Assembly: GCF_000156335.1 (NCBI RefSeq)
Contig: NZ_DS999213.1
Coordinates: 2,778,929-2,842,928, forward strand
Source: Roseobacter sp. GAI101
GTDB taxonomy: Bacteria; Pseudomonadota; Alphaproteobacteria; Rhodobacterales; Rhodobacteraceae
DNA: 64,000 nucleotides
Direction: 5' to 3'
The position numbers were made by a program, and so were the translations under genes. Below, in pieces: positions 1 to 64,000 of the stretch. The first letter of the stretch is position 1; the number at the start of each line of letters is the position of its first letter. The notes beneath the pieces are model-generated. The model did no database searches. It was given only the letters and a program-made list of their open reading frames with translations, and was not told the origin of the DNA.

Positions 1-778
1 GCGTGTTGCCCTGCGGGATCACGCGGGTGTAGTCGGGGAAGGTGCCATCAATCACTTTTGACGTCAGCGTGATATCAGGGGTGGCAAAGCGTATTTTTGT
101 CTCGGACACTGACACGGCGATCTGCATGTCGTCGTCATCCAGAAGCTTGCGCAATTCGCCTACGGTCTTACGCGGCACGATCACACCGGGCATGTCGTCG
201 GCCCCTTCGGGCATCGGCGCATCAATACGCGCCAGACGGTGGCCATCGGTTGCAACGCAGCGCAACACCTTGTTGCCTTCGCTTTCCGAGATATGCATGT
301 AAACGCCGTTCAGGTAATACCGGGTTTCTTCAGTCGAAATGGCGAATTTCGATTTGTCGAACAAGCGGCGCAGCACTGGGGCCGGCGCGCTGAAATTCGA
401 CTGGTATTCAGAGGACGCCATCACGGGGAAATCTTCGCGCGGCAACGTCGCCAGCGAAAAGTTCGAGCGCCCCGCCTCGACCGTCAGACGGCCTGCGGCA
501 CTGTCCGAGGTCAGCGTGATCAACGCGCCATCAGGCAGTTTGCGGACGATTTCATGCAATGTGGTCGCGGAAACGGTCGTGGCACCGGCGCGTTCGATCT
601 GTGCGGGGGCCTTGTCGACCACCTCGATGTCCAGATCGGTGGCGCGGAAGGACGCGTCGCTGCCTTCTGCTTCGATCAATACGTTGGCGAGGATCGGAAT
701 GGTGTTGCGGCGCTCTACCACTGACTGGGCCTGTGACACGGCCTTAAGCAGTGCTGCGCGTTCGATGCTGAATTTCAT
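1..778 (-). CDS. dnaN: DNA polymerase III beta sliding clamp (5' part, runs off the window)
   Basis: This is the replication sliding clamp, a ring-shaped dimer that tethers DNA polymerase III to DNA in the cytoplasm. The minus strand reads from ATG at 778 with no stop to the window edge, giving about 259 of the roughly 370 residues of the family. The N-terminus begins [20 protein letters not shown], followed by [12 protein letters not shown] and later by [10 protein letters not shown] and PDYTRVIP, all typical clamp segments. It lies downstream of dnaA in the same orientation, the classic dnaA-dnaN order, with about 136 bases between the genes. The gene is cut by the window boundary and is not a pseudogene as far as can be seen. 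Confidence 0.97.
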
Positions 779-914
779 ATGCAATCTCCATTCCGGCAGT
801 CCGGGAGGGCAAACTACCCTGTTCCGGTGTATTCACAAGAGTTTTATTGACTTTTCAGCGCGAAACAAAGGCCCGTCAAGGCCTTAGCTTCAGTTCTGTT
901 TTGGGGTGTCGTTC

Positions 915-2279
915 TTATGCTTCAAGCGCGCGGCGCAGCAATTCCAGATCTTCGGCAATCTGCGCGTCGTTTTGCTTGAGTTCTTCGATGCGTTTCACAC
1001 CGTGCATGACCGTTGTGTGGTCGCGACCACCAAAGCGACGGCCGATCTCGGGCAAGGACCGGCTGGTCATTTTCTTGCATAGATACATGGCGACCTGGCG
1101 GGGCCGCGCATAGCTGCGCAGGCGCTTGGGGCCGACCATGTCGCTCAGGCGGATGTTATAGTGTTCGGAAACCTTGCGCTGAATTTCCTCGACGCTGATC
1201 TTGCGTTCAGAGGCGCGCAGCACGTCGGCCAGACAATCCTGCGTCAGGTCCATGTTGATTTCACGGCCCACCAAAGATGCAAAGGCGAACAGACGGGTCA
1301 AAGCCCCTTCAAGGACGCGCACGTTCGTGGTGATCCGGTGGGCGAGGAATTCCAATACGCCTGCCTCTACTTCGAGACCGGGATAGTTTTTCTGCTGGGT
1401 CTCGACTTTGCTTTGCAAAATACCAAGGCGCAGTTCGTAATCGGTTGGGTGCAAATCCACGACCAGGCCGCATTGCAGGCGGGATTTCACGCGATCTTCA
1501 AGATCCTTGATCTCGCCGGGGGCGCGATCGGCGGAAATGATGATCTGCTTGTTCTGGTCTACAAGCGCGTTGAACGTGTGAAAGAATTCTTCCTGGGTGC
1601 TGTCCTTGCCTGCGATGAATTGGACGTCATCAACCATCAACACGTCAACCGAGCGGAAGATTTCCTTGAAATCCATCATCTTGCGGTCGCGCAGTGCCTG
1701 AACAAAACGATACATGAACTGCTCTGCCGACAGGTAAAGCACGTTCAGTTCGGGTTTTCTGATCTGCAATTCCTGCGCAATGGCATGCATCAGGTGCGTC
1801 TTGCCAAGGCCGACCCCACCATAAAGGAACAGCGGGTTGAAGGTGACAGGACCGCCTTCGGCCACGCGACGGGCGGCGGCATGGGCCAGTTCGTTCGGCT
1901 TGCCGACAACAAAGTTGTCAAAGCTGAAGCGCGCATCAAGCGGGGCGGTGTTCAGCGGGGCATTCGCTGGCGGCGACGCTGGCGCTGGCGCTGCGGCTTG
2001 GGCACGGGGCTGCGGTGCGTCAGGGCGCGCAGTTTTTTCGGAACGGTTAACGGCGAATTTCAGGCGGGTGATCTTGTCATCTTCGCTTTGCATCTCGTGC
2101 AGGATCAGATCCGCAAAGTTCTGGCTGACGTAATTGCCGAAAAAATTCGTTGGAACAAACAGGGTGCTGATGCCGTCTTCGACCGGACCAACTGCCAGAG
2201 GATCAATCCATGTGGTGAAATTGTTTTTGCCCACCGTCTTCAAAAGACGCTCTCTGATTTTGGTCCATGTTGCCTGCAT
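915..2279 (-). CDS. dnaA: Chromosomal replication initiator protein DnaA
   Basis: DnaA binds origin boxes and melts the replication origin. The 454-residue protein has the usual four parts: an N-terminal oligomerisation domain (about 1-75), a low-complexity Ala/Pro linker (about 85-115), an AAA+ domain with Walker [15 protein letters not shown] and Walker [10 protein letters not shown], and a C-terminal helix-turn-helix domain with the signature [15 protein letters not shown]. Length is normal for the family. The ATG at 2279 starts [13 protein letters not shown], as expected for alphaproteobacteria, and is preceded on the minus strand by a GGGGAC stretch. dnaN follows in the same direction, so the two may be cotranscribed. 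No cluster of DnaA boxes was seen in the upstream gap. Confidence 0.98.
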
Positions 2280-2669
2280 TATTGTCCCCGTCGCCCCAAA
2301 ATTCCCACAAGCCGGCTTGTGCCAGCTTGCGCCTGATTATCTATCCAAAAGGCAACAGGCCGCTGTCCCGGTCCCATCGGGAAACCGGCCTCACGTCCTT
2401 TGGACATTTATTGAAAGATGCCCCCGACATCGTGCAGGCTTTTGGCCCAAGCATCGCTGTCGAACACACCGTTCGTCGTATATCAAGACAGAGCAAGGCT
2501 GCAGATTGCAGCGTTTGCAGACATTGTGAAAGCCCCTAGCAAGGCCTGTCACTCATCCCCGTGTGAACCGTTGTATCCTAGCAAATACTCTGGTCCGTTT
2601 CGGGTCCGTCCCCCCAAGCGAAATGAATCGCGATGACTACTGTTAGCAATGTAGAAGGGGCCGTATCAA

Positions 2670-2729
2670 CACATCTTCAAACTTGACTCAGAGATTGGTG
2701 CAAAAGAATCTCTGGATGCCCAAGATGTG
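2670..2729. repeat. Nested inverted repeat upstream of dnaA
   Basis: Two perfect 8-bp inverted repeats are nested. The outer arms are CACATCTT (2670-2677) and AAGATGTG (2722-2729). The inner arms are CAGAGATT (2689-2696) and AATCTCTG (2707-2714) around a 10-nt loop. The spacers between helices are 11 and 7 nt. The element could be a protein-binding dyad or a folded RNA; sequence alone cannot tell which. Confidence 0.6.
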
Positions 2730-2741
2730 AATTGCGCATAG

Positions 2742-2767
2742 AAAAAGGCACCGCAAAGCGATGCCTT
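2742..2767 (-). terminator. Rho-independent terminator of rpsT
   Basis: A 10-bp stem (2745-2754 with 2758-2767, one G-U pair in the minus-strand RNA) closes a 3-nt loop and is followed by a run of U on the minus strand. It sits 36 bases after the rpsT stop. On the plus strand the same hairpin is followed by CATTTTTC, so it may also stop rightward transcripts. Confidence 0.85.
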
Positions 2768-2802
2768 CATTTTTCAGTACTTTAAGCGTGTCGCGGGTCG
2801 AA

Positions 2803-3066
2803 TTAACCCAGCGCTTTAACGCGCGACGCCAAGCGGGACATTTTGCGCGATGCTGTGTTCTTGTGGAAAACGCCTTTTGTGACGCCGCGCATCAGCTCTG
2901 GCTGGGCTGCGCGAAGGGCTGCAACTGATGCATCTTTGTCACCGGATTCGATTGCTTCTTCAACTTTGCGAAGGAACGTCCGAATCCGCGAACGGCGTGC
3001 TTTGTTGATCTGGAAACGGGCTTCGTTCTGACGGGCGCGTTTTTTTGCCTGTGGTGTATTTGCCAT
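2803..3066 (-). CDS. rpsT: 30S ribosomal protein S20
   Basis: S20 is a primary 16S rRNA-binding protein of the small ribosomal subunit. The 87-residue, strongly basic protein begins [20 protein letters not shown] and contains [18 protein letters not shown] and [20 protein letters not shown], all diagnostic of the family. Length is exactly typical. It is transcribed alone on the minus strand between an enoyl-CoA hydratase gene and dnaA, and ends at a strong intrinsic terminator. The rpsT-dnaA neighbourhood is seen in other alphaproteobacteria. Confidence 0.98.
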
Positions 3067-3235
3067 GAGGATCGTCCTTCATCTTGGGTCTGTTCAAATT
3101 GCGAATACGCGACACAAACCCAAAGACCGGATCAATATCCGATAAGGTGATTCTAGCCAAAGCGGGCTGCACGCGCATGTATTGAGGCTGCCTATAGTCC
3201 AACCCACTGCGCTTTGCAAACCCGCAAAGGTGTTT

Positions 3236-4012
3236 TTACTTGTCGCGGAATTGCGCTTCGCGTTTTTCAAGGAAAGCAGACATGCCTTCCTTCTGGTCTT
3301 CGGTCGCGAAAAGAGAATGGAACACGCGGCGCTCGAACAACAGGCCCTCGCGCAGCGGCACTTCAAACGCGCGATTGACGGCCTCCTTGACCACCATCGT
3401 GGTAATCATGGATTTCTCGGCGATCTTGCTTGCGGCGGCCATTGCTTCTTCCATCAGTTTCTTGACGGGCACGACGCGTGATACCAGACCTGCGCGCTCT
3501 GCCTCGGTGGCGTCCATGAAGCGGCCTGTTAGGTTCATGTCCATGGCTTTGGACTTGCCGATCGCACGGGTCAGACGCTGGGTGCCGCCGATCCCTGCAA
3601 CAACGCCCAGGTTGATTTCGGGCTGGCCGAATTTCGCGGTTTCAGAGCAGATGATAAAGTCACACATCATCGCCAGTTCGCACCCGCCGCCCAGGGCATA
3701 GCCTGATACCGCTGCGATGATCGGCTTGCGAACGCGCATGATCTGATCGGTTTCAGGTGTGAACAAATCGCCCGCGAAAACGTCGACAAAGCTTTTGTCG
3801 CGCATCATTGCAATGTCGGCACCGGCAGCAAATGCCTTTTCCGATCCGGTAATGACAATGCAACGGACTTTCTCGTTTTCCTGCGCGGCTTTCATCGCGT
3901 CCGCCAGTTCCGTCATCAACTGATCATTCAGCGCGTTCATCGCGTCTGGCCGGTTCAGCGTAACAAGAGCTACGTGATTATCGATATCGACCGTGATCGT
4001 TTCATAAGCCAT
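3236..4012 (-). CDS. Enoyl-CoA hydratase, crotonase family
   Basis: Crotonase-fold enzyme that most likely adds water to trans-2-enoyl-CoA in fatty-acid or related acyl-CoA breakdown. It has the CoA-binding and oxyanion-hole segments AAGADIAMM and [19 protein letters not shown], and the two catalytic-type acidic residues in the segment [18 protein letters not shown]. The 258-residue length is typical. I chose ATG at 4012 ([11 protein letters not shown]) over the TTG one codon upstream. The gene is separated by about 170 bases from rpsT and is divergent from nothing; mutM lies upstream on the same strand. Exact acyl substrate cannot be told from sequence. Confidence 0.92.
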
Positions 4013-4077
4013 CAAGAATGCTCTCGTTTTGTTACGCTTTGAAGGATGTGAATATCACGGGTGCGTGCTGTTTCAAG

Positions 4078-4929
4078 TTATCTTTGGCATTGCGCACAGT
4101 AGAAAGACGATCTGCCTGACTGGACGATTCGTGCTATTTGCCCTGTGCATTCCTCTGCGCGGCAGGGGTCGCCTTCGCGGCCATAGACGTCAAAGCTGTG
4201 TTGAAAATAGCCCAGTTCGCCGTCAGCCTGCTTGAAGTCGCGCAAGGTGGAACCGCCAGCGGTGATCGCTTCTTCCAAGACCTGCCGGATGATCGGCACC
4301 AGCCCCGCGACGCGGGTTGCGGCGATCTTTCCCGCCTTGCGCGCCGGGTGGATGCCCGCACGGTAAAGTGTTTCGCAGACATAGATATTTCCCAGACCGG
4401 CGACGATGCGCTGGTCCAGTAAAGCTGATTTGATCGGCGTGTTCCGGCCCTTGAGGACGGCGACCAGATGCGCTTCGTTGAAATCATTGCCCAAAGGCTC
4501 CGGCCCGATCGAGGCGAGCAATTTATGTGCATCGGCGTTTTGTGTGTCCAGCAGATCCATTGCGCCGAAACGGCGGGGGTCATTGAACGTCACCCGCGCC
4601 CCGTTCGCCATGTGCAAAACCACATGATCGTGCTTTTCGGGTGACGGATGGTCATGCACGAATTGCCCCAGGGGATCGCCTGAAATCAGCATCCGCCCAG
4701 ACATGCCCAGGTGAATCAGCAGTGATTCCCCCGAAGACAGGTCGGCGAGGATATATTTTGACCGCCTGCGTAAACGCTCGACTTTCTGGCCCGTCAACCG
4801 CGCGGCCATGTCGGGCGGAAACGGCCAGCGCAGATCGGGGCGGTTGACGTCGGCGCGCGCGATCACTTGCCCCTCCATCACGGGGGACAGGCCGCGGCGT
4901 ACGGTTTCGACCTCTGGAAGTTCAGGCAT
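4078..4929 (-). CDS. mutM: Formamidopyrimidine-DNA glycosylase (Fpg/MutM)
   Basis: Bifunctional DNA glycosylase/AP lyase that removes 8-oxoguanine and formamidopyrimidines. After Met1 comes the catalytic [13 protein letters not shown], with Pro2 as the Schiff-base nucleophile and Glu3 as its partner. The conserved loop [22 protein letters not shown] and the C-terminal zinc finger ending [12 protein letters not shown] are present. The first zinc pair is spaced C-x4-C instead of the common C-x2-C, a spacing I believe is usual in Rhodobacteraceae. Length (283 residues) is normal. It is divergently transcribed from ubiE, with an 89-base gap between the starts. Confidence 0.97.
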
Positions 4930-5018
4930 GTTCTTTTTCCCTGTGACAAAAGGGGCGCATTGTACCCGGCCCCCCGCGTCCTATAACAAGGGTGCAGATC
5001 AAAGGACCACAAGACCCC

Positions 5019-5771
5019 ATGACAAACGATAGCGACAAAACCACCCACTTCGGATTTGAAACCGTGGCCGAAGGCGACAAAGCCGGGCGTGTGCAGGGTG
5101 TCTTTAACTCTGTTGCCAGCAAATACGACGTGATGAACGATGTGATGAGCGTCGGCATCCACCGCATCTGGAAAGAAGCGATGATGGATTGGCTGGCCCC
5201 GCGTCCCGGTCAAAAGCTGCTGGATGTGGCGGGGGGCACGGGCGATGTGTCGTTCAAATTCCTTGAACGTGCAGGATCAGGCCACGCCACGGTGCTGGAT
5301 CTGACAGAACCCATGCTGGTCGAGGGCCGCAAACGCGCCGAAGCGGCGGCCATGGTAGACAGCCTTGATTGGGTCGTGGGCGACGCGATGGCGTTGCCGT
5401 TCGAGGATAACACCTTTGACGTCTACACAATCAGCTTTGGCATTCGCAACGTCACTCGCCCCCAGGAGGCGTTGAACGAGGCATACCGCGTGCTGCGCCC
5501 GGGCGGGCGTCTGATGGTGCTGGAATTCAGCCAATTGCCCAACCCGATGATGCAAAAAGCCTACGATCTCTATAGCTTCAACGTCATCCCCCGCATGGGA
5601 AAGCTGATCGCAAATGATCGGGACAGCTATCAGTACCTTGTTGAATCCATTCGTAACTTTCCTGATCAGGAAACATTTTTGGGGATGGTCAAAACCGCCG
5701 GGTTCGAGCAGGCGAAATATCGCAATCTGACGATGGGTGTCGCGGCGCTGCATTCCGGGTGGAAAATCTAG
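5019..5771 (+). CDS. ubiE: Demethylmenaquinone/ubiquinone C-methyltransferase UbiE
   Basis: SAM-dependent C-methyltransferase of ubiquinone (and menaquinone) synthesis. The SAM motif [16 protein letters not shown], the post-I region, and the UbiE signatures [14 protein letters not shown] and [15 protein letters not shown] are present; the protein ends [12 protein letters not shown], typical of the family. The in-frame GTG at 4992 would add nine unlikely residues, so I take ATG at 5019 ([16 protein letters not shown]), giving 250 residues. ubiB begins one base after its stop, so the two form an operon for quinone synthesis. Confidence 0.97.
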
Positions 5772-5772
5772 A

Positions 5773-7305
5773 ATGCGCGGACCTCACAATATTTGGCGGC
5801 TTGTCCGCACCGGTGCCACGCTGGAACGGACGGGCGCGATGAACGTCGTGCTGGACGCCTTCGACGCGACGCCCGCCCTGCGCTTTGTCGCTAAGGCGCT
5901 TGGGAAACCGTTCAAGTTTCTGGGCTACGCGGGTGATCCATCGATGCCGCCCGCGACCCGCGCGTTGACGGCCCTTGGCCCCGCATACATCAAGTTCGGT
6001 CAGGTCCTGTCGACCCGTCCGGATGTGGTGGGCGACGAACTGGCGGTGCAATTGCGCGTGTTGCAAGACAAGCTGCCCCCATTTTCGATCGAGCAGGCAA
6101 AAGCCGAGGTCGAGAAAGAGCTTGGCCTGCCTGTTGATGCGATATTTTCCGACTTCAGCGAACCTGTCGCCGCGGCCTCCATTGCGCAGGTGCACCGCGC
6201 CACGATCGCAGAAACCGGCGAAGACGTCGCCGTCAAGGTCCTCCGCCCCGGAATCGAAAAAGCGTTCCGCAAGGATGTCGACGCTTTCTATCTGGCCGCC
6301 CGCATGGTCGAACTGTTCTCTCCGGGATCGCGCCGCCTGCGCCCGATGGAGGTGATCGAACATTTCGACGGTGTGGTGCGCGGTGAACTGGATCTGCGGC
6401 TCGAATCCTCGGCCGCCTCTGAATTTGCGGCGAACACGAAAGACGATGCCGGGTTTGAATTGCCTGCGATCAAATGGGAATATTCAGCCCGCCGGGTGAT
6501 GACGCTGGAATGGGCCGACGGCGTGCCCATGGGCGACAATGCGGCGATTGACGCGGCTGGCCACGACCGCGTGGCGCTCGGCGACCGTGTGTTGCAACTG
6601 TTCCTGAACCACGCCCTGCGCGACGGATATTTTCACGCAGACATGCATCAGGGAAACCTCAAGGTCGCGCCGAACGGCAATATCATCGCCTATGATTTCG
6701 GCATCATGGGCCACATCGACGAATATACCCGCCGCGTCTACGCCGAGATTTTGTTCGGCTTCATCCGCAAGGATTACAAACGGGTCGCCGAGGTGCATTT
6801 CGAGGCCGGATATGTTCCCGCAGACAAGGACGTAGATGAATTCGCCCGCGCCTTGCGCGCCGTCGGAGAGCCGATTTTCGGAATGGACGCCACGCGGATC
6901 TCGATGGCCCGTCTGCTCACCTATCTGTTCGAGGTAACGGAACGCTTCGGCATGGAAACGCGGACCGAACTGATCTTGCTACAACGGACGATGGTGGTGG
7001 TGGAAGGGGTCGCACGGTCCCTCAACCCCCATATCAACATCTGGCAGGTTTCAAGCCCGATCGTGACGGACTATATCTCGAAGTCGATCGGTCCCAAAGC
7101 GGTCATTCGTGACCTCACAAGCACAGCGCGCGTCCTTGCGCGCTTCGGCCCGCGCCTGCCCGGCTTGGTCGAATCCGCGCTCCTCCGCCAAAACAACGAG
7201 ATCAAGATTTCGAGAACGGGATTCAAGCGTTGGATTTTCCTGGCCGCGATTGCGGGTGCCGGTGCTGCGGTCAGCATGATGGCAGCCATTGAATTTCTAA
7301 CCTGA
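5773..7305 (+). CDS. ubiB: ABC1/ADCK-type kinase-like protein UbiB
   Basis: Membrane-associated atypical kinase/ATPase needed for ubiquinone biosynthesis. The diagnostic KxGQ motif (IKFGQVLSTRPDVV), the alanine-rich nucleotide loop VAAASIAQVH, the catalytic-loop HADMHQGN and the DFG segment DFGIMG are all seen. A C-terminal hydrophobic stretch (about residues 485-508) fits a membrane anchor. I take ATG at 5773 (MRGPHNIWRLVRTG), one base after ubiE, giving 510 residues; an upstream in-frame GTG lies inside ubiE. Translational coupling with ubiE is likely. Confidence 0.96.
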   Translation: MRGPHNIWRLVRTGATLERTGAMNVVLDAFDATPALRFVAKALGKPFKFLGYAGDPSMPPATRALTALGPAYIKFGQVLSTRPDVVGDELAVQLRVLQDKLPPFSIEQAKAEVEKELGLPVDAIFSDFSEPVAAASIAQVHRATIAETGEDVAVKVLRPGIEKAFRKDVDAFYLAARMVELFSPGSRRLRPMEVIEHFDGVVRGELDLRLESSAASEFAANTKDDAGFELPAIKWEYSARRVMTLEWADGVPMGDNAAIDAAGHDRVALGDRVLQLFLNHALRDGYFHADMHQGNLKVAPNGNIIAYDFGIMGHIDEYTRRVYAEILFGFIRKDYKRVAEVHFEAGYVPADKDVDEFARALRAVGEPIFGMDATRISMARLLTYLFEVTERFGMETRTELILLQRTMVVVEGVARSLNPHINIWQVSSPIVTDYISKSIGPKAVIRDLTSTARVLARFGPRLPGLVESALLRQNNEIKISRTGFKRWIFLAAIAGAGAAVSMMAAIEFLT

Positions 7306-7325
7306 CCCTCTGCTTCTCTGGCTAT

Positions 7326-7364
7326 CAAATATCCTGCGGGGGTCCGGGGGTGCAAAACCCCCGG
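7326..7364. repeat. GC-rich hairpin with CAAATATCC flank (divergent copy of dispersed repeat)
   Basis: An 8-bp stem (7344-7351 with 7357-7364) with a 5-nt loop lies beside CAAATATCC (7326-7334). Read on the minus strand this is hairpin followed by GGATATTTG, resembling the hairpin plus GGATTT tail seen at 10.3, 15.3 and 30.2 kb, but more diverged. It lies between ubiB and the XRE-cupin gene. Confidence 0.5.
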
Positions 7365-7427
7365 CGTTGCCGCAAATAGAACCGGCCCCCATTGACAGCG
7401 CGCAGGGCGGATGCGCACTTATCCACT

Positions 7428-7994
7428 ATGACGGATGATCCAGACGCTATTTTGAACCAACTGCCCCGCCGCCTCAAGGCAGCACGGGCCGCGCAAGGGC
7501 TCAGCCTTGATGCTGTTGCGAAACTCTCCGGCGTGTCCCGCTCCATGGTCAGCCAGATCGAACGTGGTGAAAGCAGCCCCACAATCGCGACCCTCTGGAA
7601 CCTGACCCGCGCCTTGCAGGTGGATTTCGCAGGGCTTTTGGACGGTGGGCAGCGTCCTGCCGAAATCGAAGTGCTGCGCGCGGGCGAGGTGCCGACGATC
7701 CATAATCTGGGCTCCGGCTGCCACATTCGTATTCTGTCCCCCCCGGAAGAAGCCGGGAAGCACGAGGTTTACGAGCTGCTGATCGAACCGGGCGGCAGTC
7801 TGGAAAGCCTGCCCCACACACGTGGCGCACGTGAACATCTAACGGTGATCGAAGGCAGCGTTGAGCTGCGCAGCGGTGAATCGTCAAGCACGATCCAGAC
7901 GGGCGACACAGCGCGGTATCCGGCAGACGTCCCCCATGCGATTTCGGCAAAAGACGGTGCAGTGCGTGCTTTTCTGGTCGTCCAGGATGCCTGA
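7428..7994 (+). CDS. XRE-family regulator with C-terminal cupin domain
   Basis: A 188-residue transcription regulator. Residues about 12-72 form a Cro/XRE helix-turn-helix (AARAAQGLSLDAVAKLSGVS then RSMVSQIERGESSPTIATLW), and about 100-185 form a single cupin_2 barrel (EPGGSLESLPHTRGAREHLT), a likely small-molecule sensor. I chose ATG at 7428 over an upstream TTG at 7392. It stands directly before kbl-tdh on the same strand, with a 101-base gap that holds repeats, so it probably controls threonine or glycine catabolism; this is inference from position. The family also includes regulators of amino-acid and polyamine catabolism. Confidence 0.88.
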   Translation: MTDDPDAILNQLPRRLKAARAAQGLSLDAVAKLSGVSRSMVSQIERGESSPTIATLWNLTRALQVDFAGLLDGGQRPAEIEVLRAGEVPTIHNLGSGCHIRILSPPEEAGKHEVYELLIEPGGSLESLPHTRGAREHLTVIEGSVELRSGESSSTIQTGDTARYPADVPHAISAKDGAVRAFLVVQDA

Positions 7995-7999
7995 CCACC

Positions 8000-8049
8000 A
8001 AATTCCGAGATACAAGAAAAATTCCGCTATCTAGGAAATCCCCTATTTC
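8000..8049. promoter_or_regulatory. Candidate operator before kbl: direct repeat plus dyad
   Basis: AAATTCCG occurs at 8000-8007 and again at 8019-8026, 19 bases apart. It is followed by a dyad GAAAT-CCCCT-ATTTC at 8035-8049. The gap between the XRE-cupin gene and kbl is the expected place for the kbl promoter. Binding by the adjacent regulator is an inference. Confidence 0.35.
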
Positions 8050-8095
8050 GGATGGGCGTCCAGTATGTTAGAAGGCTCTTAAAAGGAGCCTCAAC

Positions 8096-9283
8096 ATGAC
8101 CCATGCCTATCTTGACCATATCACGACCATGCTCAGCGAGATCGAAGCAGAGGGCATGATGAAACGCGAGCGGATGATCACCTCGCCCCAAGGCGGGGAG
8201 ATCACCGTCGGGGGCCGCAAGGTGATCAACCTATGCGCCAACAACTATCTGGGGCTTGCCGATCACCCTGATCTGATCGCGGCAGCACGGGATGCGATGG
8301 AGCCCAAAGGGTTCGGCATGGCGTCCGTCCGCTTTATTTGCGGGACACAGGACATCCACCGCGAGCTTGAGCAGAAACTGGCGAAGTTTCTGGGCAAGGA
8401 CGATTCGATCCTGTTCGCCGCCTGTTTTGACGCCAATGGCGGCCTGTTCGAGCCGCTTTTCGGACCTGACGACGCGATTGTGTCGGACAGTCTGAACCAT
8501 GCCTCGATCATTGACGGCATCCGCCTGTGCAAAGCCAAGCGGTATCGGTACGCCACGTCCGACATGGCCGATCTGGAAGGGCAGCTGAAGCTTGCCCGCG
8601 AAGAAGGCGCGCGGTTCATCATGATCGCGACCGATGGCGTGTTCAGCATGGATGGCACCTTGGCGAATCTGCCGGAAATCGCGGCACTTGCCCAGAAATA
8701 CGAAGCTTTGGTGATGGTCGACGATTGCCACGCCACCGGTTTCATGGGGCCGAAAGGGGCCGGTACGCCTGCACATTTCGGTGTCGATGTAGACATCCTG
8801 ACCGGAACCCTTGGTAAGGCCCTTGGCGGTGCGATCGGCGGCTATATCGCCGGGCCGCAGGCGGTGATTGATCTTTTGCGCCAGCGGGCGCGGCCCTACC
8901 TGTTCTCGAATTCCTTGCCGCCCTCGATCGTGATGGCGGGCATAAAGGCGTTGGAACTGGTCGAACAAGGCGACGATCTGCGCACGCAACTGTTTGAAAA
9001 TGCGCGCTATTGGCGCGATGGGCTGACGCAGATGGGTTTCGATCTGCTGCCGGGGGAGCATCCGATTATTCCGGTGATGTTAGGGGATGCCCAGCTTGCG
9101 CAGGACATGGCTGCAAAGCTTTTTGAAGAAGGCGTGTTTGTCAGCGGGTTTTTCTATCCGGTGGTCCCAAGGGGGCAGGCCCGGATCAGAACGCAGATGA
9201 ACGCGGCCCTGACCCGCGCCGAGCTGGACCGTGCCCTTGCGGCGTTCAAGGTGGCGGGCGAAGCCTGTGGTGTGGTGTCATGA
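8096..9283 (+). CDS. kbl: 2-amino-3-ketobutyrate CoA ligase (glycine C-acetyltransferase)
   Basis: PLP enzyme of the alpha-oxoamine synthase family that splits 2-amino-3-ketobutyrate with CoA into glycine and acetyl-CoA. It has [39 protein letters not shown], the Asp/His pair [18 protein letters not shown], and the PLP lysine in [13 protein letters not shown]. Length (395) is typical. A strong AAAAGGAG site precedes ATG at 8096. Its stop overlaps the start of tdh (ATGA), so the two steps of threonine breakdown are translationally coupled. Confidence 0.97.
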
Positions 9284-10323
9284 GCAACCAGATGAAGGCG
9301 CTGTGCAAGTCTGAGCCGCGCGAAGGTCTTTGGATGACCCGCGCACCGGTGCCTGAAATCGGGCCGGATGACGTGCTGATCAAGATCAACAAGACTGGCA
9401 TCTGCGGGACAGACATCCACATCTGGAACTGGGATGATTGGGCGCAAAAGACGGTGCCCGTGCCGTTGATCACCGGCCATGAATTCGCCGGAGAGATTGT
9501 GGAGCTGGGCCGGAACGTGACAGATTTGAGCATCGGTCAGCGGTGCTCTGGCGAGGGGCATTTGATCGGGAAGACGTCGCGGCAATCGCGGTCGGGCAAG
9601 TTTCACCTTGATCCTGCCACGCGGGGGATCGGCGTGAATGAACAGGGGGCCTTTGCGCAATATCTGCGCCTGCCCGCCTTCAACGTGGTGCCGTTGCCGG
9701 ACGAGGTGTCCGACGATATCGGTGCGATCCTTGATCCGTTGGGGAATGCGGTCCACACGGCATTGAGCTTTGATCTGGTCGGTGAAGATGTGTTGATCAC
9801 GGGCGCAGGGCCGATCGGCATTATGGCAGCAGCGGTCGCGCGCCATGTCGGTGCGCGCCATGTCGCGATCACCGACGTGAACCCCGCGCGTCTGGCGCTG
9901 GCTGAAAAGGTGGCCGATGTCGTGCCGGTGAACGTCGCCAAAGAGGATCTGGCCGACGTGATTGCAAGGCTCAAGATGAAACAGGGCTTTGACGTCGGCA
10001 TGGAGATGTCCGGCAATCAGGCCGCGCTGGATCAGATGGTCGAGGCAATGACCATGGGCGGCCGGATTGCGATGCTGGGCATTCCGCCGGGCAAGTCTGC
10101 GGTGGATTGGTCACGCATCGTGTTCAAGGCGATCACGATCAAGGGGGTCTACGGCCGCGAGATTTTCGAGACCTGGTACAAGATGATCGCCATGCTTGAA
10201 AATGGTCTGGACGTTTCGGGGATCATCACGCACCGCTTTGGCGCGGATGATTTCGAACAGGGTTTTGCTGCGATGAAATCGGGGTTGTCGGGCAAGGTCG
10301 TGCTGGACTGGACCGGGGTTTAG
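9280..10323 (+). CDS. tdh: L-threonine 3-dehydrogenase
   Basis: NAD-dependent medium-chain dehydrogenase that oxidises threonine to 2-amino-3-ketobutyrate, the substrate of Kbl. Catalytic zinc ligands are visible in [17 protein letters not shown] (Cys) and ITGHEFAG (His, Glu); the Rossmann motif is [18 protein letters not shown]. Length (347) is about normal. The four structural-zinc cysteines of the classical enzyme (C-x2-C-x2-C-x7-C) are absent: the corresponding segment reads [20 protein letters not shown]. Such variants appear to be usual in this bacterial group, so the enzyme is probably active with one zinc. Start overlaps the kbl stop. Confidence 0.96.
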
Positions 10324-10382
10324 GGGGCCAGCCCCCGTCCCGGCTATGCCGGGACTCCCCCGGGATTTGGTACCATTTGGAA
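10323..10382 (+). repeat. Dispersed repeat: two GC-rich hairpins plus GGATTT..CCATTTGGAA tail
   Basis: A G5/C5 hairpin (10323-10336), then an 8-bp stem GTCCCGGC/GCCGGGAC with TAT loop (10337-10355), then the 20-base tail 10363-10382. The tail matches those at 15276-15295 and 30200-30219 at 16 of 20 positions. The element sits between convergent genes and may act as a terminator. Confidence 0.7.
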
Positions 10383-10387
10383 TGATG

Positions 10388-11116
10388 TCAGGGGCGGAGC
10401 GGAATCCGCCCTTTGTCCGTGATTACGTGGGCATCCTGACCTTCGAAGACGGCGGCCTGTAGCGGTTTGAAGTAACCGGCACCGGCATCCAGATTGATCC
10501 GGTAGCCATGGTGTTCGGGGTAATCGACGGTGGTGTGCCCGTGCACGACGATACGGCCGAAGTCATGGGGTTGGGTCAGCCAGTCGCTGCGAATCCAGAT
10601 CAGATCGTCTTCGATCTGGTTCTGGAGCGCGATACCTTTGCGCAGGCCGGCATGGACGAAAATCAGATGTTCGGTCGTGTGGATGTTCGGCAGGTTGGCG
10701 AGAAAGTCGCGATGCGACTGCGGGACCGCCTGGAGCGCGGCCTTGTGAATTGGACCGACGGGCGCGCCGTCTTGTCCGGTGACGCCGTAAGATAGCAAGG
10801 TTTTGTCACCGCCAAGGCGCGGGTTCATCCAGAACAGATCGGCGCGCGTGGCCGGATCGTACACCGTCTGATCGTCCAGAAAGCGGGTAAAGTAGCGGTC
10901 ATGGTTGCCACGGATCGCCGTCCAGTTGCGCCCGTCAGCAATGCCGGTCATCAGCAGATCGACGACGCCTTTACTGTCGGGGCCACGATCGACGTAATCA
11001 CCCAGAAACACGATCCGGGCATCCTTGCCGCCGTCGGTTTCGATCAGCCCCAGAACGCGGTGCAGATCCTCGAGCTGGCCGTGGATATCGCCGATGGCGT
11101 AGATGGGTGTGGACAT
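10388..11116 (-). CDS. Metallophosphoesterase, PPP-type serine/threonine phosphatase family
   Basis: Predicted two-metal phosphoesterase related to bacterial PrpA/ApaH-like phosphatases. All blocks of the fold are seen: GDIHGQ near residue 8-13, GDYVDRGPDSKGVV, RGNHDRYF, FVHAGLR and VHGHTTVDYPE. I take ATG at 11116 (MSTPIYAIGDIHG), giving 242 residues; a longer reading from 11203 adds a segment without family support. It is a single minus-strand gene convergent with tdh. Whether it dephosphorylates proteins or dinucleoside polyphosphates cannot be decided from sequence. Confidence 0.9.
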   Translation of the reverse strand: MSTPIYAIGDIHGQLEDLHRVLGLIETDGGKDARIVFLGDYVDRGPDSKGVVDLLMTGIADGRNWTAIRGNHDRYFTRFLDDQTVYDPATRADLFWMNPRLGGDKTLLSYGVTGQDGAPVGPIHKAALQAVPQSHRDFLANLPNIHTTEHLIFVHAGLRKGIALQNQIEDDLIWIRSDWLTQPHDFGRIVVHGHTTVDYPEHHGYRINLDAGAGYFKPLQAAVFEGQDAHVITDKGRIPLRP

Positions 11117-11338
11117 GAACGGGCCTTCTGTTTGGTCAGTTACATCTTGGCTGAACCATCTGAAAAGGGAAAGCCCGGCCCGCAGTAATCCCGAAGGACC
11201 CAAGGGAATTCTGCTTCCGTAGGAAGAGAAGGTTTGAACTTTACGGGAATGTTCATGGCCCTTATGGCAGGTCTATTTTCACTGTCCCAGGATTGAGGTC
11301 CTGCTGCAATATCAGGGCAGGCGGGCCGGGTGCCAAGC

Positions 11339-11370
11339 AAAAAAAAGCGCCCCACGGTGGAGGCGCTTTT
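11339..11370 (-). terminator. Rho-independent terminator of serA
   Basis: A 9-bp stem (11343-11351 with 11362-11370) is followed on the minus strand by a run of eight U. It lies 20 bases after the serA stop codon. Confidence 0.88.
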
Positions 11371-11389
11371 CAGGTTCTGGAGCGTGCTT

Positions 11390-12985
11390 TTAGGAGACGT
11401 CGAATTCAAGCTCTTTGACTTGGGTGAACAGTCCGGTGTCTTGCAGTTGCTTGATGGCTGTCGCTGGCAGTACATCGTCGATATACAGCAACGCGATCGC
11501 CTCGCCCTTGGCAACCGAGCGGCCCAAGGTAAAGTTCGCGATGTTCACACCGTTGGCACCAAGTGTCTGGCCCAATGTCCCGATGATGCCGGGGACATCT
11601 TCGTTGGTGGTGTACAGCATGTGCGCGCCGATTTCGGCGTCGATGTTGATGCCCTTGATCTGGATAAAACGTGGCTTCCCGTCCGAGAACACGGTGCCCG
11701 CGATTGAGCGTTCACGCTTTTCCGTCACGACAGTCACCTTGACATAGCCGTCGAACACGCCGGATTTGTCCTGGTTCGTGGTGCTGATCTGGATGCCTTT
11801 TTCACGTGCAACCACAGGTGCGCTGACCATGTTAACATCAGGGTTTGCGCGCTTCATGATCCCTGCAACAACCGCACAGTTCAGCGCGTTCAGGTTCATT
11901 TCAGAGACCTGGCCATCGTACAGGATGTTGATCGCCTTGATCGGCTCGTCCGTCATCTGGCCGATGAACGCACCAAGGTGGCCGGACAGTGTGATCCATG
12001 GCCCCATGACCTTGGCTTCTTCCGCCGTAACCGACGGCATGTTCAGGGCGTTGGAAACAGCACCTGTCAGCAAGTAATCGGACATCTGTTCTGCGACCTG
12101 AAGCGCTACGTTTTCCTGTGCTTCGGTCGTTGCGGCACCAAGGTGCGGCGTGCAGACGACGTTTGGCAGGCCGAACAGCGGGTTCTCGGTTGCGGGCTCT
12201 TCCTTGAACACGTCAAAGGCAGCACCGGCGACATGGCCGGATTTCAACGCTTCGGCCAGCGCTTCTTCGTCGACCAGGCCACCGCGGGCACAGTTGATGA
12301 TACGCACGCCTTTCTTGGTCTTGGCCAGGGCTTCCTTGGACAGGATGTTGGCGGTCTGATCTGTGTAGGGGACGTGCAGCGTGATGAAATCAGCGCGGGC
12401 CAGCAATTCGTCAAGCTCGACCTTTTCGACGCCCATCTTCTTGGCCTTTTCTTCGCCCAGGAAGGGATCGTAGGCGACGACTTTCATCTTCAGGCCGCGC
12501 GCACGGTCGCACACGATGCCACCGATGTTGCCCGCGCCGATGACGCCAAGGGTCTTGCCGGTCAGTTCAACACCCATGAACTTGGACTTTTCCCATTTGC
12601 CAGCGTGGGTCGATGCAGACGCTTCGGGGATCTGGCGCGCAACCGCGAACATCATCGCGATGGCGTGTTCGGCAGTGGTGATCATGTTGCCGAAAGGCGT
12701 GTTCATGACGATCACACCTTTTTTCGAGGCGGCGTCCTTGTCGATGTTGTCCGTGCCGATACCTGCGCGGCCAATAACCTTGAGGTTGGTCGCATTCGCG
12801 AGGATCGTTTCGGTCACCTTGGTGGCCGAGCGGATTGCAAGGCCGTCGTAGTCGCCGATGATGGCGGCCAGCTTTTCCTTGTCCTTGCCCAGGTTGGGCT
12901 GAAAATCGACGTCGATGCCACGGTCTTTGAAGATTTGAACGGCAGCTTCGGACAGGCTGTCGGAAATAAGAACTTTGGGGGCCAT
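11390..12985 (-). CDS. serA: D-3-phosphoglycerate dehydrogenase
   Basis: First enzyme of serine synthesis, oxidising 3-phosphoglycerate with NAD. The 531-residue protein is the long form: catalytic and Rossmann domains with GRAGIGTDNIDKDAASKKGV, VIGAGNIGGIVCDRARGLKM and the catalytic His in TPHLGAATTEAQENVA, then an allosteric substrate-binding domain (about 320-450), then a C-terminal ACT domain (MLYTTNEDVPGIIGTLGQTL). It follows serC on the minus strand with an 82-base gap carrying hairpins, and ends at an intrinsic terminator. ACT-domain feedback by serine is known for the family. Confidence 0.98.
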   Translation of the reverse strand: MAPKVLISDSLSEAAVQIFKDRGIDVDFQPNLGKDKEKLAAIIGDYDGLAIRSATKVTETILANATNLKVIGRAGIGTDNIDKDAASKKGVIVMNTPFGNMITTAEHAIAMMFAVARQIPEASASTHAGKWEKSKFMGVELTGKTLGVIGAGNIGGIVCDRARGLKMKVVAYDPFLGEEKAKKMGVEKVELDELLARADFITLHVPYTDQTANILSKEALAKTKKGVRIINCARGGLVDEEALAEALKSGHVAGAAFDVFKEEPATENPLFGLPNVVCTPHLGAATTEAQENVALQVAEQMSDYLLTGAVSNALNMPSVTAEEAKVMGPWITLSGHLGAFIGQMTDEPIKAINILYDGQVSEMNLNALNCAVVAGIMKRANPDVNMVSAPVVAREKGIQISTTNQDKSGVFDGYVKVTVVTEKRERSIAGTVFSDGKPRFIQIKGINIDAEIGAHMLYTTNEDVPGIIGTLGQTLGANGVNIANFTLGRSVAKGEAIALLYIDDVLPATAIKQLQDTGLFTQVKELEFDVS

Positions 12986-13018
12986 GTTGGGCGCTCCTTT
13001 TTTGGATAGAAGGGGGGC

Positions 13019-13057
13019 GTGGGTTGGACACCCACCCTACGGTTGCCGCTGGGTGGG
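13019..13057. repeat. Overlapping hairpins in the serC-serA gap
   Basis: CCCACCC (13031-13037) pairs with GGGTGGG (13051-13057), with an inner CGG/CCG pair at 13040-13042 and 13046-13048. The 5' part can instead pair as GTGGGT (13019-13024) with ACCCAC (13030-13035), so the two stems exclude each other. It may be a dispersed palindrome, an mRNA stabiliser or an attenuator between serC and serA. Confidence 0.55.
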
Positions 13058-13067
13058 GAACCCGGAA

Positions 13068-14207
13068 TTAAGCGTTGATTTCGGACTCGAAGGCCCAGGC
13101 AAGCCACGGCAGCATCGCCTCGATATCCGAGGTTTCAACTGTACCGCCGCACCAGATTCGCAGGCCCGGAGGGGCATCGCGGTAGGCACCAACGTCCAAG
13201 GCGACATCTTCGTCGGCAAGGCGCTTGGCAACGGCTTTGGCAAAGGCCGCGCCGTCCGTAATGCGGTCATCTGTGAACTTCAGACACACAGACGTGTTGG
13301 ACCGTGTCGCAGGATCGGTGGCGAGGAAATCAATCCAGTCGTGGTCTTCTACAAATTTGGCAATCGCGGCGGTATTCGCATCGGCACGGCCGATCAGGCC
13401 TTGCAGACCACCGACGGATTTGGCCCAGTCCAGCGCCAGCAGGTAATCTTCGACACACAGCATGGAAGGCGTGTTGATGGTTTCACCCTTGAAGATGCCG
13501 TCGATCAGTTTGCCACCTTTGGTAAGGCGGAAAATCTTGGGCAGGGGCCATGCAGGCGTGTAGTTTTCCAACCGCTCTACCGCACGCGGGCTGAGGATCA
13601 GCATGCCATGCGCCGCTTCGCCGCCGAGCACTTTCTGCCAGCTGAAGGTGGTCACATCCAGCTTGTCCCAGGGCAGGTCCATCGCAAAAGCGGCAGAGGT
13701 CGCGTCGCACAGGGTCAGGCCCTTGCGATCGGCGGGGATCACGTCACCGGTGGGAACGCGCACGCCCGATGTGGTGCCGTTCCAGGTAAAGCAGACGTCG
13801 TTGTCATAGTTGAGCGACGCCATATCCACGATCTGGCCGTAGTCGGCAGTGTGGACGGTATGTTCGATTTTCAGCTGTTTGACCGCATCGGTGACCCAGC
13901 CAGCGCCGAACGATTCCCAGGCGACCATTTCTGCGGGGCGTTCGCCCAGCATGGTCCACATGGCCATCTCGTAGGCACCTGTGTCGGATGCGGGCACGAT
14001 GCCGATCTTGTAATCCGCAGGAACGCCGAGAACCTCGCGCGTTGTCTCGATCGCGGCAAGCAGCTTGGCTTTGCCCGGTGCAGCACGGTGGCTGCGGCCC
14101 AATGGCGCGCTTGCAAGCTTGGTCAGATCATATGCGGGGGGTTTGGCGCAGGGGCCGGAGGAAAAACGCGGATTAGCCGGCCGCGTGGCCGGAAGTTCAA
14201 TAGCCAT
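13068..14207 (-). CDS. serC: Phosphoserine aminotransferase
   Basis: PLP enzyme that makes 3-phosphoserine from 3-phosphohydroxypyruvate with glutamate. The 379-residue protein is the alphaproteobacterial/archaeal type of SerC: it starts [20 protein letters not shown], has [19 protein letters not shown], and the PLP lysine in [18 protein letters not shown]. It is transcribed with serA on the minus strand and divergently from serB, so the whole serine pathway is encoded within about 4 kb. Confidence 0.97.
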
Positions 14208-14363
14208 TATGCTACCCTTTCAGATAAGCGCCCTTCGTTGGGGAAGGGTGTCCCACCGCTGCATCTAGAGGTGCACGCGGTCTGGCACAAGCCGGAAAAT
14301 ATCGCTAGAACGCCGCTTGATTGGCTTTTTACGACAGCTCTGACGCGGATCGGAAACTCGACG

Positions 14364-15239
14364 ATGCATAGTGTGACTTTGTTAACCTCGCCTGAAAGAC
14401 CAAAGCTGGAGGCTGCGTTGGTCGATAGTTTGCGCAATGCATGGGGTGGCGGCGATGCGGTTTGGCTGGCCCCTGACGAGGCCGCGAGTTTTGACATGTC
14501 GCGGATGCCCGGCAACCGGTGGGATGTCTGGGCGGAATGTCAGGGCATGGGCGTCGATCTGATCATCGTCCCGTCGGAAGGGCGGCGCAAGAAGATGCTG
14601 CTTGCCGATATGGACAGCACCATGATCCAGCAGGAATGTATCGACGAATTGGCAGATGAGGCGGGCGTGGGCGCACGGGTCAAGGATATCACCGCACGGG
14701 CGATGAATGGTGAGCTGGATTTCGAGGGAGCCTTGCGCGAACGTGTCGGGCTGCTTGAGGGGTTGGACGAGGCCGTGATCGGGCGGGTGCTGGCGCAGAG
14801 GATCACCTTCATGCCGGGGGGCAAGGCCTTGTTGGCGACGATGAAGGCAAACGGGGCCTATGCGGCGCTGGTGTCTGGCGGGTTCACGGCGTTCACGACG
14901 TCAGTGGCCGACGCATTGGGGTTTGACGAGAACCGCGCCAACACACTGTTGGCCGAGGGTGGCAAGCTGACCGGGCATGTGACGAACCCGATTTTAGGCA
15001 AGCAAGCCAAGGTCGACGCCCTGGAAGACATCACCGCGCGTTTGGGATTGGCCGAGGATGATGTGATCGCGGTGGGGGACGGGGCCAATGATCTTGGCAT
15101 GTTGCACCGCGCCGGTATGGGGGTTGCGCTGCACGCCAAGCCTGCGGTCGCGGCGGAGTGCGATGTACGGATCAATTTTGGCGATCTGACAGCGCTATTG
15201 TTCGTGCAGGGATACGCAAAAGACGAATTCGTAGTCTGA
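14364..15239 (+). CDS. serB: Phosphoserine phosphatase
   Basis: HAD-superfamily enzyme catalysing the last step of serine synthesis. The nucleophile motif LADMDSTMIQQEC (DMDST at about residues 82-86), motif II in LVSGGFTAFT, and the metal-binding GDGANDLGMLHRAGMG are present. An N-terminal ACT-like region precedes the phosphatase domain. I take ATG at 14364 (MHSVTLLTSPERPKL), giving 291 residues; the reading frame stays open far upstream over serC and serA, but that extension is an artefact of GC-rich antisense sequence. It is divergent from serC. Confidence 0.97.
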   Translation: MHSVTLLTSPERPKLEAALVDSLRNAWGGGDAVWLAPDEAASFDMSRMPGNRWDVWAECQGMGVDLIIVPSEGRRKKMLLADMDSTMIQQECIDELADEAGVGARVKDITARAMNGELDFEGALRERVGLLEGLDEAVIGRVLAQRITFMPGGKALLATMKANGAYAALVSGGFTAFTTSVADALGFDENRANTLLAEGGKLTGHVTNPILGKQAKVDALEDITARLGLAEDDVIAVGDGANDLGMLHRAGMGVALHAKPAVAAECDVRINFGDLTALLFVQGYAKDEFVV

Positions 15240-15245
15240 GATCGA

Positions 15246-15295
15246 GGGGTGCATGGGGCGCTGCCCCATACCCCGGGATTTTGAGCCATTTGGAA
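15246..15295 (+). repeat. Dispersed repeat: GC-rich hairpin plus GGATTT..CCATTTGGAA tail
   Basis: Stem GGGGT-bulge-ATGGGGC (15246-15259) pairs with GCCCCAT-ACCCC (15263-15274) around a 3-nt loop, then the 20-base tail at 15276-15295. It lies between the convergent serB and asparaginase genes, seven bases after the serB stop, and may terminate both. Confidence 0.72.
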
Positions 15296-15314
15296 AGACT
15301 GCGTTGTGCTTTCC

Positions 15315-16295
15315 TCAGGCGAAGGTGGCAGCGGGTTTGAGCGTTCCCGTGATGATACCCCGGCGGTTTTCGATCGGGGCGTTGCGGTATTTAAGAGCCT
15401 GCGGGTGGTTCGGATCAATCGCGCCGAGTTTCACGAGAATCGAGACGATGGCGCATTCGGCGGCGCGTTTCGTGCCACAGGCAGCTTTCAGGGCGACGCC
15501 GATTTTTAGCTCGGGCAGGATCGCGATGAAGAACCCTTCGGCCCCGGTTTTCACGGCAACCTTGCCATTCATGGCGCGCATCAGGTTGGTGCAGGCACGG
15601 GTTTCGCCCGCGACGAGTTCCGGGTGGAGGCGCATGGCCTGATGCAGGCGCGCTTCGGCAGAGCCGTCGGGGGCGGCAGCGAAATGCGCCATCGCGCGGG
15701 CCATGCCGTGCAGCGTCGTCGCGAAGTTCGGGACCGAACAGCCATCGATGCCGTAGCCGGGGGAGGTGAGGCCGGTGATTTGTTCAAAAGCGTCAAGGCA
15801 GGCTTTTTGCACGGGATGATCCGGCTTTTCGTAGTCCGGCCCGCCGCCGAGGTGTTTGTTGACCGTCAGAAAGCCCGCGTGTTTGCCAGAGCATTCATGG
15901 TGGACCTGGCACGGCTTTTCATGTGCGCAGATCAGAGCGTTGCGGGCTGCGTCGTCGCCGGGTTCGGCCGTGCCGCAGCGAAAATCCTCATCCGTCAGCC
16001 CCATCGTTTCAAGCCAGTCGCCGACCAGCCACGTGTGAAGGGCTGCAGCCTGGTGGGATGCGCAGGCCAGCGCCAGATGCTGGGGCTTGAGGCCAAAGGC
16101 ATCGGCAGCACCCGACCGCAAGAGCGGGAGAGCCTGGATCATCTTGGCAGACGACCGGGGCAGGATGACCGCTTCGGGATCGCCCCATGCATGAAGGATT
16201 TGACCCGTGTCATCGCAGACCACCGCATGGCCGGAATGAACGCTTTCCAGGAACGGACCACGCCAAATCTCTGCGAAGGGGGCTGCTGCTGTCAT
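15315..16295 (-). CDS. L-asparaginase II, AnsA/ReAV-type (Asparaginase_II family)
   Basis: Predicted asparaginase of the serine-beta-lactamase-like class first defined for Rhizobium etli ReAV, unrelated to the E. coli AnsA/AnsB fold. The SxxK motif falls at Ser48-x2-Lys51 (PRSSAKM), a second Ser at 80 (ACAS), and the zinc-type cluster at Cys135-x2-Lys138 (HHECSGKHAGF), followed by an Asp-x-Cys pair at 184-186 (YGIDGCSVPN). These positions match, or nearly match, the ReAV active-site numbering as I remember it. Length (326) is normal. It would release aspartate and ammonia from asparagine in the cytoplasm. The gene is convergent with serB. Confidence 0.9.
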   Translation of the reverse strand: MTAAAPFAEIWRGPFLESVHSGHAVVCDDTGQILHAWGDPEAVILPRSSAKMIQALPLLRSGAADAFGLKPQHLALACASHQAAALHTWLVGDWLETMGLTDEDFRCGTAEPGDDAARNALICAHEKPCQVHHECSGKHAGFLTVNKHLGGGPDYEKPDHPVQKACLDAFEQITGLTSPGYGIDGCSVPNFATTLHGMARAMAHFAAAPDGSAEARLHQAMRLHPELVAGETRACTNLMRAMNGKVAVKTGAEGFFIAILPELKIGVALKAACGTKRAAECAIVSILVKLGAIDPNHPQALKYRNAPIENRRGIITGTLKPAATFA

Positions 16296-16369
16296 ATTTC
16301 ATCCTATCTGTGGGCGAATTCCTGCCAATCAGGGTTTCGTCGGTCGCCTGTTTCGCGTTAATATGCTTG

Positions 16370-16397
16370 TTGGCGAAAGAAGAACAGTTCCTATAAA
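16370..16397 (+). promoter_or_regulatory. Candidate sigma-70 promoter of the ialB-like gene
   Basis: TTGGCG (16370-16375) and TATAAA (16392-16397) are separated by 16 bases, about 73 bases before the start codon. The predicted leader carries an inverted repeat (ACAGTTCC 16384-16391, GGAACTGT 16424-16431). Confidence 0.5.
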
Positions 16398-16470
16398 AGA
16401 GCGTCTTTCGAAGGGCCGCCAGAGGAACTGTATTTATGTTGAGGTTTATGGCGGCTGGAGGCCTGGGTAA

Positions 16471-17001
16471 ATGATGAATTTTAAGAAGACCGGTTTGATC
16501 TTGGCAATGGCAAGTTTCGCCGCCACCGGTGCCTGGGCACAGGCGCAAAGCACGAATCGTGTTGCGGCACAGACCGATTGGAGCGTTTTCGTCGAAGATA
16601 ATCCGACTGAATGCTGGGGGGTATCGACCCCCAAGAATTCGGTGAACTCCCGGGACGGGCGTGTTGTTGCCGTGAACCGGGGGCAAACCCTTTTGATGGT
16701 GTTCTATCGTCCAAGCGCGGGTGCCAAGGGGCAGGTGGCCTTTACCGGTGGCTATCCCTTTGCATCGGGGTCGACCGTCAACATGAACATCAGCGGCGAC
16801 AGTTACGAACTGTTCACCGACGGTGAATGGGCGTGGCCCGCGTCGGCGGATGATGACAACAAGATCATAACGGCAATGAAGCGCGGTGCAGATGCGGTGC
16901 TGACCGCCCGGTCTGGCCGGGGCACGCAAACGAAAGATACGTTTTCCCTGCTGGGTTTCACCGCTGCCGTCGAAGATGCGGCAAAGCGCTGTGGCGGTTA
17001 G
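16471..17001 (+). CDS. Invasion-associated locus B (IalB) family secreted protein
   Basis: A 176-residue exported protein. Residues 1-24 form a signal peptide (MMNFKKTGLILAMASFAATGAWA then QAQ). The mature part contains DWSVFVEDNPTECWGVSTPK, YELFTDGEWAWPASADDDNK, and a C-terminal GFTAAVEDAAKRCGG, the pattern of IalB-like proteins, with two cysteines that could form a disulphide. The family name comes from Bartonella, but members are common in free-living Rhodobacteraceae and their role is not established. A GGAGG site at 9 bases supports ATG at 16471. It is followed by rlmN 209 bases downstream. Confidence 0.85.
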   Translation: MMNFKKTGLILAMASFAATGAWAQAQSTNRVAAQTDWSVFVEDNPTECWGVSTPKNSVNSRDGRVVAVNRGQTLLMVFYRPSAGAKGQVAFTGGYPFASGSTVNMNISGDSYELFTDGEWAWPASADDDNKIITAMKRGADAVLTARSGRGTQTKDTFSLLGFTAAVEDAAKRCGG

Positions 17002-17210
17002 GGATAGGCGGCGGCCATTGTAGGTTACCTGGACCGTCTGACAGCGCGTTGGCCGGTTTCCGTGATTTCCGGTAAGGCTGAATCGTGCCGGTTCGATGTT
17101 CCACGGCGACTGCGATGATTAAAAGGCGCGCTTGTTTATCAGGCTTTCCTTTTGATTCGTGACAGAATGCCTATATAGGGCGATCAAATACCTCACTTCT
17201 GGAGAATCCC

Positions 17211-18386
17211 ATGTCTGCGACCGCGCCGATTACCCAAGATGTCATGACCCTCCCGCGCAAGTTGCCGGACGGGCCGATGAACTTGGTTGGCCTGACCCGT
17301 GACGCCATGCGCGAGGTGTTGATTGCGCAAGGTACGCCGGAAAAGCAGGCTAAGATGCGGGTCGGCCAGATCTGGCAGTGGATCTATCAGTGGGGCACCC
17401 GCGATTTCGCGGAGATGACCAATCTGTCCAAGGCGTTTCGCGCCGAACTGGCCGAGAAGTTCGTGATCGAGGTGCCCGAGGTCGTGACCAAGCAGGTTTC
17501 CGAGGATGGCACGCGCAAATATCTGGTGCGCATTGCCGGTGGGCACGAAGTCGAAGTTGTCTATATCCCCGAAGACGGGCGTGGCACATTGTGCGTCAGC
17601 TCTCAGGTCGGGTGCACGTTGACATGTTCGTTCTGTCATACGGGCACGCAGAAGCTGGTGCGCAATCTGACAGCGGCCGAGATCATCGGTCAGGTCATGG
17701 TGGCGCGGGACGATCTGGACGAATGGCCGGTCCCCGGCACGATCACCGAAGCGCCACGCTTGTTGTCGAACATTGTCCTGATGGGCATGGGCGAACCCTT
17801 GTACAACTTCGAAAATGTGCGCGATGCGATGAAGATCGCGATGGACCCCGAAGGCATCCAGCTGTCGCGGCGGCGCATTACATTGTCGACCTCGGGCGTC
17901 GTGCCGGAAATTGCGCGGACAGCCGAGGAAATCGGGTGCCAGCTGGCAGTGTCGTTCCACGCCACCACGGACGAGGTGCGGGACAAGCTGGTGCCGATCA
18001 ACAAGCGCTGGAATATCGCAGAGCTGATCGAGGCGCTGCGCAGCTATCCCAAGGTGAGCAATTCTGAGAGGATCACCTTTGAGTATGTGATGCTGAACGG
18101 CGTGAACGACAGCGATGCAGACGCGTACCGGCTGATCGAATTGATCCGCGGTATCCCGGCCAAGATCAACCTGATCCCGTTCAATGAATGGCCCGGCGCG
18201 CCTTATACGCGATCGTCGAACAACCGCATCCGGGCGTTTTCCGAGATCATCTACAAGGCGGGCTATGCGTCCCCGGTGCGCAAGCCGCGCGGGGAAGATA
18301 TCATGGCGGCCTGTGGTCAGTTGAAATCGGCCACAGAGCGGGCGCGCAAGTCCCGCAAGCAGATCGAGGCGGACGCCGGCCTTTAA
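17211..18386 (+). CDS. rlmN: Dual-specificity 23S rRNA/tRNA adenine-C2 methyltransferase RlmN
   Basis: Radical-SAM enzyme that makes 2-methyladenosine at A2503 of 23S rRNA and A37 of tRNAs. The C-x3-C-x2-C cluster motif is in [15 protein letters not shown], the SAM region includes [14 protein letters not shown], and the catalytic cysteine lies in [11 protein letters not shown] near the C-terminus. Length (391) is typical. It starts [18 protein letters not shown] at 17211 after a TTCTGGAG site. No partner gene is obvious. Confidence 0.97.
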
Positions 18387-18688
18387 CGCCACTTTAACCA
18401 CAACGCTGAAGCCTGCGGTGATTTAGGTCACCATGGGTTTCAGAAATTATGCCGCGCGTCCTGCAGGCTATGGCAGGATCGGCGGGCATGACGGACGGCC
18501 GGTTGGTCCGGGGCATCCTCATGCGCGAAAGATGCGGAAGACAACGCAGCTTCAGGCATTTGATCAGTAGGGCCAAATTAGGCAGCTACACCGCGAAATG
18601 ACCCAGTCTTCGCCACAGTTCAGCATAATTTAAGACATCATCGCGCAAGACATTGTTTCCATAAGGATATCAATCTGAAGGAAACCCA
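18387..18688. other. Intergenic region after rlmN
   Basis: This 302-base stretch holds no recognisable gene. It should contain the promoter of the small gene at 18689. The heptamer AAGACAT occurs twice near 18632-18655, which could be chance. I see no clear intrinsic terminator after rlmN. Confidence 0.4.
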
Positions 18689-18901
18689 ATGTCTGTCATC
18701 ATAAAAACCGACGCTTTCGTCACAGCCGAGGTGCTTGCCCTCGTCACCCGTGAACGCCAATCGGCCCTGTCCCTGCGCGAATGGCAGCACCGTTTGGCCG
18801 GCTATGGCTACAGCCTGCGCGACACCGATCAGGGTACAGTTCTGGAAACCTTGCCCCATCATGTCAAAGTCTGCGTTCTACCACCCGAGCTTTGCGCCTG
18901 A
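18689..18901 (+). CDS. Small hypothetical protein, 70 residues
   Basis: I cannot assign a function. The protein reads as a compact soluble domain with alternating helix-like stretches: FVTAEVLALVTRERQSALS, then LREWQHRLAGYGYSLRD, then TVLETLPHHVKVCVLP. It has no signal peptide or membrane segment. A good ribosome site (GAAGGAAACCC before ATG) and sensible composition support it as real, and I have an impression that similar proteins occur in other Rhodobacteraceae. It is convergent with the LOG-family gene, 16 bases away. Confidence 0.7.
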   Translation: MSVIIKTDAFVTAEVLALVTRERQSALSLREWQHRLAGYGYSLRDTDQGTVLETLPHHVKVCVLPPELCA

Positions 18902-18917
18902 TTCCCGGATAGAATAC

Positions 18918-19760
18918 CTACCTGCCGGGCACCGCGTCTCTTGCAGGGGCCGTTTCCCAGGTTTCGATCAGGTGGACCGCTTCGGCGGCAGTTTCGACAA
19001 ATTGGAACAAGTCGAGATCCTCGGCCGAAATCGTGCCCGCATCGGCAAGCGCATCCCAGTTGATGATCTTTTCCCAGAATGCCCGGCCAAACAGCAGGAA
19101 CGGCACCCGTGACATGCGCCCGGTCTGGATCAAGGTCAGCGCCTCGAATGTTTCGTCCAGGGTGCCAAAGCCCCCCGGAAAGACACATACCGCTCGCGCC
19201 CGCATCAGGAAATGCATTTTGCGGATCCCGAAATAGTGGAAGTTAAAGCATAATTCCGGCGTGACATATTCGTTTGGTGCCTGTTCGAACGGCAATACGA
19301 TGTTCAATCCGATGGATTCCCCGCCTGCATCCGCGGCACCGCGATTGCCTGCTTCCATCACGCCGGGGCCGCCGCCTGTGACGATGACATTATCGTGGCC
19401 TCCGCTCTCCATCGATTTCAGTGTCATCAGCCGCGCAAATTCGCGGGCCTCATCATAGAAATGCGACAGTTCTGCCAGCGTTTTGGTCCGCGCCTTGTCC
19501 TTGTTGGCGGGCTCGGGAATGCGCGCCCCGCCGAAAAGCACGATCGTCGATGTGATGCCGTGAGCGTCCAACCCCATCTCGGGCTTGAGCAGTTCCAGCT
19601 GCAAGCGCACCGGGCGCAGCGCGTCCAGCCCCATGAAATCCTCGTCTGTGAACGCAAGGCGGTAGGCCGGCGCGCGCGTTTGGGGCGTGTCGGGTACGTC
19701 TTTGGCTTTGGCGCGGTCTGAAACAGCGCCCCGCAAAGGGTGGCGGGGTTTTTCAATCAT
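18918..19760 (-). CDS. LOG family protein (TIGR00730-like Rossmann-fold nucleotide hydrolase)
   Basis: A 280-residue protein of the LOG family, members of which hydrolyse nucleoside 5'-monophosphates to base and ribose 5-phosphate (cytokinin activation in plants). The defining PGGFGTLDE motif is present, along with [20 protein letters not shown] and [18 protein letters not shown]. Older annotations call this lysine decarboxylase, which is not supported. It carries an N-terminal extension of about 60 residues before the core. The physiological substrate is unknown. It is divergent from dapD. Confidence 0.9.
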
Positions 19761-19900
19761 TAAAATCTCCGGTCTTCAATGTAGGGGCAACATGCCCGCG
19801 TTTTTCGGCAATGACCACGGCAGGCGTTGTGATTGCGCGCAAACCATCACAACTGTATAGGCATTGGCAACACCTGACCTTCTCAACCCGGAGCTACCTT

Positions 19901-20728
19901 ATGTCCAACGCCCAACTTGAAACCGCCATCGAAGCCGCGTGGGAAGCCCGCGATACGATTACCTCTGCAACCACAGGCGAAACCCGCGACGCGATCGAGG
20001 CGACGTTGGCCGCGCTGGACAGCGGCAAACTGCGCGTGGCCGAAAAGACCGAGAGCGGTGACTGGCATGTAAACCAATGGGCGAAAAAAGCGGTTCTGCT
20101 GGGCTTTCGGATCAAGGACATGGAGCATCAGACAGGTGGTCCGCAAGGTGCCGGTTGGTGGGACAAGGTCGACAGCAAGTTCAAGGGCTGGGGTGACGAC
20201 GAATGGAAGACCGCCGGTTTCCGTGCTGTGCCGAACTGCGTCGTGCGCAAGTCGGCCTATATTGCGCCGGGCGTGGTGTTGATGCCGTCCTTCGTCAACA
20301 TCGGTGCCTATGTCGACAGCGGCACGATGGTTGATACTTGGGCGACTGTCGGATCCTGTGCGCAGATCGGCAAGAACGTCCACCTGTCCGGCGGCGTCGG
20401 CATTGGCGGCGTGCTGGAACCGATGCAGGCCGGGCCGACCATCATTGAAGACAACTGTTTTATCGGGGCGCGGTCCGAAGTGGTTGAAGGCTGCATCGTG
20501 CGCGAAGGGTCCGTTTTGGGCATGGGCGTGTTCATCGGGCAATCCACCAAGATCCTTGATCGTGACACCGGCGAAGTCATGTATGGCGAAGTGCCTGCAG
20601 GGTCGGTGGTCGTGGCAGGGTCCATGCCATCGAAGAACGGCGTTAACCTTTATTGTGCCGTGATCGTAAAGCGCGTGGATGAAAAAACCCGGTCCAAAAC
20701 GTCGATTAACGAATTGCTGCGCGACTAA
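19901..20728 (+). CDS. dapD: 2,3,4,5-tetrahydropyridine-2,6-dicarboxylate N-succinyltransferase
   Basis: Trimeric left-handed beta-helix enzyme that succinylates tetrahydrodipicolinate in lysine/diaminopimelate synthesis. The protein starts [20 protein letters not shown] and contains the hexapeptide repeats running from [18 protein letters not shown] to [20 protein letters not shown] take ATG at 19901 (275 residues); the frame is open upstream from 19811 but without family support. dapE, the later desuccinylase, lies 3.7 kb downstream on the same strand, so the succinylase branch is in use. Confidence 0.97.
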
Positions 20729-20736
20729 GGAACTTT

Positions 20737-20759
20737 CTCACAGACTTGTGAGTTCTCTT
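20737..20759 (+). terminator. Weak hairpin after dapD
   Basis: CTCACA (20737-20742) pairs with TGTGAG (20747-20752) around GACT, followed by TTCTCTT. It starts eight bases after the dapD stop. The short stem and broken T-run make it a weak terminator or attenuator before the glsB-like gene. Confidence 0.4.
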
Positions 20760-20788
20760 AGTGAAACAAGCATTATGGAGAATGTAAA

Positions 20789-21043
20789 ATGACAGGTCTG
20801 GGTTGGTTCGCAGCAATTATCGTAGGTGGTTTGGCAGGATGGATCGCTGAAAAGATCATGAAATCTGACATGGGTCTGATCATGAACATCATCTTGGGGA
20901 TCATCGGTGCAGTCGTGGCAAACTTCCTGCTGGTCGCAATCGTCGGCGCGACGCTGGGCGGCTGGATTGGCCAGCTTGTCGTGGGCGTGATCGGTGCATG
21001 TTTGCTGATCTGGGTTACCCGTCTGGTTCGCGGTCGCACCTGA
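20789..21043 (+). CDS. GlsB/YeaQ/YmgE family membrane protein
   Basis: An 84-residue membrane protein of the transglycosylase-associated (YeaQ/YmgE) family. It begins GLGWFAAIIVGGLAGWIAEK with the typical GG-x-AGW-x-A motif, followed by LGIIGAVVANFLLVAIVG and GWIGQLVVGVIGACLLIWVT, giving three hydrophobic segments rich in small residues. Such proteins are often induced by stress but have no proven biochemical role. A TATGGAG site precedes the ATG. A strong terminator follows 28 bases after the stop. Confidence 0.93.
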   Translation: MTGLGWFAAIIVGGLAGWIAEKIMKSDMGLIMNIILGIIGAVVANFLLVAIVGATLGGWIGQLVVGVIGACLLIWVTRLVRGRT

Positions 21044-21070
21044 CCCTTTCCAGAGCGTGAAGAACACGAT

Positions 21071-21104
21071 AGGGCTGCCGCATCTCAATGCGGTGGCCCT
21101 TTTT
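21071..21104 (+). terminator. Strong rho-independent terminator ending at the next start codon
   Basis: A 13-bp stem (21071-21083 with 21088-21100, two G-U pairs) with a 4-nt loop is followed by T5 (21100-21104). The next gene's likely ATG begins at 21105, so terminator and start codon abut. Confidence 0.85.
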
Positions 21105-21443
21105 ATGTCTGACCAGAAGAAAACCAAAAAACCGTCCCGCCAGCAGGTCTATACCTTGCTGGTCGAAATTGGCCGCAAAGAAGGCGACGGCCTGCCGGAC
21201 AAGGCGACCGGCGCTGCGCTGATGTGCTTTGCCTCTGGCATAGATGAGGCAGAGGCCGTGCGTGAAACCGTCGCGATCCTGAAGCAGGCGGATACCAATC
21301 CGCTGGATGTCACCGGATATGGCACCTTGGCCGAACGCGAAGCCGAGGGTCACGAGATCGACGACGAAGAGCGCGCTTTGATGGCCCGCGCCCTGGACGA
21401 GAATTCGGTGATCATCGCCCAGATGACTCCGTTCTTCGACTAG
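21105..21443 (+). CDS. Conserved-looking hypothetical protein, about 112 residues
   Basis: I do not recognise a named family. The protein is soluble, acidic toward the C-terminus, and helical in appearance: SRQQVYTLLVEIGRKEGDGL, GAALMCFASGIDEAEAVRE, DEERALMARALDENSVIIA. It has a basic N-terminal patch (KKTKKPSR). Two starts are possible: ATG at 21105, which directly follows a terminator T-run and lacks a free ribosome site, or GTG at 21057, which would place the hairpin inside the coding sequence. I prefer 21105 because the protein sequence becomes sensible there. It is convergent with the Hint-protein pair. Confidence 0.75.
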   Translation: MSDQKKTKKPSRQQVYTLLVEIGRKEGDGLPDKATGAALMCFASGIDEAEAVRETVAILKQADTNPLDVTGYGTLAEREAEGHEIDDEERALMARALDENSVIIAQMTPFFD

Positions 21444-21452
21444 GGTTTCCCG

Positions 21453-22547
21453 TCAGGCCGCGCGACGACTGGCGAGGGTGATTGCCTCGAACCATTTCAG
21501 AACCGAATGCGCGGGCTGGCCATGTTCCGGCAGCAAATTCCGGTCTTCGCCGGCCAGGACACTGCTGGCCAACTGCACCGGCTGACGGCGTAAGCGCCCG
21601 ATATACAAGCTTTCGACAGGGGTCCCGGCGGCCAGCATGGTTTCATGGGCAGGCAGCACCAGTTGAGTGTAGGTGATCGTCTGGCCGCTGGTTTCCTGCA
21701 AGGCGGCAAAGCCGTTGACCAGATGGCGTGCGGGGATCAGCACTGCTTCCTTGCTGAAAAGATATTCCACCTCTGGTCCGTCGATGACCAGCCGCTGGTC
21801 CGGGGCGACGACAATATCCTGTTGCAGCCCGAAATACGGCGCACGCAGCCGAATGGGGGCATAGCTGCCCCGCGCCGGAACCGTGCGCGACACGCGTTGC
21901 AACACGGGCACGACGCCCGCGCCTTCGGTCATCACCGTATCGCCGCGCTGCAGGTGCGACGCGGGTTTATAGCCCCATGGGGTGGCCAGCGGGGTGGACG
22001 GCAACAGCGACGGCATCGGGCCCAACGGTTCGATCTTGTTCGACAGCGCGGCAAAGATCACGTCCTGGCCAAAGGTCTGATCGCCGCGGCCCAACATCAT
22101 GTTGCGCAAATCTTCGATTGCGATGGGTCTGGGGTTGGGCACCGGCACCGTGACGGTGCGGTTGTTTTCCGGTTCTTCAAGGGCAAGACACCCCCATTTG
22201 GCGGCGCTGTCCCAGGAATATGTGATGCGCAGCACATCGCTGCGGCCGCTGTCCTCGTGTTTGATCGCGGCATGAGTGATGTCACTGCCCTGCACCTGCA
22301 CCAAGGCGATCCCGCCGCCGGGAATGGCCTGAAATGTCAGGCTGCGCAGCCACGGATAGGTCGATTTATACCCGAAAAGGAGCTGGGGCCGACCGTCCGG
22401 GGCTTGTCGCGTCTCGAACATAATACTGCCCGAGGTCAGCAAATCATCGGGCTGTATGCCGCAAACGGGAGCATCCTGCTGGTCTTTCCCAAGCCCGAGA
22501 ACAGAGAACCGCCGGTCGTTATGGTCTGCGATTGAAAGCCATGTCAT
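21453..22547 (-). CDS. Hint-domain protein with degenerate Hint site
   Basis: A 364-residue protein. The N-terminal half (about 1-180) is unassigned; the C-terminal half is a Hint (hedgehog/intein) domain of the type common in Rhodobacteraceae (ATPWGYKPASHLQRGDTV, YAPIRLRAPYFGLQQDIVVA, PDQRLVIDG, EVLI-like PARHLVNG). The position of the catalytic Cys in Hint block A appears to be Ser in PSLLPSTPLATPWG, so self-cleavage is doubtful. No signal peptide is visible. It begins three bases after the stop of the upstream Hint protein gene, so both are in one operon. Confidence 0.82.
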   Translation of the reverse strand: MTWLSIADHNDRRFSVLGLGKDQQDAPVCGIQPDDLLTSGSIMFETRQAPDGRPQLLFGYKSTYPWLRSLTFQAIPGGGIALVQVQGSDITHAAIKHEDSGRSDVLRITYSWDSAAKWGCLALEEPENNRTVTVPVPNPRPIAIEDLRNMMLGRGDQTFGQDVIFAALSNKIEPLGPMPSLLPSTPLATPWGYKPASHLQRGDTVMTEGAGVVPVLQRVSRTVPARGSYAPIRLRAPYFGLQQDIVVAPDQRLVIDGPEVEYLFSKEAVLIPARHLVNGFAALQETSGQTITYTQLVLPAHETMLAAGTPVESLYIGRLRRQPVQLASSVLAGEDRNLLPEHGQPAHSVLKWFEAITLASRRAA

Positions 22548-22550
22548 CGG

Positions 22551-24131
22551 TCAGGCCACCATGCCCGACCGCAAGATTTCAGCCTCGTACCGCTTGAGCG
22601 CCGGGCGGGCGGTGGGGGAGTAGCCGATACCGGTTTCCCGGTCGATTTCGGGGAAAAGCGCGCAGATCTCATCGACGATCTCGGGTTCGAAACTGTCGTT
22701 CGTCTGGGGGCCGGGCAGAAAGCTTTCGGTTCCGAGCCCTTCTGAAAAGACGACCTGATGACGGTCAAACATCAAATGGACGTACTCGACCTGCCCGCCC
22801 TCGCGGCGGGTGACGGACCGGTCGTTGACCAGATCGCGCGCGGCGACCAGAACCTCGGCCTCTCCGAACAGGATTTCGGCAAGGCTGTCGCGGATCAACA
22901 CGCGGTGCAAAGGCGATACCAGCAGATCACGGTGCGTGCCGAATGTTCCCGCGCGGATGTGGATGGGGGCGAATTTTCCGGTGGCTGCCACGGTGCGGCT
23001 GCCGATCCAGCGCAACGGTTGCGGGCCATCATCCTGGGTCAGGACCAGATCGCCTGGCATCAGGGTTTCAGCCGCGCGTTCGCCGTCAGGGGTGGCAATC
23101 AGGGTGCCCGCGACAAAACACGGAACCGAGGTCGCAGAGACCATCCCGACATCCGTGTCCGTGCCGTCGGTGACCGTATAGGTAAAGTTGAAGTCTTCGA
23201 CGTCGCCATCGCCTTCAACGCTAAGCGTGCCATCGCTGTTCAGGGTCACGATCTGACCTGTCGGCAACTGGACTTGCGCGCCAACGGCAGCGGGCTGCCC
23301 ATTGATATGGGTGATGGACAAGACGCTGGAATCCGACGCGACATCATTCCCAAGCACGTCGATCACCTTGGTCCCGTCCGGATAAATCGACACGTCATCC
23401 GTGACCGCAATCAGGCTGGACTGCACCGAATTCGCTGCGATCATCAGATTGGAATCATAGCCCGTGTCGCTCACGTCGGCGATGGCGATGCGCATTGTGT
23501 TCGGGACGTTCGGGATGACTTTCATTGTCAGCGTCATGGTGATGGTAAAGCCGTCCATCTCGGTGTTGTAGTCGCCACCCGTGTTATCGACGAACATGTT
23601 GAGGTTATTCGTGCTGTTGATGTTCCCCGGGTCCATATCGCCATCACCGACGGCCAGTTGCACTTCCTGCCCGTTGATCCAGACCCCAAAGAAATCCTGA
23701 TAGATAGAATTCTGGAACTCCGGATATTCGTCGGATGAAAAGACGAATTGCATCGTCATCAGATCGGTATCGGGGGTAAAGTTGACGTCCAGAATGGATG
23801 CGTCGTAGGTGCGGGTCCCGGCGGCAAGGTTCAGCAAGGGATCGTTGTTAACGCCCGAGGTGTTGGTCGATGTGGCATCGCTTTTGTTGGGTTGTCCTCT
23901 GGAGTTCGTGATATCCTCTGCGTTTCCGGTCGACATGATGATGCCGCTGTCACCGGGGGCGACGCCGGGCATCAGCGTATCGGCGTTCGAATAGGTGCCG
24001 ACGCTGTCGATATCGCCGCTGTAGGTCGCGCTGTTCACGGTCACGCCATTGCCGAAAATGGAATCCGCCAGCATACGGGCGGTTGTTCCCTCGCGCATCG
24101 TTTCAATAGGAAGTTCTGATGCTTTTGGCAT
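22551..24131 (-). CDS. Choice-of-anchor-L / cadherin-like / Hint multidomain protein
   Basis: A 526-residue predicted surface or secreted protein. Residues about 10-235 match a choice-of-anchor-L domain (TARMLADSIFGNGVTV, PGDSGIIMSTGNAEDI, FVFSSDEYPEF); about 240-335 look like a cadherin/VCBS-type Ig-like repeat (DVLGNDVASDSSVLSI, FTYTVTDGTDTDVG); about 338-480 form a Hint domain with block A Cys338 (CFVAGTLIATPDGERAAE) and SPLHRVLIRD. I start at MPKASELPIETMREG (24131). The Hint domain could cut itself off from the adhesive part. No N-terminal signal peptide is seen, so a type I route is possible. Confidence 0.87.
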   Translation of the reverse strand: MPKASELPIETMREGTTARMLADSIFGNGVTVNSATYSGDIDSVGTYSNADTLMPGVAPGDSGIIMSTGNAEDITNSRGQPNKSDATSTNTSGVNNDPLLNLAAGTRTYDASILDVNFTPDTDLMTMQFVFSSDEYPEFQNSIYQDFFGVWINGQEVQLAVGDGDMDPGNINSTNNLNMFVDNTGGDYNTEMDGFTITMTLTMKVIPNVPNTMRIAIADVSDTGYDSNLMIAANSVQSSLIAVTDDVSIYPDGTKVIDVLGNDVASDSSVLSITHINGQPAAVGAQVQLPTGQIVTLNSDGTLSVEGDGDVEDFNFTYTVTDGTDTDVGMVSATSVPCFVAGTLIATPDGERAAETLMPGDLVLTQDDGPQPLRWIGSRTVAATGKFAPIHIRAGTFGTHRDLLVSPLHRVLIRDSLAEILFGEAEVLVAARDLVNDRSVTRREGGQVEYVHLMFDRHQVVFSEGLGTESFLPGPQTNDSFEPEIVDEICALFPEIDRETGIGYSPTARPALKRYEAEILRSGMVA

Positions 24132-24402
24132 GCGTCTTGTCCCGTACATTGGTCGAGACAGCACAGATCAGCGTGACCCGTCACGGAATGATCCCGCGCG
24201 TGGTCCTTTGTTTTTATGGTTCGGAGGACCCGGTTTTCCGGTGTCACGCCTGCTGATGCCCTGCCTCGGGTCAAATTATTAAATTTAGGTTAGCATGGAA
24301 ATTTCCGGACGGGTACGGTTTTCATTGCACACCCCCTTGGCACCGCGCTTTTTTCGCCACAAGTGTTGGGGGACCGATAATTTTTCCCGTCAGGAGCCCT
24401 TT

Positions 24403-25548
24403 ATGCCCGCTACAGACCCCGTCGACCTTACAGCCAGATTGGTGCAATGCCCCTCTGTCACGCCTGCGGATGCGGGGGCGTTGGATATCTTGCATGACCT
24501 GCTAAGCGGCGCGGGGTTCGACTGCGCCTGGGCCGATCGCGGGGGGATCCGCAACCTGTTCGCACGCTGGGGCAACAAGGGGAACACGCGGTGCTTTGGG
24601 TTCAACGGACATACCGACGTGGTCCCCATCGGTAACGAGGCCGACTGGAGCTTTGCGCCCTTCGGAGCCGAGATCAAGGACGGCGTGATGTATGGCCGTG
24701 GCACGACGGACATGAAATCGGGCGTCGCCGCCTTTGCCGCCGCAGCGGTGGATTTCGTGCGCGACACGCCCCCCGACGGGTCGATCGTGCTGGCCATCAC
24801 CGGCGATGAGGAAGCCGAAGGCATCGACGGCACGCGCGCGCTGCTGGAGTATATGGAGAAAGCGGGCGAACGTATGGATGTCTGCCTTGTCGGTGAACCG
24901 ACCTGCCCCGAAAAGATGGGCGACATGATCAAGATCGGGCGTCGCGGGTCGTTGAACGCGCATTTCCGGGTGATCGGCAAGCAGGGTCATGCCGCCTATC
25001 CGCACCGCGCCAACAATCCGCTGCCTGCGATGATGCGGCTGATGGACCAGCTTGCCGGGCATGAACTGGACGCGGGTACCGATCATTTCGATCCCTCCAC
25101 GCTGGCCATCGTCACTGTTGATACGGGCAACCCCGCAACAAATGTCATTCCGGCTGAATGCCGCGCCACCGTCAACATCCGTTTCAATGACACCCATTCC
25201 GGGGCCAGCCTGACCGACTGGCTTGAGGCGCAGACCGCCGCCATCGCGGACAGCTTTGGTGTGCAGATTGACCTGAATGTGAAAATCTCGGGCGAAAGCT
25301 TTATCACGCCGCCGGGTGCCTTGTCCGACATGGTGTCCAAGGCGGTCGCGGCCGAAACTGGCGTGACGCCCGAACTGTCGACCTCGGGTGGCACATCGGA
25401 TGCGCGGTTTGTGAAAAACCACTGCCCCGTGGTAGAATTCGGCCTTGTCGGGAAATCGATGCATGCGGTGGATGAAAACGTCGAAGTGGCGCAAATTCAT
25501 CAGCTCAAAGCGATCTACACACGCATCTTGAAGGATTATTTCGCATGA
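24403..25548 (+). CDS. dapE: Succinyl-diaminopimelate desuccinylase
   Basis: M20 metalloenzyme that hydrolyses N-succinyl-LL-diaminopimelate in lysine and cell-wall precursor synthesis. Metal and catalytic residues are in [36 protein letters not shown] and a final His segment [15 protein letters not shown] take ATG at 24403 ([19 protein letters not shown]) after a CAGGAG site, giving 381 residues, typical for DapE. The GNAT gene overlaps its stop by four bases (ATGA). Confidence 0.96.
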
Positions 25549-25967
25549 CTTTCGTGATCAGGCAGACCGAGGATCTGGCCAGTTGCCATTTGCTGCGGCG
25601 CATCGTTTTCATAGAGGAACAGGGCGTGCCCGAGGCAGAGGAAATCGACGATCTTGATGGTACGTCGATCCATTTTCTGGCGTCGCAGAAAGAGATTCCG
25701 ATCGGCACCGCCCGGATGCAGATCAACGGCGACACGGCCAAGGTCGGGCGGGTGTGCGTTCTGGCGGCCCACCGCGGGACAGGTTTGGGCGCGGCACTGA
25801 TGCGCGCCGCCGTGGACGAGGCGCGGCAGCAGGATGGCGTCGCTTTCGTCAAGCTCAGCTCTCAGGTGTCTGCGATCGGGTTCTATGAAACGCTGGGCTT
25901 TGTGGCGCAGGGGCCGGTCTATGACGATGCAGGCATTGATCACCGCGACATGGTTCTGCCGCTTTGA
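25545..25967 (+). CDS. GNAT family N-acetyltransferase
   Basis: A 140-residue acetyl-CoA-dependent acetyltransferase of unknown substrate. The CoA-binding motif A is [20 protein letters not shown], followed by [20 protein letters not shown] as the usual motif B. The start overlaps the dapE stop and its stop overlaps the next start, so it is the middle gene of a coupled operon from dapE to the TIGR04282-like gene. Position does not reveal a substrate. Confidence 0.92.
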
Positions 25968-26563
25968 TGCAAACCTTGGTCATCATGGTCAAGGAACCGC
26001 GTCCCGGCAGGGTCAAGACGCGTCTGGGCCGTGATCTGGGGATGACAGCCGCCGCGTGGTGGTTCCGCCATCAAAGCCGCGCTTTGATCCGGCGTGTGCA
26101 GGACCCGCGCTGGCAGGTGGTGCTGGCGGTCGCGCCGGACAGGGCCGGTTTGACCAGTCGCGTCTGGCCCGCGCATCTGCCGCGCTGGCCGCAAGGACGG
26201 GGTGATCTGGGCCACCGGATGGGTCGCATGCTGCGCGCGGCCCCATCCGGTCCGGTGTGTGTGATCGGGGCGGATATTCCAGGGATCAGATCGGCGCATA
26301 TCGCGGATGCGTTCCGCAGTTTGGGCAATCACGATGCTGTTTTCGGGCCTGCGCCCGACGGGGGCTATTGGCTGATCGGGCTCAAGCGGGCGCGCCCTGT
26401 ACCACCGACCCTGTTCGCAAATGTGCGTTGGTCCAGCCGCCATGCGCTGGCTGATACCATCGCAACCTTGCCCGATCACCGCATCGCGCAGATCGATACC
26501 TTGCAAGACGTGGACACAATCGACGATTTGCCCATGACGAAGCGTGGTGCGCGTGCTACCTGA
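25967..26563 (+). CDS. TIGR04282/DUF2064-family glycosyltransferase-like protein
   Basis: A 198-residue GT-A-fold protein. It has MVKEPRPGRVKTRLGRDLGM at the N-terminus, resembling nucleotide-sugar transferases, then VIGADIPGIRSAHIADAFRS and GPAPDGGYWLIGLKR, the hallmark blocks of DUF2064. The family name refers to arsenosugar synthesis in cyanobacteria, but here there is no arsenic gene nearby, so the function is open. ATG at 25967 overlaps the GNAT stop (TGATG). rnr follows six bases after the stop. Confidence 0.88.
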   Translation: MQTLVIMVKEPRPGRVKTRLGRDLGMTAAAWWFRHQSRALIRRVQDPRWQVVLAVAPDRAGLTSRVWPAHLPRWPQGRGDLGHRMGRMLRAAPSGPVCVIGADIPGIRSAHIADAFRSLGNHDAVFGPAPDGGYWLIGLKRARPVPPTLFANVRWSSRHALADTIATLPDHRIAQIDTLQDVDTIDDLPMTKRGARAT

Positions 26564-26569
26564 CAAGGC

Positions 26570-28831
26570 ATGAGCAAAATACCTTCGAAGCCAGAAATCC
26601 TAGATTGGATCGCCGCCAATCCCACCCTGACTGCCAAGCGTGACATCGCAAAGGCCTTCGGGATCAAGGGGGCCGCGCGCATTGATCTGAAACGTGTGCT
26701 TAAAGAGCTTGAGGATGAAGGCCATCTGGAAAAGCGCAAGCGCAGCTATCAGGACCCGGACCGTCTGCCGCCTGTGTCTGTTTTGCAGATCACCGGGCCG
26801 GATGATGACGGCGACCTTTTTGCCAAACCGATGGAATGGCAGGGCACGGGCAAGGAGCCTATCGTTCTGGTGATCCCCCGCGTCTCTGACCCGGCCTTGG
26901 GGGCGGGCGACCGGATTTTGGCGCGGCTGACACTGGTCACGGCCCAAGACCATCATTACGAAGCGCGGCTGATCCGGCGGATCGGCGCGAACCCGCAGCG
27001 TGTTCTGGGCGTCTTCCGTCTAAGGGCCGAGGGCGGGCGTATCGTGCCCATCGACAAGGGCAGCGACAAGGAATGGGTCGTCGCAGCGGATGCCATGTAC
27101 GGTGCCAAGGACGGCGAATTGGTCGAAGCGGAACTGGCCGGACCAAAGGGACGCATGGGCTTGCCGCGTGCGCGGATCGTGGACCGGCTGGGGGATCCCT
27201 CTGCCCCCAAGGCAGTGTCGCTGATCGCCATTCACCAGCACGGCATCCCCGATTCCTTTCCCGATGATGTGATCGCACAGGCCGATGCTGCAAAGCCGGT
27301 CGGGCTGAAAGGCCGCGAAGATTTGCGCGACCTGCCGTTGATCACAATCGACCCGTCTGATGCGCGTGACCACGATGATGCGTGCTTTGCCCATGCTGAC
27401 GAGGACCCGAAAAACGAAGGTGGCCATGTGATCTGGGTCGCGATCGCGGATGTGGCGGCTTATGTCACACCTGGATCGGCGCTGGATCACGAGGCGCGCA
27501 AACGGGGGAATTCAACGTATTTCCCGGACCGTGTCGTGCCGATGCTGCCCGACCGTCTGTCGGGTGACCTGTGTTCGCTGCACGAAGGCGTGCCGCGTGC
27601 CTGTATTGCCGTGCGGATGGTCCTGGATGCCGACGGCCAAAAGATCAGCCACCGCTTTCACCGCGGGCTGATGCGGTCACCCGCGTCCCTGCATTACGAA
27701 GAAGTCCAGGACGCGATCGATGGCCGCCCAAATGACCGCACCGGGCCATTGCTTGAACCTGTGCTGGAACCTTTGTATGCCGCCTACGCTGCCCTCAAAA
27801 AGGCGCGCGCCAAGCGGCAACCGCTTGAGCTGGACCTGCCCGAACGCCGGATCGAACTTGACCCGGATGGCACGGTGAAATCGGTCAACTTCAAAGACCG
27901 TCTGGATGCCCACAAGCTGATCGAGGAATTCATGGTGCTGGCCAATGTCGCTGCCGCCGAAACCTTGCTTGAGAAAAAAACGCCGCTGCTGTTCCGCATT
28001 CACGAAGAACCGTCGCCCGCAAAGCTGGATGCGCTGCGCGAGACGGCGCAGGCATCGGGATACACCTTGGCCAAAGGGCAGGTGCTACACACGCGGCATT
28101 TGAACAAGCTGCTGAATGATGCGGCAGGCACCGATGATGCGGAACTGATCAACATCTCGACCCTGCGGTCTATGACGCAGGCCTATTACGGGCCTCCACA
28201 TATCGGGCATTTCGGGCTGGCGCTGCGGTCTTATGCGCATTTCACCTCTCCGATCCGGCGCTATGCCGATCTGGTGGTGCACCGAGCGCTGATCACGGCC
28301 CATGGCTGGGGCAAGGACGGTCTTAGCCCGCATGACATCGAGGATATGGAGCAGACCGGCGCGCATATTTCCACCACAGAACGCCGGTCGATGGTCGCCG
28401 AACGCGACACGACGGACCGCTATCTGGCGTCCTATCTGTCCGAACGTGTGGGCAATGAGTTTTCCGGCAGGATCAGCGGGATCGCGCGGTTCGGTGCCTT
28501 TGTGAAGCTTGATGAAACCGGTGCTGACGGGCTGCTTCCGATGCGGTCCCTGGGGCGCGAGTATTTCCACTTTGATCAGGAAGCAGGCACGCTGATGGGC
28601 TCTGACACGGGTCTGATGATCAGCATTGGCCAGCGCGTCACCGTACGTCTGACCGAAGCCGTGCCCGTCACGGGGGGCATCGCGCTGGAGCTGCTGACGC
28701 TTGAGGGTGACGCCTTGCCCAAAGGGGGGCGGGGCGGGCCTGCGGGGCGGACCAACCCCAAACGCAAGGCCACCAAGGCCAAGCGCAAGACCGACAAGGT
28801 CAAGCGCAAGGTGAAACGCAGCCGGCGATAG
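26570..28831 (+). CDS. rnr: Ribonuclease R
   Basis: Processive 3'-5' exoribonuclease of the RNB family that degrades structured RNA. In order it has an N-terminal helix-turn-helix (about 1-60, LTAKRDIAKAFGIKGAARID), cold-shock domains, the RNB catalytic domain with ITIDPSDARDHDDACFAH (metal-binding aspartates) and TSPIRRYADLVVHRAL, an S1 domain (FSGRISGIARFGAFVKLDE), and a lysine/arginine-rich tail of about 25 residues. At 753 residues it is full length. It sits six bases after the TIGR04282-like gene, probably in the same transcript. Confidence 0.97.
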   Translation: MSKIPSKPEILDWIAANPTLTAKRDIAKAFGIKGAARIDLKRVLKELEDEGHLEKRKRSYQDPDRLPPVSVLQITGPDDDGDLFAKPMEWQGTGKEPIVLVIPRVSDPALGAGDRILARLTLVTAQDHHYEARLIRRIGANPQRVLGVFRLRAEGGRIVPIDKGSDKEWVVAADAMYGAKDGELVEAELAGPKGRMGLPRARIVDRLGDPSAPKAVSLIAIHQHGIPDSFPDDVIAQADAAKPVGLKGREDLRDLPLITIDPSDARDHDDACFAHADEDPKNEGGHVIWVAIADVAAYVTPGSALDHEARKRGNSTYFPDRVVPMLPDRLSGDLCSLHEGVPRACIAVRMVLDADGQKISHRFHRGLMRSPASLHYEEVQDAIDGRPNDRTGPLLEPVLEPLYAAYAALKKARAKRQPLELDLPERRIELDPDGTVKSVNFKDRLDAHKLIEEFMVLANVAAAETLLEKKTPLLFRIHEEPSPAKLDALRETAQASGYTLAKGQVLHTRHLNKLLNDAAGTDDAELINISTLRSMTQAYYGPPHIGHFGLALRSYAHFTSPIRRYADLVVHRALITAHGWGKDGLSPHDIEDMEQTGAHISTTERRSMVAERDTTDRYLASYLSERVGNEFSGRISGIARFGAFVKLDETGADGLLPMRSLGREYFHFDQEAGTLMGSDTGLMISIGQRVTVRLTEAVPVTGGIALELLTLEGDALPKGGRGGPAGRTNPKRKATKAKRKTDKVKRKVKRSRR

Positions 28832-28912
28832 CGCGCGCATCGCTTGAATTCAGACTTTCTGGGGTCGCGCAATGCCGCTAGGCTTTGGCTGAAATAGCCA
28901 AGGGAGCGGCGG

Positions 28913-30148
28913 ATGAAACCTGTTCGAATATGGATGCTGGCAGCGCTGCTGGGCGTCGGGGCAATGCCCGTTTTTGCGCAAGCGAGTGGCGCTGCCACGG
29001 CTATGGCCCACGCGGGAAACGACGCGGGATTGCAAACCTGGCTTGCCGGTTTTCGCAGCCGCGCCGTGACGGCTGGCATTGATGCGCAGGTGTTTGACGC
29101 CGCGATGACCGGCGTGCGCTATGACGCGGATGTTATCCAGCGGGATCGCAACCAGTCGGAATTTACCAAGACGATTTGGGAATACCTGAAAACCGCGACC
29201 TCTGATTTGCGGATCGCGAATGGCAAGAAGGCCTTGGCCGACAACCGCGCCGCGCTTGAGCAGATCGAAAAGACATATGGTGTCGAAAAGGAGGTCGTCG
29301 TCGCGATCTGGGGGTTGGAAAGCGCCTATGGCACGTTCCGGGGGGGCGACAACGTGCTGACGTCGCTCGCGTCGCTGGCCTATGACGGGCGGCGGCGTGA
29401 CTTTTTCGAGAGCGAGCTGCTGGATGCCCTTCGGATATTGCAGGCCGGTGACACGCAGCCCGATCAGATGAAGGGAAGCTGGGCGGGTGCCATGGGGCAT
29501 ACGCAGTTCATGCCCTCGTCATTCCAGCGTCATGCGGTTGATTTCACCGGTGATGCAAAGCGCGACATCTGGGGGGACGACCCGCGCGATGCGCTTGCAT
29601 CGACGGCGGCGTATCTGAAGCATTTCGGCTGGACGCAGGGGCAGCCCTGGGGTGTCGAAGTGCAACTGCCGGAAGGGTTCGATTATCTGTTGGCAAACCG
29701 GGACGTTCTTAAGTCGCCGGATGACTGGGCAGCCCTTGGCGTGGTGAATATGGCGGGGGCCACCGTCGGGGACCACGGGCAGGCGTCCATCCTTTTACCC
29801 GGCGGGGCAGAGGGGGCGGCGTTCATGATTTTTTCGAACTTCGAGGTGATCGAGCGGTATAACACCGCGGATGCCTATGTGATCGGCGTCGGCCACCTGA
29901 GCGACCGGATCGCAGGCGGCAGGCCGATAGAACAAAGCTGGCCCGTGCAGGATCGCGCTTTGACATTTGACGAGAGGATCGAACTGCAAACCCGGCTTAC
30001 GGCGCTTGGCTTTGATACGGTCAAGATCGATGCGAAGATTGGTCCGTTGACCATCAATGCCGTGCGTCGTTTTCAGGAGGCGCAGGGGTATTTGCCTGAT
30101 GGCTATGCGTCACTGCGGCTGTTGGACCGCGTGCGGGCAGCAGGCTGA
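28913..30148 (+). CDS. Lytic murein transglycosylase, MltB family, with peptidoglycan-binding domain
   Basis: Periplasmic enzyme that cleaves the MurNAc-GlcNAc bond of peptidoglycan. Residues 1-23 are a signal peptide (MKPVRIWMLAALLGVGAMPVFA). The SLT_2 domain follows, with the catalytic Glu in AIWGLESAYGTFRG and the substrate segment SWAGAMGHTQFMPSSF. A C-terminal PG_binding_1 domain (about 350-405) reads LGFDTVKIDAKIGPLT then INAVRRFQEAQGYLPDG. No lipobox Cys is present, so it is soluble. The gene follows rnr by 81 bases and is convergent with the potC-like gene. Confidence 0.95.
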   Translation: MKPVRIWMLAALLGVGAMPVFAQASGAATAMAHAGNDAGLQTWLAGFRSRAVTAGIDAQVFDAAMTGVRYDADVIQRDRNQSEFTKTIWEYLKTATSDLRIANGKKALADNRAALEQIEKTYGVEKEVVVAIWGLESAYGTFRGGDNVLTSLASLAYDGRRRDFFESELLDALRILQAGDTQPDQMKGSWAGAMGHTQFMPSSFQRHAVDFTGDAKRDIWGDDPRDALASTAAYLKHFGWTQGQPWGVEVQLPEGFDYLLANRDVLKSPDDWAALGVVNMAGATVGDHGQASILLPGGAEGAAFMIFSNFEVIERYNTADAYVIGVGHLSDRIAGGRPIEQSWPVQDRALTFDERIELQTRLTALGFDTVKIDAKIGPLTINAVRRFQEAQGYLPDGYASLRLLDRVRAAG

Positions 30149-30157
30149 TTCTTTTAT

Positions 30158-30219
30158 GTCCAAGACCCCGAAGGGGGGCCTTGGACGTGCCTTCGGCGAG
30201 GATTTTAGTCCATTTGGAA
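30158..30219 (+). repeat. Dispersed repeat: GC-rich hairpin plus GGATTT..CCATTTGGAA tail
   Basis: GTCCAAG (30158-30164) pairs with CTTGGAC (30180-30186), with an inner CCCC/GGGG pair, followed by the 20-base tail at 30200-30219. It lies between the convergent lytic transglycosylase and potC-like genes, like the copies at 10.3 and 15.3 kb. Confidence 0.7.
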
Positions 30220-30227
30220 AATGCGGA

Positions 30228-31406
30228 TCAGCCGGGTGACATGCCGCGCAGGCGTTCGGACCGGCGGCGGAGCAGTTCGACCACGGTGAGCAGGCAGATC
30301 GAGATGCCCACAAGGATCGTTGCGACCGCGAGGATGGTCGGGCTGATCTGTTCGCGCAGGCCGGTGAACATCTGCCACGGCAGGGTCTTCTGGCCAGCTG
30401 ACCCGACGAAGAGGACCACGACGACTTCGTCAAACGAGGTGATGAAGGCGAAAAGGCCACCGGAGATAACGCCCGGCAGGATCAGCGGCATTTGCACCCG
30501 GAAGAAGGTCGTGACCGGGTTTGCGCCCATGTTCGCCGCTGCGCGTGTCAGCGAGCGGTCAAAGCCCACCAGCGTCGCGGTCACAGTGATGATGACGAAG
30601 GGGATGCCAAGCGCGGCATGGGCCAGAATGACGCCCAAGGTTGTGCCTTGCAGGCCAACGCGGCTGTAGAAGAAGTACATGCCCGCAGCCGAGATGATCA
30701 GCGGCACGATCATCGGCGAGATCAGGACCGCCATGATCGCGCGGCGGAACGGAACGTGGGGTTGGCTGAGGCCGATGGCCGCCAAGGTCCCGAAGCTGAC
30801 TGACAGCAGTGTCGCGGCGGGTGCGATCTTGAGAGAGTTCCAGACGGCACCTTGCCAGTCGGAGCTGTTGAAGAAGTCCTGGTAATGCTTCAGCGAATAT
30901 CCGGCTGGATCAAAACGCAGCATTTCCGGGGTGAAGGTAAAGAAGTTCTCGGCGTTGAAGCTGAGTGGCATCACGACCAAAATCGGTGTGATCAGGAACA
31001 CGAAGATCGCGCCGCAGATCACCCGGAATGCATAGTGCCAGAGCACCTGGCCGGGGGTCAGGTAGGGTGGGATCTTGGCGCGGTAGCGGCCTTCGTAGAG
31101 CCAGAAACTGAACCAGCTGAAGAACCACCCGAACGCCGCACCGATCAACATGGCCGGAATACCGCCCATGAGAAAGCCGACGATCCCGAGGGCAACGATG
31201 GTCGCCCAGCGGCTGATCTGTTCGTTCTTGACGATCTGCGTCAGGACAAACGCGAGCGCGCCCATGATGACGGCCCCGATGAGGATGCCCAGCAGACCGC
31301 TGCCATTCGCCGTGCCCACGAAAAGGCCGGCCACAGCACCTGCGGCAGCCACCACAGGAACGTAGAAGGAAACGGGTTTGCGGGAGATTGGTGTGAGTGC
31401 GACCAT
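30228..31406 (-). CDS. ABC transporter permease, PotC-like, with N-terminal membrane extension
   Basis: Inner-membrane permease of a spermidine/putrescine-type importer. The C-terminal 270 residues are a standard BPD_transp_1 domain with the EAA loop in LTRAAANMGANPVTTFFRVQ and a DEVVVVLF segment. Unlike PotC (about 264 residues), this protein has 392 residues because of an extra N-terminal region of about 110 residues with roughly four hydrophobic segments (YVPVVAAAGAVAGLFVG, LIGAVIMGALAFVLTQIV, TIVALGIVGFLMGG). It starts four bases after the potB-like stop, in the operon potA-potD-potB-potC. Confidence 0.9.
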   Translation of the reverse strand: MVALTPISRKPVSFYVPVVAAAGAVAGLFVGTANGSGLLGILIGAVIMGALAFVLTQIVKNEQISRWATIVALGIVGFLMGGIPAMLIGAAFGWFFSWFSFWLYEGRYRAKIPPYLTPGQVLWHYAFRVICGAIFVFLITPILVVMPLSFNAENFFTFTPEMLRFDPAGYSLKHYQDFFNSSDWQGAVWNSLKIAPAATLLSVSFGTLAAIGLSQPHVPFRRAIMAVLISPMIVPLIISAAGMYFFYSRVGLQGTTLGVILAHAALGIPFVIITVTATLVGFDRSLTRAAANMGANPVTTFFRVQMPLILPGVISGGLFAFITSFDEVVVVLFVGSAGQKTLPWQMFTGLREQISPTILAVATILVGISICLLTVVELLRRRSERLRGMSPG

Positions 31407-31410
31407 TGCT

Positions 31411-33096
31411 TTAGCCTCCCAGTTTCACGTTATCGATGCCGACGATCTTGTCATAGGCATAGTAGAGCCCCAGGACGACGGCGAGCAGGATTGCCCCAAG
31501 TGCGGCGGCGAGGCCCCAGTTCAGAGAGCTTGAGATGTGATAGGCGATCCGGTTCGAGATGAAGGTACCGGTCGTGCCGCCGACGATTTCGGGTGTAATG
31601 TAGTAGCCGATCGACAGGATGAACACGAGGATCGACCCGGCCCCGATGCCCGGCACGGATTGCGGAAAGTAAACCCGCCAGAAGGCTGTCCAGTTGGTCG
31701 CCCCCAAGGATTTCGCGGCCCTCAGATAGCTTGGCGGGACTGTCTTCATCACCGAATACAGCGGCAGGATCATGAAGGGCAGCAGAATATGCGTCATCGC
31801 GATGATCGTGCCGGTCTGGTTGTTGATCAGGGCCAGTCGACTGTCATCTGCAACGACCCCAAGCCAGACCAGCGTGTCATTCACCACGCCTTGCTGTTGC
31901 AACATCACCTTCCAGGCGGATGTCCGCACCAGCAGTGATGTCCAGAACGGCAAGAGCACGAGGATCATCAACAGGTTGGCCGTGCGCGCGGGCAGGTTGG
32001 CCAGGATCCAGGCCACCGGATAGCCCAGCAGGATGCAGCTGAGCGTGATGCAGACCGACATGAACAGCGTGCGCAGGAACAACGTGCCGTAGATCCGTTC
32101 GTTTTCAGGTCGGAATTCAGCGCCATCGGCCGATTTCTGCATGTCGATGGAGTTAAGGAAATAGCCGTTGGTGAATCTTGGGCTGTAGGCGCGGATGGTG
32201 CCCCAGATCGGGCTGGCCCCCCAGTCTTTGTCGATCTTGGTGAAGGCTTCCTTGTAATCAACGGTCTCAAAGCCCGTCGCTGCGGCGGCGGCTTCGGCAA
32301 TCTCGGTTGCGCCGGGGCCTGAGTAGCTGGCGATCACGGAGGCGGTATCGCCGGTCAGATCATCGTAGAAGGCGGAATAGATCAGGGGCCAAGGGTCTTC
32401 CTTGTACAGATTGTCTTCGTCTTCGTTTTGCACGAAGTCGGCGAAGATCATGTAATAGCCGGCTGTTTGCGGAAAGATGTCGGCAATGCCATCGCGCATT
32501 TCAAAGGCAGGCTGTGGCGTGCCGGCGGATTTGTCCCAATCCTTGATCTGGGCCAACCACGCGTCAGAGCCGAGGACTTCGTTCCAGTTCTCGCCTTTCT
32601 TCCAGAATTCGTTCAGATCTTCGAACTGGTCCTGATAGACCTCTCCGATGTCATCAACGCCACGGCCTGATTTGCGGAACAGGGACGATGCGCCGGTCAG
32701 CTCATAGTTCAGCCGTGATCCCAGACGGGTGTGCAGCTTGCGTTCCTGGGCAATGTAGATGTCTTGATAAAGCGCTTTGTAAACAGGCGCATCAGGGGTC
32801 GTACCGTCTTCTCCGCTCCATTGTTCCAACGCTTCTGTGGTGCGCGGCAGTGTATCCTGGACGATCTCGTTTTCGACAGACCGGAACAGCATGTCGGCGA
32901 TGGGGGCAATGAATGTGACCAGCACGAAAATCAATAGCGGGGCAATCAGCAGCAATGCGCGCAGTTTCTGACGGCGTAAGGCGCGGTTCAGACTGCGTTT
33001 TAGCGGTGTGCCATCGGCTGCGAGCATCGGGCCCGAGTATTCTTTCTCGGCACGCTCGGCATCTAGTGCTGTGGTCGCATTGTTTACATCGCTCAT
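31411..33096 (-). CDS. ABC transporter permease, PotB-like, with large extracytoplasmic insertion
   Basis: Inner-membrane permease paired with the PotC-like protein. It has a first membrane segment at about 47-71 (LLLIAPLLIFVLVTFIAPIA), then about 265 hydrophilic residues (72-335) before the remaining membrane segments (from LFLRTLFMSVCITLSCILL). The EAA loop is RAAKSLGATNWTAFWRVYFP. PotB is usually about 285 residues; this one has 561 because of the loop, rich in Asp, Glu and aromatic residues. Its start region can pair with a complementary stretch in the upstream gap. Confidence 0.9.
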   Translation of the reverse strand: MSDVNNATTALDAERAEKEYSGPMLAADGTPLKRSLNRALRRQKLRALLLIAPLLIFVLVTFIAPIADMLFRSVENEIVQDTLPRTTEALEQWSGEDGTTPDAPVYKALYQDIYIAQERKLHTRLGSRLNYELTGASSLFRKSGRGVDDIGEVYQDQFEDLNEFWKKGENWNEVLGSDAWLAQIKDWDKSAGTPQPAFEMRDGIADIFPQTAGYYMIFADFVQNEDEDNLYKEDPWPLIYSAFYDDLTGDTASVIASYSGPGATEIAEAAAAATGFETVDYKEAFTKIDKDWGASPIWGTIRAYSPRFTNGYFLNSIDMQKSADGAEFRPENERIYGTLFLRTLFMSVCITLSCILLGYPVAWILANLPARTANLLMILVLLPFWTSLLVRTSAWKVMLQQQGVVNDTLVWLGVVADDSRLALINNQTGTIIAMTHILLPFMILPLYSVMKTVPPSYLRAAKSLGATNWTAFWRVYFPQSVPGIGAGSILVFILSIGYYITPEIVGGTTGTFISNRIAYHISSSLNWGLAAALGAILLAVVLGLYYAYDKIVGIDNVKLGG

Positions 33097-33176
33097 ATCG
33101 GCCCCACGGGGTTGGATCGGTGTGAAAATCGGAAAATGGAAAAACGAATAAGTGTGGAAGGGGCCGATATGGCCCC
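33095..33176 (-). promoter_or_regulatory. Alternative RNA pairing over the potB-like start codon
   Basis: 33160-33170 (GGGGCCGATAT on plus) is perfectly complementary to 33095-33105, which carries the ribosome site and first two bases of the start codon of the potB-like gene. The same bases 33160-33165 can instead pair locally with 33171-33176 (6-bp stem, 5-nt loop). The two pairings exclude each other in the minus-strand mRNA. Confidence 0.5.
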
Positions 33177-33195
33177 CTCCGGTAGGTTCAAACGC

Positions 33196-34311
33196 TTATT
33201 GCGCCAACCATGCCTGGAACTTCGCGTCGATGTCGTCGCGGTAGTCAGCCCAGAACTCGTAGTTGTACAGGAACGTGTTTTCGGCGTTCGCTGGATCGGT
33301 TGGCATGTGTGGTGCCATTTCGATACCCAGATCTGCGTGCTTGCCAACCATAGGAGCGGAGGACAAACGTGCAGGACCGTAGCTGATGTACTGCGATTGA
33401 TCGGCCAGACGCTGTGTGTCTGTCGCGAACTTGACGAAGTCTTTCACACGCGCCAGACGTTCGTCGGACAGGCCTGCTGGGATGATCCAACCGTCAAGGT
33501 CAAACACCTGAGCATCCCAAAGCATTGCAACGGGCTGCTTCTGCTCTTCGATCACGCTGAACAGACGACCGTTATAGGTCGAACCCATGACGACTTCGCC
33601 ATCGGCCAACAGCTGGGGCGTGTCAGCACCGGCGGACCACCAGATTACGTTGTCCTTGATGGTGTCGAGCTTGGCCAAAGCCTTTTCCTGACCTTCTGGT
33701 GTTGCCAGAACGTCATAGACTTCGTCTTTTGCGACGCCGTCACAAAGCAAAGCCCATTCCATGTTGTTGATTGGACGCTTTTCCAGGGCGCGCTTGCCAG
33801 GATATGCTTCCAGATCGAACACGTCACAGATTTTTGTCGGAGGCGTGTCGCCTACCATGTCCGTGCGGTAGCCGAACGTGGTCGAATAAACGATCTGCGG
33901 GATAAAGCAGTCGCTGACCAGCAAATCGCCGAAATCATCGGAGGCAGATGTGCCATCGGGCGCTGCTGCCAGCATTTCGTCGGCGTCGATTTCCATCGCC
34001 AGACCTTCGTCACACAGACGGATGGCATCGGCTGCTACGACGTCGACCAGATCCCAGGTGATGTTGCCGGCTTCGTTCATGGCACGCAGCTTTGCGACCG
34101 CTTCGGCCGAGCTTTCGTCCCAAACTGCCGTCACACCTTCGTTCATTTCCAGATAAGGCTGGACGTATGCCTTGTCTTGGCTGGACTGGTAAGCGCCACC
34201 CCAGGATACAAGCGTCATTTCCTTGGCCATGTTGCCGTGTGCATCGGCGAAGGCCAATGTGCCAGCGCCAACAATCGCAGAAGAAGCGAGTAGCGTTGTT
34301 GTAAACTTCAT
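33196..34311 (-). CDS. ABC transporter substrate-binding protein, PotD-like
   Basis: Periplasmic binding protein of the first polyamine-type transporter. A signal peptide (MKFTTTLLASSAIVGAGTLAFA then DAH) precedes a mature part beginning with MTLVSWGGAYQSSQDKAYV, the SWGG form of the spermidine/putrescine-binding superfamily. Length is 371 residues from ATG at 34311. The true ligand is uncertain: the SWGG group binds various amines and other small molecules. The gene is third from nothing else: it follows potA and precedes the two permease genes, with hairpins on both sides that may raise its expression. Confidence 0.9.
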   Translation of the reverse strand: MKFTTTLLASSAIVGAGTLAFADAHGNMAKEMTLVSWGGAYQSSQDKAYVQPYLEMNEGVTAVWDESSAEAVAKLRAMNEAGNITWDLVDVVAADAIRLCDEGLAMEIDADEMLAAAPDGTSASDDFGDLLVSDCFIPQIVYSTTFGYRTDMVGDTPPTKICDVFDLEAYPGKRALEKRPINNMEWALLCDGVAKDEVYDVLATPEGQEKALAKLDTIKDNVIWWSAGADTPQLLADGEVVMGSTYNGRLFSVIEEQKQPVAMLWDAQVFDLDGWIIPAGLSDERLARVKDFVKFATDTQRLADQSQYISYGPARLSSAPMVGKHADLGIEMAPHMPTDPANAENTFLYNYEFWADYRDDIDAKFQAWLAQ

Positions 34312-34384
34312 TCGGTAGTCTCCCAATTATTACCCGTTTGGTTCTTGAGGATGTGATATCGGGCTTAACCACAGCCTACTTCGG

Positions 34385-34409
34385 GTGCCGCCCGACGTTG
34401 GGGCGGCAC
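34385..34409 (-). other. Intercistronic hairpin between potA and potD-like genes
   Basis: A perfect 9-bp stem, GTGCCGCCC (34385-34393) with GGGCGGCAC (34401-34409), encloses a 7-nt loop. No U-run follows in the direction of transcription, so it is more likely an RNA-processing or stabilising element than a terminator. Confidence 0.6.
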
Positions 34410-34423
34410 ACTGCCGTCAGACG

Positions 34424-35524
34424 CTATGCATCTAGCGCGCGGCAATCTTCTGCAAGCCAGCCGATTTCAATCTGCTGGCCCGGCTTCAGGCGTACCTGAT
34501 CCGGTGCGTTGCGAGTTTTGATGATAAAGTTGTCGGTCCCCGCGACGCGCAAACGCGTGCGGAAAATGTCGCCCATATAGACGAACTCAAGCACTTCGGC
34601 TTTCAGCGTATGTGCGCCTTCGGCCATCCGGTCCTTGTTGAATTCAACGCGTTCGGGCCGGATCGACACACGGGTGCGTTCGCCTGCCTTGGTCACGTTG
34701 ATCGGCTTGGCCTCGATCAGGCCGCCCCCATCAAGCTGCACAATGCAGGTGCCACCCTTGATCTCTTTTACGACGCCTTCCAGCGTGTTGTTTTCGCCGA
34801 TGAACTGCGCAACAAAGCTGTTTTCGGGCTCTTCGTACAGCAAATCCGGCGGGGCCAACTGTTGGATGCGACCGTTTTCAAACACGGCAACGCGGTCCGA
34901 CATGGTCAGCGCTTCGGTTTGGTCGTGGGTCACATAGACAACGGTAATACCCAGTTCGTGGGCAAGATGCGTGATCTCGAACTGCAAGGTTTCGCGCAGT
35001 TGTTTATCCAAGGCACCCAAGGGTTCGTCCATCAGGACCAGTTCGGGTTCAAACACCAAAGCGCGGGCCAAGGCGACACGCTGTTGTTGACCACCGGAAA
35101 GTTGCGCAGGGCGGCGGCCGCCAAAGTCGCCCATCTGAACCCGGTCCAGCGCGATCTTGACCTGCTTTTCACGCTCGGACTTGCCGATCTTGCGGACTTC
35201 CAGCGGAAAGGCGAGGTTTTCGGCGACTGTCATATGCGGGAACAGAGCGTAGTTCTGGAACACCATGCCGATGCCGCGCTTGTGCGGTGGGATGTTGTTG
35301 ATCGACTTGCCGTCAAGGCGGATATCGCCGTGTGTGGCGGTCTCGAACCCGGCCAGCATCATCAGGCAAGTTGTCTTGCCCGATCCCGATGGCCCAAGCA
35401 TTGTCAGGAATTCGCCCTTGGGCATGGATAGGTTCAGGTCTTTGACGACTAGATTTTCGCCGTCATAGCTTTTTTGTACGCGTTCAAATTCGACAAACGC
35501 ATTTGTTGCTGACGTATCTGCCAA
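34424..35524 (-). CDS. ABC transporter ATP-binding protein, PotA-like
   Basis: ATPase of the polyamine-type importer. Walker A is LGPSGSGKTTCLMML, the signature is AQLSGGQQQRVALARALVFE, Walker B is LVLMDEPLGALD, and the switch His follows in VYVTHDQTEALT. A C-terminal TOBE domain (about 280-366) follows. At 366 residues from ATG at 35524 the length is normal. It is the first gene of the minus-strand operon and is divergent from the M24 gene; the 258-base gap between them carries the promoters and a TGGGA-AATG-TCCCA dyad at 35626-35639. Confidence 0.94.
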   Translation of the reverse strand: MADTSATNAFVEFERVQKSYDGENLVVKDLNLSMPKGEFLTMLGPSGSGKTTCLMMLAGFETATHGDIRLDGKSINNIPPHKRGIGMVFQNYALFPHMTVAENLAFPLEVRKIGKSEREKQVKIALDRVQMGDFGGRRPAQLSGGQQQRVALARALVFEPELVLMDEPLGALDKQLRETLQFEITHLAHELGITVVYVTHDQTEALTMSDRVAVFENGRIQQLAPPDLLYEEPENSFVAQFIGENNTLEGVVKEIKGGTCIVQLDGGGLIEAKPINVTKAGERTRVSIRPERVEFNKDRMAEGAHTLKAEVLEFVYMGDIFRTRLRVAGTDNFIIKTRNAPDQVRLKPGQQIEIGWLAEDCRALDA

Positions 35525-35782
35525 AAGTTGGCTCCCTATTTCATTTTTTTCTGTGCTTGAGCACTTGTTGACCGAAAGTTAAAGCGGGCTGTCCCAAAGT
35601 TTGCAACCAATTAACGCTGGTTTCTTGGGAAATGTCCCATTTGCAGGAAGAAATCCGGTTATTCTGCCGGTTTTAGTGTTTTCGACTGCAAATTAAGCAG
35701 GGATTCTCGCGTTATTAGGATTGCTGGCCTGACGAACCTGCCCCAATCTAAGACTCACCCGGCGTTGGAAAGGATGCTTTAT

Positions 35783-36964
35783 ATGCCCGCAATTGATCTG
35801 CCATTTTCCCCTTTAGAATATGACCGTCGCCTGAAACTGGTGCGCGATGAGATGTCCAGACGCGGGCTTGATGCGCTTTTCGTGACCGATCCCAGCAACC
35901 AGGCGTGGCTGACCGGATACGACGGATGGTCATTTTATGTGCACCAGGGCGTAATTATCTTGCCTGATGCCGATCCGATCTGGTGGGGGCGCAATCAGGA
36001 CACCAATGGCGCGCTTAGAACGGTGTGGATGGGGGCCGATGCGGTGCGCGGGTATGCCGATGGCTTTGTCCAGTCGACAGAACGTCACCCGATGCAGGAC
36101 CTTGCCAAGCATCTTGCGGGCGCTGGTGTCGAGGCGGGGCGCATCGGTGTCGAAATGGACAACTACTATTATTCGGCCAAGGCGCATGCGTCGCTTTGCG
36201 AAAGCCTTCCCAAGGCGCAGGTGGTCGATGCCACGGCTTTGGTGAACTGGAAACGTACCGTCAAATCCGAACCTGAACTGGCCTTTATGCGCAAGGCGGC
36301 GCAGATTTCCGAAAAGATCGTTGATGGCTTGCTAGAGCGGGTTGAACCAGGCGTGCCCAAGAATGAGATCGTCGCCGAGATATACCGTGATGCGATCCGT
36401 GGCGTTGACGGCGCGTGGGGGGATTATCCTGCGATCGTGCCGCTGTTACCATCAGGATCAGACGCCGCCGCGCCGCATCTGACATGGGATGGCCGGCCCT
36501 TTGCAACCGGAGAGGCAACGTTTTTCGAGATTTCAGGCTGTTACCGACGCTATCACGCGCCGTTTTGCCGGACGCTGTTCCTTGGAACGCCGCCCGATTT
36601 CCTGAAACGGGCCGAGGCCGCGCTGGTCGAAGGGTTGGAGGCCGGTCTGGATAAGGCGCGTGCCGGGAACCGTGCTTGCGACGTGGCAAATGCGCTTGCC
36701 GCACCGCTGGAAAAGGCAGGGATCGAACGCGGAGCGCGCTGTGGTTACCCGATCGGGATCAGCTATCCTCCGGATTGGGGCGAACGCACGATATCGCTGC
36801 GGTCCGAGGACGAGACTGTGCTAGAGCCGAACATGACCTTCCATTTCATGCCCGGTCTCTGGATGAAGGATTGGGGGATCGAGATCACCGAAAGCATCCG
36901 CATCCGCGAAGATGGCGCGGCAGAAACCTTCTGCAATCGACCCCGGAAGATGTTCGTTAAATGA
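35783..36964 (+). CDS. M24-family hydrolase resembling ectoine hydrolase DoeA/EutD
   Basis: A 393-residue creatinase/aminopeptidase-P-fold protein. An N-terminal creatinase_N domain (about 15-150; AWLTGYDGWSFYVHQ) precedes the pita-bread domain. The metal aspartates of true aminopeptidases are missing: the usual D-x-G and S-D-x-T-R-T segments read FFEISGCYRRYHAPFCRT, as in creatinase and DoeA/EutD. Glu249 in that segment falls near the position of the active-site Glu that I recall for EutD. This fits opening of ectoine to N-acetyl-diaminobutyrate, but a generic M24 role is possible. Start chosen by a GGAAAGG site nine bases upstream. Coupled (ATGA) to the M20 gene. Confidence 0.78.
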   Translation: MPAIDLPFSPLEYDRRLKLVRDEMSRRGLDALFVTDPSNQAWLTGYDGWSFYVHQGVIILPDADPIWWGRNQDTNGALRTVWMGADAVRGYADGFVQSTERHPMQDLAKHLAGAGVEAGRIGVEMDNYYYSAKAHASLCESLPKAQVVDATALVNWKRTVKSEPELAFMRKAAQISEKIVDGLLERVEPGVPKNEIVAEIYRDAIRGVDGAWGDYPAIVPLLPSGSDAAAPHLTWDGRPFATGEATFFEISGCYRRYHAPFCRTLFLGTPPDFLKRAEAALVEGLEAGLDKARAGNRACDVANALAAPLEKAGIERGARCGYPIGISYPPDWGERTISLRSEDETVLEPNMTFHFMPGLWMKDWGIEITESIRIREDGAAETFCNRPRKMFVK

Positions 36965-38115
36965 CCCTGCAAGCGACCGTTGACCTGCTGGATCGGCTGA
37001 TTGCCTATCCGACCGTTTCGACCGACAGCAATCTCGAGATGATCATCGACCTGTCCGGCAGGTTGCAATCGCTTGGTGCGCGCACGCATATCTTTGGCGA
37101 TGAAACCGGCAGCAAGGCGACCTTGTTCGGCAGCCTTGGGCCGGACGTCCCGGGGGGGGTATTGCTGTCGGGTCATTCCGATGTTGTGCCTGTGACGGAT
37201 CAGGATTGGTCAAGCGATCCGTTCCAGATGCGACAGGCCGACGGTCTGCTTTACGGGCGCGGTACTTGCGACATGAAAGGGTTCATCGCGGCAAGTGTCG
37301 TGATGGCCGAACGTTATGCCGCGCTGCCATTGAAGCGCCCGGTGCATTTCGCCTTTACCTATGACGAAGAAACCGGATGTCTGGGCGCGCAGGCGCTGAT
37401 CCCGGAACTGACCCGCCTTGGCATCAAGCCCGACATCGCCATCATCGGAGAGCCGACAGAGATGCGCGTGATCGAGGGCCACAAGGGATGCTGCGAATAC
37501 ACCACGCGGTTCGAGGGGCTTGAGGGGCACGGGTCGTCGCCCGATCTGGGCGTGAACGCTGCCGAATACGCGGTGCGATATGTGGCCCGCCTGATGGCGC
37601 TGCGCGAAGATTTGCGGGCGCGGGTCCCGGCAGGCAGCCGGTTCGAGCCGCCCTATACCACGATCAACATTGGGCGGGTTCAGGGCGGTCATGCGCATAA
37701 CGTGATTGTCGGCAAGGCCGAGGTCGATTGGGAATTCCGCCCTGTGCAAACCAGTGATTTCCGCTTTGTCAAAGACACGATGGAGGCATTTATCGAACAG
37801 GATTTGCTGCCCCAAATGCGCGCTGTCTATCCGCAGGCCGATATCTCGACCGAGACGTTGGGCGAAGTCGTGGGCCTTGAACCCATGACCGAAAACGCCG
37901 CGCGCGATCTGATGGTGGGGTTGTTGGGGGCGAACAGCGCTGGCGTTGTCCCGTTCGGCACCGAGGCCGGTCTGTTTCAGCAGATGGGCATGGATGTCAT
38001 CGTGTGCGGGCCCGGGTCGATTGCGCAGGCGCACAAGCCCGATGAATTCGTCAGCCTCGACCAGCTTGATGCCTGCCTTGGCATGCTGGAACGCCTTGGG
38101 CAAAGGTTGGTGTAG
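36961..38115 (+). CDS. M20-family deacetylase, N-acetylornithine deacetylase (ArgE)-like
   Basis: A 384-residue zinc-dependent deacetylase. Metal-binding segments are LLSGHSDVVPV, YGRGTCDMKGFIAAS, FTYDEETGCLGAQAL and IIGEPTEMRVIEGHKG; the dimerisation domain is in the middle (about 175-290). The sequence is ArgE-like (N2-acetylornithine to ornithine). Its start overlaps the M24 stop, so the two act together. If the M24 enzyme makes N2-acetyl-2,4-diaminobutyrate, the M20 enzyme could deacetylate this one-carbon-shorter homologue of acetylornithine; that is inference. Known ectoine clusters use an AstE-type deacetylase (DoeB/EutE) instead. Confidence 0.85.
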   Translation: MTLQATVDLLDRLIAYPTVSTDSNLEMIIDLSGRLQSLGARTHIFGDETGSKATLFGSLGPDVPGGVLLSGHSDVVPVTDQDWSSDPFQMRQADGLLYGRGTCDMKGFIAASVVMAERYAALPLKRPVHFAFTYDEETGCLGAQALIPELTRLGIKPDIAIIGEPTEMRVIEGHKGCCEYTTRFEGLEGHGSSPDLGVNAAEYAVRYVARLMALREDLRARVPAGSRFEPPYTTINIGRVQGGHAHNVIVGKAEVDWEFRPVQTSDFRFVKDTMEAFIEQDLLPQMRAVYPQADISTETLGEVVGLEPMTENAARDLMVGLLGANSAGVVPFGTEAGLFQQMGMDVIVCGPGSIAQAHKPDEFVSLDQLDACLGMLERLGQRLV

Positions 38116-38139
38116 GGGCGCAAGTTACGCTCGCGCCCC
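38115..38139. terminator. Hairpin between convergent M20 and aminotransferase genes
   Basis: GGGGCGC (38115-38121) pairs with GCGCCCC (38133-38139) around an 11-nt loop. It lies exactly at the end of the M20 gene and nine bases before the aminotransferase stop. No U-run follows, so termination strength is uncertain. Confidence 0.5.
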
Positions 38140-38148
38140 GAAACCGGT

Positions 38149-39579
38149 TCAGCCCAAAGGCGAGTCGGCATCGTGGATGTGATCCTCGGCAGCTTTCAGC
38201 AGATCGCCGTCCTTTAGCGCGGTATAGGTTTCATCCAACGCTTTCTTGGCGCGGGTCATGAAGGTGTTGATTTCTTCGGGCGTGATGACCAGCGGCGGGG
38301 AAATGATCATGCGGTCGCCGACATGGCGCATCACCAGATTGTTGGCAAAGCACCGTTCGCGGCACATGTAGCCGACGGTGCCCGCGTCGCTGGCAAATTT
38401 CGACCGTGTTTCCTTGCGCGGGGACAGTGGCAAGGACGCCATCATGCCCGAGATGTTGACGCCGCCCACAAGCGGATGTTCGGACAGCTTATCCAGCCCT
38501 TCCTTGAGGGCGGGACCGGCGACAGTGTTCACGTGATCAAGGATGTTTTCGTCTTGAAGGATACGCAGGTTTTCCAGCGCGACGGCAGAGCAGACCGGGT
38601 GACCGGAATAGGTGTACCCGTGATTGAATTCGCCTGAATTGATGACTTCGGCAATTTCGTCGCAGACGATCGACCCACCGATGGGCTGATAGCCCGAGCT
38701 GAGCCCCTTGGCGATTGTCATGATGTGCGGCTTGATCCCCATGGTCTGCGAGCCGAACCAGTTGCCGGTACGACCGAACCCGCAGATCACTTCGTCAGCG
38801 ATGATCAGGACATTGTATTTGTCGCAAATGCGCTGGATTTCGGGCCAGTAGGTGCTGGGCGGAACGATAACGCCGCCAGCCCCTTGGACCGGCTCACCGA
38901 TAAAGGCCGCGACGTTGTCCGCACCAAGCTCAAGGATTTTCGCCTCAAGTTCTTGCGCACGGGCAAGGCCAAAGGCTTCGGGCGTATGATCGCCACCCTC
39001 GGCCCACCAATCGGGTTGGTTGATGTGGTGGATGCCGGGGATCGGCATGCCGCCCTGTTCGTGCATGTAGCTCATTCCGCCCAGCGATCCGGACCCCATG
39101 GAGGACCCGTGATAGGCGTTCTTGCGGCTGATGATGTGGGATTTCTCGGGCTTGCCCTTCATCGCCCAATAGGTGCGGACCATGCGGATGTTGGTGTCAT
39201 TCGCCTCGGACCCCGAGCCGGCAAAGAAAACATGGTTCAGGTCGCCGGGGGCGAGGCTTGCGATTTCCTTGGCCAGTGCGATGGCAGGCACATGCGATGT
39301 CATGAAGAAGGTGTTGTAATAGTTCAGTTCCAGCATCTGGCGCGCCGCGACATCCGCCATTTCCTGACGGCCGTAGCCGATGTTGACGCACCACAGGCCT
39401 GCCATGGCGTCCAAGATCTTGTTGCCTTCGCTGTCGGTCAGGTAAACGCCCTTGGCGCTGGTGATGATGCGCGCGCCCTTTGCGGCAAGTTCATCATTGG
39501 TTGTGAACGGGTGCATGTGATGCGCGGCATCCAGAGCCTGGAGTTCAGCGGTGGGCATGTGGTTGGTGATATGGGACAT
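38149..39579 (-). CDS. spuC: Class III aminotransferase, SpuC-like (polyamine/putrescine-pyruvate transaminase)
   Basis: A 476-residue PLP-dependent omega-transaminase. The sequence follows Pseudomonas SpuC closely as I recall it: GARIITSAKGVYLTDSEGNK, ILDAMAGLWCVNIGYGRQEM, FFAGSGSEANDTNIRMVRTY, IADEVICGFGRTGNWFGSQ, and the PLP lysine in TIAKGLSSGYQPIGG. It would move the amino group of putrescine (or a related diamine such as diaminobutyrate or cadaverine) to pyruvate. It is on the minus strand behind a TGATCA dyad at 39619-39632 and next to a GntR gene, with polyamine-type transporters on both sides. Confidence 0.9.
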   Translation of the reverse strand: MSHITNHMPTAELQALDAAHHMHPFTTNDELAAKGARIITSAKGVYLTDSEGNKILDAMAGLWCVNIGYGRQEMADVAARQMLELNYYNTFFMTSHVPAIALAKEIASLAPGDLNHVFFAGSGSEANDTNIRMVRTYWAMKGKPEKSHIISRKNAYHGSSMGSGSLGGMSYMHEQGGMPIPGIHHINQPDWWAEGGDHTPEAFGLARAQELEAKILELGADNVAAFIGEPVQGAGGVIVPPSTYWPEIQRICDKYNVLIIADEVICGFGRTGNWFGSQTMGIKPHIMTIAKGLSSGYQPIGGSIVCDEIAEVINSGEFNHGYTYSGHPVCSAVALENLRILQDENILDHVNTVAGPALKEGLDKLSEHPLVGGVNISGMMASLPLSPRKETRSKFASDAGTVGYMCRERCFANNLVMRHVGDRMIISPPLVITPEEINTFMTRAKKALDETYTALKDGDLLKAAEDHIHDADSPLG

Positions 39580-39618
39580 TTGTGCACCTCAGGGCATGAG
39601 AAAAAGCTTTGGCCAAAC

Positions 39619-39632
39619 AATATGATCAAATT
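39619..39632. promoter_or_regulatory. Candidate GntR operator upstream of spuC
   Basis: AATATGATCAAATT is a 14-bp dyad with six of seven pairs matching. It lies 40 bases before the spuC start and shares ATCAAATT plus the TGATCA core with 40438-40451. Confidence 0.5.
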
Positions 39633-39670
39633 ATGCCGAGTCAATCGAATCGCTGCAGATGTGTCGGAAA

Positions 39671-40351
39671 TTAAAGCGAAGCCTGAATTTGCCGCATGCC
39701 TTGGGCGACGTCTTCGGCCATGGCATGGGCTGCGGCAGCCGCGTCGCGGTTCTGGAAAGCGGCGAGAAGATCGGCGTGTTTGTCGGGCAGGTTCAAGGTG
39801 CCGAAACGTCCGCACACAACCCGCAGCGATGGCCCGAAACGCAGCCAAAGCCGGTCCACGGTTTCGCTGGTGATCGGAGCATCGGCGCAGCTGTAAATCT
39901 GGGCATGAAACTGGTAGTTCCGGGTCAGGTATTCGCCGATATCACCGCGCGCAATGGCCGAGTTGAGCAGGACATCGGTCTGCGTCAAGCGGTCCAGTCC
40001 TTCGGGTGTCATCCGTGTTGTGGCGCGGCGGGCCAGCTCTGGTTCCAGTGTTTTACGGATAAAACCCAGTTCTTCCGTGTCAGCAGCGGTCAGGCTGGGA
40101 ACAACGACGCGGCGATTGCCCTGATGGATCAGGGCACCTTCGGCGATCAGGCGGCGCAAGGCTTCGCGCACGGGCGTCATCCCGGCATTCAGAAGGCTGG
40201 TCAGCCCTTGGATGGTGACGGCTTGTCCCGGTGCCAGATCGCCGAAAAGGATCAAGGTGCGCAGATGTGCATAGACATGTTGATGCGCCGGAATTTTCGA
40301 CGCAATGTCCGGTGTCAGATCGGGTGAAATCGTGACGTCAGTTAATGTCAT
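39671..40351 (-). CDS. GntR family transcriptional regulator, FCD (FadR) subfamily
   Basis: A 226-residue regulator with an N-terminal winged helix (about 20-85; VYAHLRTLILFGDLAPGQAV, GMTPVREALRRLIAEGALIH) and a helical C-terminal FCD ligand domain (about 95-220; KTLEPELARRATTRMTP, RNYQFHAQIYSCADAP). I take ATG at 40351 (MTLTDVTISPDLTPD) after a GAGCAGG stretch; starts at 40405 and 40420 are possible. It is divergent from the potF-like operon and downstream of spuC's promoter region, which suggests it controls both, with a polyamine or its breakdown product as ligand. Confidence 0.9.
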   Translation of the reverse strand: MTLTDVTISPDLTPDIASKIPAHQHVYAHLRTLILFGDLAPGQAVTIQGLTSLLNAGMTPVREALRRLIAEGALIHQGNRRVVVPSLTAADTEELGFIRKTLEPELARRATTRMTPEGLDRLTQTDVLLNSAIARGDIGEYLTRNYQFHAQIYSCADAPITSETVDRLWLRFGPSLRVVCGRFGTLNLPDKHADLLAAFQNRDAAAAAHAMAEDVAQGMRQIQASL

Positions 40352-40437
40352 GTGCCTGCTCAAAATATGGTCAACGGGTGAAGCTTGCGAAGGGTACGCT
40401 TGCATGAAACGATAAATCAACTTGTCGCAAGACGCAA

Positions 40438-40451
40438 AACTTGATCAAATT
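40438..40451. promoter_or_regulatory. Candidate GntR operator between gntR and the potF-like gene
   Basis: AACTTGATCAAATT is a 14-bp dyad with six of seven pairs matching, 47 bases before the potF-like start and 87 bases from the gntR start. A match to the site at 39619 supports a shared regulator. Confidence 0.5.
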
Positions 40452-40497
40452 GATGAAAGGCCGGGATCAACCGGGTCTAACCAACGGGAGCAATCGA

Positions 40498-41583
40498 ATG
40501 AAATACGGCATATTAAGCGGCGTGGCCGCAACTGCCCTGATCGCAACCTCTGCCTTTGGCGAAGAGGTGCGTGTTTACAACTGGTCCGATTATATCGACG
40601 AATCCTTGCTGCAAAAGTTTGAGGACGAAACCGGGATCGACCTGATCTACGACGTGTTCGACAGCAACGAAGTGCTTGAAACCAAGATGCTTGCGGGCGG
40701 GTCCGGCTATGACGTCGTCGTGCCGTCGGGCACCTTCCTGCAGCGCCAGATTTCGGCGGGCGCGTTTCAGAAGCTGGACAAATCCAAGCTGCCCAACCTC
40801 GCGAACATGTGGGATGTGATCGATACGCGGGTGGCGAAATATGACCCCGGTAATGAATACGCGATCAACTACATGTGGGGAACCACCGGCCTTGGCGTGA
40901 ACATCAACAAGGTCAAGGAAGTGCTGGGCGAAGATGCGCCGGTTGATTCGCTTGCATTGGTCATGGACCCCGCGAACATGGAAAAGCTGGCGTCCTGCGG
41001 CGTTCAGTTTCTGGATGCACCGGTCGAAATGATCCCGGCGGCGTTGAAGTACATCGGTGAAAACCCTGACGCGCAAGACGTCGAGACCATCGAGAAGGCA
41101 GAACCCGTTCTGACCGCCATCGCGCCTTACGTTCAGAAATATCACAGTTCCGAATACATCAACGCATTGGCCAACGGCGAAATCTGCGTGGCCTTCGGAT
41201 GGTCTGGCGATATCCTGCAGGCGCGCGACCGCGCGGCAGAGGCCGACAATGGTGTGGAAATCGAATATTACGCCCCGAAAGAAGGTGCGTTGATGTGGTT
41301 TGACAACATGGCGATCCCGGTCGATGCGCCGAACCCCGATGGCGCGCATAAGTTCCTGAACTTCATCATGGATGCGCAGAACATGGCGGCGGCGTCCAAC
41401 TACGTCTATTATGCCAACGGCAACAAGGCGAGCCAGGAGTTCCTGGTCGAAGACGTGATTGGCGATTCCGCGATCTATCCTGACGAGGCAACGCTCGAGA
41501 ACCTCTATACCACGTCGCCTTATTCACCCAAAGTGCAGCGTGTCGTCACGCGCCTGTGGACAAAGGTCAAATCCGGTACCTAA
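40498..41583 (+). CDS. potF: Polyamine ABC transporter substrate-binding protein, PotF/SpuD-like
   Basis: Periplasmic putrescine-type binding protein of 361 residues. A signal peptide (MKYGILSGVAATALIATSAFG) is followed by EEVRVYNWSDYIDESLLQKF; the NWSDYI segment carries ligand contacts in E. coli PotF and Pseudomonas SpuD. Further blocks are DVVVPSGTFLQRQI, YAINYMWGTTGLGVNINKV and CVAFGWSGDILQARDRA. I chose ATG at 40498 after a GGGAG site. A strong terminator lies between it and potG, which should make this protein more abundant than the rest of the transporter. Confidence 0.94.
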   Translation: MKYGILSGVAATALIATSAFGEEVRVYNWSDYIDESLLQKFEDETGIDLIYDVFDSNEVLETKMLAGGSGYDVVVPSGTFLQRQISAGAFQKLDKSKLPNLANMWDVIDTRVAKYDPGNEYAINYMWGTTGLGVNINKVKEVLGEDAPVDSLALVMDPANMEKLASCGVQFLDAPVEMIPAALKYIGENPDAQDVETIEKAEPVLTAIAPYVQKYHSSEYINALANGEICVAFGWSGDILQARDRAAEADNGVEIEYYAPKEGALMWFDNMAIPVDAPNPDGAHKFLNFIMDAQNMAAASNYVYYANGNKASQEFLVEDVIGDSAIYPDEATLENLYTTSPYSPKVQRVVTRLWTKVKSGT

Positions 41584-41597
41584 TCTGATTTGATCAG

Positions 41598-41628
41598 GGG
41601 CAGGGCGTTTTGGTCCTGCCCTTTTTTT
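41598..41628 (+). terminator. Intrinsic terminator/attenuator between potF-like and potG-like genes
   Basis: GGGCAGG (41598-41604) pairs with CCTGCCC (41615-41621), then T7 (41622-41628). It lies 15 bases after the potF stop and 44 bases before the potG start, so read-through must supply the downstream genes unless a second promoter exists. Confidence 0.82.
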
Positions 41629-41672
41629 CTGCCCCCCGTCCGTTTCCGGTCTGTGCAAAGGAATGCCCCAAA

Positions 41673-42800
41673 GTGAGCCAGAAAATATTTGCCCCTTGGG
41701 ATGACCCGGATCAAAAGCCGCTGATCCGGTTCGAGAATGTCACTAAGAAATTCGGTGACTTTACGGCGATCGATGATCTGACGCTGAATATATACGAAAA
41801 GGAATTTTTCGCGCTGCTTGGCCCATCCGGCTGCGGCAAGACGACGATGATGCGGATGCTTGCAGGGTTTGAAAACCCGACCTCGGGCAAGATGGAGCTT
41901 TCTGGCAAGAATATTGCGGGCATCCCGCCGAACAAGCGCGCGGTGAACATGATGTTCCAGTCCTACGCGCTGTTCCCGCACCTGAGCGTCTGGGAAAATA
42001 TTGCCTTCGGTCTGAAGCGTGGCGACATGGCCAAGGATGCGATTGCGGCACGGGTTGATGAGATGCTCAAGCTGACCCGGTTGACGAAATTCGCGCGGCG
42101 CAAACCGCATCAGATTTCCGGTGGCCAACGGCAGCGCGTGGCGCTGGCACGGTCCCTGGCGAAGGCACCGAAGCTGTTGCTGCTGGATGAACCGCTCGGC
42201 GCGCTGGACAAGAAGTTGCGCCAGGATACGCAGTTCGAATTGATGGACATTCAAGAGAGTACCGGCACCACCTTTGTGATCGTGACCCACGACCAGGAAG
42301 AAGCGATGACCGTTGCCAGCCGTGTGGCTGTCATGGACGAAGGCCGCGTCATTCAGGTCGCCACGCCGGACGGCATTTATGAGGCCCCGAATTCAGTCTA
42401 TGTTGCTGATTTCATTGGGGATGTTAATATCATCGAAGGCAAGGTCAAAGCCGCAGGTGACGGGATGTACCACCTTGACTGGGCCGCCAACGAAGCGCCA
42501 TTGCTCGCGACGTCGGAAGTGCCGTTTAGTGACGGGCAAACTGCGCATCTCGCGATCCGCCCCGAAAAGATCGCGATCACGACGGAAAAACCGGACGAGG
42601 CGAAGAACGCCGTGCAGGGCAGCGTGCTGGACATCGCCTATCTGGGCAACCTCAGCACCTACTATGTTCAACTGGCGGGGGGGATGATCATCAAGGCGCA
42701 GACCGCCAACACCCGCCGTTTGTCCCGCCGCAGTATCACTTGGGAAGACAAGGTCTGGGTGTCGTGGAACGGCACCGCTGGCGTGTTGCTGGAGCGATGA
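41673..42800 (+). CDS. potG: Polyamine ABC transporter ATP-binding protein, PotG-like
   Basis: ATPase of the second transporter. Walker A is LGPSGCGKTTMMRML, signature HQISGGQRQRVALARSL, Walker B LLLLDEPLGALD, and switch His in IVTHDQEEAMT; a TOBE domain occupies the last 90 residues. I take a GTG start at 41673 (reads as MSQKIFAPWDDPDQKPLI), nine bases after AAAGGA, giving 375 residues; no in-frame ATG fits. The next gene overlaps by four bases (ATGA), so potG-potH-potI are translationally coupled. Confidence 0.93.
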   Translation: MSQKIFAPWDDPDQKPLIRFENVTKKFGDFTAIDDLTLNIYEKEFFALLGPSGCGKTTMMRMLAGFENPTSGKMELSGKNIAGIPPNKRAVNMMFQSYALFPHLSVWENIAFGLKRGDMAKDAIAARVDEMLKLTRLTKFARRKPHQISGGQRQRVALARSLAKAPKLLLLDEPLGALDKKLRQDTQFELMDIQESTGTTFVIVTHDQEEAMTVASRVAVMDEGRVIQVATPDGIYEAPNSVYVADFIGDVNIIEGKVKAAGDGMYHLDWAANEAPLLATSEVPFSDGQTAHLAIRPEKIAITTEKPDEAKNAVQGSVLDIAYLGNLSTYYVQLAGGMIIKAQTANTRRLSRRSITWEDKVWVSWNGTAGVLLER

Positions 42801-43678
42801 ACATGCGTCGGTTCTTTCTGATCGCGATACCCTATGCGTGGCTATTGGCGCTGTTCCTGATCCCCTTCGTGATCGTGTTCAAGATTTCGCTTTCCGATCT
42901 TGCGCTGTCGATCCCGCCTTATGCGCCAACGATGAAAGACGGTTTTGCGCAGATGTTCGCAGATTTCGATCTGGAAAACTTTGTGTTTCTGACGACCGAC
43001 GATCTGTATTGGAAGGCCTATCTGAGCAGCTTGAAGATCGCCCTGTTTTCAACGGCATTGGCGTTGATGGTTGGCTATCCGATGGCCTACGGGATGGCGC
43101 GTGCGCCGGAAGAATGGCGGCCAACACTGATGATGCTGGTAATCTTGCCGTTCTGGACCAGCTTTCTGATCCGGGTCTATGCGTGGGTGGGCATTCTAAG
43201 CAATGAGGGGCTGTTGAACCAGTTCCTGCTTTGGACGGGCATCATCGGTGAACCGCTGACCATTCTGAATACGACGACAGCGGTCTATATCGGGATCGTC
43301 TACACTTACTTGCCGTTCATGATCCTGCCGATTTACGCCGCACTTGACCGACTGGACGAATCCCTGATCGAAGCCGCCGAGGATTTGGGCTGTTCGCGCA
43401 GCAAGGCGTTTTGGCTGGTGACGGTGCCGCTGTCGCGCAACGGGATCATCGCTGGCTGCTTTCTAGTGTTCATCCCTGCGCTAGGCGAATTCGTTATTCC
43501 GTCGCTTCTGGGTGGGTCCGGCACGCTGATGATCGGCAAAGTCCTGTTCGAAGAATTCTTCAACAACCGGGATTGGCCCGTCGCAAGTGCGGTGGCAGTG
43601 ATCTTGCTGCTGATCCTGATCGTCCCGATCATCCTGTTCCAGCGCAACCAGCAGCGCCAAGCGGAGGCTGAAACGTGA
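42797..43678 (+). CDS. potH: Polyamine ABC transporter permease, PotH-like
   Basis: A 293-residue inner-membrane permease with about six hydrophobic segments, beginning MNMRRFFLIAIPYAWLLALF. The EAA loop is in EAAEDLGCSRSKAFWLVTVP, followed by LGEFVIPSLLGGSGTLMIG, typical of PotH. Length is normal, in contrast to the enlarged PotB-like protein of the other transporter. Start overlaps potG and its end overlaps potI. Confidence 0.93.
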   Translation: MNMRRFFLIAIPYAWLLALFLIPFVIVFKISLSDLALSIPPYAPTMKDGFAQMFADFDLENFVFLTTDDLYWKAYLSSLKIALFSTALALMVGYPMAYGMARAPEEWRPTLMMLVILPFWTSFLIRVYAWVGILSNEGLLNQFLLWTGIIGEPLTILNTTTAVYIGIVYTYLPFMILPIYAALDRLDESLIEAAEDLGCSRSKAFWLVTVPLSRNGIIAGCFLVFIPALGEFVIPSLLGGSGTLMIGKVLFEEFFNNRDWPVASAVAVILLLILIVPIILFQRNQQRQAEAET

Positions 43679-44496
43679 AGCGCACAAGTTGGTTTACCGT
43701 CACGTCGCTGACCCTTGGGTTCGCATTTTTGTACCTGCCGATGGTGCTGTTGGTGATCTACAGCTTCAACAGCTCGAAACTGGTGACCGTCTGGGCCGGT
43801 TTTTCAACCAAATGGTACGGCGAATTGATGCAGAACGAAGAGTTTCTGGATGCCGCTTTGGTCACGTTGAAGGTCGCCGTGGCATCGTCGACCTTGGCGA
43901 CACTTCTGGGGACAATGGCAGCCTACGTTCTGGTGCGGGGCGGGCGGTTCATGGGGCGCACTTTGTTTTCCGGTATGATCTATGCCCCGCTGGTGATGCC
44001 CGAAGTAATCACGGGCCTGTCCTTGTTATTGCTTTTCATCGGCGTCGGCCTTGATCGCGGTGTGCTGACCATCGTGCTGGCGCATACGACATTTTCGATG
44101 TGCTATGTCTCGGTTGTCGTGTCATCGCGTCTGGTGTCCTTCGATCGCTCGCTGGAGGAAGCGGCGCTTGATCTGGGCTGTTCTGCCTTTGACGCCTTTC
44201 GGTTGGTGACCCTGCCGATCATCGCGCCGGCCGTAATCTCGGGCTGGCTGTTGGCCTTCACGCTGTCGCTGGACGATCTGGTGATTGCGTCGTTCACGAC
44301 CGGACCGTCTGCAACGACGCTCCCGATCAAGATCTGGAGCGCCGTGCGCCTTGGTGTCTCTCCCGAGATCAACGCGCTGTCGACGATCATGATTGCCATC
44401 GTCACCGTCGGCGTGATTAGTGCATCGCTTGTTTCCAAACGTAGCGCGATAAAGGCACAGCAGGACATGCAGGCCGCAGAACGCGGGGCCACGTGA
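43675..44496 (+). CDS. potI: Polyamine ABC transporter permease, PotI-like
   Basis: A 273-residue inner-membrane permease that pairs with PotH. It begins at a GTG (43675) inside the potH stop and reads MKRTSWFTVTSLTLGFAFLY. The EAA loop is LEEAALDLGCSAFDAFRLVT, followed by FTLSLDDLVIASFTTGPSAT. The TLPIKIWSAVRLGVSPEINA segment is typical of PotI/PotC. The FAD oxidoreductase gene overlaps its stop by four bases. Confidence 0.93.
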   Translation: MKRTSWFTVTSLTLGFAFLYLPMVLLVIYSFNSSKLVTVWAGFSTKWYGELMQNEEFLDAALVTLKVAVASSTLATLLGTMAAYVLVRGGRFMGRTLFSGMIYAPLVMPEVITGLSLLLLFIGVGLDRGVLTIVLAHTTFSMCYVSVVVSSRLVSFDRSLEEAALDLGCSAFDAFRLVTLPIIAPAVISGWLLAFTLSLDDLVIASFTTGPSATTLPIKIWSAVRLGVSPEINALSTIMIAIVTVGVISASLVSKRSAIKAQQDMQAAERGAT

Positions 44497-45821
44497 AACA
44501 TATTTACGACGCCTTTGCCTACAGCGATGCGCCGCGGGCGCAGTGCTGGTGGGATCAGACCTGCGATATTCCGGTGCGACCAGCACTTGAACAGGATGAA
44601 ACCTGCGATGTTGCTATCATCGGCGGTGGTTTCACGGGCATTTCAGCCGCGCTTCATCTGGCCGAGGCTGGCGTGAAAGCGGTCGTGCTCGAGAACCGGT
44701 ATGTCGGTTGGGGTGCCTCGGGACGCAATGGCGGATTTTGTTGCCTTGGCGGCGGGCGGTTGGGCGACGCCGCGCTGGACCGCAAATTTGGCCGCGAAGA
44801 CCGATTGGCGTACCGCGCTACAGAAATGGCGGCCATCACTTTGGTTGATGCCTTGACCAAACGTTTCGACATCGACGTTGACCGTCATTCGAACGGCGAA
44901 ACCGAATTGGCCCATCGGCCCCGTGATATGGACGATTTGCGGGCGCGCGTTGCACAGATCAAGGAAAACTACGGGCTTGATGCAACGCTCATCGAAAAGA
45001 AAGACCTTGAAGCGCATGGTTTGAAGGGGCCCTTTCATGGGGGGCTGACGATTCCGGCGGGGTTCGGGCTGAACCCGCGTAAATATATCACCGGGCTGGC
45101 GGCAGCAGCAGAAGCGGCAGGCGCGCGGATTTATCATGATACGGCAGCGCAGCAGATCAATCGGCGCGGGGACAGCTACGAAATCAGAACGCAGGGCGGG
45201 ATCCTTAGGGCTGATAAGGTGATCGTTGCGACGAACGGCTACTCCTCGGAAGATTTGCCCGAGTGGCTTGCCGGTCGCTACATGCCGGCGCAATCTTCGG
45301 TAATCGTGACACGTCCCCTGTCGATCCAAGAGCTGGCAACCGCTGGCTGGACCAGTGATCAAATGGTCTATGATACGCGCAACCTGCTGCATTATTTCCG
45401 TCTAATGCCAGACCGCAGGATGCTTTTCGGCATGCGGGGTGGACTTATGACAGGCCCGACCGCCGAAGGTCGCGCGCTTGATCGTGTCAGACGCGACTTT
45501 GAGGCGATGTTCCCGGCATGGTCCGGGGTGGAAACCCCCTATGCCTGGTCCGGTATGGTATGCATCGCGCGCGATCAGATGCCTTTCGTGGGCGGGATTC
45601 CGGGCCATAACAATCTCTTTGCGACCCTGTGTTATCACGGCAACGGGGTCGCGATGGGAAGTTATTCAGGTGCCATGATCGCAAACGTCGTGATGGGTAA
45701 GACCTTTGATGGCCCCTACCCAAAATCGATGCAGAGGCCGCTGAAGAAATTTGAATTCGGGTCGCTTCGCCGCGCGGTTATGCCTTTGGCCTATCTTGGT
45801 TTTGCGCTTGCTGATCGTTAG
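44493..45821 (+). CDS. FAD-dependent oxidoreductase, DAO family, PuuB-like
   Basis: A 442-residue flavoprotein. The dinucleotide motif is CDVAIIGGGFTGISAALHLA, and the FAD/substrate region near the C-terminus is VCIARDQMPFVGGIPGH with the GNGVAMGSYSGAMIA end motif. It resembles gamma-glutamylputrescine oxidase (PuuB/OrdL), which oxidises glutamylated putrescine. No gamma-glutamylputrescine synthetase (PuuA) or aldehyde dehydrogenase is in the window, so it may use free or acetylated amines or work with distant genes. It is the last gene of the potFGHI operon, beginning at a GTG that overlaps potI. Confidence 0.88.
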   Translation: MKHIYDAFAYSDAPRAQCWWDQTCDIPVRPALEQDETCDVAIIGGGFTGISAALHLAEAGVKAVVLENRYVGWGASGRNGGFCCLGGGRLGDAALDRKFGREDRLAYRATEMAAITLVDALTKRFDIDVDRHSNGETELAHRPRDMDDLRARVAQIKENYGLDATLIEKKDLEAHGLKGPFHGGLTIPAGFGLNPRKYITGLAAAAEAAGARIYHDTAAQQINRRGDSYEIRTQGGILRADKVIVATNGYSSEDLPEWLAGRYMPAQSSVIVTRPLSIQELATAGWTSDQMVYDTRNLLHYFRLMPDRRMLFGMRGGLMTGPTAEGRALDRVRRDFEAMFPAWSGVETPYAWSGMVCIARDQMPFVGGIPGHNNLFATLCYHGNGVAMGSYSGAMIANVVMGKTFDGPYPKSMQRPLKKFEFGSLRRAVMPLAYLGFALADR

Positions 45822-45886
45822 ATGGAATTGACACGGGCGTGCGTTTGGCGCAGTTAAAAACCAAATTTAATTAGGAATACTGATTT

Positions 45887-47206
45887 ATGAAAATTGCGAT
45901 GATTGGCACCGGTTATGTTGGATTGGTTTCCGGCGTTTGCTTCTCTGATTTTGGGCATGACGTAATTTGTGTCGATAAAGACCCCAAGAAAATCGCCCAA
46001 CTGGAAAAGGGGATCGCCCCGATTTACGAACCCGGCCTGGAAGATCTGATGGCGAAAAACGTGGCCGCTGGCCGGCTTTCGTTTACGCTGGACCTTGCGA
46101 AGGCGGTTGATGGGGCCGATGCTGTCTTTATCGCTGTCGGGACCCCAACGCGCCGGGGCGATGGCCACGCCGATTTGACCTTTGTCATGGCCGCAGCCGA
46201 GGAAATCGCTTCTGCCTTGACGGGTTATGCCGTGGTTGTAACCAAATCGACGGTACCGGTCGGGACAAACCGGCAGGTTAAAAATGTCATCGAAAAAGCC
46301 AATCCGGCGCTGGAATTCGACGTTGCATCGAACCCGGAGTTTCTCCGTGAGGGGGCTGCGATTGATGATTTCATGCGCCCTGATCGTGTGGTTGTCGGGG
46401 TCGAGAGTGATCGCGCAGCCGAGGTGATGAATGATATCTACCGCCCACTTTATCTGCGCGAGTTTCCAATCATGTCGACTGATTTGGAAAGCGCTGAAAT
46501 GATCAAATACGCAGCAAATGCGTTTTTGGCGACAAAGATCACCTTTATCAATGAAATTGCCGCTTTATGCGAACGTGTTGGCGCAGACGTAAAAATGGTG
46601 TCGAAAGGCATGGGGCTGGACGGTCGGATCGGATCAAAATTCCTCCACGCAGGACCAGGATACGGCGGCAGCTGTTTTCCGAAAGATACGCAGGCATTGG
46701 CCCGCATGGGGCAAGATCATTCAAGCCCGATGCAATTGACTGAAACCGTCATCAAGGTAAACGATGAGGTTAAGCGCCGCATGGTCGATAAGGTTGTCGA
46801 CATTTGCGGCGGGTCGGTGAACGGCAAGGTGATTGCTGTTTTGGGGGTGACCTTCAAACCTAATACGGATGACATGCGCGATTCGCCAAGCTTGACGATT
46901 GTCCCTTCTTTGGTCGGAAACGGTGCAAAAGTTCGTGTCGTCGATCCGCAGGGCAAGCGCGAGGGTGAAGCTTTGCTTCCGGGAGTGTCTTGGCTTGAGG
47001 ATGCCTACGAGGCAGCACAAGACGCGGATGCCGTCGTTCTGATGACTGAGTGGAATGAATTTAGGGCATTGGACCTTGAGCGCATGGCCAAGCGCATGAC
47101 ATCGCCGGTCATGGCGGACCTTCGGAATATCTATAATCCCAAAGACGCTGAGCGGGCTGGCTTCACGGCCTATGTGTCAATTGGCCGTGAAGGATACGGT
47201 ATTTAG
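45887..47206 (+). CDS. ugd: UDP-glucose 6-dehydrogenase
   Basis: NAD-dependent enzyme that makes UDP-glucuronate for capsule, exopolysaccharide or LPS. The N-terminal Rossmann motif is MKIAMIGTGYVGLVSGVCFS, the catalytic Cys is in GPGYGGSCFPKDTQALARM, and VTFKPNTDDMRDSPSLTIV is a family hallmark. Length (439) is typical. No other polysaccharide genes are in the window. Its stop codon overlaps that of flgD on the opposite strand by three bases. A TTGACA near 45827 may be its -35 box, with no convincing -10. Confidence 0.96.
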   Translation: MKIAMIGTGYVGLVSGVCFSDFGHDVICVDKDPKKIAQLEKGIAPIYEPGLEDLMAKNVAAGRLSFTLDLAKAVDGADAVFIAVGTPTRRGDGHADLTFVMAAAEEIASALTGYAVVVTKSTVPVGTNRQVKNVIEKANPALEFDVASNPEFLREGAAIDDFMRPDRVVVGVESDRAAEVMNDIYRPLYLREFPIMSTDLESAEMIKYAANAFLATKITFINEIAALCERVGADVKMVSKGMGLDGRIGSKFLHAGPGYGGSCFPKDTQALARMGQDHSSPMQLTETVIKVNDEVKRRMVDKVVDICGGSVNGKVIAVLGVTFKPNTDDMRDSPSLTIVPSLVGNGAKVRVVDPQGKREGEALLPGVSWLEDAYEAAQDADAVVLMTEWNEFRALDLERMAKRMTSPVMADLRNIYNPKDAERAGFTAYVSIGREGYGI

Positions 47207-47868
47207 TCAGTCTCACGCAGCGCTCTTATCTGATCAGCCGTAATCTCGCTCCCTCCTGCCAATATCAGGCGGGAGCCGCTATTCTCGATACGTGCCTCGA
47301 CAATGCGAGAGTAGCTTTCGGCTGGCGTGGTACTGATCACTTGACCACTCGCTTTGCTTTCGACGCCAAAAGTATAAAGGCCGTTTGCGAATGGTGTACC
47401 ATCACTTGAAACGCCAGCCCATTGCACTTGGCTTTCAGAAAGAGACAGCGGGCTGCGTTGGACCTCTTTGCCCTGTGCGTCGTAAACGATGAGTTGAGCC
47501 GAATCGGCCGACGCCGCTATGTTCGGTGCGATTGTGAGAGGGGCACCATTGAATTGCACTGGTGCCGTCGAACGCGCTTCCATCCCGATCCACCCGGCGA
47601 CCTGCCCGATATTACCACCCCCGATCTGGGTGGTTAGCGCCGTCAACAAGTCGTTTGACTTCACCTGCTGTTCAACCATCGAAAACTGGGCCAGCTGTGC
47701 TGAATATTCTGAGGAATCAATGGGTTCAAGCGGGTCTTGATACCTTGCCTGTGTCGTCAGCATTTTCAAGAATGTTTCAAAATCTGAAGATATAACACTT
47801 TTTGATTTGGGCTGAGCCTCTGTGGCGGCAGGCGTTGCGGCTGTCAGGGAGGTAGCAGTTATACTCAT
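47203..47868 (-). CDS. flgD: Flagellar hook assembly (capping) protein FlgD
   Basis: Scaffold that caps the growing hook during FlgE assembly. The conserved N-terminal export/assembly block SSDFETFLKMLTTQARYQDP then EPIDSSEYSAQLAQFSMVEQ is diagnostic, followed by a Tudor/FnIII-like C-terminal half. I take ATG at 47868 (MSITATSLTAATPAATEAQ) after AAGGAAAAACC, giving 221 residues. It follows fliK by ten bases on the minus strand, so hook-length control and hook capping are cotranscribed. Confidence 0.95.
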   Translation of the reverse strand: MSITATSLTAATPAATEAQPKSKSVISSDFETFLKMLTTQARYQDPLEPIDSSEYSAQLAQFSMVEQQVKSNDLLTALTTQIGGGNIGQVAGWIGMEARSTAPVQFNGAPLTIAPNIAASADSAQLIVYDAQGKEVQRSPLSLSESQVQWAGVSSDGTPFANGLYTFGVESKASGQVISTTPAESYSRIVEARIENSGSRLILAGGSEITADQIRALRETD

Positions 47869-47878
47869 GGTTTTTCCT

Positions 47879-49840
47879 TTATATCCGCAGGTCAAGACCG
47901 GCCTGAGGGCCTGTTGAAGGTTGTTCGCCATTCGCTGTTGAACGGGGCAACTGGATTTCTTGATCGGCGTTCGGCGAATCTCCAGTAAGGGATGAGCTGC
48001 GGTCCCTGCCGGGATCAGGGTTTTCATTGCTGAAAGAGAATCTAGGGTTTTGATAACCTAGTTCGCGAAGCTCTTGATTGAGCTGATCAATGTGACGACG
48101 AAGCAGCTCCAAAGTCTCAGGACGCTCGGCGAGAATGCTGACTACTACCCCGTTATCTGCCGCAACAATCGAAAGCTTGACGCGTCCCAATTCTTCCGGG
48201 CTTAGTGCAACATCTACGGATTTCCCGTTGTTTGCATGAACGACCTCAGCCAGTTGTCTTGGAATATGCTGCGGCATATCTGCTTTCCCGACTGCGAGTC
48301 CCATGTTCTGGGTCGTAGCCCTTGGATGATCGGTGCCCGGCAGGGACCCCAGCTCATCAGAAAGAGGAGGGTCGATTTCTAGGTCCCCAGTGCTTAGGTT
48401 GGCTGTGGAGTCAGTGACGAAAGAAGGCCTTTGGTGCCCCTGTCCAGAAATTTGGGTTTTCGCACTCTGCCAAGCATTTGACTTGCCGACGACATACAGT
48501 GCTGTCGTCTGATCTGAATCCTTTGGAACAGTGTGACCTTCAACATCTCGTTGAAATACTTTTTCGCCTGTTGTTGATTTTTGTACGAGAGTGGCTTGCT
48601 CAACATTAATAGGAATATTTTGAATTGCCGAGCCTTGCTGAGTTCTTGAAGTAGAGGGTTCTTGGGTTGCTTGGCCGCCATGTAGCTGCGTCGGGAAATC
48701 CCCGTCACGCAGCAATGGTGGGGCTGTGTTTTGCTGCCTTGGCATCGCCGAGTTCTGTTGTACGGAACTCATAAACCTTTCTTCAGGAACGATGCGTGAA
48801 ATCTGTTCATCGGCTGGCAGCTTTTCAATGCCTGTGTTGTGCTGGCGAATGTTATAGATTTGATCAGTTTTTTGCTGGCCGGTTTCGGCGATTGCCATCT
48901 TTGTCTCGGATTTCGGTATGTTGTGATTTTCCGCGCTTACTAACACCGGGGGCCGCGTAACATCTGAAAGTGTGCCTTCACCCGTTTGGGCCAAGGGTTG
49001 AGAGTTAAGGAGGACCAGTTGCTTTTCCGTTGCGGTCGGCGATTGAGACATTTTTATATCCCCGGTTTGGCCGCCTAGGCTGTCATGCTGGTTCCGTGGC
49101 ACTAGATGTGCTTCTGAAGCCGTGACTTGGGTCCTTTCTCGCAAAGAAACTGTTTGCGAAGCCTGTGAATCTGGAAATTGTATCTTCTGGAGCCGAACTG
49201 CGTTCAGGGCTAGATCTGGATTAGGTGAAGGGGTGTTTTGGCGTATTTGCAGGCCCGGAGTTTGAAAATTCTTAGTCTCCGTTTCTCGGGCCGACTGAGG
49301 CCCAGTGGCGGGGGCAGAATTTCCGTTGTCATCAATTTGGAGTGCATTATTTCCTAGCTCGGCTGCATTGGGAGCATGGCTTAACGATGTCATCACCTTT
49401 GACAATGGCTGCACCAAGCTTGGCATTATCATACCCTCAAGCACGGGAATGATACGCGTTGTTTTCTGGGCGGATGTTGACGGGTCGGGTTGATCGATGT
49501 CGATTTGATCCCGTACTTCGTGCGGGTCTTTGCTGTCCAAAGCACGCTGGTCCTGAGGTGTTTCATCCAAAACCGCGTCAGTTTTCTCTCGCGCTGTTTT
49601 TGCTTCTGGGGCGGTATCGGATGCTGTGTTGTGGGCCTTATCAACAGCCTCGCGCTTTGTGGGAAGCGCCTGATCAGACACTTCCGTTTCAGGTGTATCC
49701 TTAGAAACCCCTTCGAAAACATCTGAGAAAAGTTGGGTTCTCGATGACTGGTTTTCGCTATTCGCATGAGCATATGCGGGATTGGCCTGAGAGGTTTTGA
49801 CCTCAGTTGGCGCAACTGGAAGCGCTTGAAGAAATTGCAT
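47879..49840 (-). CDS. fliK: Flagellar hook-length control protein FliK
   Basis: Secreted ruler protein that sets hook length and triggers the export switch. The first 520 residues are low-complexity, rich in Gln, Thr, Ser and Asp, as is usual. The conserved C-terminal Flg_hook domain is VDVALSPEELGRVKLSIVAA then ETLELLRRHIDQLNQELREL. I choose ATG at 49840 (MQFLQALPVAPTEVKTSQAN), with GGAG eight bases upstream, over ATG at 49873; length is then 653. It is divergent from the flgJ-like gene. Confidence 0.92.
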   Translation of the reverse strand: MQFLQALPVAPTEVKTSQANPAYAHANSENQSSRTQLFSDVFEGVSKDTPETEVSDQALPTKREAVDKAHNTASDTAPEAKTAREKTDAVLDETPQDQRALDSKDPHEVRDQIDIDQPDPSTSAQKTTRIIPVLEGMIMPSLVQPLSKVMTSLSHAPNAAELGNNALQIDDNGNSAPATGPQSARETETKNFQTPGLQIRQNTPSPNPDLALNAVRLQKIQFPDSQASQTVSLRERTQVTASEAHLVPRNQHDSLGGQTGDIKMSQSPTATEKQLVLLNSQPLAQTGEGTLSDVTRPPVLVSAENHNIPKSETKMAIAETGQQKTDQIYNIRQHNTGIEKLPADEQISRIVPEERFMSSVQQNSAMPRQQNTAPPLLRDGDFPTQLHGGQATQEPSTSRTQQGSAIQNIPINVEQATLVQKSTTGEKVFQRDVEGHTVPKDSDQTTALYVVGKSNAWQSAKTQISGQGHQRPSFVTDSTANLSTGDLEIDPPLSDELGSLPGTDHPRATTQNMGLAVGKADMPQHIPRQLAEVVHANNGKSVDVALSPEELGRVKLSIVAADNGVVVSILAERPETLELLRRHIDQLNQELRELGYQNPRFSFSNENPDPGRDRSSSLTGDSPNADQEIQLPRSTANGEQPSTGPQAGLDLRI

Positions 49841-49957
49841 TTGGATTCTCCGCGGGACATCGTTCATCGCCATATTCTTTGCACGGAGGTGGTTACCGGA
49901 TGTTTACTGGTTTTGGGCAATCATCAGGAAACTAGATGCAATTTAAAGGATGTTGAG

Positions 49958-50236
49958 ATGAATATCATAGAAAGGTCTTTGCCTGATCGTGTCATGCCGC
50001 CAAAAGACAAGCTGATTTTTGAAGCGGCGCAGAAACTTGAGGCCACGTTTCTAGCCGAAATGCTGAAATCGGCCGGTTTTGGTGAGGCGCGGGAAACCTT
50101 TGGAGGGGGGGCTGGCGAAGATCAATTCGGGTCGTTTCTAGTCCAGGAACAAGCGATGCAGATGGTGAAGGCGGGGGGAATCGGCCTGTCCGAAACGCTT
50201 TTTGAAGCCCTGAAGGAGAGACGTGATGAAAAGTGA
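49958..50236 (+). CDS. flgJ: Rod-binding protein, FlgJ N-terminal-like
   Basis: A 92-residue single-domain rod-binding (Rod-binding/PF10135-type) protein. The core is KLIFEAAQKLEATFLAEMLK followed by GAGEDQFGSFLVQEQAMQMV and GGIGLSETLFEAL, matching the N-terminal half of FlgJ. The muramidase half of enterobacterial FlgJ is absent, as in many alphaproteobacteria. I take ATG at 49958 after AAAGGATGTTGAG. Its stop overlaps the start of the flgN-like gene. Confidence 0.9.
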   Translation: MNIIERSLPDRVMPPKDKLIFEAAQKLEATFLAEMLKSAGFGEARETFGGGAGEDQFGSFLVQEQAMQMVKAGGIGLSETLFEALKERRDEK

Positions 50237-50582
50237 AATCGGACCGATAATGGACTCTCTCAACGACCTGCTCGAGGCGGAAAAGGCCGCGCTTCTTGCT
50301 GGTGATCTGGAGAGATTGACAGGTATGGCAGAGCGCAAAGAGGCGCTGATTGAGGCATTAAACTCTGCGGAGCAGGCTGATCTTGAATTGCTGAAGGAGC
50401 TTGATTTGAAGGTAAAACGCAATCAGGGCCTGCTGAACAGTGCCTTGGATGGTATTCGAACAGTTGCCCGACGCATGGCGGCATTTCGGCGCGTACGCGG
50501 ATCGCTGGAGACCTATGATGCCAAGGGTGAAAAAAGCATTATAGAGGTCGATCCTGAGACATCTTTCGAAAAACGCGCATGA
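50226..50582 (+). CDS. flgN: FlgN-like flagellar export chaperone
   Basis: A 118-residue, mostly helical protein likely to be the export chaperone for hook-filament junction proteins FlgK and FlgL. The sequence is heptad-like: MDSLNDLLEAEKAALLAGDL, LTGMAERKEALIEALNSAE, LELLKELDLKVKRNQGLL. Family assignment rests on size, helical pattern and position between the flgJ-like and flagellin genes, so it is less certain than its neighbours. ATG at 50226 is preferred to the GTG at 50223. It overlaps the flgJ-like gene by 11 bases. Confidence 0.75.
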   Translation: MKSEIGPIMDSLNDLLEAEKAALLAGDLERLTGMAERKEALIEALNSAEQADLELLKELDLKVKRNQGLLNSALDGIRTVARRMAAFRRVRGSLETYDAKGEKSIIEVDPETSFEKRA

Positions 50583-50789
50583 CGTTTGAATAAAATGATC
50601 GATATCAGGTCGGGCCGTATTAGGGCGCTGTTAAGTCAAAAAATGACATGTTGGCGATGCATCCGAGGTCGGATGGCGCACCATCAAGTCCATTGAATGT
50701 GTGCACAGGTCAGAATGGCATTTTGGTCCAGCCCCAAGGGGGAGGGCCGCAAACGGACGCAAAGCGTCAATGACTAAAGGAACATGTTC

Positions 50790-51632
50790 ATGTCGAGCAT
50801 TAATACAAACAACGGTGCAATGGTTGCGCTTCAGAGCCTTCGTTCGATCAACAGGGATTTGTCGGCAACGCAAAGCGCGATTTCCACTGGTAAAGACATC
50901 AACTCCGCGAAGGACAACTCAGCAATCTGGGCCATTTCAAAGGTTATGGAATCCGACGTTGCTGGCTTCGACGCAGTTCAGGATTCGCTTGCAGTAGGTG
51001 AATCGACAGTTGCTGTTGCATCTGCCGGTGCTGAGCAGATCGTTGAAACCCTCAAAGAGATGAAGGCCCTCGCGGTTGCGGGTCAGTCCGAAACGTCTGA
51101 CTTCGCCAAGATCGACGCGGATATGCAAGAGAAGATTGCACAAATTACAGCGATTACAAACGGATCGCAGTTTAACGGCGTAAATTTGTTGAAAGACGAT
51201 ATTGATGGAAACGCCAGCACCTCATTGACTGTTGTCTCGTCCCTCGACCGTGTCGGTTCCAGCGCTCCGAGCGTTTCGACGATCGACGTAGCTACAGTCG
51301 ATTTCACAACCAACCTCGACGCTACAACAATCACCACAATCACTGACTCGGCGACTGCGGCGACCGCGTTTGACGATATTGAGGCATTCTTGACAGTGGC
51401 GATCGACGGTGCGGCTGCTCTGGGCGCTTCGGCGCAGCGCATTTCTGACCAAGGTGAGTTTGTCAGCAAACTGACTGACGCGGTGAAGTCAGGGATTGGC
51501 TCGCTTGTTGATGCCGACATGGAAGCGGCGTCTGCGCGTCTGCAGGCCCTGCAAACACAGCAGCAGCTTGGCGTTCAATCGTTGTCGATTGCGAACCAGG
51601 CACCACAAACGATCCTGTCTCTCTTCCGATAA
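50790..51632 (+). CDS. fliC: Flagellin
   Basis: Structural protein of the filament, 280 residues. The conserved N-terminal D0/D1 region starts MSSINTNNGAMVALQSLRSI and continues to GSQFNGVNLLKDD; the C-terminal D0/D1 region is SAQRISDQGEFVSKLTDAVK to LSIANQAPQTILSLFR. The middle is a short variable region rich in Thr, Ser and Asp. I take ATG at 50790; the ATG two codons upstream is only three bases from AAAGG. It stands before flaF and flbT, which regulate flagellin in alphaproteobacteria. A hairpin follows its stop. Confidence 0.96.
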   Translation: MSSINTNNGAMVALQSLRSINRDLSATQSAISTGKDINSAKDNSAIWAISKVMESDVAGFDAVQDSLAVGESTVAVASAGAEQIVETLKEMKALAVAGQSETSDFAKIDADMQEKIAQITAITNGSQFNGVNLLKDDIDGNASTSLTVVSSLDRVGSSAPSVSTIDVATVDFTTNLDATTITTITDSATAATAFDDIEAFLTVAIDGAAALGASAQRISDQGEFVSKLTDAVKSGIGSLVDADMEAASARLQALQTQQQLGVQSLSIANQAPQTILSLFR

Positions 51633-51642
51633 GAAGTGAATT

Positions 51643-51685
51643 TCGGGCGCGATACGTCGCGCCCGAGAACCCGCTTCAGTTTTTT
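51643..51685 (+). terminator. Hairpin after flagellin
   Basis: A perfect 10-bp stem (51643-51652 with 51657-51666) with a TACG loop is followed, 13 bases later, by T6 (51680-51685). The distance is long for an intrinsic terminator, so partial read-through into flaF is likely. Confidence 0.6.
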
Positions 51686-51708
51686 CATGATACAGGTAAG
51701 GCTATTCC

Positions 51709-52080
51709 ATGAATGTAATCAACATGGCTCAGCGCGCCTATGCGCCTACGGCTGCCCCGACGCGGTCTAACAGAAGCATAGAGTATGATGTAATCGCACG
51801 GATTACATATCGGTTGAAGAAAGCAATCGAGAAGAAAGATCTTGGGCCACTTCTTGAAGCGCTTCATGAAAATCGCAAGCTATGGCGAACTTTGGCGCTT
51901 AACGTTTCACAATCTGATAACGGCCTTCCCGAAGAATTGCGCGCCCGGCTCTATTATCTGAGTGAATTCACAAATCACCATACCAGTGAAGTAATCAGAA
52001 ATAAGATCTCCGCAATTCCACTGGTCGAGGTGAACACTGCAATATTGCGCGGCCTTAAGACTGAAGGGGCAATGCAATGA
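51709..52080 (+). CDS. flaF: Flagellar biosynthesis regulator FlaF
   Basis: Alphaproteobacterial flagellin regulator of 123 residues. The FlaF family segment runs from AQRAYAPTAAPTRSNRSIEY through ITYRLKKAIEKKDLGPLLEA to LHENRKLWRTLALNVSQ. In Caulobacter FlaF is needed for flagellin translation and export and works against FlbT. The stop overlaps the flbT start by four bases (ATGA). Confidence 0.95.
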   Translation: MNVINMAQRAYAPTAAPTRSNRSIEYDVIARITYRLKKAIEKKDLGPLLEALHENRKLWRTLALNVSQSDNGLPEELRARLYYLSEFTNHHTSEVIRNKISAIPLVEVNTAILRGLKTEGAMQ

Positions 52081-52481
52081 GTGGTCTTGTTTTGAAATTG
52101 AGCCCCAAGGAAAGGGTTCTGATCAATGGTGCGGTGATCGAAAATGGCGATCGACGTAGTCGGCTGGCAATCATGACGCCAGACGCAAATATTCTCCGTC
52201 TGCGGGACGCGATTCATCCAGAAGATGCCAAGACACCCGTCCGTCGGGTTTGTTATGCGATCCAGCTGGTACTGACCGGTGACAGTGCGCCGGAAGCTGT
52301 GCACTTGTCTTTGCTACGTCAGATTGAGGAGCTGAGCCAAGTCTTTACGGACAATGATAGCCGGACAGTTCTTGGGGATGCCAGCCAGGCGTTAATCCAA
52401 ATGCAGCATTACCGTGCTATGAAGCTCCTAAAGGGGTTGTATCCGCGCGAGGATAGGCTCATGGCTGTGAGGCTAGACTAA
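52077..52481 (+). CDS. flbT: Flagellin synthesis repressor FlbT
   Basis: A 134-residue protein of the FlbT family, which in Caulobacter binds the flagellin mRNA leader and represses its translation until the hook is complete. It starts MSGLVLKLSPKERVLINGAV and contains RRSRLAIMTPDANILRLRD and RRVCYAIQLVLTGD, all typical. Coupling to flaF and to the next gene (TAATG) is tight. Confidence 0.95.
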   Translation: MSGLVLKLSPKERVLINGAVIENGDRRSRLAIMTPDANILRLRDAIHPEDAKTPVRRVCYAIQLVLTGDSAPEAVHLSLLRQIEELSQVFTDNDSRTVLGDASQALIQMQHYRAMKLLKGLYPREDRLMAVRLD

Positions 52482-53269
52482 TGTTTCAACCGATCATCCC
52501 ACTTCCCGGTCTATCGGGGTGGCGCTTTTTGCAAACCACCTACGATCGGCAGTTTGAGACTTTTACAAAGTCTGTCGAACTGAAACGGGATACTGAATAC
52601 TTTCAAAAAAATATAGGCGCGATAGAAACAGCAGAAGGTCTTGTTAAGGATCGTCGCCTTTTGACAGTTACTTTGGGTGCGTTTGGTCTCCAAGACGATA
52701 TCAACAATCGATACTTTATCAGGAAAGTGCTGGAAGAAGGCACGACCAATGATGATTCATTAGCAAACCGTTTCGCAGATCCGCGTTATGCTGAACTGTC
52801 AAAGGCCTTTGGGTTTGGCCCCAATGAGTCGCGTAAGAACGGTGCTTCTGGCTTTGCGGCAGAAATTTCAGCGAAATTTCAAGCCAATAGCTTTGAAGTT
52901 TCGACGGGTGATCAAGATCAAGCGATGCGCATTGCGCTGTATGCGCAAAGGCAGCTGGTAGACATCGCGGAATCTGACGGATCAGTTGATACAAAATGGT
53001 TCACGATTATGGGGGACCCTCCCCTGAGAAATCTCTTTCAGAAGGCGCTGAACCTTCCGGAATCTTTTGGGCAGATTGATATTGATCAGCAGCTCGGTGT
53101 CTTCAAAGAACGTGCAAAGAAAGCGTTTGGAACAGAAGATATTGCAACCTTTGGCGACACAGAAAAGCTGCAGGAGCTAATCACGAAGTTCATTGTCAAA
53201 GATCAAATAGACAACCTCGGAAGCTCTCTTTCGTCAGGGTCTATCGCCCTTACTTTATTGCAACGCTAA
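52481..53269 (+). CDS. DUF1217 domain-containing flagellar-associated protein
   Basis: A 262-residue protein of unknown biochemical role that is regularly encoded in alphaproteobacterial flagellar clusters. The N-terminal block SGWRFLQTTYDRQFETFTKS and the segment YFIRKVLEEGTTNDDSLANR match DUF1217; a second helical region follows in the C-terminal half. The start overlaps the flbT stop by one base. It is the most A+T-rich gene I noticed in the window (21 G+C in the 60 bases at 52561-52620). Confidence 0.88.
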   Translation: MFQPIIPLPGLSGWRFLQTTYDRQFETFTKSVELKRDTEYFQKNIGAIETAEGLVKDRRLLTVTLGAFGLQDDINNRYFIRKVLEEGTTNDDSLANRFADPRYAELSKAFGFGPNESRKNGASGFAAEISAKFQANSFEVSTGDQDQAMRIALYAQRQLVDIAESDGSVDTKWFTIMGDPPLRNLFQKALNLPESFGQIDIDQQLGVFKERAKKAFGTEDIATFGDTEKLQELITKFIVKDQIDNLGSSLSSGSIALTLLQR

Positions 53270-53295
53270 ACAGATTTTATGAAATTTTTCTTTAA

Positions 53296-54633
53296 CTATG
53301 TTGGTACGGCTTTCGCCCTGCGCAGTATGATTTCAAGCTTCCGAAAGCTCTGACTTATTTCAGCTGACTCACGGGCCCCAAAAAAAATGTCTAATTCTGG
53401 CCAGAGTGCAATGGACTGGTCTATCTCAGGGTCACTGCCAGAGGTATAAAGCCCGGCACTGATCATCATCGAGTTCCGTTCATAAACTCCCAGTATTTTC
53501 CTCACCTGCTTAAGTATCTTGTTTTCTCCTTCGGTAGCTGCCGCAGGCAAGCTGCGTGAAACGGAGCGTAAGACATCAATGGCGGGGAAACGCCCCCTTT
53601 CAGCGATCGCACGATCCAGAATAATGTGGCCGTCCAGGACTCCGCGCAAGATATCAGCGATCGGTTCATCCATGTCTGACCCGGCGACCAAAACGCTGAA
53701 CAGCCCTGTAATATTACCTTGACCTAAATGCCCCGGCCCCGCGCGTTCGCAGAGTTGCATGATCATATGAGCTGTCGAAGGCGGGTATCCCCGTAAAACA
53801 GGAGCTTCGCCTGACGAGACGGCAATTTCACGGTGTGCCTCGGCAAATCGTGTGACTGAGTCGGCCAGAAAGAGAACTGACTTTCCCTGATCTCTGAAAA
53901 ATTCGGCAACGGCCATTGCTGTCCACGCGCAGCGACGCCTTAGCAGGGCCGACTGATCTGATGTCGCTGCAACGACGACAGTACGCGCAAGGCCTTCTGG
54001 GCCAAGCACGTCATCAATAAAGTGACGTACTTCTCTCCCCCTCTCTCCGACCATAGCAATGACAACGACGTCCGCCTGCATCTTTGACGCCAATGTCCCC
54101 AACAAGGTGGATTTGCCAATGCCCGAACCGGCGAAAAGACCAACGCGCTGACCTTCGACGATCGGTAACAGCGTATTGGTTATCTCAAGCCCTGTTTCCA
54201 AGCGCTGGCCCAGCGGTTTTCGTTCTGCTGCCCCTGGAGGGGAAGCACGAAGCGGTTGGGCCTGCGGACCACAGGGTAGCGGTTTACCGTCCAGCGGATG
54301 CCCAGATGAATCGATGACACGACCAATCCATTGAGGTGACGGGAAAATTTCACCAGCCGATGCAAGGAAGACGCGATCGTGAACTGCTACGCCATCTGGG
54401 GCATTTTCAAGCAGTGCGGTCAGAATAGTACCGTCAAGCTGCACAATCTCACCAAATAAATCACTGCCTGACCGGCGGCGAATTTTTACCCTATCCCCAA
54501 GGCAAGCCTCTGTTCCCAAACCGGAAACCTGGACGGCTCCTTGGTCTACCAGAGTTATGCGTCCAAATGGTTGCACGGCCTTGAGGGCATTAAGCTGTCC
54601 GATCAGTCCATCGATCTCATCTACTCTTTTCAT
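53296..54633 (-). CDS. fliI: Flagellum-specific ATPase FliI
   Basis: Hexameric ATPase of the flagellar type III export system. Walker A is GLFAGSGIGKSTLLGTL, Walker B is in GKSVLFLADSVTRFAEAHRE, and LRGYPPSTAHMIMQLCERAG is a conserved catalytic-face motif. The 445-residue length is normal. It is a single minus-strand gene between DUF1217 and the flgB operon, which it faces back-to-back across 83 bases. FliJ, its partner, is likely the gene at 59309. Confidence 0.95.
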   Translation of the reverse strand: MKRVDEIDGLIGQLNALKAVQPFGRITLVDQGAVQVSGLGTEACLGDRVKIRRRSGSDLFGEIVQLDGTILTALLENAPDGVAVHDRVFLASAGEIFPSPQWIGRVIDSSGHPLDGKPLPCGPQAQPLRASPPGAAERKPLGQRLETGLEITNTLLPIVEGQRVGLFAGSGIGKSTLLGTLASKMQADVVVIAMVGERGREVRHFIDDVLGPEGLARTVVVAATSDQSALLRRRCAWTAMAVAEFFRDQGKSVLFLADSVTRFAEAHREIAVSSGEAPVLRGYPPSTAHMIMQLCERAGPGHLGQGNITGLFSVLVAGSDMDEPIADILRGVLDGHIILDRAIAERGRFPAIDVLRSVSRSLPAAATEGENKILKQVRKILGVYERNSMMISAGLYTSGSDPEIDQSIALWPELDIFFGARESAEISQSFRKLEIILRRAKAVPT

Positions 54634-54677
54634 GTCGATCCTTTGTCCCCTGCAAACTGTTTCTAAAGGAATCAGGG

Positions 54678-54692
54678 TTAAGCCTTGATTGA
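54678..54692. promoter_or_regulatory. Candidate CtrA box between fliI and flgB
   Basis: TTAA-N7-TTGA matches the CtrA consensus TTAA-N7-TTAA at seven of eight positions. It lies in the 83-base divergent promoter region shared by fliI and flgB. Confidence 0.4.
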
Positions 54693-54716
54693 AATTAGAC
54701 GAAGGAGAATCCTTTG

Positions 54717-55103
54717 ATGTTCGAACAGCTCGATGTTTTCAGAATGTCTTCAGCAATGGCGATCCATGCCGGGCAGCGGCAAGCCATTGCTTCCCAAAAT
54801 GTAGCTAACTCGGACACGCCCGGGTATGTTGCCAAGGATATCGCTGCGTTTGAAACCTTGTATCAGTCAAGCCGTGATGGGACCGTGCAGCGCGCTACAC
54901 GTACGGGTCATTTGAACGGCAGCGTTGATGGCATGCAGGTCACCGAACCCTTTGAGGTCCGCGATGAAGCATCGCCAAATGGCAATGCCGTGTCGCTCGA
55001 GACGGAAATGCTCAGGTCGCTGGATGCGAAGCGCCAACACGACCGATCATTGGCAATCTATAAATCAGCTTTGAGCGTGCTGCGCTCGACCATCGGTAAG
55101 TGA
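54717..55103 (+). CDS. flgB: Flagellar proximal rod protein FlgB
   Basis: Rod protein of 128 residues. The conserved N-terminal segment AIHAGQRQAIASQNVANSDT then PGYVAKDIAAFETL is diagnostic, as is the C-terminal helix SLDAKRQHDRSLAIYKSALS. I take ATG at 54717; a TTG one codon earlier is less likely. A GAAGGAG site precedes it. First gene of a nine-gene plus-strand operon ending with fliL. Confidence 0.95.
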   Translation: MFEQLDVFRMSSAMAIHAGQRQAIASQNVANSDTPGYVAKDIAAFETLYQSSRDGTVQRATRTGHLNGSVDGMQVTEPFEVRDEASPNGNAVSLETEMLRSLDAKRQHDRSLAIYKSALSVLRSTIGK

Positions 55104-55114
55104 GGGGCTGAGAT

Positions 55115-55507
55115 ATGAGCGATTTTTCTAATGCCCTTGACGTATCATCAAGCGGGCTGCGCGCACAGGCAAACCGTCTTCGTCATTTGTCGGAGAATAT
55201 TTCAAACGCTGATACGCCGGGTTACCGGCGCAAGCTTGTTTCCTTTCAAACGGCATTCTCCTTGGGAGATGCACCGGCAAAAGTGCAAACCGGGAAGGTC
55301 CACCTTGATCAAACGGCGCTTGAAAAAGTGTATGATCCCGCGCACCCGTTGGCCGACGATACCGGCCAATATGATGGATCGAACGTCAACCTGCTGATCG
55401 AACTTGCAGACGCGAAAGAAGCGCAGCGAAGTTATGAAGCCAATCTGAAAATGTTCGAACAGACCCGCAAGATGTCGTCAGGTCTAATGGATTTGTTACG
55501 GCGCTAA
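55115..55507 (+). CDS. flgC: Flagellar proximal rod protein FlgC
   Basis: A 130-residue rod protein. It begins with the rod/hook motif SSGLRAQANRLRHLSENISN then ADTPGYRRKLVSFQ, and ends LADAKEAQRSYEANLKMFEQ, the usual C-terminal coiled-coil partner. Eleven bases separate it from flgB. Confidence 0.95.
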   Translation: MSDFSNALDVSSSGLRAQANRLRHLSENISNADTPGYRRKLVSFQTAFSLGDAPAKVQTGKVHLDQTALEKVYDPAHPLADDTGQYDGSNVNLLIELADAKEAQRSYEANLKMFEQTRKMSSGLMDLLRR

Positions 55508-55537
55508 ACCCCCTATTTCACGCGAAGGAGATCCAGA

Positions 55538-55819
55538 ATGGATATCAAAGCTATTTCCGCAGCCCAGAAATACTCAGCTGCTATCCCCGCCGTCACTCCC
55601 GATGAAAATGCATCATCTTTTATGAAGGATATGGCATTGGACTTCGCGGATACCTTGGCTCGGGGTGACCACATCGCCAAAGAGTCGATGATCGGAGATG
55701 CCGACCCCCATGCCCTGGTGCAAGCGCTTGCCCAGACGGAGTTGGTCGTTGAAACGGCGGTCGCTGTGCGAAACAAGGTTGTCGAGGCTTACCAAGAAAT
55801 ATTGCGGATGCCTGTCTGA
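55538..55819 (+). CDS. fliE: Flagellar hook-basal body complex protein FliE
   Basis: A 93-residue adaptor between the MS ring and the rod. It contains FMKDMALDFADTLARGDH and the conserved C-terminal stretch HALVQALAQTELVVETAVAV then RNKVVEAYQEILRMPV. It follows flgC by 30 bases and its stop overlaps the fliQ start (TGATG). Confidence 0.94.
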   Translation: MDIKAISAAQKYSAAIPAVTPDENASSFMKDMALDFADTLARGDHIAKESMIGDADPHALVQALAQTELVVETAVAVRNKVVEAYQEILRMPV

Positions 55820-56088
55820 TGATAGACGAAGTCATCTTTTATGACACTTTACGTCAGGGTCTTTGGGTCGCACTCATTATCTCGGTCCCGATCTTGACCG
55901 TGGCTTTGATCACCGGCGTTACCATCGGTCTGGTACAAGCCCTTACATCGATCCAGGAAATGACCCTGACATTCGTTCCCAAGCTCGCCGGGATCGGCGC
56001 GGTGTTCTGGGTATCAATGAGCTTCATGACGGAAACGCTCGTCTCGTTCTTCCACGATCGCATCATTCCGCTGATTATCGGAGGATAA
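55819..56088 (+). CDS. fliQ: Flagellar export gate protein FliQ
   Basis: An 89-residue inner-membrane component of the export gate with two membrane segments: LWVALIISVPILTVALITGV and VFWVSMSFMTETLVSFF. The intervening TIGLVQALTSIQEMTLTFVP is the family signature. fliR, its partner, is on the minus strand 5 kb away; fliP is not in the window. Confidence 0.95.
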   Translation: MIDEVIFYDTLRQGLWVALIISVPILTVALITGVTIGLVQALTSIQEMTLTFVPKLAGIGAVFWVSMSFMTETLVSFFHDRIIPLIIGG

Positions 56089-56090
56089 AA

Positions 56091-56804
56091 ATGGATAATG
56101 CCAGCTACACAATTCTGACCCGTCAAATGGGCCTTGCCCGCGAGATGCAGATGGTCGCGAATAATATCGCAAACGCCGCGACCACAGGATACCGGTCCGA
56201 AGGCGTAATTTTTTCCGAGTTTGTTCAGACCGTGGATCGCGGACCGTCATTGTCGATGGGTACCGCGAACGTTCAGAACACGAACTACATGCAGGGAGCC
56301 TTGACGCAGACAAACGGGACCTTCGATTTCGGCATTGAAGGCGATGGATACTTCCTGATCGAGACGCCAGCCGGCGAGAGACTGACCCGAGCAGGTTCTT
56401 TTACACCGAATTCAGCTGGCGAACTGGTCACATACGACGGTTTTCGGGTCCTCGATGCCGGGGGGGGGCCTATTTTTGTTCCGCAAGATGCAGGTGCATT
56501 GGGGGTCTCCAGTGATGGGACGTTCAGCGTCAATGGCGCGCCGATTGCGCAGCTTGGTATCGTCAGCCCGATTGCCCCATTGGACATGGTCCGCGAAGAT
56601 GGTGTCATGTTCCGGGCTGACGAAGGCGTTGAACCGGCCGTAAATGCGCGTGTGGTTCAAGGCTTTACCGAAGGGTCGAATGTCGATGCTGTCAGCCAGC
56701 TCGCAAGGATGATCGAGGTTCAGCGAGCTTATGAAATGGGACAGAGTTTCCTCGAAAGTGAAGATGAACGCATTCGGACCGCCCTGAAGTCGCTTTCACA
56801 ATAA
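56091..56804 (+). CDS. flgF: Flagellar rod protein FlgF
   Basis: A 237-residue rod protein. It begins MDNASYTILTRQMGLAREMQ followed by MVANNIANAATTGYRSEGVI, and has the FlgE/F/G central motif NGTFDFGIEGDGYFLIETPA; the C-terminus ARMIEVQRAYEMGQSFLESE is typical. I take ATG at 56091, two bases after the fliQ stop and after GGAGG; the frame is open upstream within fliQ. Confidence 0.95.
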   Translation: MDNASYTILTRQMGLAREMQMVANNIANAATTGYRSEGVIFSEFVQTVDRGPSLSMGTANVQNTNYMQGALTQTNGTFDFGIEGDGYFLIETPAGERLTRAGSFTPNSAGELVTYDGFRVLDAGGGPIFVPQDAGALGVSSDGTFSVNGAPIAQLGIVSPIAPLDMVREDGVMFRADEGVEPAVNARVVQGFTEGSNVDAVSQLARMIEVQRAYEMGQSFLESEDERIRTALKSLSQ

Positions 56805-56832
56805 TTGCCTGAAAATCAACTGGAGGTGCATC

Positions 56833-57618
56833 ATGCGTGCCCTAAAAATTGCAGCCACGGGAATGAGCGCCCAGCAAATGCGTGTCGAGACCATCTCGAA
56901 CAACCTCGCGAACATGAGCACCACCGGCTACAATGCCCGCCGGGCCGAGTTCTCTGATCTTCACTATCAGCAATTGGCACGTGCCGGTTCTGTGAGCGCC
57001 TCGGACGGGACGGTTTTGCCCACTGGTGTGCAGCTTGGCCTGGGCGTCCGACCGGCTGCAGTTTCGATGCAACTTGCGCAGGGATCGTTGTCGGTAACAG
57101 GGGGCGATCTTGATCTTGCTATTGAAGGCAAAGGTTTCCTTGAGGTGACTCTTCCCTCTGGCCAAGCGGCATATACGCGCGATGGCGGGCTAAAACGGAC
57201 TGGTGAGGGGCTGATCGTGACCTCTGATGGTTTCCCTGTCGCGCCGGAAATTGTGATACCGGAAGACGCTCGAAGCATTTCGATCAACGCCTCCGGCGAG
57301 GTCTTTGCTTACTTCGATGGTAACATCGCGGCTCAGCTTTTGGGGCAATTTACGATGTCCGGTTTCAGTAATGCCAAAGGGCTTGAGGCCATCGGCGGAA
57401 ACCTGTTTGTCGAGACCGAAGCTTCCGGTGCCGCCTTGGTCGCTACACCTGGCCTCAACGGATTGGGCACCCTTCGGCAAGGCTATCTCGAGGATAGCTC
57501 GGTTGATGCGGTGCGCGAGATTACCGAGCTGATCGAAGCGCAACGTGGCTACGAGATGAATGCAAAAGTTATTTCAGCGGCGGACCAGATGATGGGTGCC
57601 ACGACGCAGATACGCTGA
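56833..57618 (+). CDS. flgG: Flagellar distal rod protein FlgG
   Basis: A 261-residue distal rod protein. It begins MRALKIAATGMSAQQMRVET then ISNNLANMSTTGYNARRAEF, and includes GGDLDLAIEGKGFLEVTLPS; the C-terminal ITELIEAQRGYEMNAKVISA is conserved. A GGAGGTGC site precedes the ATG. Its stop overlaps the flgA start. Confidence 0.96.
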   Translation: MRALKIAATGMSAQQMRVETISNNLANMSTTGYNARRAEFSDLHYQQLARAGSVSASDGTVLPTGVQLGLGVRPAAVSMQLAQGSLSVTGGDLDLAIEGKGFLEVTLPSGQAAYTRDGGLKRTGEGLIVTSDGFPVAPEIVIPEDARSISINASGEVFAYFDGNIAAQLLGQFTMSGFSNAKGLEAIGGNLFVETEASGAALVATPGLNGLGTLRQGYLEDSSVDAVREITELIEAQRGYEMNAKVISAADQMMGATTQIR

Positions 57619-58037
57619 TGAAAATTACTTGGGTAATTCTTGCGTTCTTGGTTTCGACACCCAGTTTGGCTCAGGTCGTCGTGCCCACGCGCACCGTCCG
57701 TGCTGATGCGATCATTACGGAAATGGATGTGATGATTGGCAACGTCAGCGCCGCCGATGGGTTTGATCGTTTAAGGGACGTCATCGGACAAGAAGCGCGG
57801 GTTGTTCTTTATGCAGGGCGTCCGATCATGCTGGATCAGATAGGGCCGCCAGCAATCGTCGATCGAAACCAGATTGTCAGCCTGTTCTTCGAAGGCAGAG
57901 GGCTGCGAATTGCAACGGAAGGTCGCGCGCTCGAAAGGGGCGGGGTGGGCGACAATATTCGAGTGATGAATCTTGCGTCTCGCGCCACGTTATTTGGCCA
58001 AGTCCAGCAGGACGGCACAATTCAAATAAGGCAGTAG
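57618..58037 (+). CDS. flgA: Flagellar P-ring chaperone FlgA (short form)
   Basis: A 139-residue periplasmic protein with a signal peptide (MKITWVILAFLVSTPSLA then QVV). It is shorter than enterobacterial FlgA (about 219) and consists mainly of the SAF/C-terminal half, with EARVVLYAGRPIMLDQIGPP, IVSLFFEGRGLRIATEGRAL and VGDNIRVMNLASR. This short form is common in alphaproteobacteria. FlgI, its client, is not encoded in the window. Confidence 0.92.
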   Translation: MKITWVILAFLVSTPSLAQVVVPTRTVRADAIITEMDVMIGNVSAADGFDRLRDVIGQEARVVLYAGRPIMLDQIGPPAIVDRNQIVSLFFEGRGLRIATEGRALERGGVGDNIRVMNLASRATLFGQVQQDGTIQIRQ

Positions 58038-58048
58038 GGATCCGAAAA

Positions 58049-58777
58049 ATGAAAAAAGTCATGCTGAGTTTGACTATTGCTGCCTTTTCGGCAGCTTGCG
58101 CGCGCACGGATCACATGGGGAGTACTCCGACATTCAGTGAGCCGATGCAAAGTGCGGAACATAATGCGATGGTCTACGAAGCACTGCCAATTCGGTTGGC
58201 ACCTGTCCGGCTTGTCGACCGATCGTCGCTTTGGTCCGGGACCCGCAATTCGCTCTTGGGTGATCGCAGGGCGATGCAGCGGGGTGATATCATGACCGTT
58301 GTCATTGAAATCAATGAAAACGCTGAAATTTCCAATCAAACTGACCGATCCAGGTCCGGTTCGGAATCTTTGTCTGTTCCGAATTTGTTGGGAATCCCCC
58401 AGCGTTTGGACGAGAAGCTCCCTGATGGTGCGTCCTCCGCAGATTTGGTCGGGTTGAGTTCGTCCAGCAACTCTTCCGGAAATGGATCGGTAAAACGGAA
58501 AGAAAATTTAACTTTGCGGGTGGCTGCGACCGTGGTGGATGTGTTGCCGAACGGTGTCCTATCCATCTCGGGCACACAAGAATTAAGGGTCAATTTTGAA
58601 CTGCGCGAATTGCTGGTAACCGGGTTTGTCCGGTCTGAAGACATCTCGCGCCAGAACGAGATTACCTATGATAAAATTGCGTCCGCGCGTGTGTCCTATG
58701 GTGGACGCGGGCAGATTTCGGACATGCAACAGCCACGGATCGGTCAGCAAGTGCTTGATGCCGTTCTTCCCTTTTAG
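58049..58777 (+). CDS. flgH: Flagellar L-ring lipoprotein FlgH
   Basis: Outer-membrane L-ring protein of 242 residues. A signal peptide ends in a lipobox (AAFSAAC, Cys at about 20). Family motifs are SLWSGTRNSLLGDRRAMQRG then DIMTVVIEINENAEISNQTD, LPNGVLSISGTQELRVNFEL and ISRQNEITYDKIASARVSYG. The order flgA-flgH without flgI between them is unusual compared with Caulobacter-type clusters, though flgI may be elsewhere. Confidence 0.95.
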   Translation: MKKVMLSLTIAAFSAACARTDHMGSTPTFSEPMQSAEHNAMVYEALPIRLAPVRLVDRSSLWSGTRNSLLGDRRAMQRGDIMTVVIEINENAEISNQTDRSRSGSESLSVPNLLGIPQRLDEKLPDGASSADLVGLSSSSNSSGNGSVKRKENLTLRVAATVVDVLPNGVLSISGTQELRVNFELRELLVTGFVRSEDISRQNEITYDKIASARVSYGGRGQISDMQQPRIGQQVLDAVLPF

Positions 58778-58788
58778 GAGCTTTCGAA

Positions 58789-59295
58789 ATGGCAAAACTG
58801 ATCCCTATTCTTGTGCTTGTCATCTGTGCCGCTCTGGGTTTGACGGCGGGAAAGTTCTTGCGCCCCCCTCCCGCTGAACCTGCTGAAAGTGTCTCAGAGG
58901 AGATTGATGGGGAAAAGCCGGCAGAGGAAGCCGAGACTTCAGAGCAAGAACCTGAGGGCACCAGCCCGGACAGGGACTACGTCAAGATGAACAATCAGTT
59001 CGTCGTTCCAATCGTCACCGACAACCGTGTGTCTGCCATGGTTGTCCTGTCGCTAAGCATTGAAGCTCCTTTAGGCAAAGAAGACGATGTCCTGCGGCGT
59101 GAACCCAAATTAAGGGACTCCTTTTTGCGAGTCCTTTTCACGCATGCGAACATTGGCGGCTTTGACGGAGAGTTTACATCAATCGAGAAGCTTGGAGGTT
59201 TGAAACGGGCGCTAAAGGAAGTTGGCCAACGAGACGCCGGGGCTGACCTTGTCAAGGACGTTCTGATCGTTGAAATTGCGCGACAGGATTACTAG
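58789..59295 (+). CDS. fliL: Flagellar basal body-associated protein FliL
   Basis: A 168-residue single-span membrane protein near the stator. Residues about 4-22 are a membrane anchor (IPILVLVICAALGLTAG), followed by a Pro/Glu-rich linker and a periplasmic FliL domain with YVKMNNQFVVPIVTDNRVSA and LRDSFLRVLFTHANIGGFDG. Last gene of the flgB operon; its terminator lies inside the convergent gene. Confidence 0.92.
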   Translation: MAKLIPILVLVICAALGLTAGKFLRPPPAEPAESVSEEIDGEKPAEEAETSEQEPEGTSPDRDYVKMNNQFVVPIVTDNRVSAMVVLSLSIEAPLGKEDDVLRREPKLRDSFLRVLFTHANIGGFDGEFTSIEKLGGLKRALKEVGQRDAGADLVKDVLIVEIARQDY

Positions 59296-59308
59296 GCAAA
59301 TAGCCGCA

Positions 59309-59722
59309 TTATTTCATTCCAAACAGATCGATGGCCCGGGAAAGCTCATCCCGGGCCTTTCGCTTTTTGATATCACCGCGCAGGTTACCCGCAAGTTCCC
59401 GCGCGACGATCAGTTTCCCATAAGCTGTGCGAACTTGTTTCAGATGATGTTCCTTTATCGCCAACACCTGTGCAAGCTCTCCATTCAATGCTGCCTTCTT
59501 GCGGCCCAACCACGCTTGCCACGCGATATCAGCACCGACGGATCTCATCTTGGCATCCTCTGAAAGGGAGGCCCGCATTTCGATAGCATTTTCTTTAAGC
59601 CGCTCAATGTCGGTACGCAGCCTCGTCTCATGTGCAACGAGGCGCTGAAAGCTCTGCTGTTGTTTTTGGTATCGAACCTCCAGAAGGCTCTCAACCTGGA
59701 GGAGTTGATCCAATTTTTTCAT
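59309..59722 (-). CDS. Coiled-coil flagellar protein, FliJ-like (tentative)
   Basis: A 137-residue, highly charged, almost entirely helical protein: LLQVESLLEVRYQKQQQSFQ, RLVAHETRLRTDIERLKENA, ELAQVLAIKEHHLKQVRTAY. Size, coiled-coil pattern and position directly after flhB in the flhA-fliR-flhB operon suggest a FliJ-type export-stalk protein, which clusters often lack by name. Sequence alone does not prove the family. It overlaps flhB by four bases. Confidence 0.65.
   Translation of the reverse strand: MKKLDQLLQVESLLEVRYQKQQQSFQRLVAHETRLRTDIERLKENAIEMRASLSEDAKMRSVGADIAWQAWLGRKKAALNGELAQVLAIKEHHLKQVRTAYGKLIVARELAGNLRGDIKKRKARDELSRAIDLFGMK
59333..59368 (+). terminator. Terminator of the flgB-fliL operon inside the convergent gene
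   Basis: GGCCCGGG (59333-59340) pairs with CCCGGGCC (59350-59357) around a 9-nt loop, followed by TTTCGCTTTTT. It reads as a terminator for plus-strand transcripts, 37 bases after the fliL stop, and overlaps the 3' coding end of the FliJ-like gene. Confidence 0.75.
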
Positions 59723-60804
59723 CCGCGTGCCTTTGCCTTGAGGCGCATCGCTTCCGCAAATCTGATTGCAGCGGCGACGGCTTGAAAATGCTCTGGCGCA
59801 ATCATGTCACCGATGTCTGTGGTTGCATGAAGGGCGCGTGCCGTCGGTGGGTCACTATGCAGGGGCACACCGGCTTCGGCACCCTTGAGACGTATGGCTT
59901 TTGCGATTTCATCAACGCCCTTCGCAACACAAACAGGGGCTTCTCCGGGCAGTCTGCTCCATTTCAGGGCGACGGCGTAGTGTGTCGGGTTGACGATAAT
60001 CACGTCAGCCTTCGGGACATCCGCCATCATCTGACTTTGTGAAACAATCATCGCGCGCTGCCGTCGCTCTTGTTTCAGATGTGGATCACCTTCCGAGTTC
60101 TTCTGTTCATCCTGGATTTCTTTTCTCGACATCCGATTTTTGCGCAAATGTTCAAAATGCTGCCAGAGCGCATCTATTCCGCCGATTGTCGCTGATATCA
60201 GGATCGTAACAAGCAGAAAACTTAGACAAATCTCAATCATGAGTGAAATTGCAGATGCGGGATCCGTTTGAAGCGCGGCAATCATTTCGTGCAGATTTGC
60301 CCGTATGAACAGTACTAAACAGATCGAATAGATACAGAGTTTGAAAAAGCTTTTTGCAAATTCGAAAAGACCATTGCGGCCAAATTTATTTTTCGCGTTT
60401 GAGATCAATGAAATCCGCGACAGCTTCGGGGCAATTTTGGATGGCGCAAAGACGAACGCACGCTGTGCTGCAATCGCAACAAGCACAGCAATTGCAGGGA
60501 GCAAAAAAATCGGAAGCGCCGGGAGAATTATAGATATGATGAGACCGCTGGCGGGCGCAGCCGCACTACCGTCGAAGAAAATATCAATCAGGCGATCAGG
60601 TTGATCCAGCAAGACCATCAGCGCGGTGCTGATCAGGGCAATCCCTTCTGATCCAACATAGGCGAACGCAACGAACAGTCCTGCATAGCCGGCTGCTGTC
60701 ATAAGATCGGTGGACTTCGCGATATCCCCCTTACGACGTGCTTCCAACAACTTCTCTGCGGTCGCTTCGAATGACTTGTCAGAATCGTCGTCTTCGCCGC
60801 TCAT
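59719..60804 (-). CDS. flhB: Flagellar export switch protein FlhB
   Basis: A 361-residue inner-membrane export component with four membrane segments and a cytoplasmic domain that self-cleaves at the NPTH site, seen in DVIIVNPTHYAVALKWSRLP. The N-terminal KSFEATAEKLLEARRKGDIA is typical. I take ATG at 60804 (MSGEDDDSDK), which overlaps the fliR stop; an upstream in-frame start lies within fliR. Confidence 0.95.
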   Translation of the reverse strand: MSGEDDDSDKSFEATAEKLLEARRKGDIAKSTDLMTAAGYAGLFVAFAYVGSEGIALISTALMVLLDQPDRLIDIFFDGSAAAPASGLIISIILPALPIFLLPAIAVLVAIAAQRAFVFAPSKIAPKLSRISLISNAKNKFGRNGLFEFAKSFFKLCIYSICLVLFIRANLHEMIAALQTDPASAISLMIEICLSFLLVTILISATIGGIDALWQHFEHLRKNRMSRKEIQDEQKNSEGDPHLKQERRQRAMIVSQSQMMADVPKADVIIVNPTHYAVALKWSRLPGEAPVCVAKGVDEIAKAIRLKGAEAGVPLHSDPPTARALHATTDIGDMIAPEHFQAVAAAIRFAEAMRLKAKARG

Positions 60805-61577
60805 GGTCGGGCTCCGAATGGGTTTATCAGATACTGATCGAGAGCGCTTAACCAAGTGCCAAGCAAGAGTGGTGAGGCAATACAGAGAATGAACAAACCA
60901 CCGGCAGTGATCACAGGCGCACCGACAAAGGCGACCATAAGCTGCGGCATTGCTTTGTTGATGGCACCTAATGCCAGATTATAGAGCAACGAGAGAATGA
61001 CAAAGGGGGCCGCCAAAGTGAATGCCAAGGACATCGCGTGGCTGGTCTGGGCAAGCCCCCATTCAGACAGATCCGAAGGATTCGGGAACTGTCCCATCGG
61101 CAGGGTATCGTAGGAATAAATGAGCAGAGAGGCAGCTTTGACATGTAGCCCCGCGGTGACGGCCAAAGCCAAAGCCGCAAATACCAGAATATACCCCATG
61201 GCTGGAATGGGTTCGACGGCAGCGCCCCCCAGAATTTGTGAAAGCGATGTGGACTGTGCCGCGATTGATCCGGTTGTCTGAAGGGCCAAAATGAAGAGGC
61301 GAACGCCAATACCTAACAATAATCCATTCACAGTCTCGGAAAAAATCAACCAAAGGAGATCCCCAAGCAAAATTGTTGCGTATGGCGGTACCTGTATGGA
61401 AGGCGACACGATCAATGTAAAAGCGAAGGCAAGAACCAGCTTTACGCGTGCCGGCATGACGGATTCACCGAAAGCCGGCATGAGTGACACAAATGCGCCG
61501 ACACGCAAAAAAACCGCAAAAGCGTGCCATAGCGCCTCCGCGATCCAAGGGGCCAAGCTGTCGTGGATCGGTATCAA
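60801..61577 (-). CDS. fliR: Flagellar export gate protein FliR
   Basis: A 258-residue inner-membrane gate protein with about six hydrophobic segments. FAVFLRVGAFVSLMPAFGES and RLFILALQTTGSIAAQSTSL are characteristic. Its ends overlap flhA and flhB by four bases each (ATGA), so the export-gate genes are coupled. Confidence 0.95.
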   Translation of the reverse strand: MIPIHDSLAPWIAEALWHAFAVFLRVGAFVSLMPAFGESVMPARVKLVLAFAFTLIVSPSIQVPPYATILLGDLLWLIFSETVNGLLLGIGVRLFILALQTTGSIAAQSTSLSQILGGAAVEPIPAMGYILVFAALALAVTAGLHVKAASLLIYSYDTLPMGQFPNPSDLSEWGLAQTSHAMSLAFTLAAPFVILSLLYNLALGAINKAMPQLMVAFVGAPVITAGGLFILCIASPLLLGTWLSALDQYLINPFGARP

Positions 61578-63661
61578 GCCGCAATCATTCCAACAAGTGA
61601 TGGACGCGCGTCCAAACCGATTTCTTCGAAAGAGAGCACAGGATTGGATATTCCTTTCGCGCGCATGACAGTTCGAAGAAAACGACGCCGTCGGGTATTC
61701 GTCACGATGGCGGCAAAAATCCCATTCTGGCTGGCCTGTGAAAGGCTGGCGGACATGCCGTCAGCCAAACGATTGAACACGTCAGGCGGCAACGCAATGT
61801 CCAGTCCGCGGTCTGCGTCAATCTGATAGGTCTCGAACGTATCCTCCCACTCGGGTGCCAGTTGGACGAGGGGAAGGCTACCGTCAGGCCGCCGCATTTC
61901 AGCGACCAACTGGAACCCCAGTTTTTGACGTACATGTTCGCAAATCGCTTCCGACTGTGAGTTGTGCGCTCGCGCTTCAGCCGTTGCCTCGAGGATAAGA
62001 GGAAGGTTCCTGATGGACACTTGTTCGTCCAAAAGCAGCCTTAGGACGTTGTGAAGCACGTCAATCGGGACCTTGTCAGGGATCAGTTCATCCAAGAGCT
62101 TCCGGTTTGCTTCGGCCCGCGCCGGATTTGAAATATTTACCATTTCTCTTAGCAACCGGCGCAGCGATTTGAGCGTGAGAAGACGGCTGAAGTTTTGTTT
62201 GACGATTTCCAGCACGTGGGTGGCTAGTATCTCGGTCGGCGTGACCAGGGTTATCCCCGCAAGTGCGGCCTCTTCCTGATCGCGACTGTTGATCCAGCGG
62301 GCCGGGGCACCATAAACAGGCTCCTTCGTGTCGCTTCCCGGTGGCAGTAGCACGTTATCTTCGGGTGCAAGGGCAAGGATTTGATCCGGGTTCAGCTGCG
62401 CGCGTGCTTGTTCGACACCTTGTATGCGCAAAATATAGGTTCCAACCGGCAGGCCTGGATGATCAGTCAGGCGAATTTCAGGTAATATCACCCCATAAAC
62501 AGAGGCCACATGAGTGCGCATGTTTGCGATACGGGCATCCAGACCGGTCCCGGGGTCCAGCACCATATTCACAAGATCAGGTGCGAATTCCACATGAATA
62601 TCATCCAACTCAAGAATATCACCCAACGGCTTTTGTTTGGGCGTTATGTCTTTGACGGTCGTGGATGACGTTTCCAATTTCGCCTTTTGGAGGCTTCGGT
62701 AAGTTAGATATGCGGCGACGCCTAAACCTGCTCCGCCAAATAGAAACGGGAGGAAAGGAAGCCCGGGAAACAGGGCAAACATTACCATAAGGACCGCAAC
62801 GGTACCCAACGCAGCGGGATGTTTGCCAAGCTGGCTGAAAACGGCAAGGTCCGTCGCACCCAAGGTCCCGCCCCGAGCCAACAAAAGTGCTGAGGCAATT
62901 GAAATTATGACAGCCGGTATCTGTGATACAAGTCCGTCGCCAACAGTGAGGATCGCATAGGTTTCAAAGGCTTGCCCGACAGGCATCCCGTGAACAACGA
63001 CACCCATGATCAGGCCTGCGACCAGATTGAGTATTGTTATCAACAGGCCTGCTACAGCATCACCCTTGACGAATTTCGATGCGCCGTCCAGCGACCCGAA
63101 AAACGTTGTTTCCAGCTGTTCCCGTTCCCGGCGTTCACGCGCTTGTTCATGGGTGATTGCGCCGGCGGACATGTCACTGTCGATCGCCATCTGCTTGCCC
63201 GGCATGCCGTCCAGGGCAAAGCGCGCGCCGACCTCTGCCATGCGGGTCGCACCCTTGTTGATCACCATAAAGTTGACGATCAAGAGCACACAGAAAACAA
63301 CGAGTCCCAAGAAAACGGACCCGCCCATCACGAACTGTGCAAAACCCTCGATCACGTCCCCGGCGGCGTTTGTGCCCGTATGCCCCTGGCCAATAATCAG
63401 CTTTGTTGAAGAGACGTTCAAAGAGAGACGCAGCATCAACGAGGCAAGCAGGATTGTCGGGAACGCCGAGAAATCCAACGGGCGATCAATGAAGAGCGTT
63501 ACCGTAAATATCAGAATCGCAAGCGCGAAGGATGCCGCGAGGCCCGCATCAAGCACCCACGACGGCATTGGCAAGATCATCATGACGATGACTGTCATCA
63601 GGGCCACAGCCAAAAATATGGTAGGATTCAAAAATGAAGAAAATAGTGTCTTTTCTCGCAT
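61574..63661 (-). CDS. flhA: Flagellar export gate protein FlhA
   Basis: A 695-residue protein forming the nonameric gate. Eight membrane segments occupy about the first 310 residues, with the FHIPEP-type region RMAEVGARFALDGMPGKQMA then IDSDMSAGAITHEQARERRE. The C-terminal cytoplasmic ring domain follows. I take ATG at 63661 (MREKTLFSSFLNPTIFL), seven bases after AAAGG, over ATG at 63682. It leads the minus-strand operon flhA-fliR-flhB-fliJ-like. Confidence 0.96.
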   Translation of the reverse strand: MREKTLFSSFLNPTIFLAVALMTVIVMMILPMPSWVLDAGLAASFALAILIFTVTLFIDRPLDFSAFPTILLASLMLRLSLNVSSTKLIIGQGHTGTNAAGDVIEGFAQFVMGGSVFLGLVVFCVLLIVNFMVINKGATRMAEVGARFALDGMPGKQMAIDSDMSAGAITHEQARERREREQLETTFFGSLDGASKFVKGDAVAGLLITILNLVAGLIMGVVVHGMPVGQAFETYAILTVGDGLVSQIPAVIISIASALLLARGGTLGATDLAVFSQLGKHPAALGTVAVLMVMFALFPGLPFLPFLFGGAGLGVAAYLTYRSLQKAKLETSSTTVKDITPKQKPLGDILELDDIHVEFAPDLVNMVLDPGTGLDARIANMRTHVASVYGVILPEIRLTDHPGLPVGTYILRIQGVEQARAQLNPDQILALAPEDNVLLPPGSDTKEPVYGAPARWINSRDQEEAALAGITLVTPTEILATHVLEIVKQNFSRLLTLKSLRRLLREMVNISNPARAEANRKLLDELIPDKVPIDVLHNVLRLLLDEQVSIRNLPLILEATAEARAHNSQSEAICEHVRQKLGFQLVAEMRRPDGSLPLVQLAPEWEDTFETYQIDADRGLDIALPPDVFNRLADGMSASLSQASQNGIFAAIVTNTRRRRFLRTVMRAKGISNPVLSFEEIGLDARPSLVGMIAA

Positions 63662-63682
63662 GTAACTGCCTTTCCTAGTCAT

Positions 63683-64000
63683 CTCACGTAAAGGGCCTGG
63701 AGATTAAGACGTCCCTAACCAAAGGGCTCAGGAAAACTTACCGTCAAATTATACCGATAAAATTAACGCTGATCGCGATTTCGAAAATTGGAGCTAAGTG
63801 GAAGGAGCTAAGATTTTATTTGTATTGCTCGGATGGTTTGAACCGATTGAAGCGAAGGCTGCCTTAATCATCGGCCTGCGGCACATCATGGTGCTTCGAA
63901 AGATTGACCTGATACCCTTGTCCGCTTTTTGGCTTTGTCAGAGATGATTGCTCAGGATGGCCCCTGTTTGAGAGGGGCAATATGCGGGCTAACGGCCTTA
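63683..64000. other. Intergenic region upstream of flhA to window end
   Basis: I see no gene longer than about 50 codons here. The left part should contain the flhA promoter with a CtrA-like site. A small inverted repeat GCCCCT/AGGGGC (about 63961-63979, 7-nt loop) lies near the edge without a T-run. A GTG-initiated frame near 63799 of about 49 codons is not convincing. Confidence 0.4.
63704..63719. promoter_or_regulatory. Candidate CtrA box upstream of flhA
   Basis: TTAA-GACGTCC-CTAAC matches TTAA-N7-TTAAC at all but one position. It lies 43-58 bases before the flhA start codon. Confidence 0.5.

Follow-up and report, generated by a model that had tools for sequence, protein, structure and literature searches.

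An EutD-like M24 gene overlapping an ArgE-type M20 gene as a predicted entry module for ectoine catabolism in Roseobacter sp. GAI101

Ectoine is a common, nitrogen-rich salt-protection molecule and a nutrient for many marine and soil microbes. In the described EutD-EutE (DoeA-DoeB) systems of Ruegeria pomeroyi and Halomonas elongata, the gene for an EutD-type M24 protein is followed directly by a deacetylase gene, whose product is a relative of the M14-type aspartoacylases. The chemistry of this pair is set out in the portions of PMC3187862 and PMC8739950 available to us, and the latter proposes that EutD depends on the deacetylase for product release. The dataset of that survey, as far as its accessible sections describe it, defined catabolic clusters by the eutD-eutE pair, and the available part of a second survey (PMC13188858) concentrated on genomes that also have EutE and EutB. 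A protein different from EutE, the amidohydrolase-type DoeB2 (NF038260; partner DoeA_2, NF038259), is also named N(2)-acetyl-L-2,4-diaminobutanoate deacetylase. According to an excerpt of PMC7192451, a methanotroph doeB mutant accumulates N-alpha-acetyl-DAB and the DoeB concerned is 22% identical to Halomonas DoeB; it may be of the DoeB2 type. Neither an ArgE-type ectoine deacetylase nor a Pot-type ectoine importer is described in the part of the literature that we searched, which includes sections of PMC5924519 and PMC8437039, and the accessible part of PMC5320631 has argE only with GABA regulons.

We analyzed a 64,000-nucleotide stretch of the Roseobacter sp. GAI101 genome, referred to as the window. 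A gene for a 393-residue M24 protein (positions 35783-36964, forward strand) shares 4 bp (ATGA) with a gene for a 384-residue M20 protein (36961-38115, forward strand), an overlap already described in the initial annotation, which had also positioned these two genes and the neighboring class III aminotransferase gene correctly. No other canonical ectoine gene lies adjacent to the M24 gene in the window. The M24 protein consists of Creatinase_N and Peptidase_M24 domains over its full length. Its best NCBIfam match is the ectoine hydrolase DoeA (E = 4.7e-177) and its top PDB match is 'Ectoine hydrolase DoeA' (6twk/6twj, 509 bits), the next PDB match being a proline dipeptidase with just 67 bits. 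In an alignment with the dipeptidase 3q6d, the aspartates of the LDFGA and CSDITRT motifs face Glu249 and Pro260 of the M24 protein; the earlier observation that aminopeptidase metal aspartates are missing holds for these two positions. Glu249 corresponds to Glu255 of 6twk when counted along the printed alignment. We take Glu255 to be catalytic in 6twk. The M24 protein has the features of the EutD/DoeA family, with both domains present, the peptidase aspartates replaced and Glu255 (6twk) kept, and judged by its sequence it is closely related to the ectoine hydrolase EutD/DoeA. The suggestion that it is EutD-like, and no dipeptidase, is borne out by the NCBIfam and PDB matches and by the phylogeny described below. 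The protein scores 589 bits on the DoeA model (TIGR02993; 213 bits on DoeA_2), short of the equivalog cut-off of 613 bits, and we therefore describe it as EutD-like and do not place it in the NCBI equivalog.

The protein encoded directly after M24 is not an M14-type EutE/DoeB (TIGR02994) but contains Peptidase_M20 and M20_dimer domains. It exceeds the cut-offs of two ArgE models (TIGR01892, 347.3 versus 297.7 bits; PRK07522, 442.5 versus 412 bits) and aligns with the ArgE structure 7rsf over nearly its whole length, with the catalytic residues kept. Residues His-72, Asp-74, Asp-104, Glu-136, Glu-137, Glu-164, and His-358 are conserved in at least 98% of 105 EutD-linked M20 proteins. Passing both models with an intact catalytic center is also what one would see if M20 were an ordinary ArgE, serving arginine synthesis or the use of N-acetylornithine, whose position behind an ectoine hydrolase gene is incidental. 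The genome encodes ArgJ, however, so that M20 is not needed for the deacetylation step of arginine synthesis, and it encodes a second ArgE-type (PRK07522/TIGR01892) protein. Moreover, among 120 genomes sampled from the family of the window, the M20 subfamily occurs, at the thresholds used, in 48 of the 79 genomes with EutD and in 0 of the 41 without (Fisher p = 1e-12), so that 48/48 genomes bearing it have EutD. For 13 loci of our set of 80 (see below) in which M20 was missing beside EutD, a genome-wide search found it elsewhere in nine cases and nowhere in four. We regard an ordinary ArgE as very improbable, and a deacetylase acting together with the M24 enzyme as the preferred one.

The 120 genomes contain 84 EutD genes, which at the thresholds used are directly followed by EutE in 16 cases, by M20 in 38, and by neither in 30; of the latter, 17 come from genomes with neither EutE nor M20 at those thresholds. 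EutE and M20 occur together in two genomes, compared with 10.3 expected (p = 4e-6). One of them (G013) combines an EutD-EutE pair with an EutD-M20 pair; in the other (G119; 78% complete, 5% contamination) an EutD-EutE pair is accompanied by an M20 gene on another contig. The two pairs may thus act on different substrates. EutE relatives below the cut-off (273-296 bits) occur in two genomes, G040 and G051, in which EutD does not reach the threshold. Thirty loci without EutE or M20 beside EutD were searched for a third partner type (tblastn, E 1e-5; flanks of about 4-5 kb, shorter at contig ends), and neither EutE nor a DoeB2 amidohydrolase relative was found in these flanks. One of these loci has a 37% identical M20 relative (L187) and another a 36-residue piece (L133).

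We compared the 80 loci that best match the window M24 protein; being picked by likeness to it, they lean toward its branch. Adjacent M20 genes were counted by tblastn, dropping pieces shorter than 330 residues, and two clusters of open reading frames antisense to M24 and M20 were disregarded as artefacts. M20 lies directly downstream of M24 in 66 of the 80 loci, so chance is no issue; a possible 67th case (L069) has a 477-base gap. EutE was found in none of the 80 flanks, nor above its cut-off in the 20 genomes of this set that we searched, five of which have weaker relatives (208-289 bits). Genes for atf, ssd, asnC, eutB, and eutC are all found near M24 in 16 loci, 13 of them with an adjacent M20, and in locus L070 matches to EutB, EutC, EhuA, and EhuC above their curated cut-offs lie beside the M24-M20 pair. 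Many loci have transporters of other types at the position held elsewhere by EhuABCD.

In a tree of 164 EutD sequences, all 104 M20-linked members fall into one branch of 125 (SH-aLRT 95), which contains no EutE-linked member and within which a branch of 123 has an SH-aLRT of 99. Ignoring sequences without a partner, we count one partner change on the tree and conclude that the partner was swapped once. What computation shows is that the proteins are homologous to the families named, that their active-site residues are conserved, that the two genes are paired, that EutE is nearly excluded, and that the partner changed once on the tree. The proposal in the initial annotation that an ArgE-type enzyme replaces EutE is backed here by comparative genomics, namely by the pairing, the near-exclusion, and the tree. 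Four positions differ between the partner groups (Y-to-F168, D-to-G237, S-to-C262, and K-to-R316). Together with the score of M24 just below the DoeA cut-off, the genome with both pair types, and the other transporters in place of EhuABCD, they could indicate that the pair degrades another acetylated or cyclic-amidine metabolite and that its resemblance to EutD and its ectoine neighbors are traces of a recent shift in specificity. However, 84 EutD columns, as well as Glu249, show at least 98% conservation in the EutE-linked and in the main M20-subclade sequences alike, M20-paired loci bear eutB, eutC, asnC, ssd, atf, and ehuA, the two deacetylases nearly exclude each other across genomes, and the DoeA cut-off does not separate the partners (606 bits for an EutE-linked EutD in G119, 618 bits for an M20-linked one in G067). 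We thus consider a shifted specificity unlikely, and assign a probability of roughly 0.8 to the reading that the overlapping M24-M20 pair, by its predicted activities, carries out the opening steps of ectoine catabolism.

In the genome as a whole, a profile search found no EutE above the cut-off (best score 70 bits versus 402.7); this best hit (C9:312969) was rejected as EutE, being flanked, by eye, by trp-type genes. The EutD model has one match above 500 bits, the next scoring 159 bits. A second M24 gene (C9:2866035) was likewise rejected as the EutD of the genome: it scores 287 bits on DoeA_2 (cut-off 575), and its neighbors, by eye, are predicted 5-oxoprolinase-type, TRAP-transporter, and amidase genes, with no ectoine genes among them. 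The initial annotation had named a dipeptidase-like M24, a complete eut/doe cluster elsewhere, and M20 as the sole ArgE as findings that would count against it; we checked for all three and encountered none. EctA stays below its cut-off (best score 24 bits versus 120.6), and on this evidence the pair does not belong to a cycle of synthesis and degradation. No EutC above the cut-off was found in the genome (115 bits versus 471.65), which may therefore lack the EutABC route for using 5-hydroxyectoine.

The SpuC-like class III aminotransferase (38149-39579, reverse strand; 476 residues; PRK07480, 756 bits) adjoins the pair on the opposite strand, and the initial annotation had joined all three enzymes into one pathway within a polyamine locus. 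Yet 49 of the 66 M24-M20 loci have no SpuC-like transaminase in the flanks examined, potF accompanies it in 19 of the 20 loci that have one, and in two loci (L031 and L034) it is inverted as a unit with potFGHI. Next to it in the window stand a GntR/FCD regulator gene (reverse strand) and, on the forward strand, putrescine-type ABC genes (PotFGHI) and a gene for a DAO-family FAD oxidoreductase (block at 39671-45821). Its best PDB matches are unnamed class III entries (838-795 bits), ahead of a 'Polyamine:pyruvate transaminase' (9j4z, 594 bits). We assigned the name atf from gene order, with PRK07482 as the best model, the type tested being the DoeD/atf diaminobutyrate transaminase. The SpuC-like enzyme is 37% identical to atf and scores 445 bits on PRK07482, below the cut-off of 687, whereas a stand-alone gene of the same genome (C9:1783436-1784806) encodes an atf-type transaminase (836 bits) 80% identical to the atf of a related cluster (L026). 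A single pathway of all three enzymes is therefore very improbable; we judge the SpuC-like transaminase to belong to the separate putrescine block, with potFGHI and the FAD oxidoreductase, and outside the M24-M20 pair.

Divergent from M24 lies a Pot-type ABC operon encoding an ATPase (34424-35524; TIGR01187, 380 bits, cut-off 355.6), a solute-binding protein (33196-34314; SBP_bac_8), and permeases of 561 residues with a long N-terminal extension (31411-33096) and of 392 residues (30228-31406), all on the reverse strand. A promoter scan found no sigma-70-like site between this operon and M24. The ATPase gene adjoins M24 divergently in 34 of the 80 loci. The binding protein has no NCBIfam match at E = 0.001. 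We take Asp39 and Asp247 to be the acidic ligand residues of E. coli PotF. The binding protein lacks such acidic ligands of the PotD/PotF polyamine binders, having Gly40 and Arg250 where the PotF of the window has Asp; Gly and Arg are found in 36/36 Pot-type relatives and Asp in 20/20 PotF-type proteins, with Pot binding proteins below 40% and PotF proteins below 60% identity left out. By fold it comes closest to GABA and opine binders (GABA binders, Z = 37.0 to 34.2; entries titled as polyamine-bound, at most 26.4), a kind of match that cannot name a ligand. Calling the whole neighborhood a polyamine locus does not agree with these residues; the protein is rather a candidate zwitterion binder, possibly of the ectoine type, and the operon probably imports ectoine.

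In the route that we infer from these data, ectoine would enter through the divergent Pot-type importer. The M24 enzyme would hydrolyze the ring, yielding mainly N-alpha-acetyl-L-2,4-diaminobutyrate, which the M20 protein, a predicted di-metal hydrolase, would deacetylate to diaminobutyrate and acetate, the task of EutE in textbook clusters. The stand-alone atf-type aminotransferase would then form aspartate semialdehyde, to be oxidized to aspartate. It appears reasonably probable that in one whole branch of ectoine-using Alphaproteobacteria an ArgE-type M20 took the place of EutE in a single event, and that many members of this branch also use a zwitterion-recognizing Pot-type ectoine importer.

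If M20 does the work of EutE, cluster definitions keyed to EutE pass over the arrangement that is more frequent in this family (38 versus 16 EutD genes), and the ectoine turnover of the group is undercounted; a survey that looks for the textbook EutE easily overlooks a genome of the M24-M20 kind. The locus would also offer a clear-cut example of an enzyme being replaced, behind an unchanged partner, by one unrelated to it, in which the dependence of EutD on its deacetylase for product release could be tested. As in the EutD-EutE systems, a deacetylase gene directly follows an EutD-type gene, and atf, ssd, asnC, eutB, eutC, and ehu genes recur at related loci; the window M24, however, belongs to a separate EutD branch and its deacetylase is of the ArgE type. 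DoeB2 already provides a named, unrelated replacement for EutE, and the ArgE-type swap is thus a further variant. We take the amidohydrolase family of DoeB2 to be a member of the M20 clan, and proteins matching DoeB2 also match the TIGR01891 amidohydrolases. The window M20, however, aligns with one such protein (324 bits to DoeB2) at E = 0.79 by BLASTP, DoeB2 (cut-off 550 bits) is not among the best 25 of its 50 NCBIfam matches, the weakest of those 25 scoring 68 bits, and its M24 partner is of the DoeA, not the DoeA_2, type. Compared with ArgE of the same family, the M20 subfamily is tied to EutD genes and its predicted substrate is one carbon shorter. The divergent transporter shares its Pot-type ATPase and permeases with the PotABCD and PotFGHI importers and differs from them in a binding protein with a GABA-binder-like fold and the Gly40/Arg250 substitutions.

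The window encodes a EutD/DoeA-like M24 protein, a predicted ectoine hydrolase (35783-36964), and its gene overlaps by 4 bases that of a predicted ArgE-type M20 deacetylase (36961-38115), which bears out the pairing described in the initial annotation. Against solved structures, the M24 protein scores 509 bits with the ectoine hydrolase 6twk and 67 bits with the next match, a proline dipeptidase, and the loss of the peptidase aspartates and the presence of Glu249, both noted earlier, are correct. A Pot-type ABC operon lies upstream and divergent from the M24 gene (30228-35524, minus strand). Downstream of the pair, the minus strand carries genes for a SpuC-like class III aminotransferase (38149-39579) and a GntR protein, and beyond them the plus strand encodes PotFGHI and an FAD oxidoreductase. 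H. elongata without DoeB is reported to accumulate N-alpha-acetyl-diaminobutyrate (PMC3187862). This build-up defines the DoeB function that would fall to the M20 enzyme, and deacetylating this compound instead of acetylornithine would be a small step. Across 105 EutD-linked M20 proteins, that of the window among them, residues H72, D74, D104, E136, E137, E164 and H358 are each conserved at 98% or more; by M20 chemistry we take these to be the di-metal site and the catalytic residues.

In the Roseobacter genome itself (4.52 Mb, 9 contigs, 96.5% complete), the window M24 protein is the only match above 500 bits to the EutD model (next best 159 bits). A search for eutE/doeB, as the initial annotation had suggested, returned no protein over the cut-off (top match 70 bits versus 402.7), and EutC and EctA likewise score below theirs (115 versus 471.65 and 24 versus 120.6, respectively). 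The genome has ArgJ (390, cut-off 298) and a second ArgE-type protein, accepted by the models that the window M20 protein also passes; the window protein is thus unnecessary for arginine. Near this second ArgE-type gene are an oligopeptide-type ABC operon and two tandem amidohydrolases (L097:9961-12338) that score 324 and 323 bits against DoeB2 (cut-off 550). The C9:2866035 region of the same genome contains a DoeA_2-like M24 gene (L095:8973-10163, 287 bits) among predicted 5-oxoprolinase, TRAP and amidase genes.

We compared the neighborhoods of 80 loci, the best of 589 relatives; as these are the best matches to the window M24 protein, the sample leans to its branch. M20 is directly downstream of M24 in 66 loci (by named taxonomy 48 Rhodobacterales, 15 Hyphomicrobiales, and 3 unassigned), and EutE is absent from all 80 within the flanks covered. 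Genome-wide searches for 13 of the 14 loci lacking an adjacent M20 located it elsewhere in 9 and found it missing in 4. EutE exceeds its cut-off in 0 of 20 genomes searched, 5 of which have weaker relatives (208-289 bits). Of the genes atf, ssd, asnC, eutB and eutC, 37 of the 80 loci have one or more and 16 have all five, 13 of these with adjacent M20; the asnC, ssd and atf labels were assigned here by gene order, their products being Lrp-like, SSADH-like, and class III aminotransferases that score under the named models' cut-offs or fall in an unnamed subfamily. In locus L070, EutB, EutC, EhuA and EhuC are over curated cut-offs, with EhuB just under (187 versus 191). The order there is ehuB-ehuC, an unlabeled stretch, ehuA-eutB-eutC, a second M24 gene and asnC-ssd-atf, and the cluster is divergent from M24-M20-GntR. 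This second M24 protein (L070:3407-4753, 207 bits to DoeA_2, below cut-off), also seen in L051, L066, L068, L077, L078 and L084, sits within clusters carrying ehuA and M24, in varying position among eutC, asnC, ssd and atf, and is a tentative candidate for a role with 5-hydroxyectoine. A GntR-family regulator (at least 35% to that of L070:12353-13042) occurs in the flanks of 32 of the 80 loci, after M20 in those inspected though not in the window, and is possibly an ectoine regulator particular to this branch.

The distribution of the two partners was surveyed in 120 genomes of the window's family, representing 119 genera (thresholds: EutD, E 1e-100 or better; M20 subfamily, E 1e-120 or better; EutE, over its cut-off). 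EutD is present in 79 genomes, EutE in 17 and the M20 subfamily in 48, and EutD accompanies EutE in 17/17 and M20 in 48/48. EutE lies behind 16 of 84 EutD genes (at about -4 to 31 bases), M20 behind 38 (about -4 to 139 bases) and neither behind 30, for which M20 is found elsewhere in the genome in 12 cases, EutE in 1 and neither in 17. EutE and M20 occur together in 2 genomes compared with 10.3 expected by chance (Fisher p 4e-6), and M20 co-occurs with EutD at p 1e-12; these p-values are not strictly valid because the genomes are related, though nearly all are of different genera.

We built a quick maximum-likelihood tree from 164 EutD rows, window included, combining the 80 loci (66 with and 14 without adjacent M20) with family rows (37 M20-linked, 16 EutE-linked, and 30 unpartnered). 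All 104 M20-linked rows fall in one 125-row branch (SH-aLRT 95); the remaining 21 rows of that branch are unpartnered, none being EutE-linked, and a nested branch of 123 rows has an SH-aLRT of 99. A single partner change is needed when unpartnered rows are ignored, and counting them as a state gives 13 changes for M20 linkage versus 49 in shuffles. Long branches come together where the unpartnered rows are most distant, which leaves the deep root uncertain. In 84 columns, conservation reaches at least 98% in the EutE-linked rows and in the 123-row subclade alike; the two groups differ at four positions.

The Pot-type operon is divergent from M24 in 34 of the 80 loci. It lies on one strand with eutB-eutC-asnC-ssd-atf in L017, L026, L029 and L032, with part of this set in L028, and is adjoined by atf in L031, L055, L058 and L060; it shares a locus with EhuB in 0/80. 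In genome G036 (locus L119), potA, potD, two permease genes and eutD follow in this order on one strand. The EutD protein there (649.9 bits, over the DoeA cut-off) falls outside the M20 branch, and this genome has no EutE match at E 1e-80 and no M20-subfamily match at E 1e-120. Gly40 and Arg250 are found in 36/36 Pot-type binding proteins, and Asp at these positions in 20/20 PotF. A structure model of the binding protein (mean pLDDT 82, 21 sequences) has SAR11 PotD with GABA as its nearest fold (Z 37.0, r.m.s.d. 3.2, 338 aligned), followed by the precursor of iGABASnFR (Z 34.3, r.m.s.d. 2.4, 314 aligned) and by the GABA receptor Atu4243 (Z 34.2, r.m.s.d. 2.0, 313 aligned), versus Z 26.4 or less for entries titled polyamine-bound (best: r.m.s.d. 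3.0, 311 aligned). A fold match shows no ligand, and GABA itself is a possible one. Separately, a Liv (branched-chain-amino-acid-type) ABC operon downstream of M24-M20 in L087 (12387-16982), L089, L090 and L091 may be one more kind of importer serving the pathway of this pair.

The SpuC-like transaminase, earlier proposed as pathway partner, is not supported in this role: its gene occurs in 20 of the 80 loci, in 19 of them together with potF; of the 66 loci where M20 is adjacent, 49 lack it in the flanks covered, and in L031 and L034 it is inverted along with potFGHI. It is best read as belonging to putrescine use. The genome also encodes an atf-type aminotransferase (C9:1783436-1784806; L136:8937-10310) that stands alone. 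It is 80% identical to atf of the L026 ectoine cluster (Roseovarius lutimaris), and the window aminotransferase shares 37% identity with the atf type. By eye, the gene adjoins ATP-synthase-like and RTX-like genes, and no other ectoine gene is apparent nearby.

Two published surveys centered on the EutE version: the dataset of PMC8739950 was defined by juxtaposed eutD and eutE, and PMC13188858 focused on genomes with EutD, EutE and EutB, the words ArgE, M20, acetylornithine and polyamine being absent from its main text. Our literature search found no description of an ArgE-type enzyme with DoeA-type EutD, of its spread, or of the candidate Pot-type importer. PMC13188858 does report Bacillota clusters that lack eutE and contain an amidohydrolase, 'abgB', and NCBIfam includes an amidohydrolase-type family named DoeB2; the idea that another hydrolase may stand in for EutE is thus not new. 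Next to these systems, the M24-M20 pair is predicted to be a new version of the known pathway, a reading well supported by genome context.
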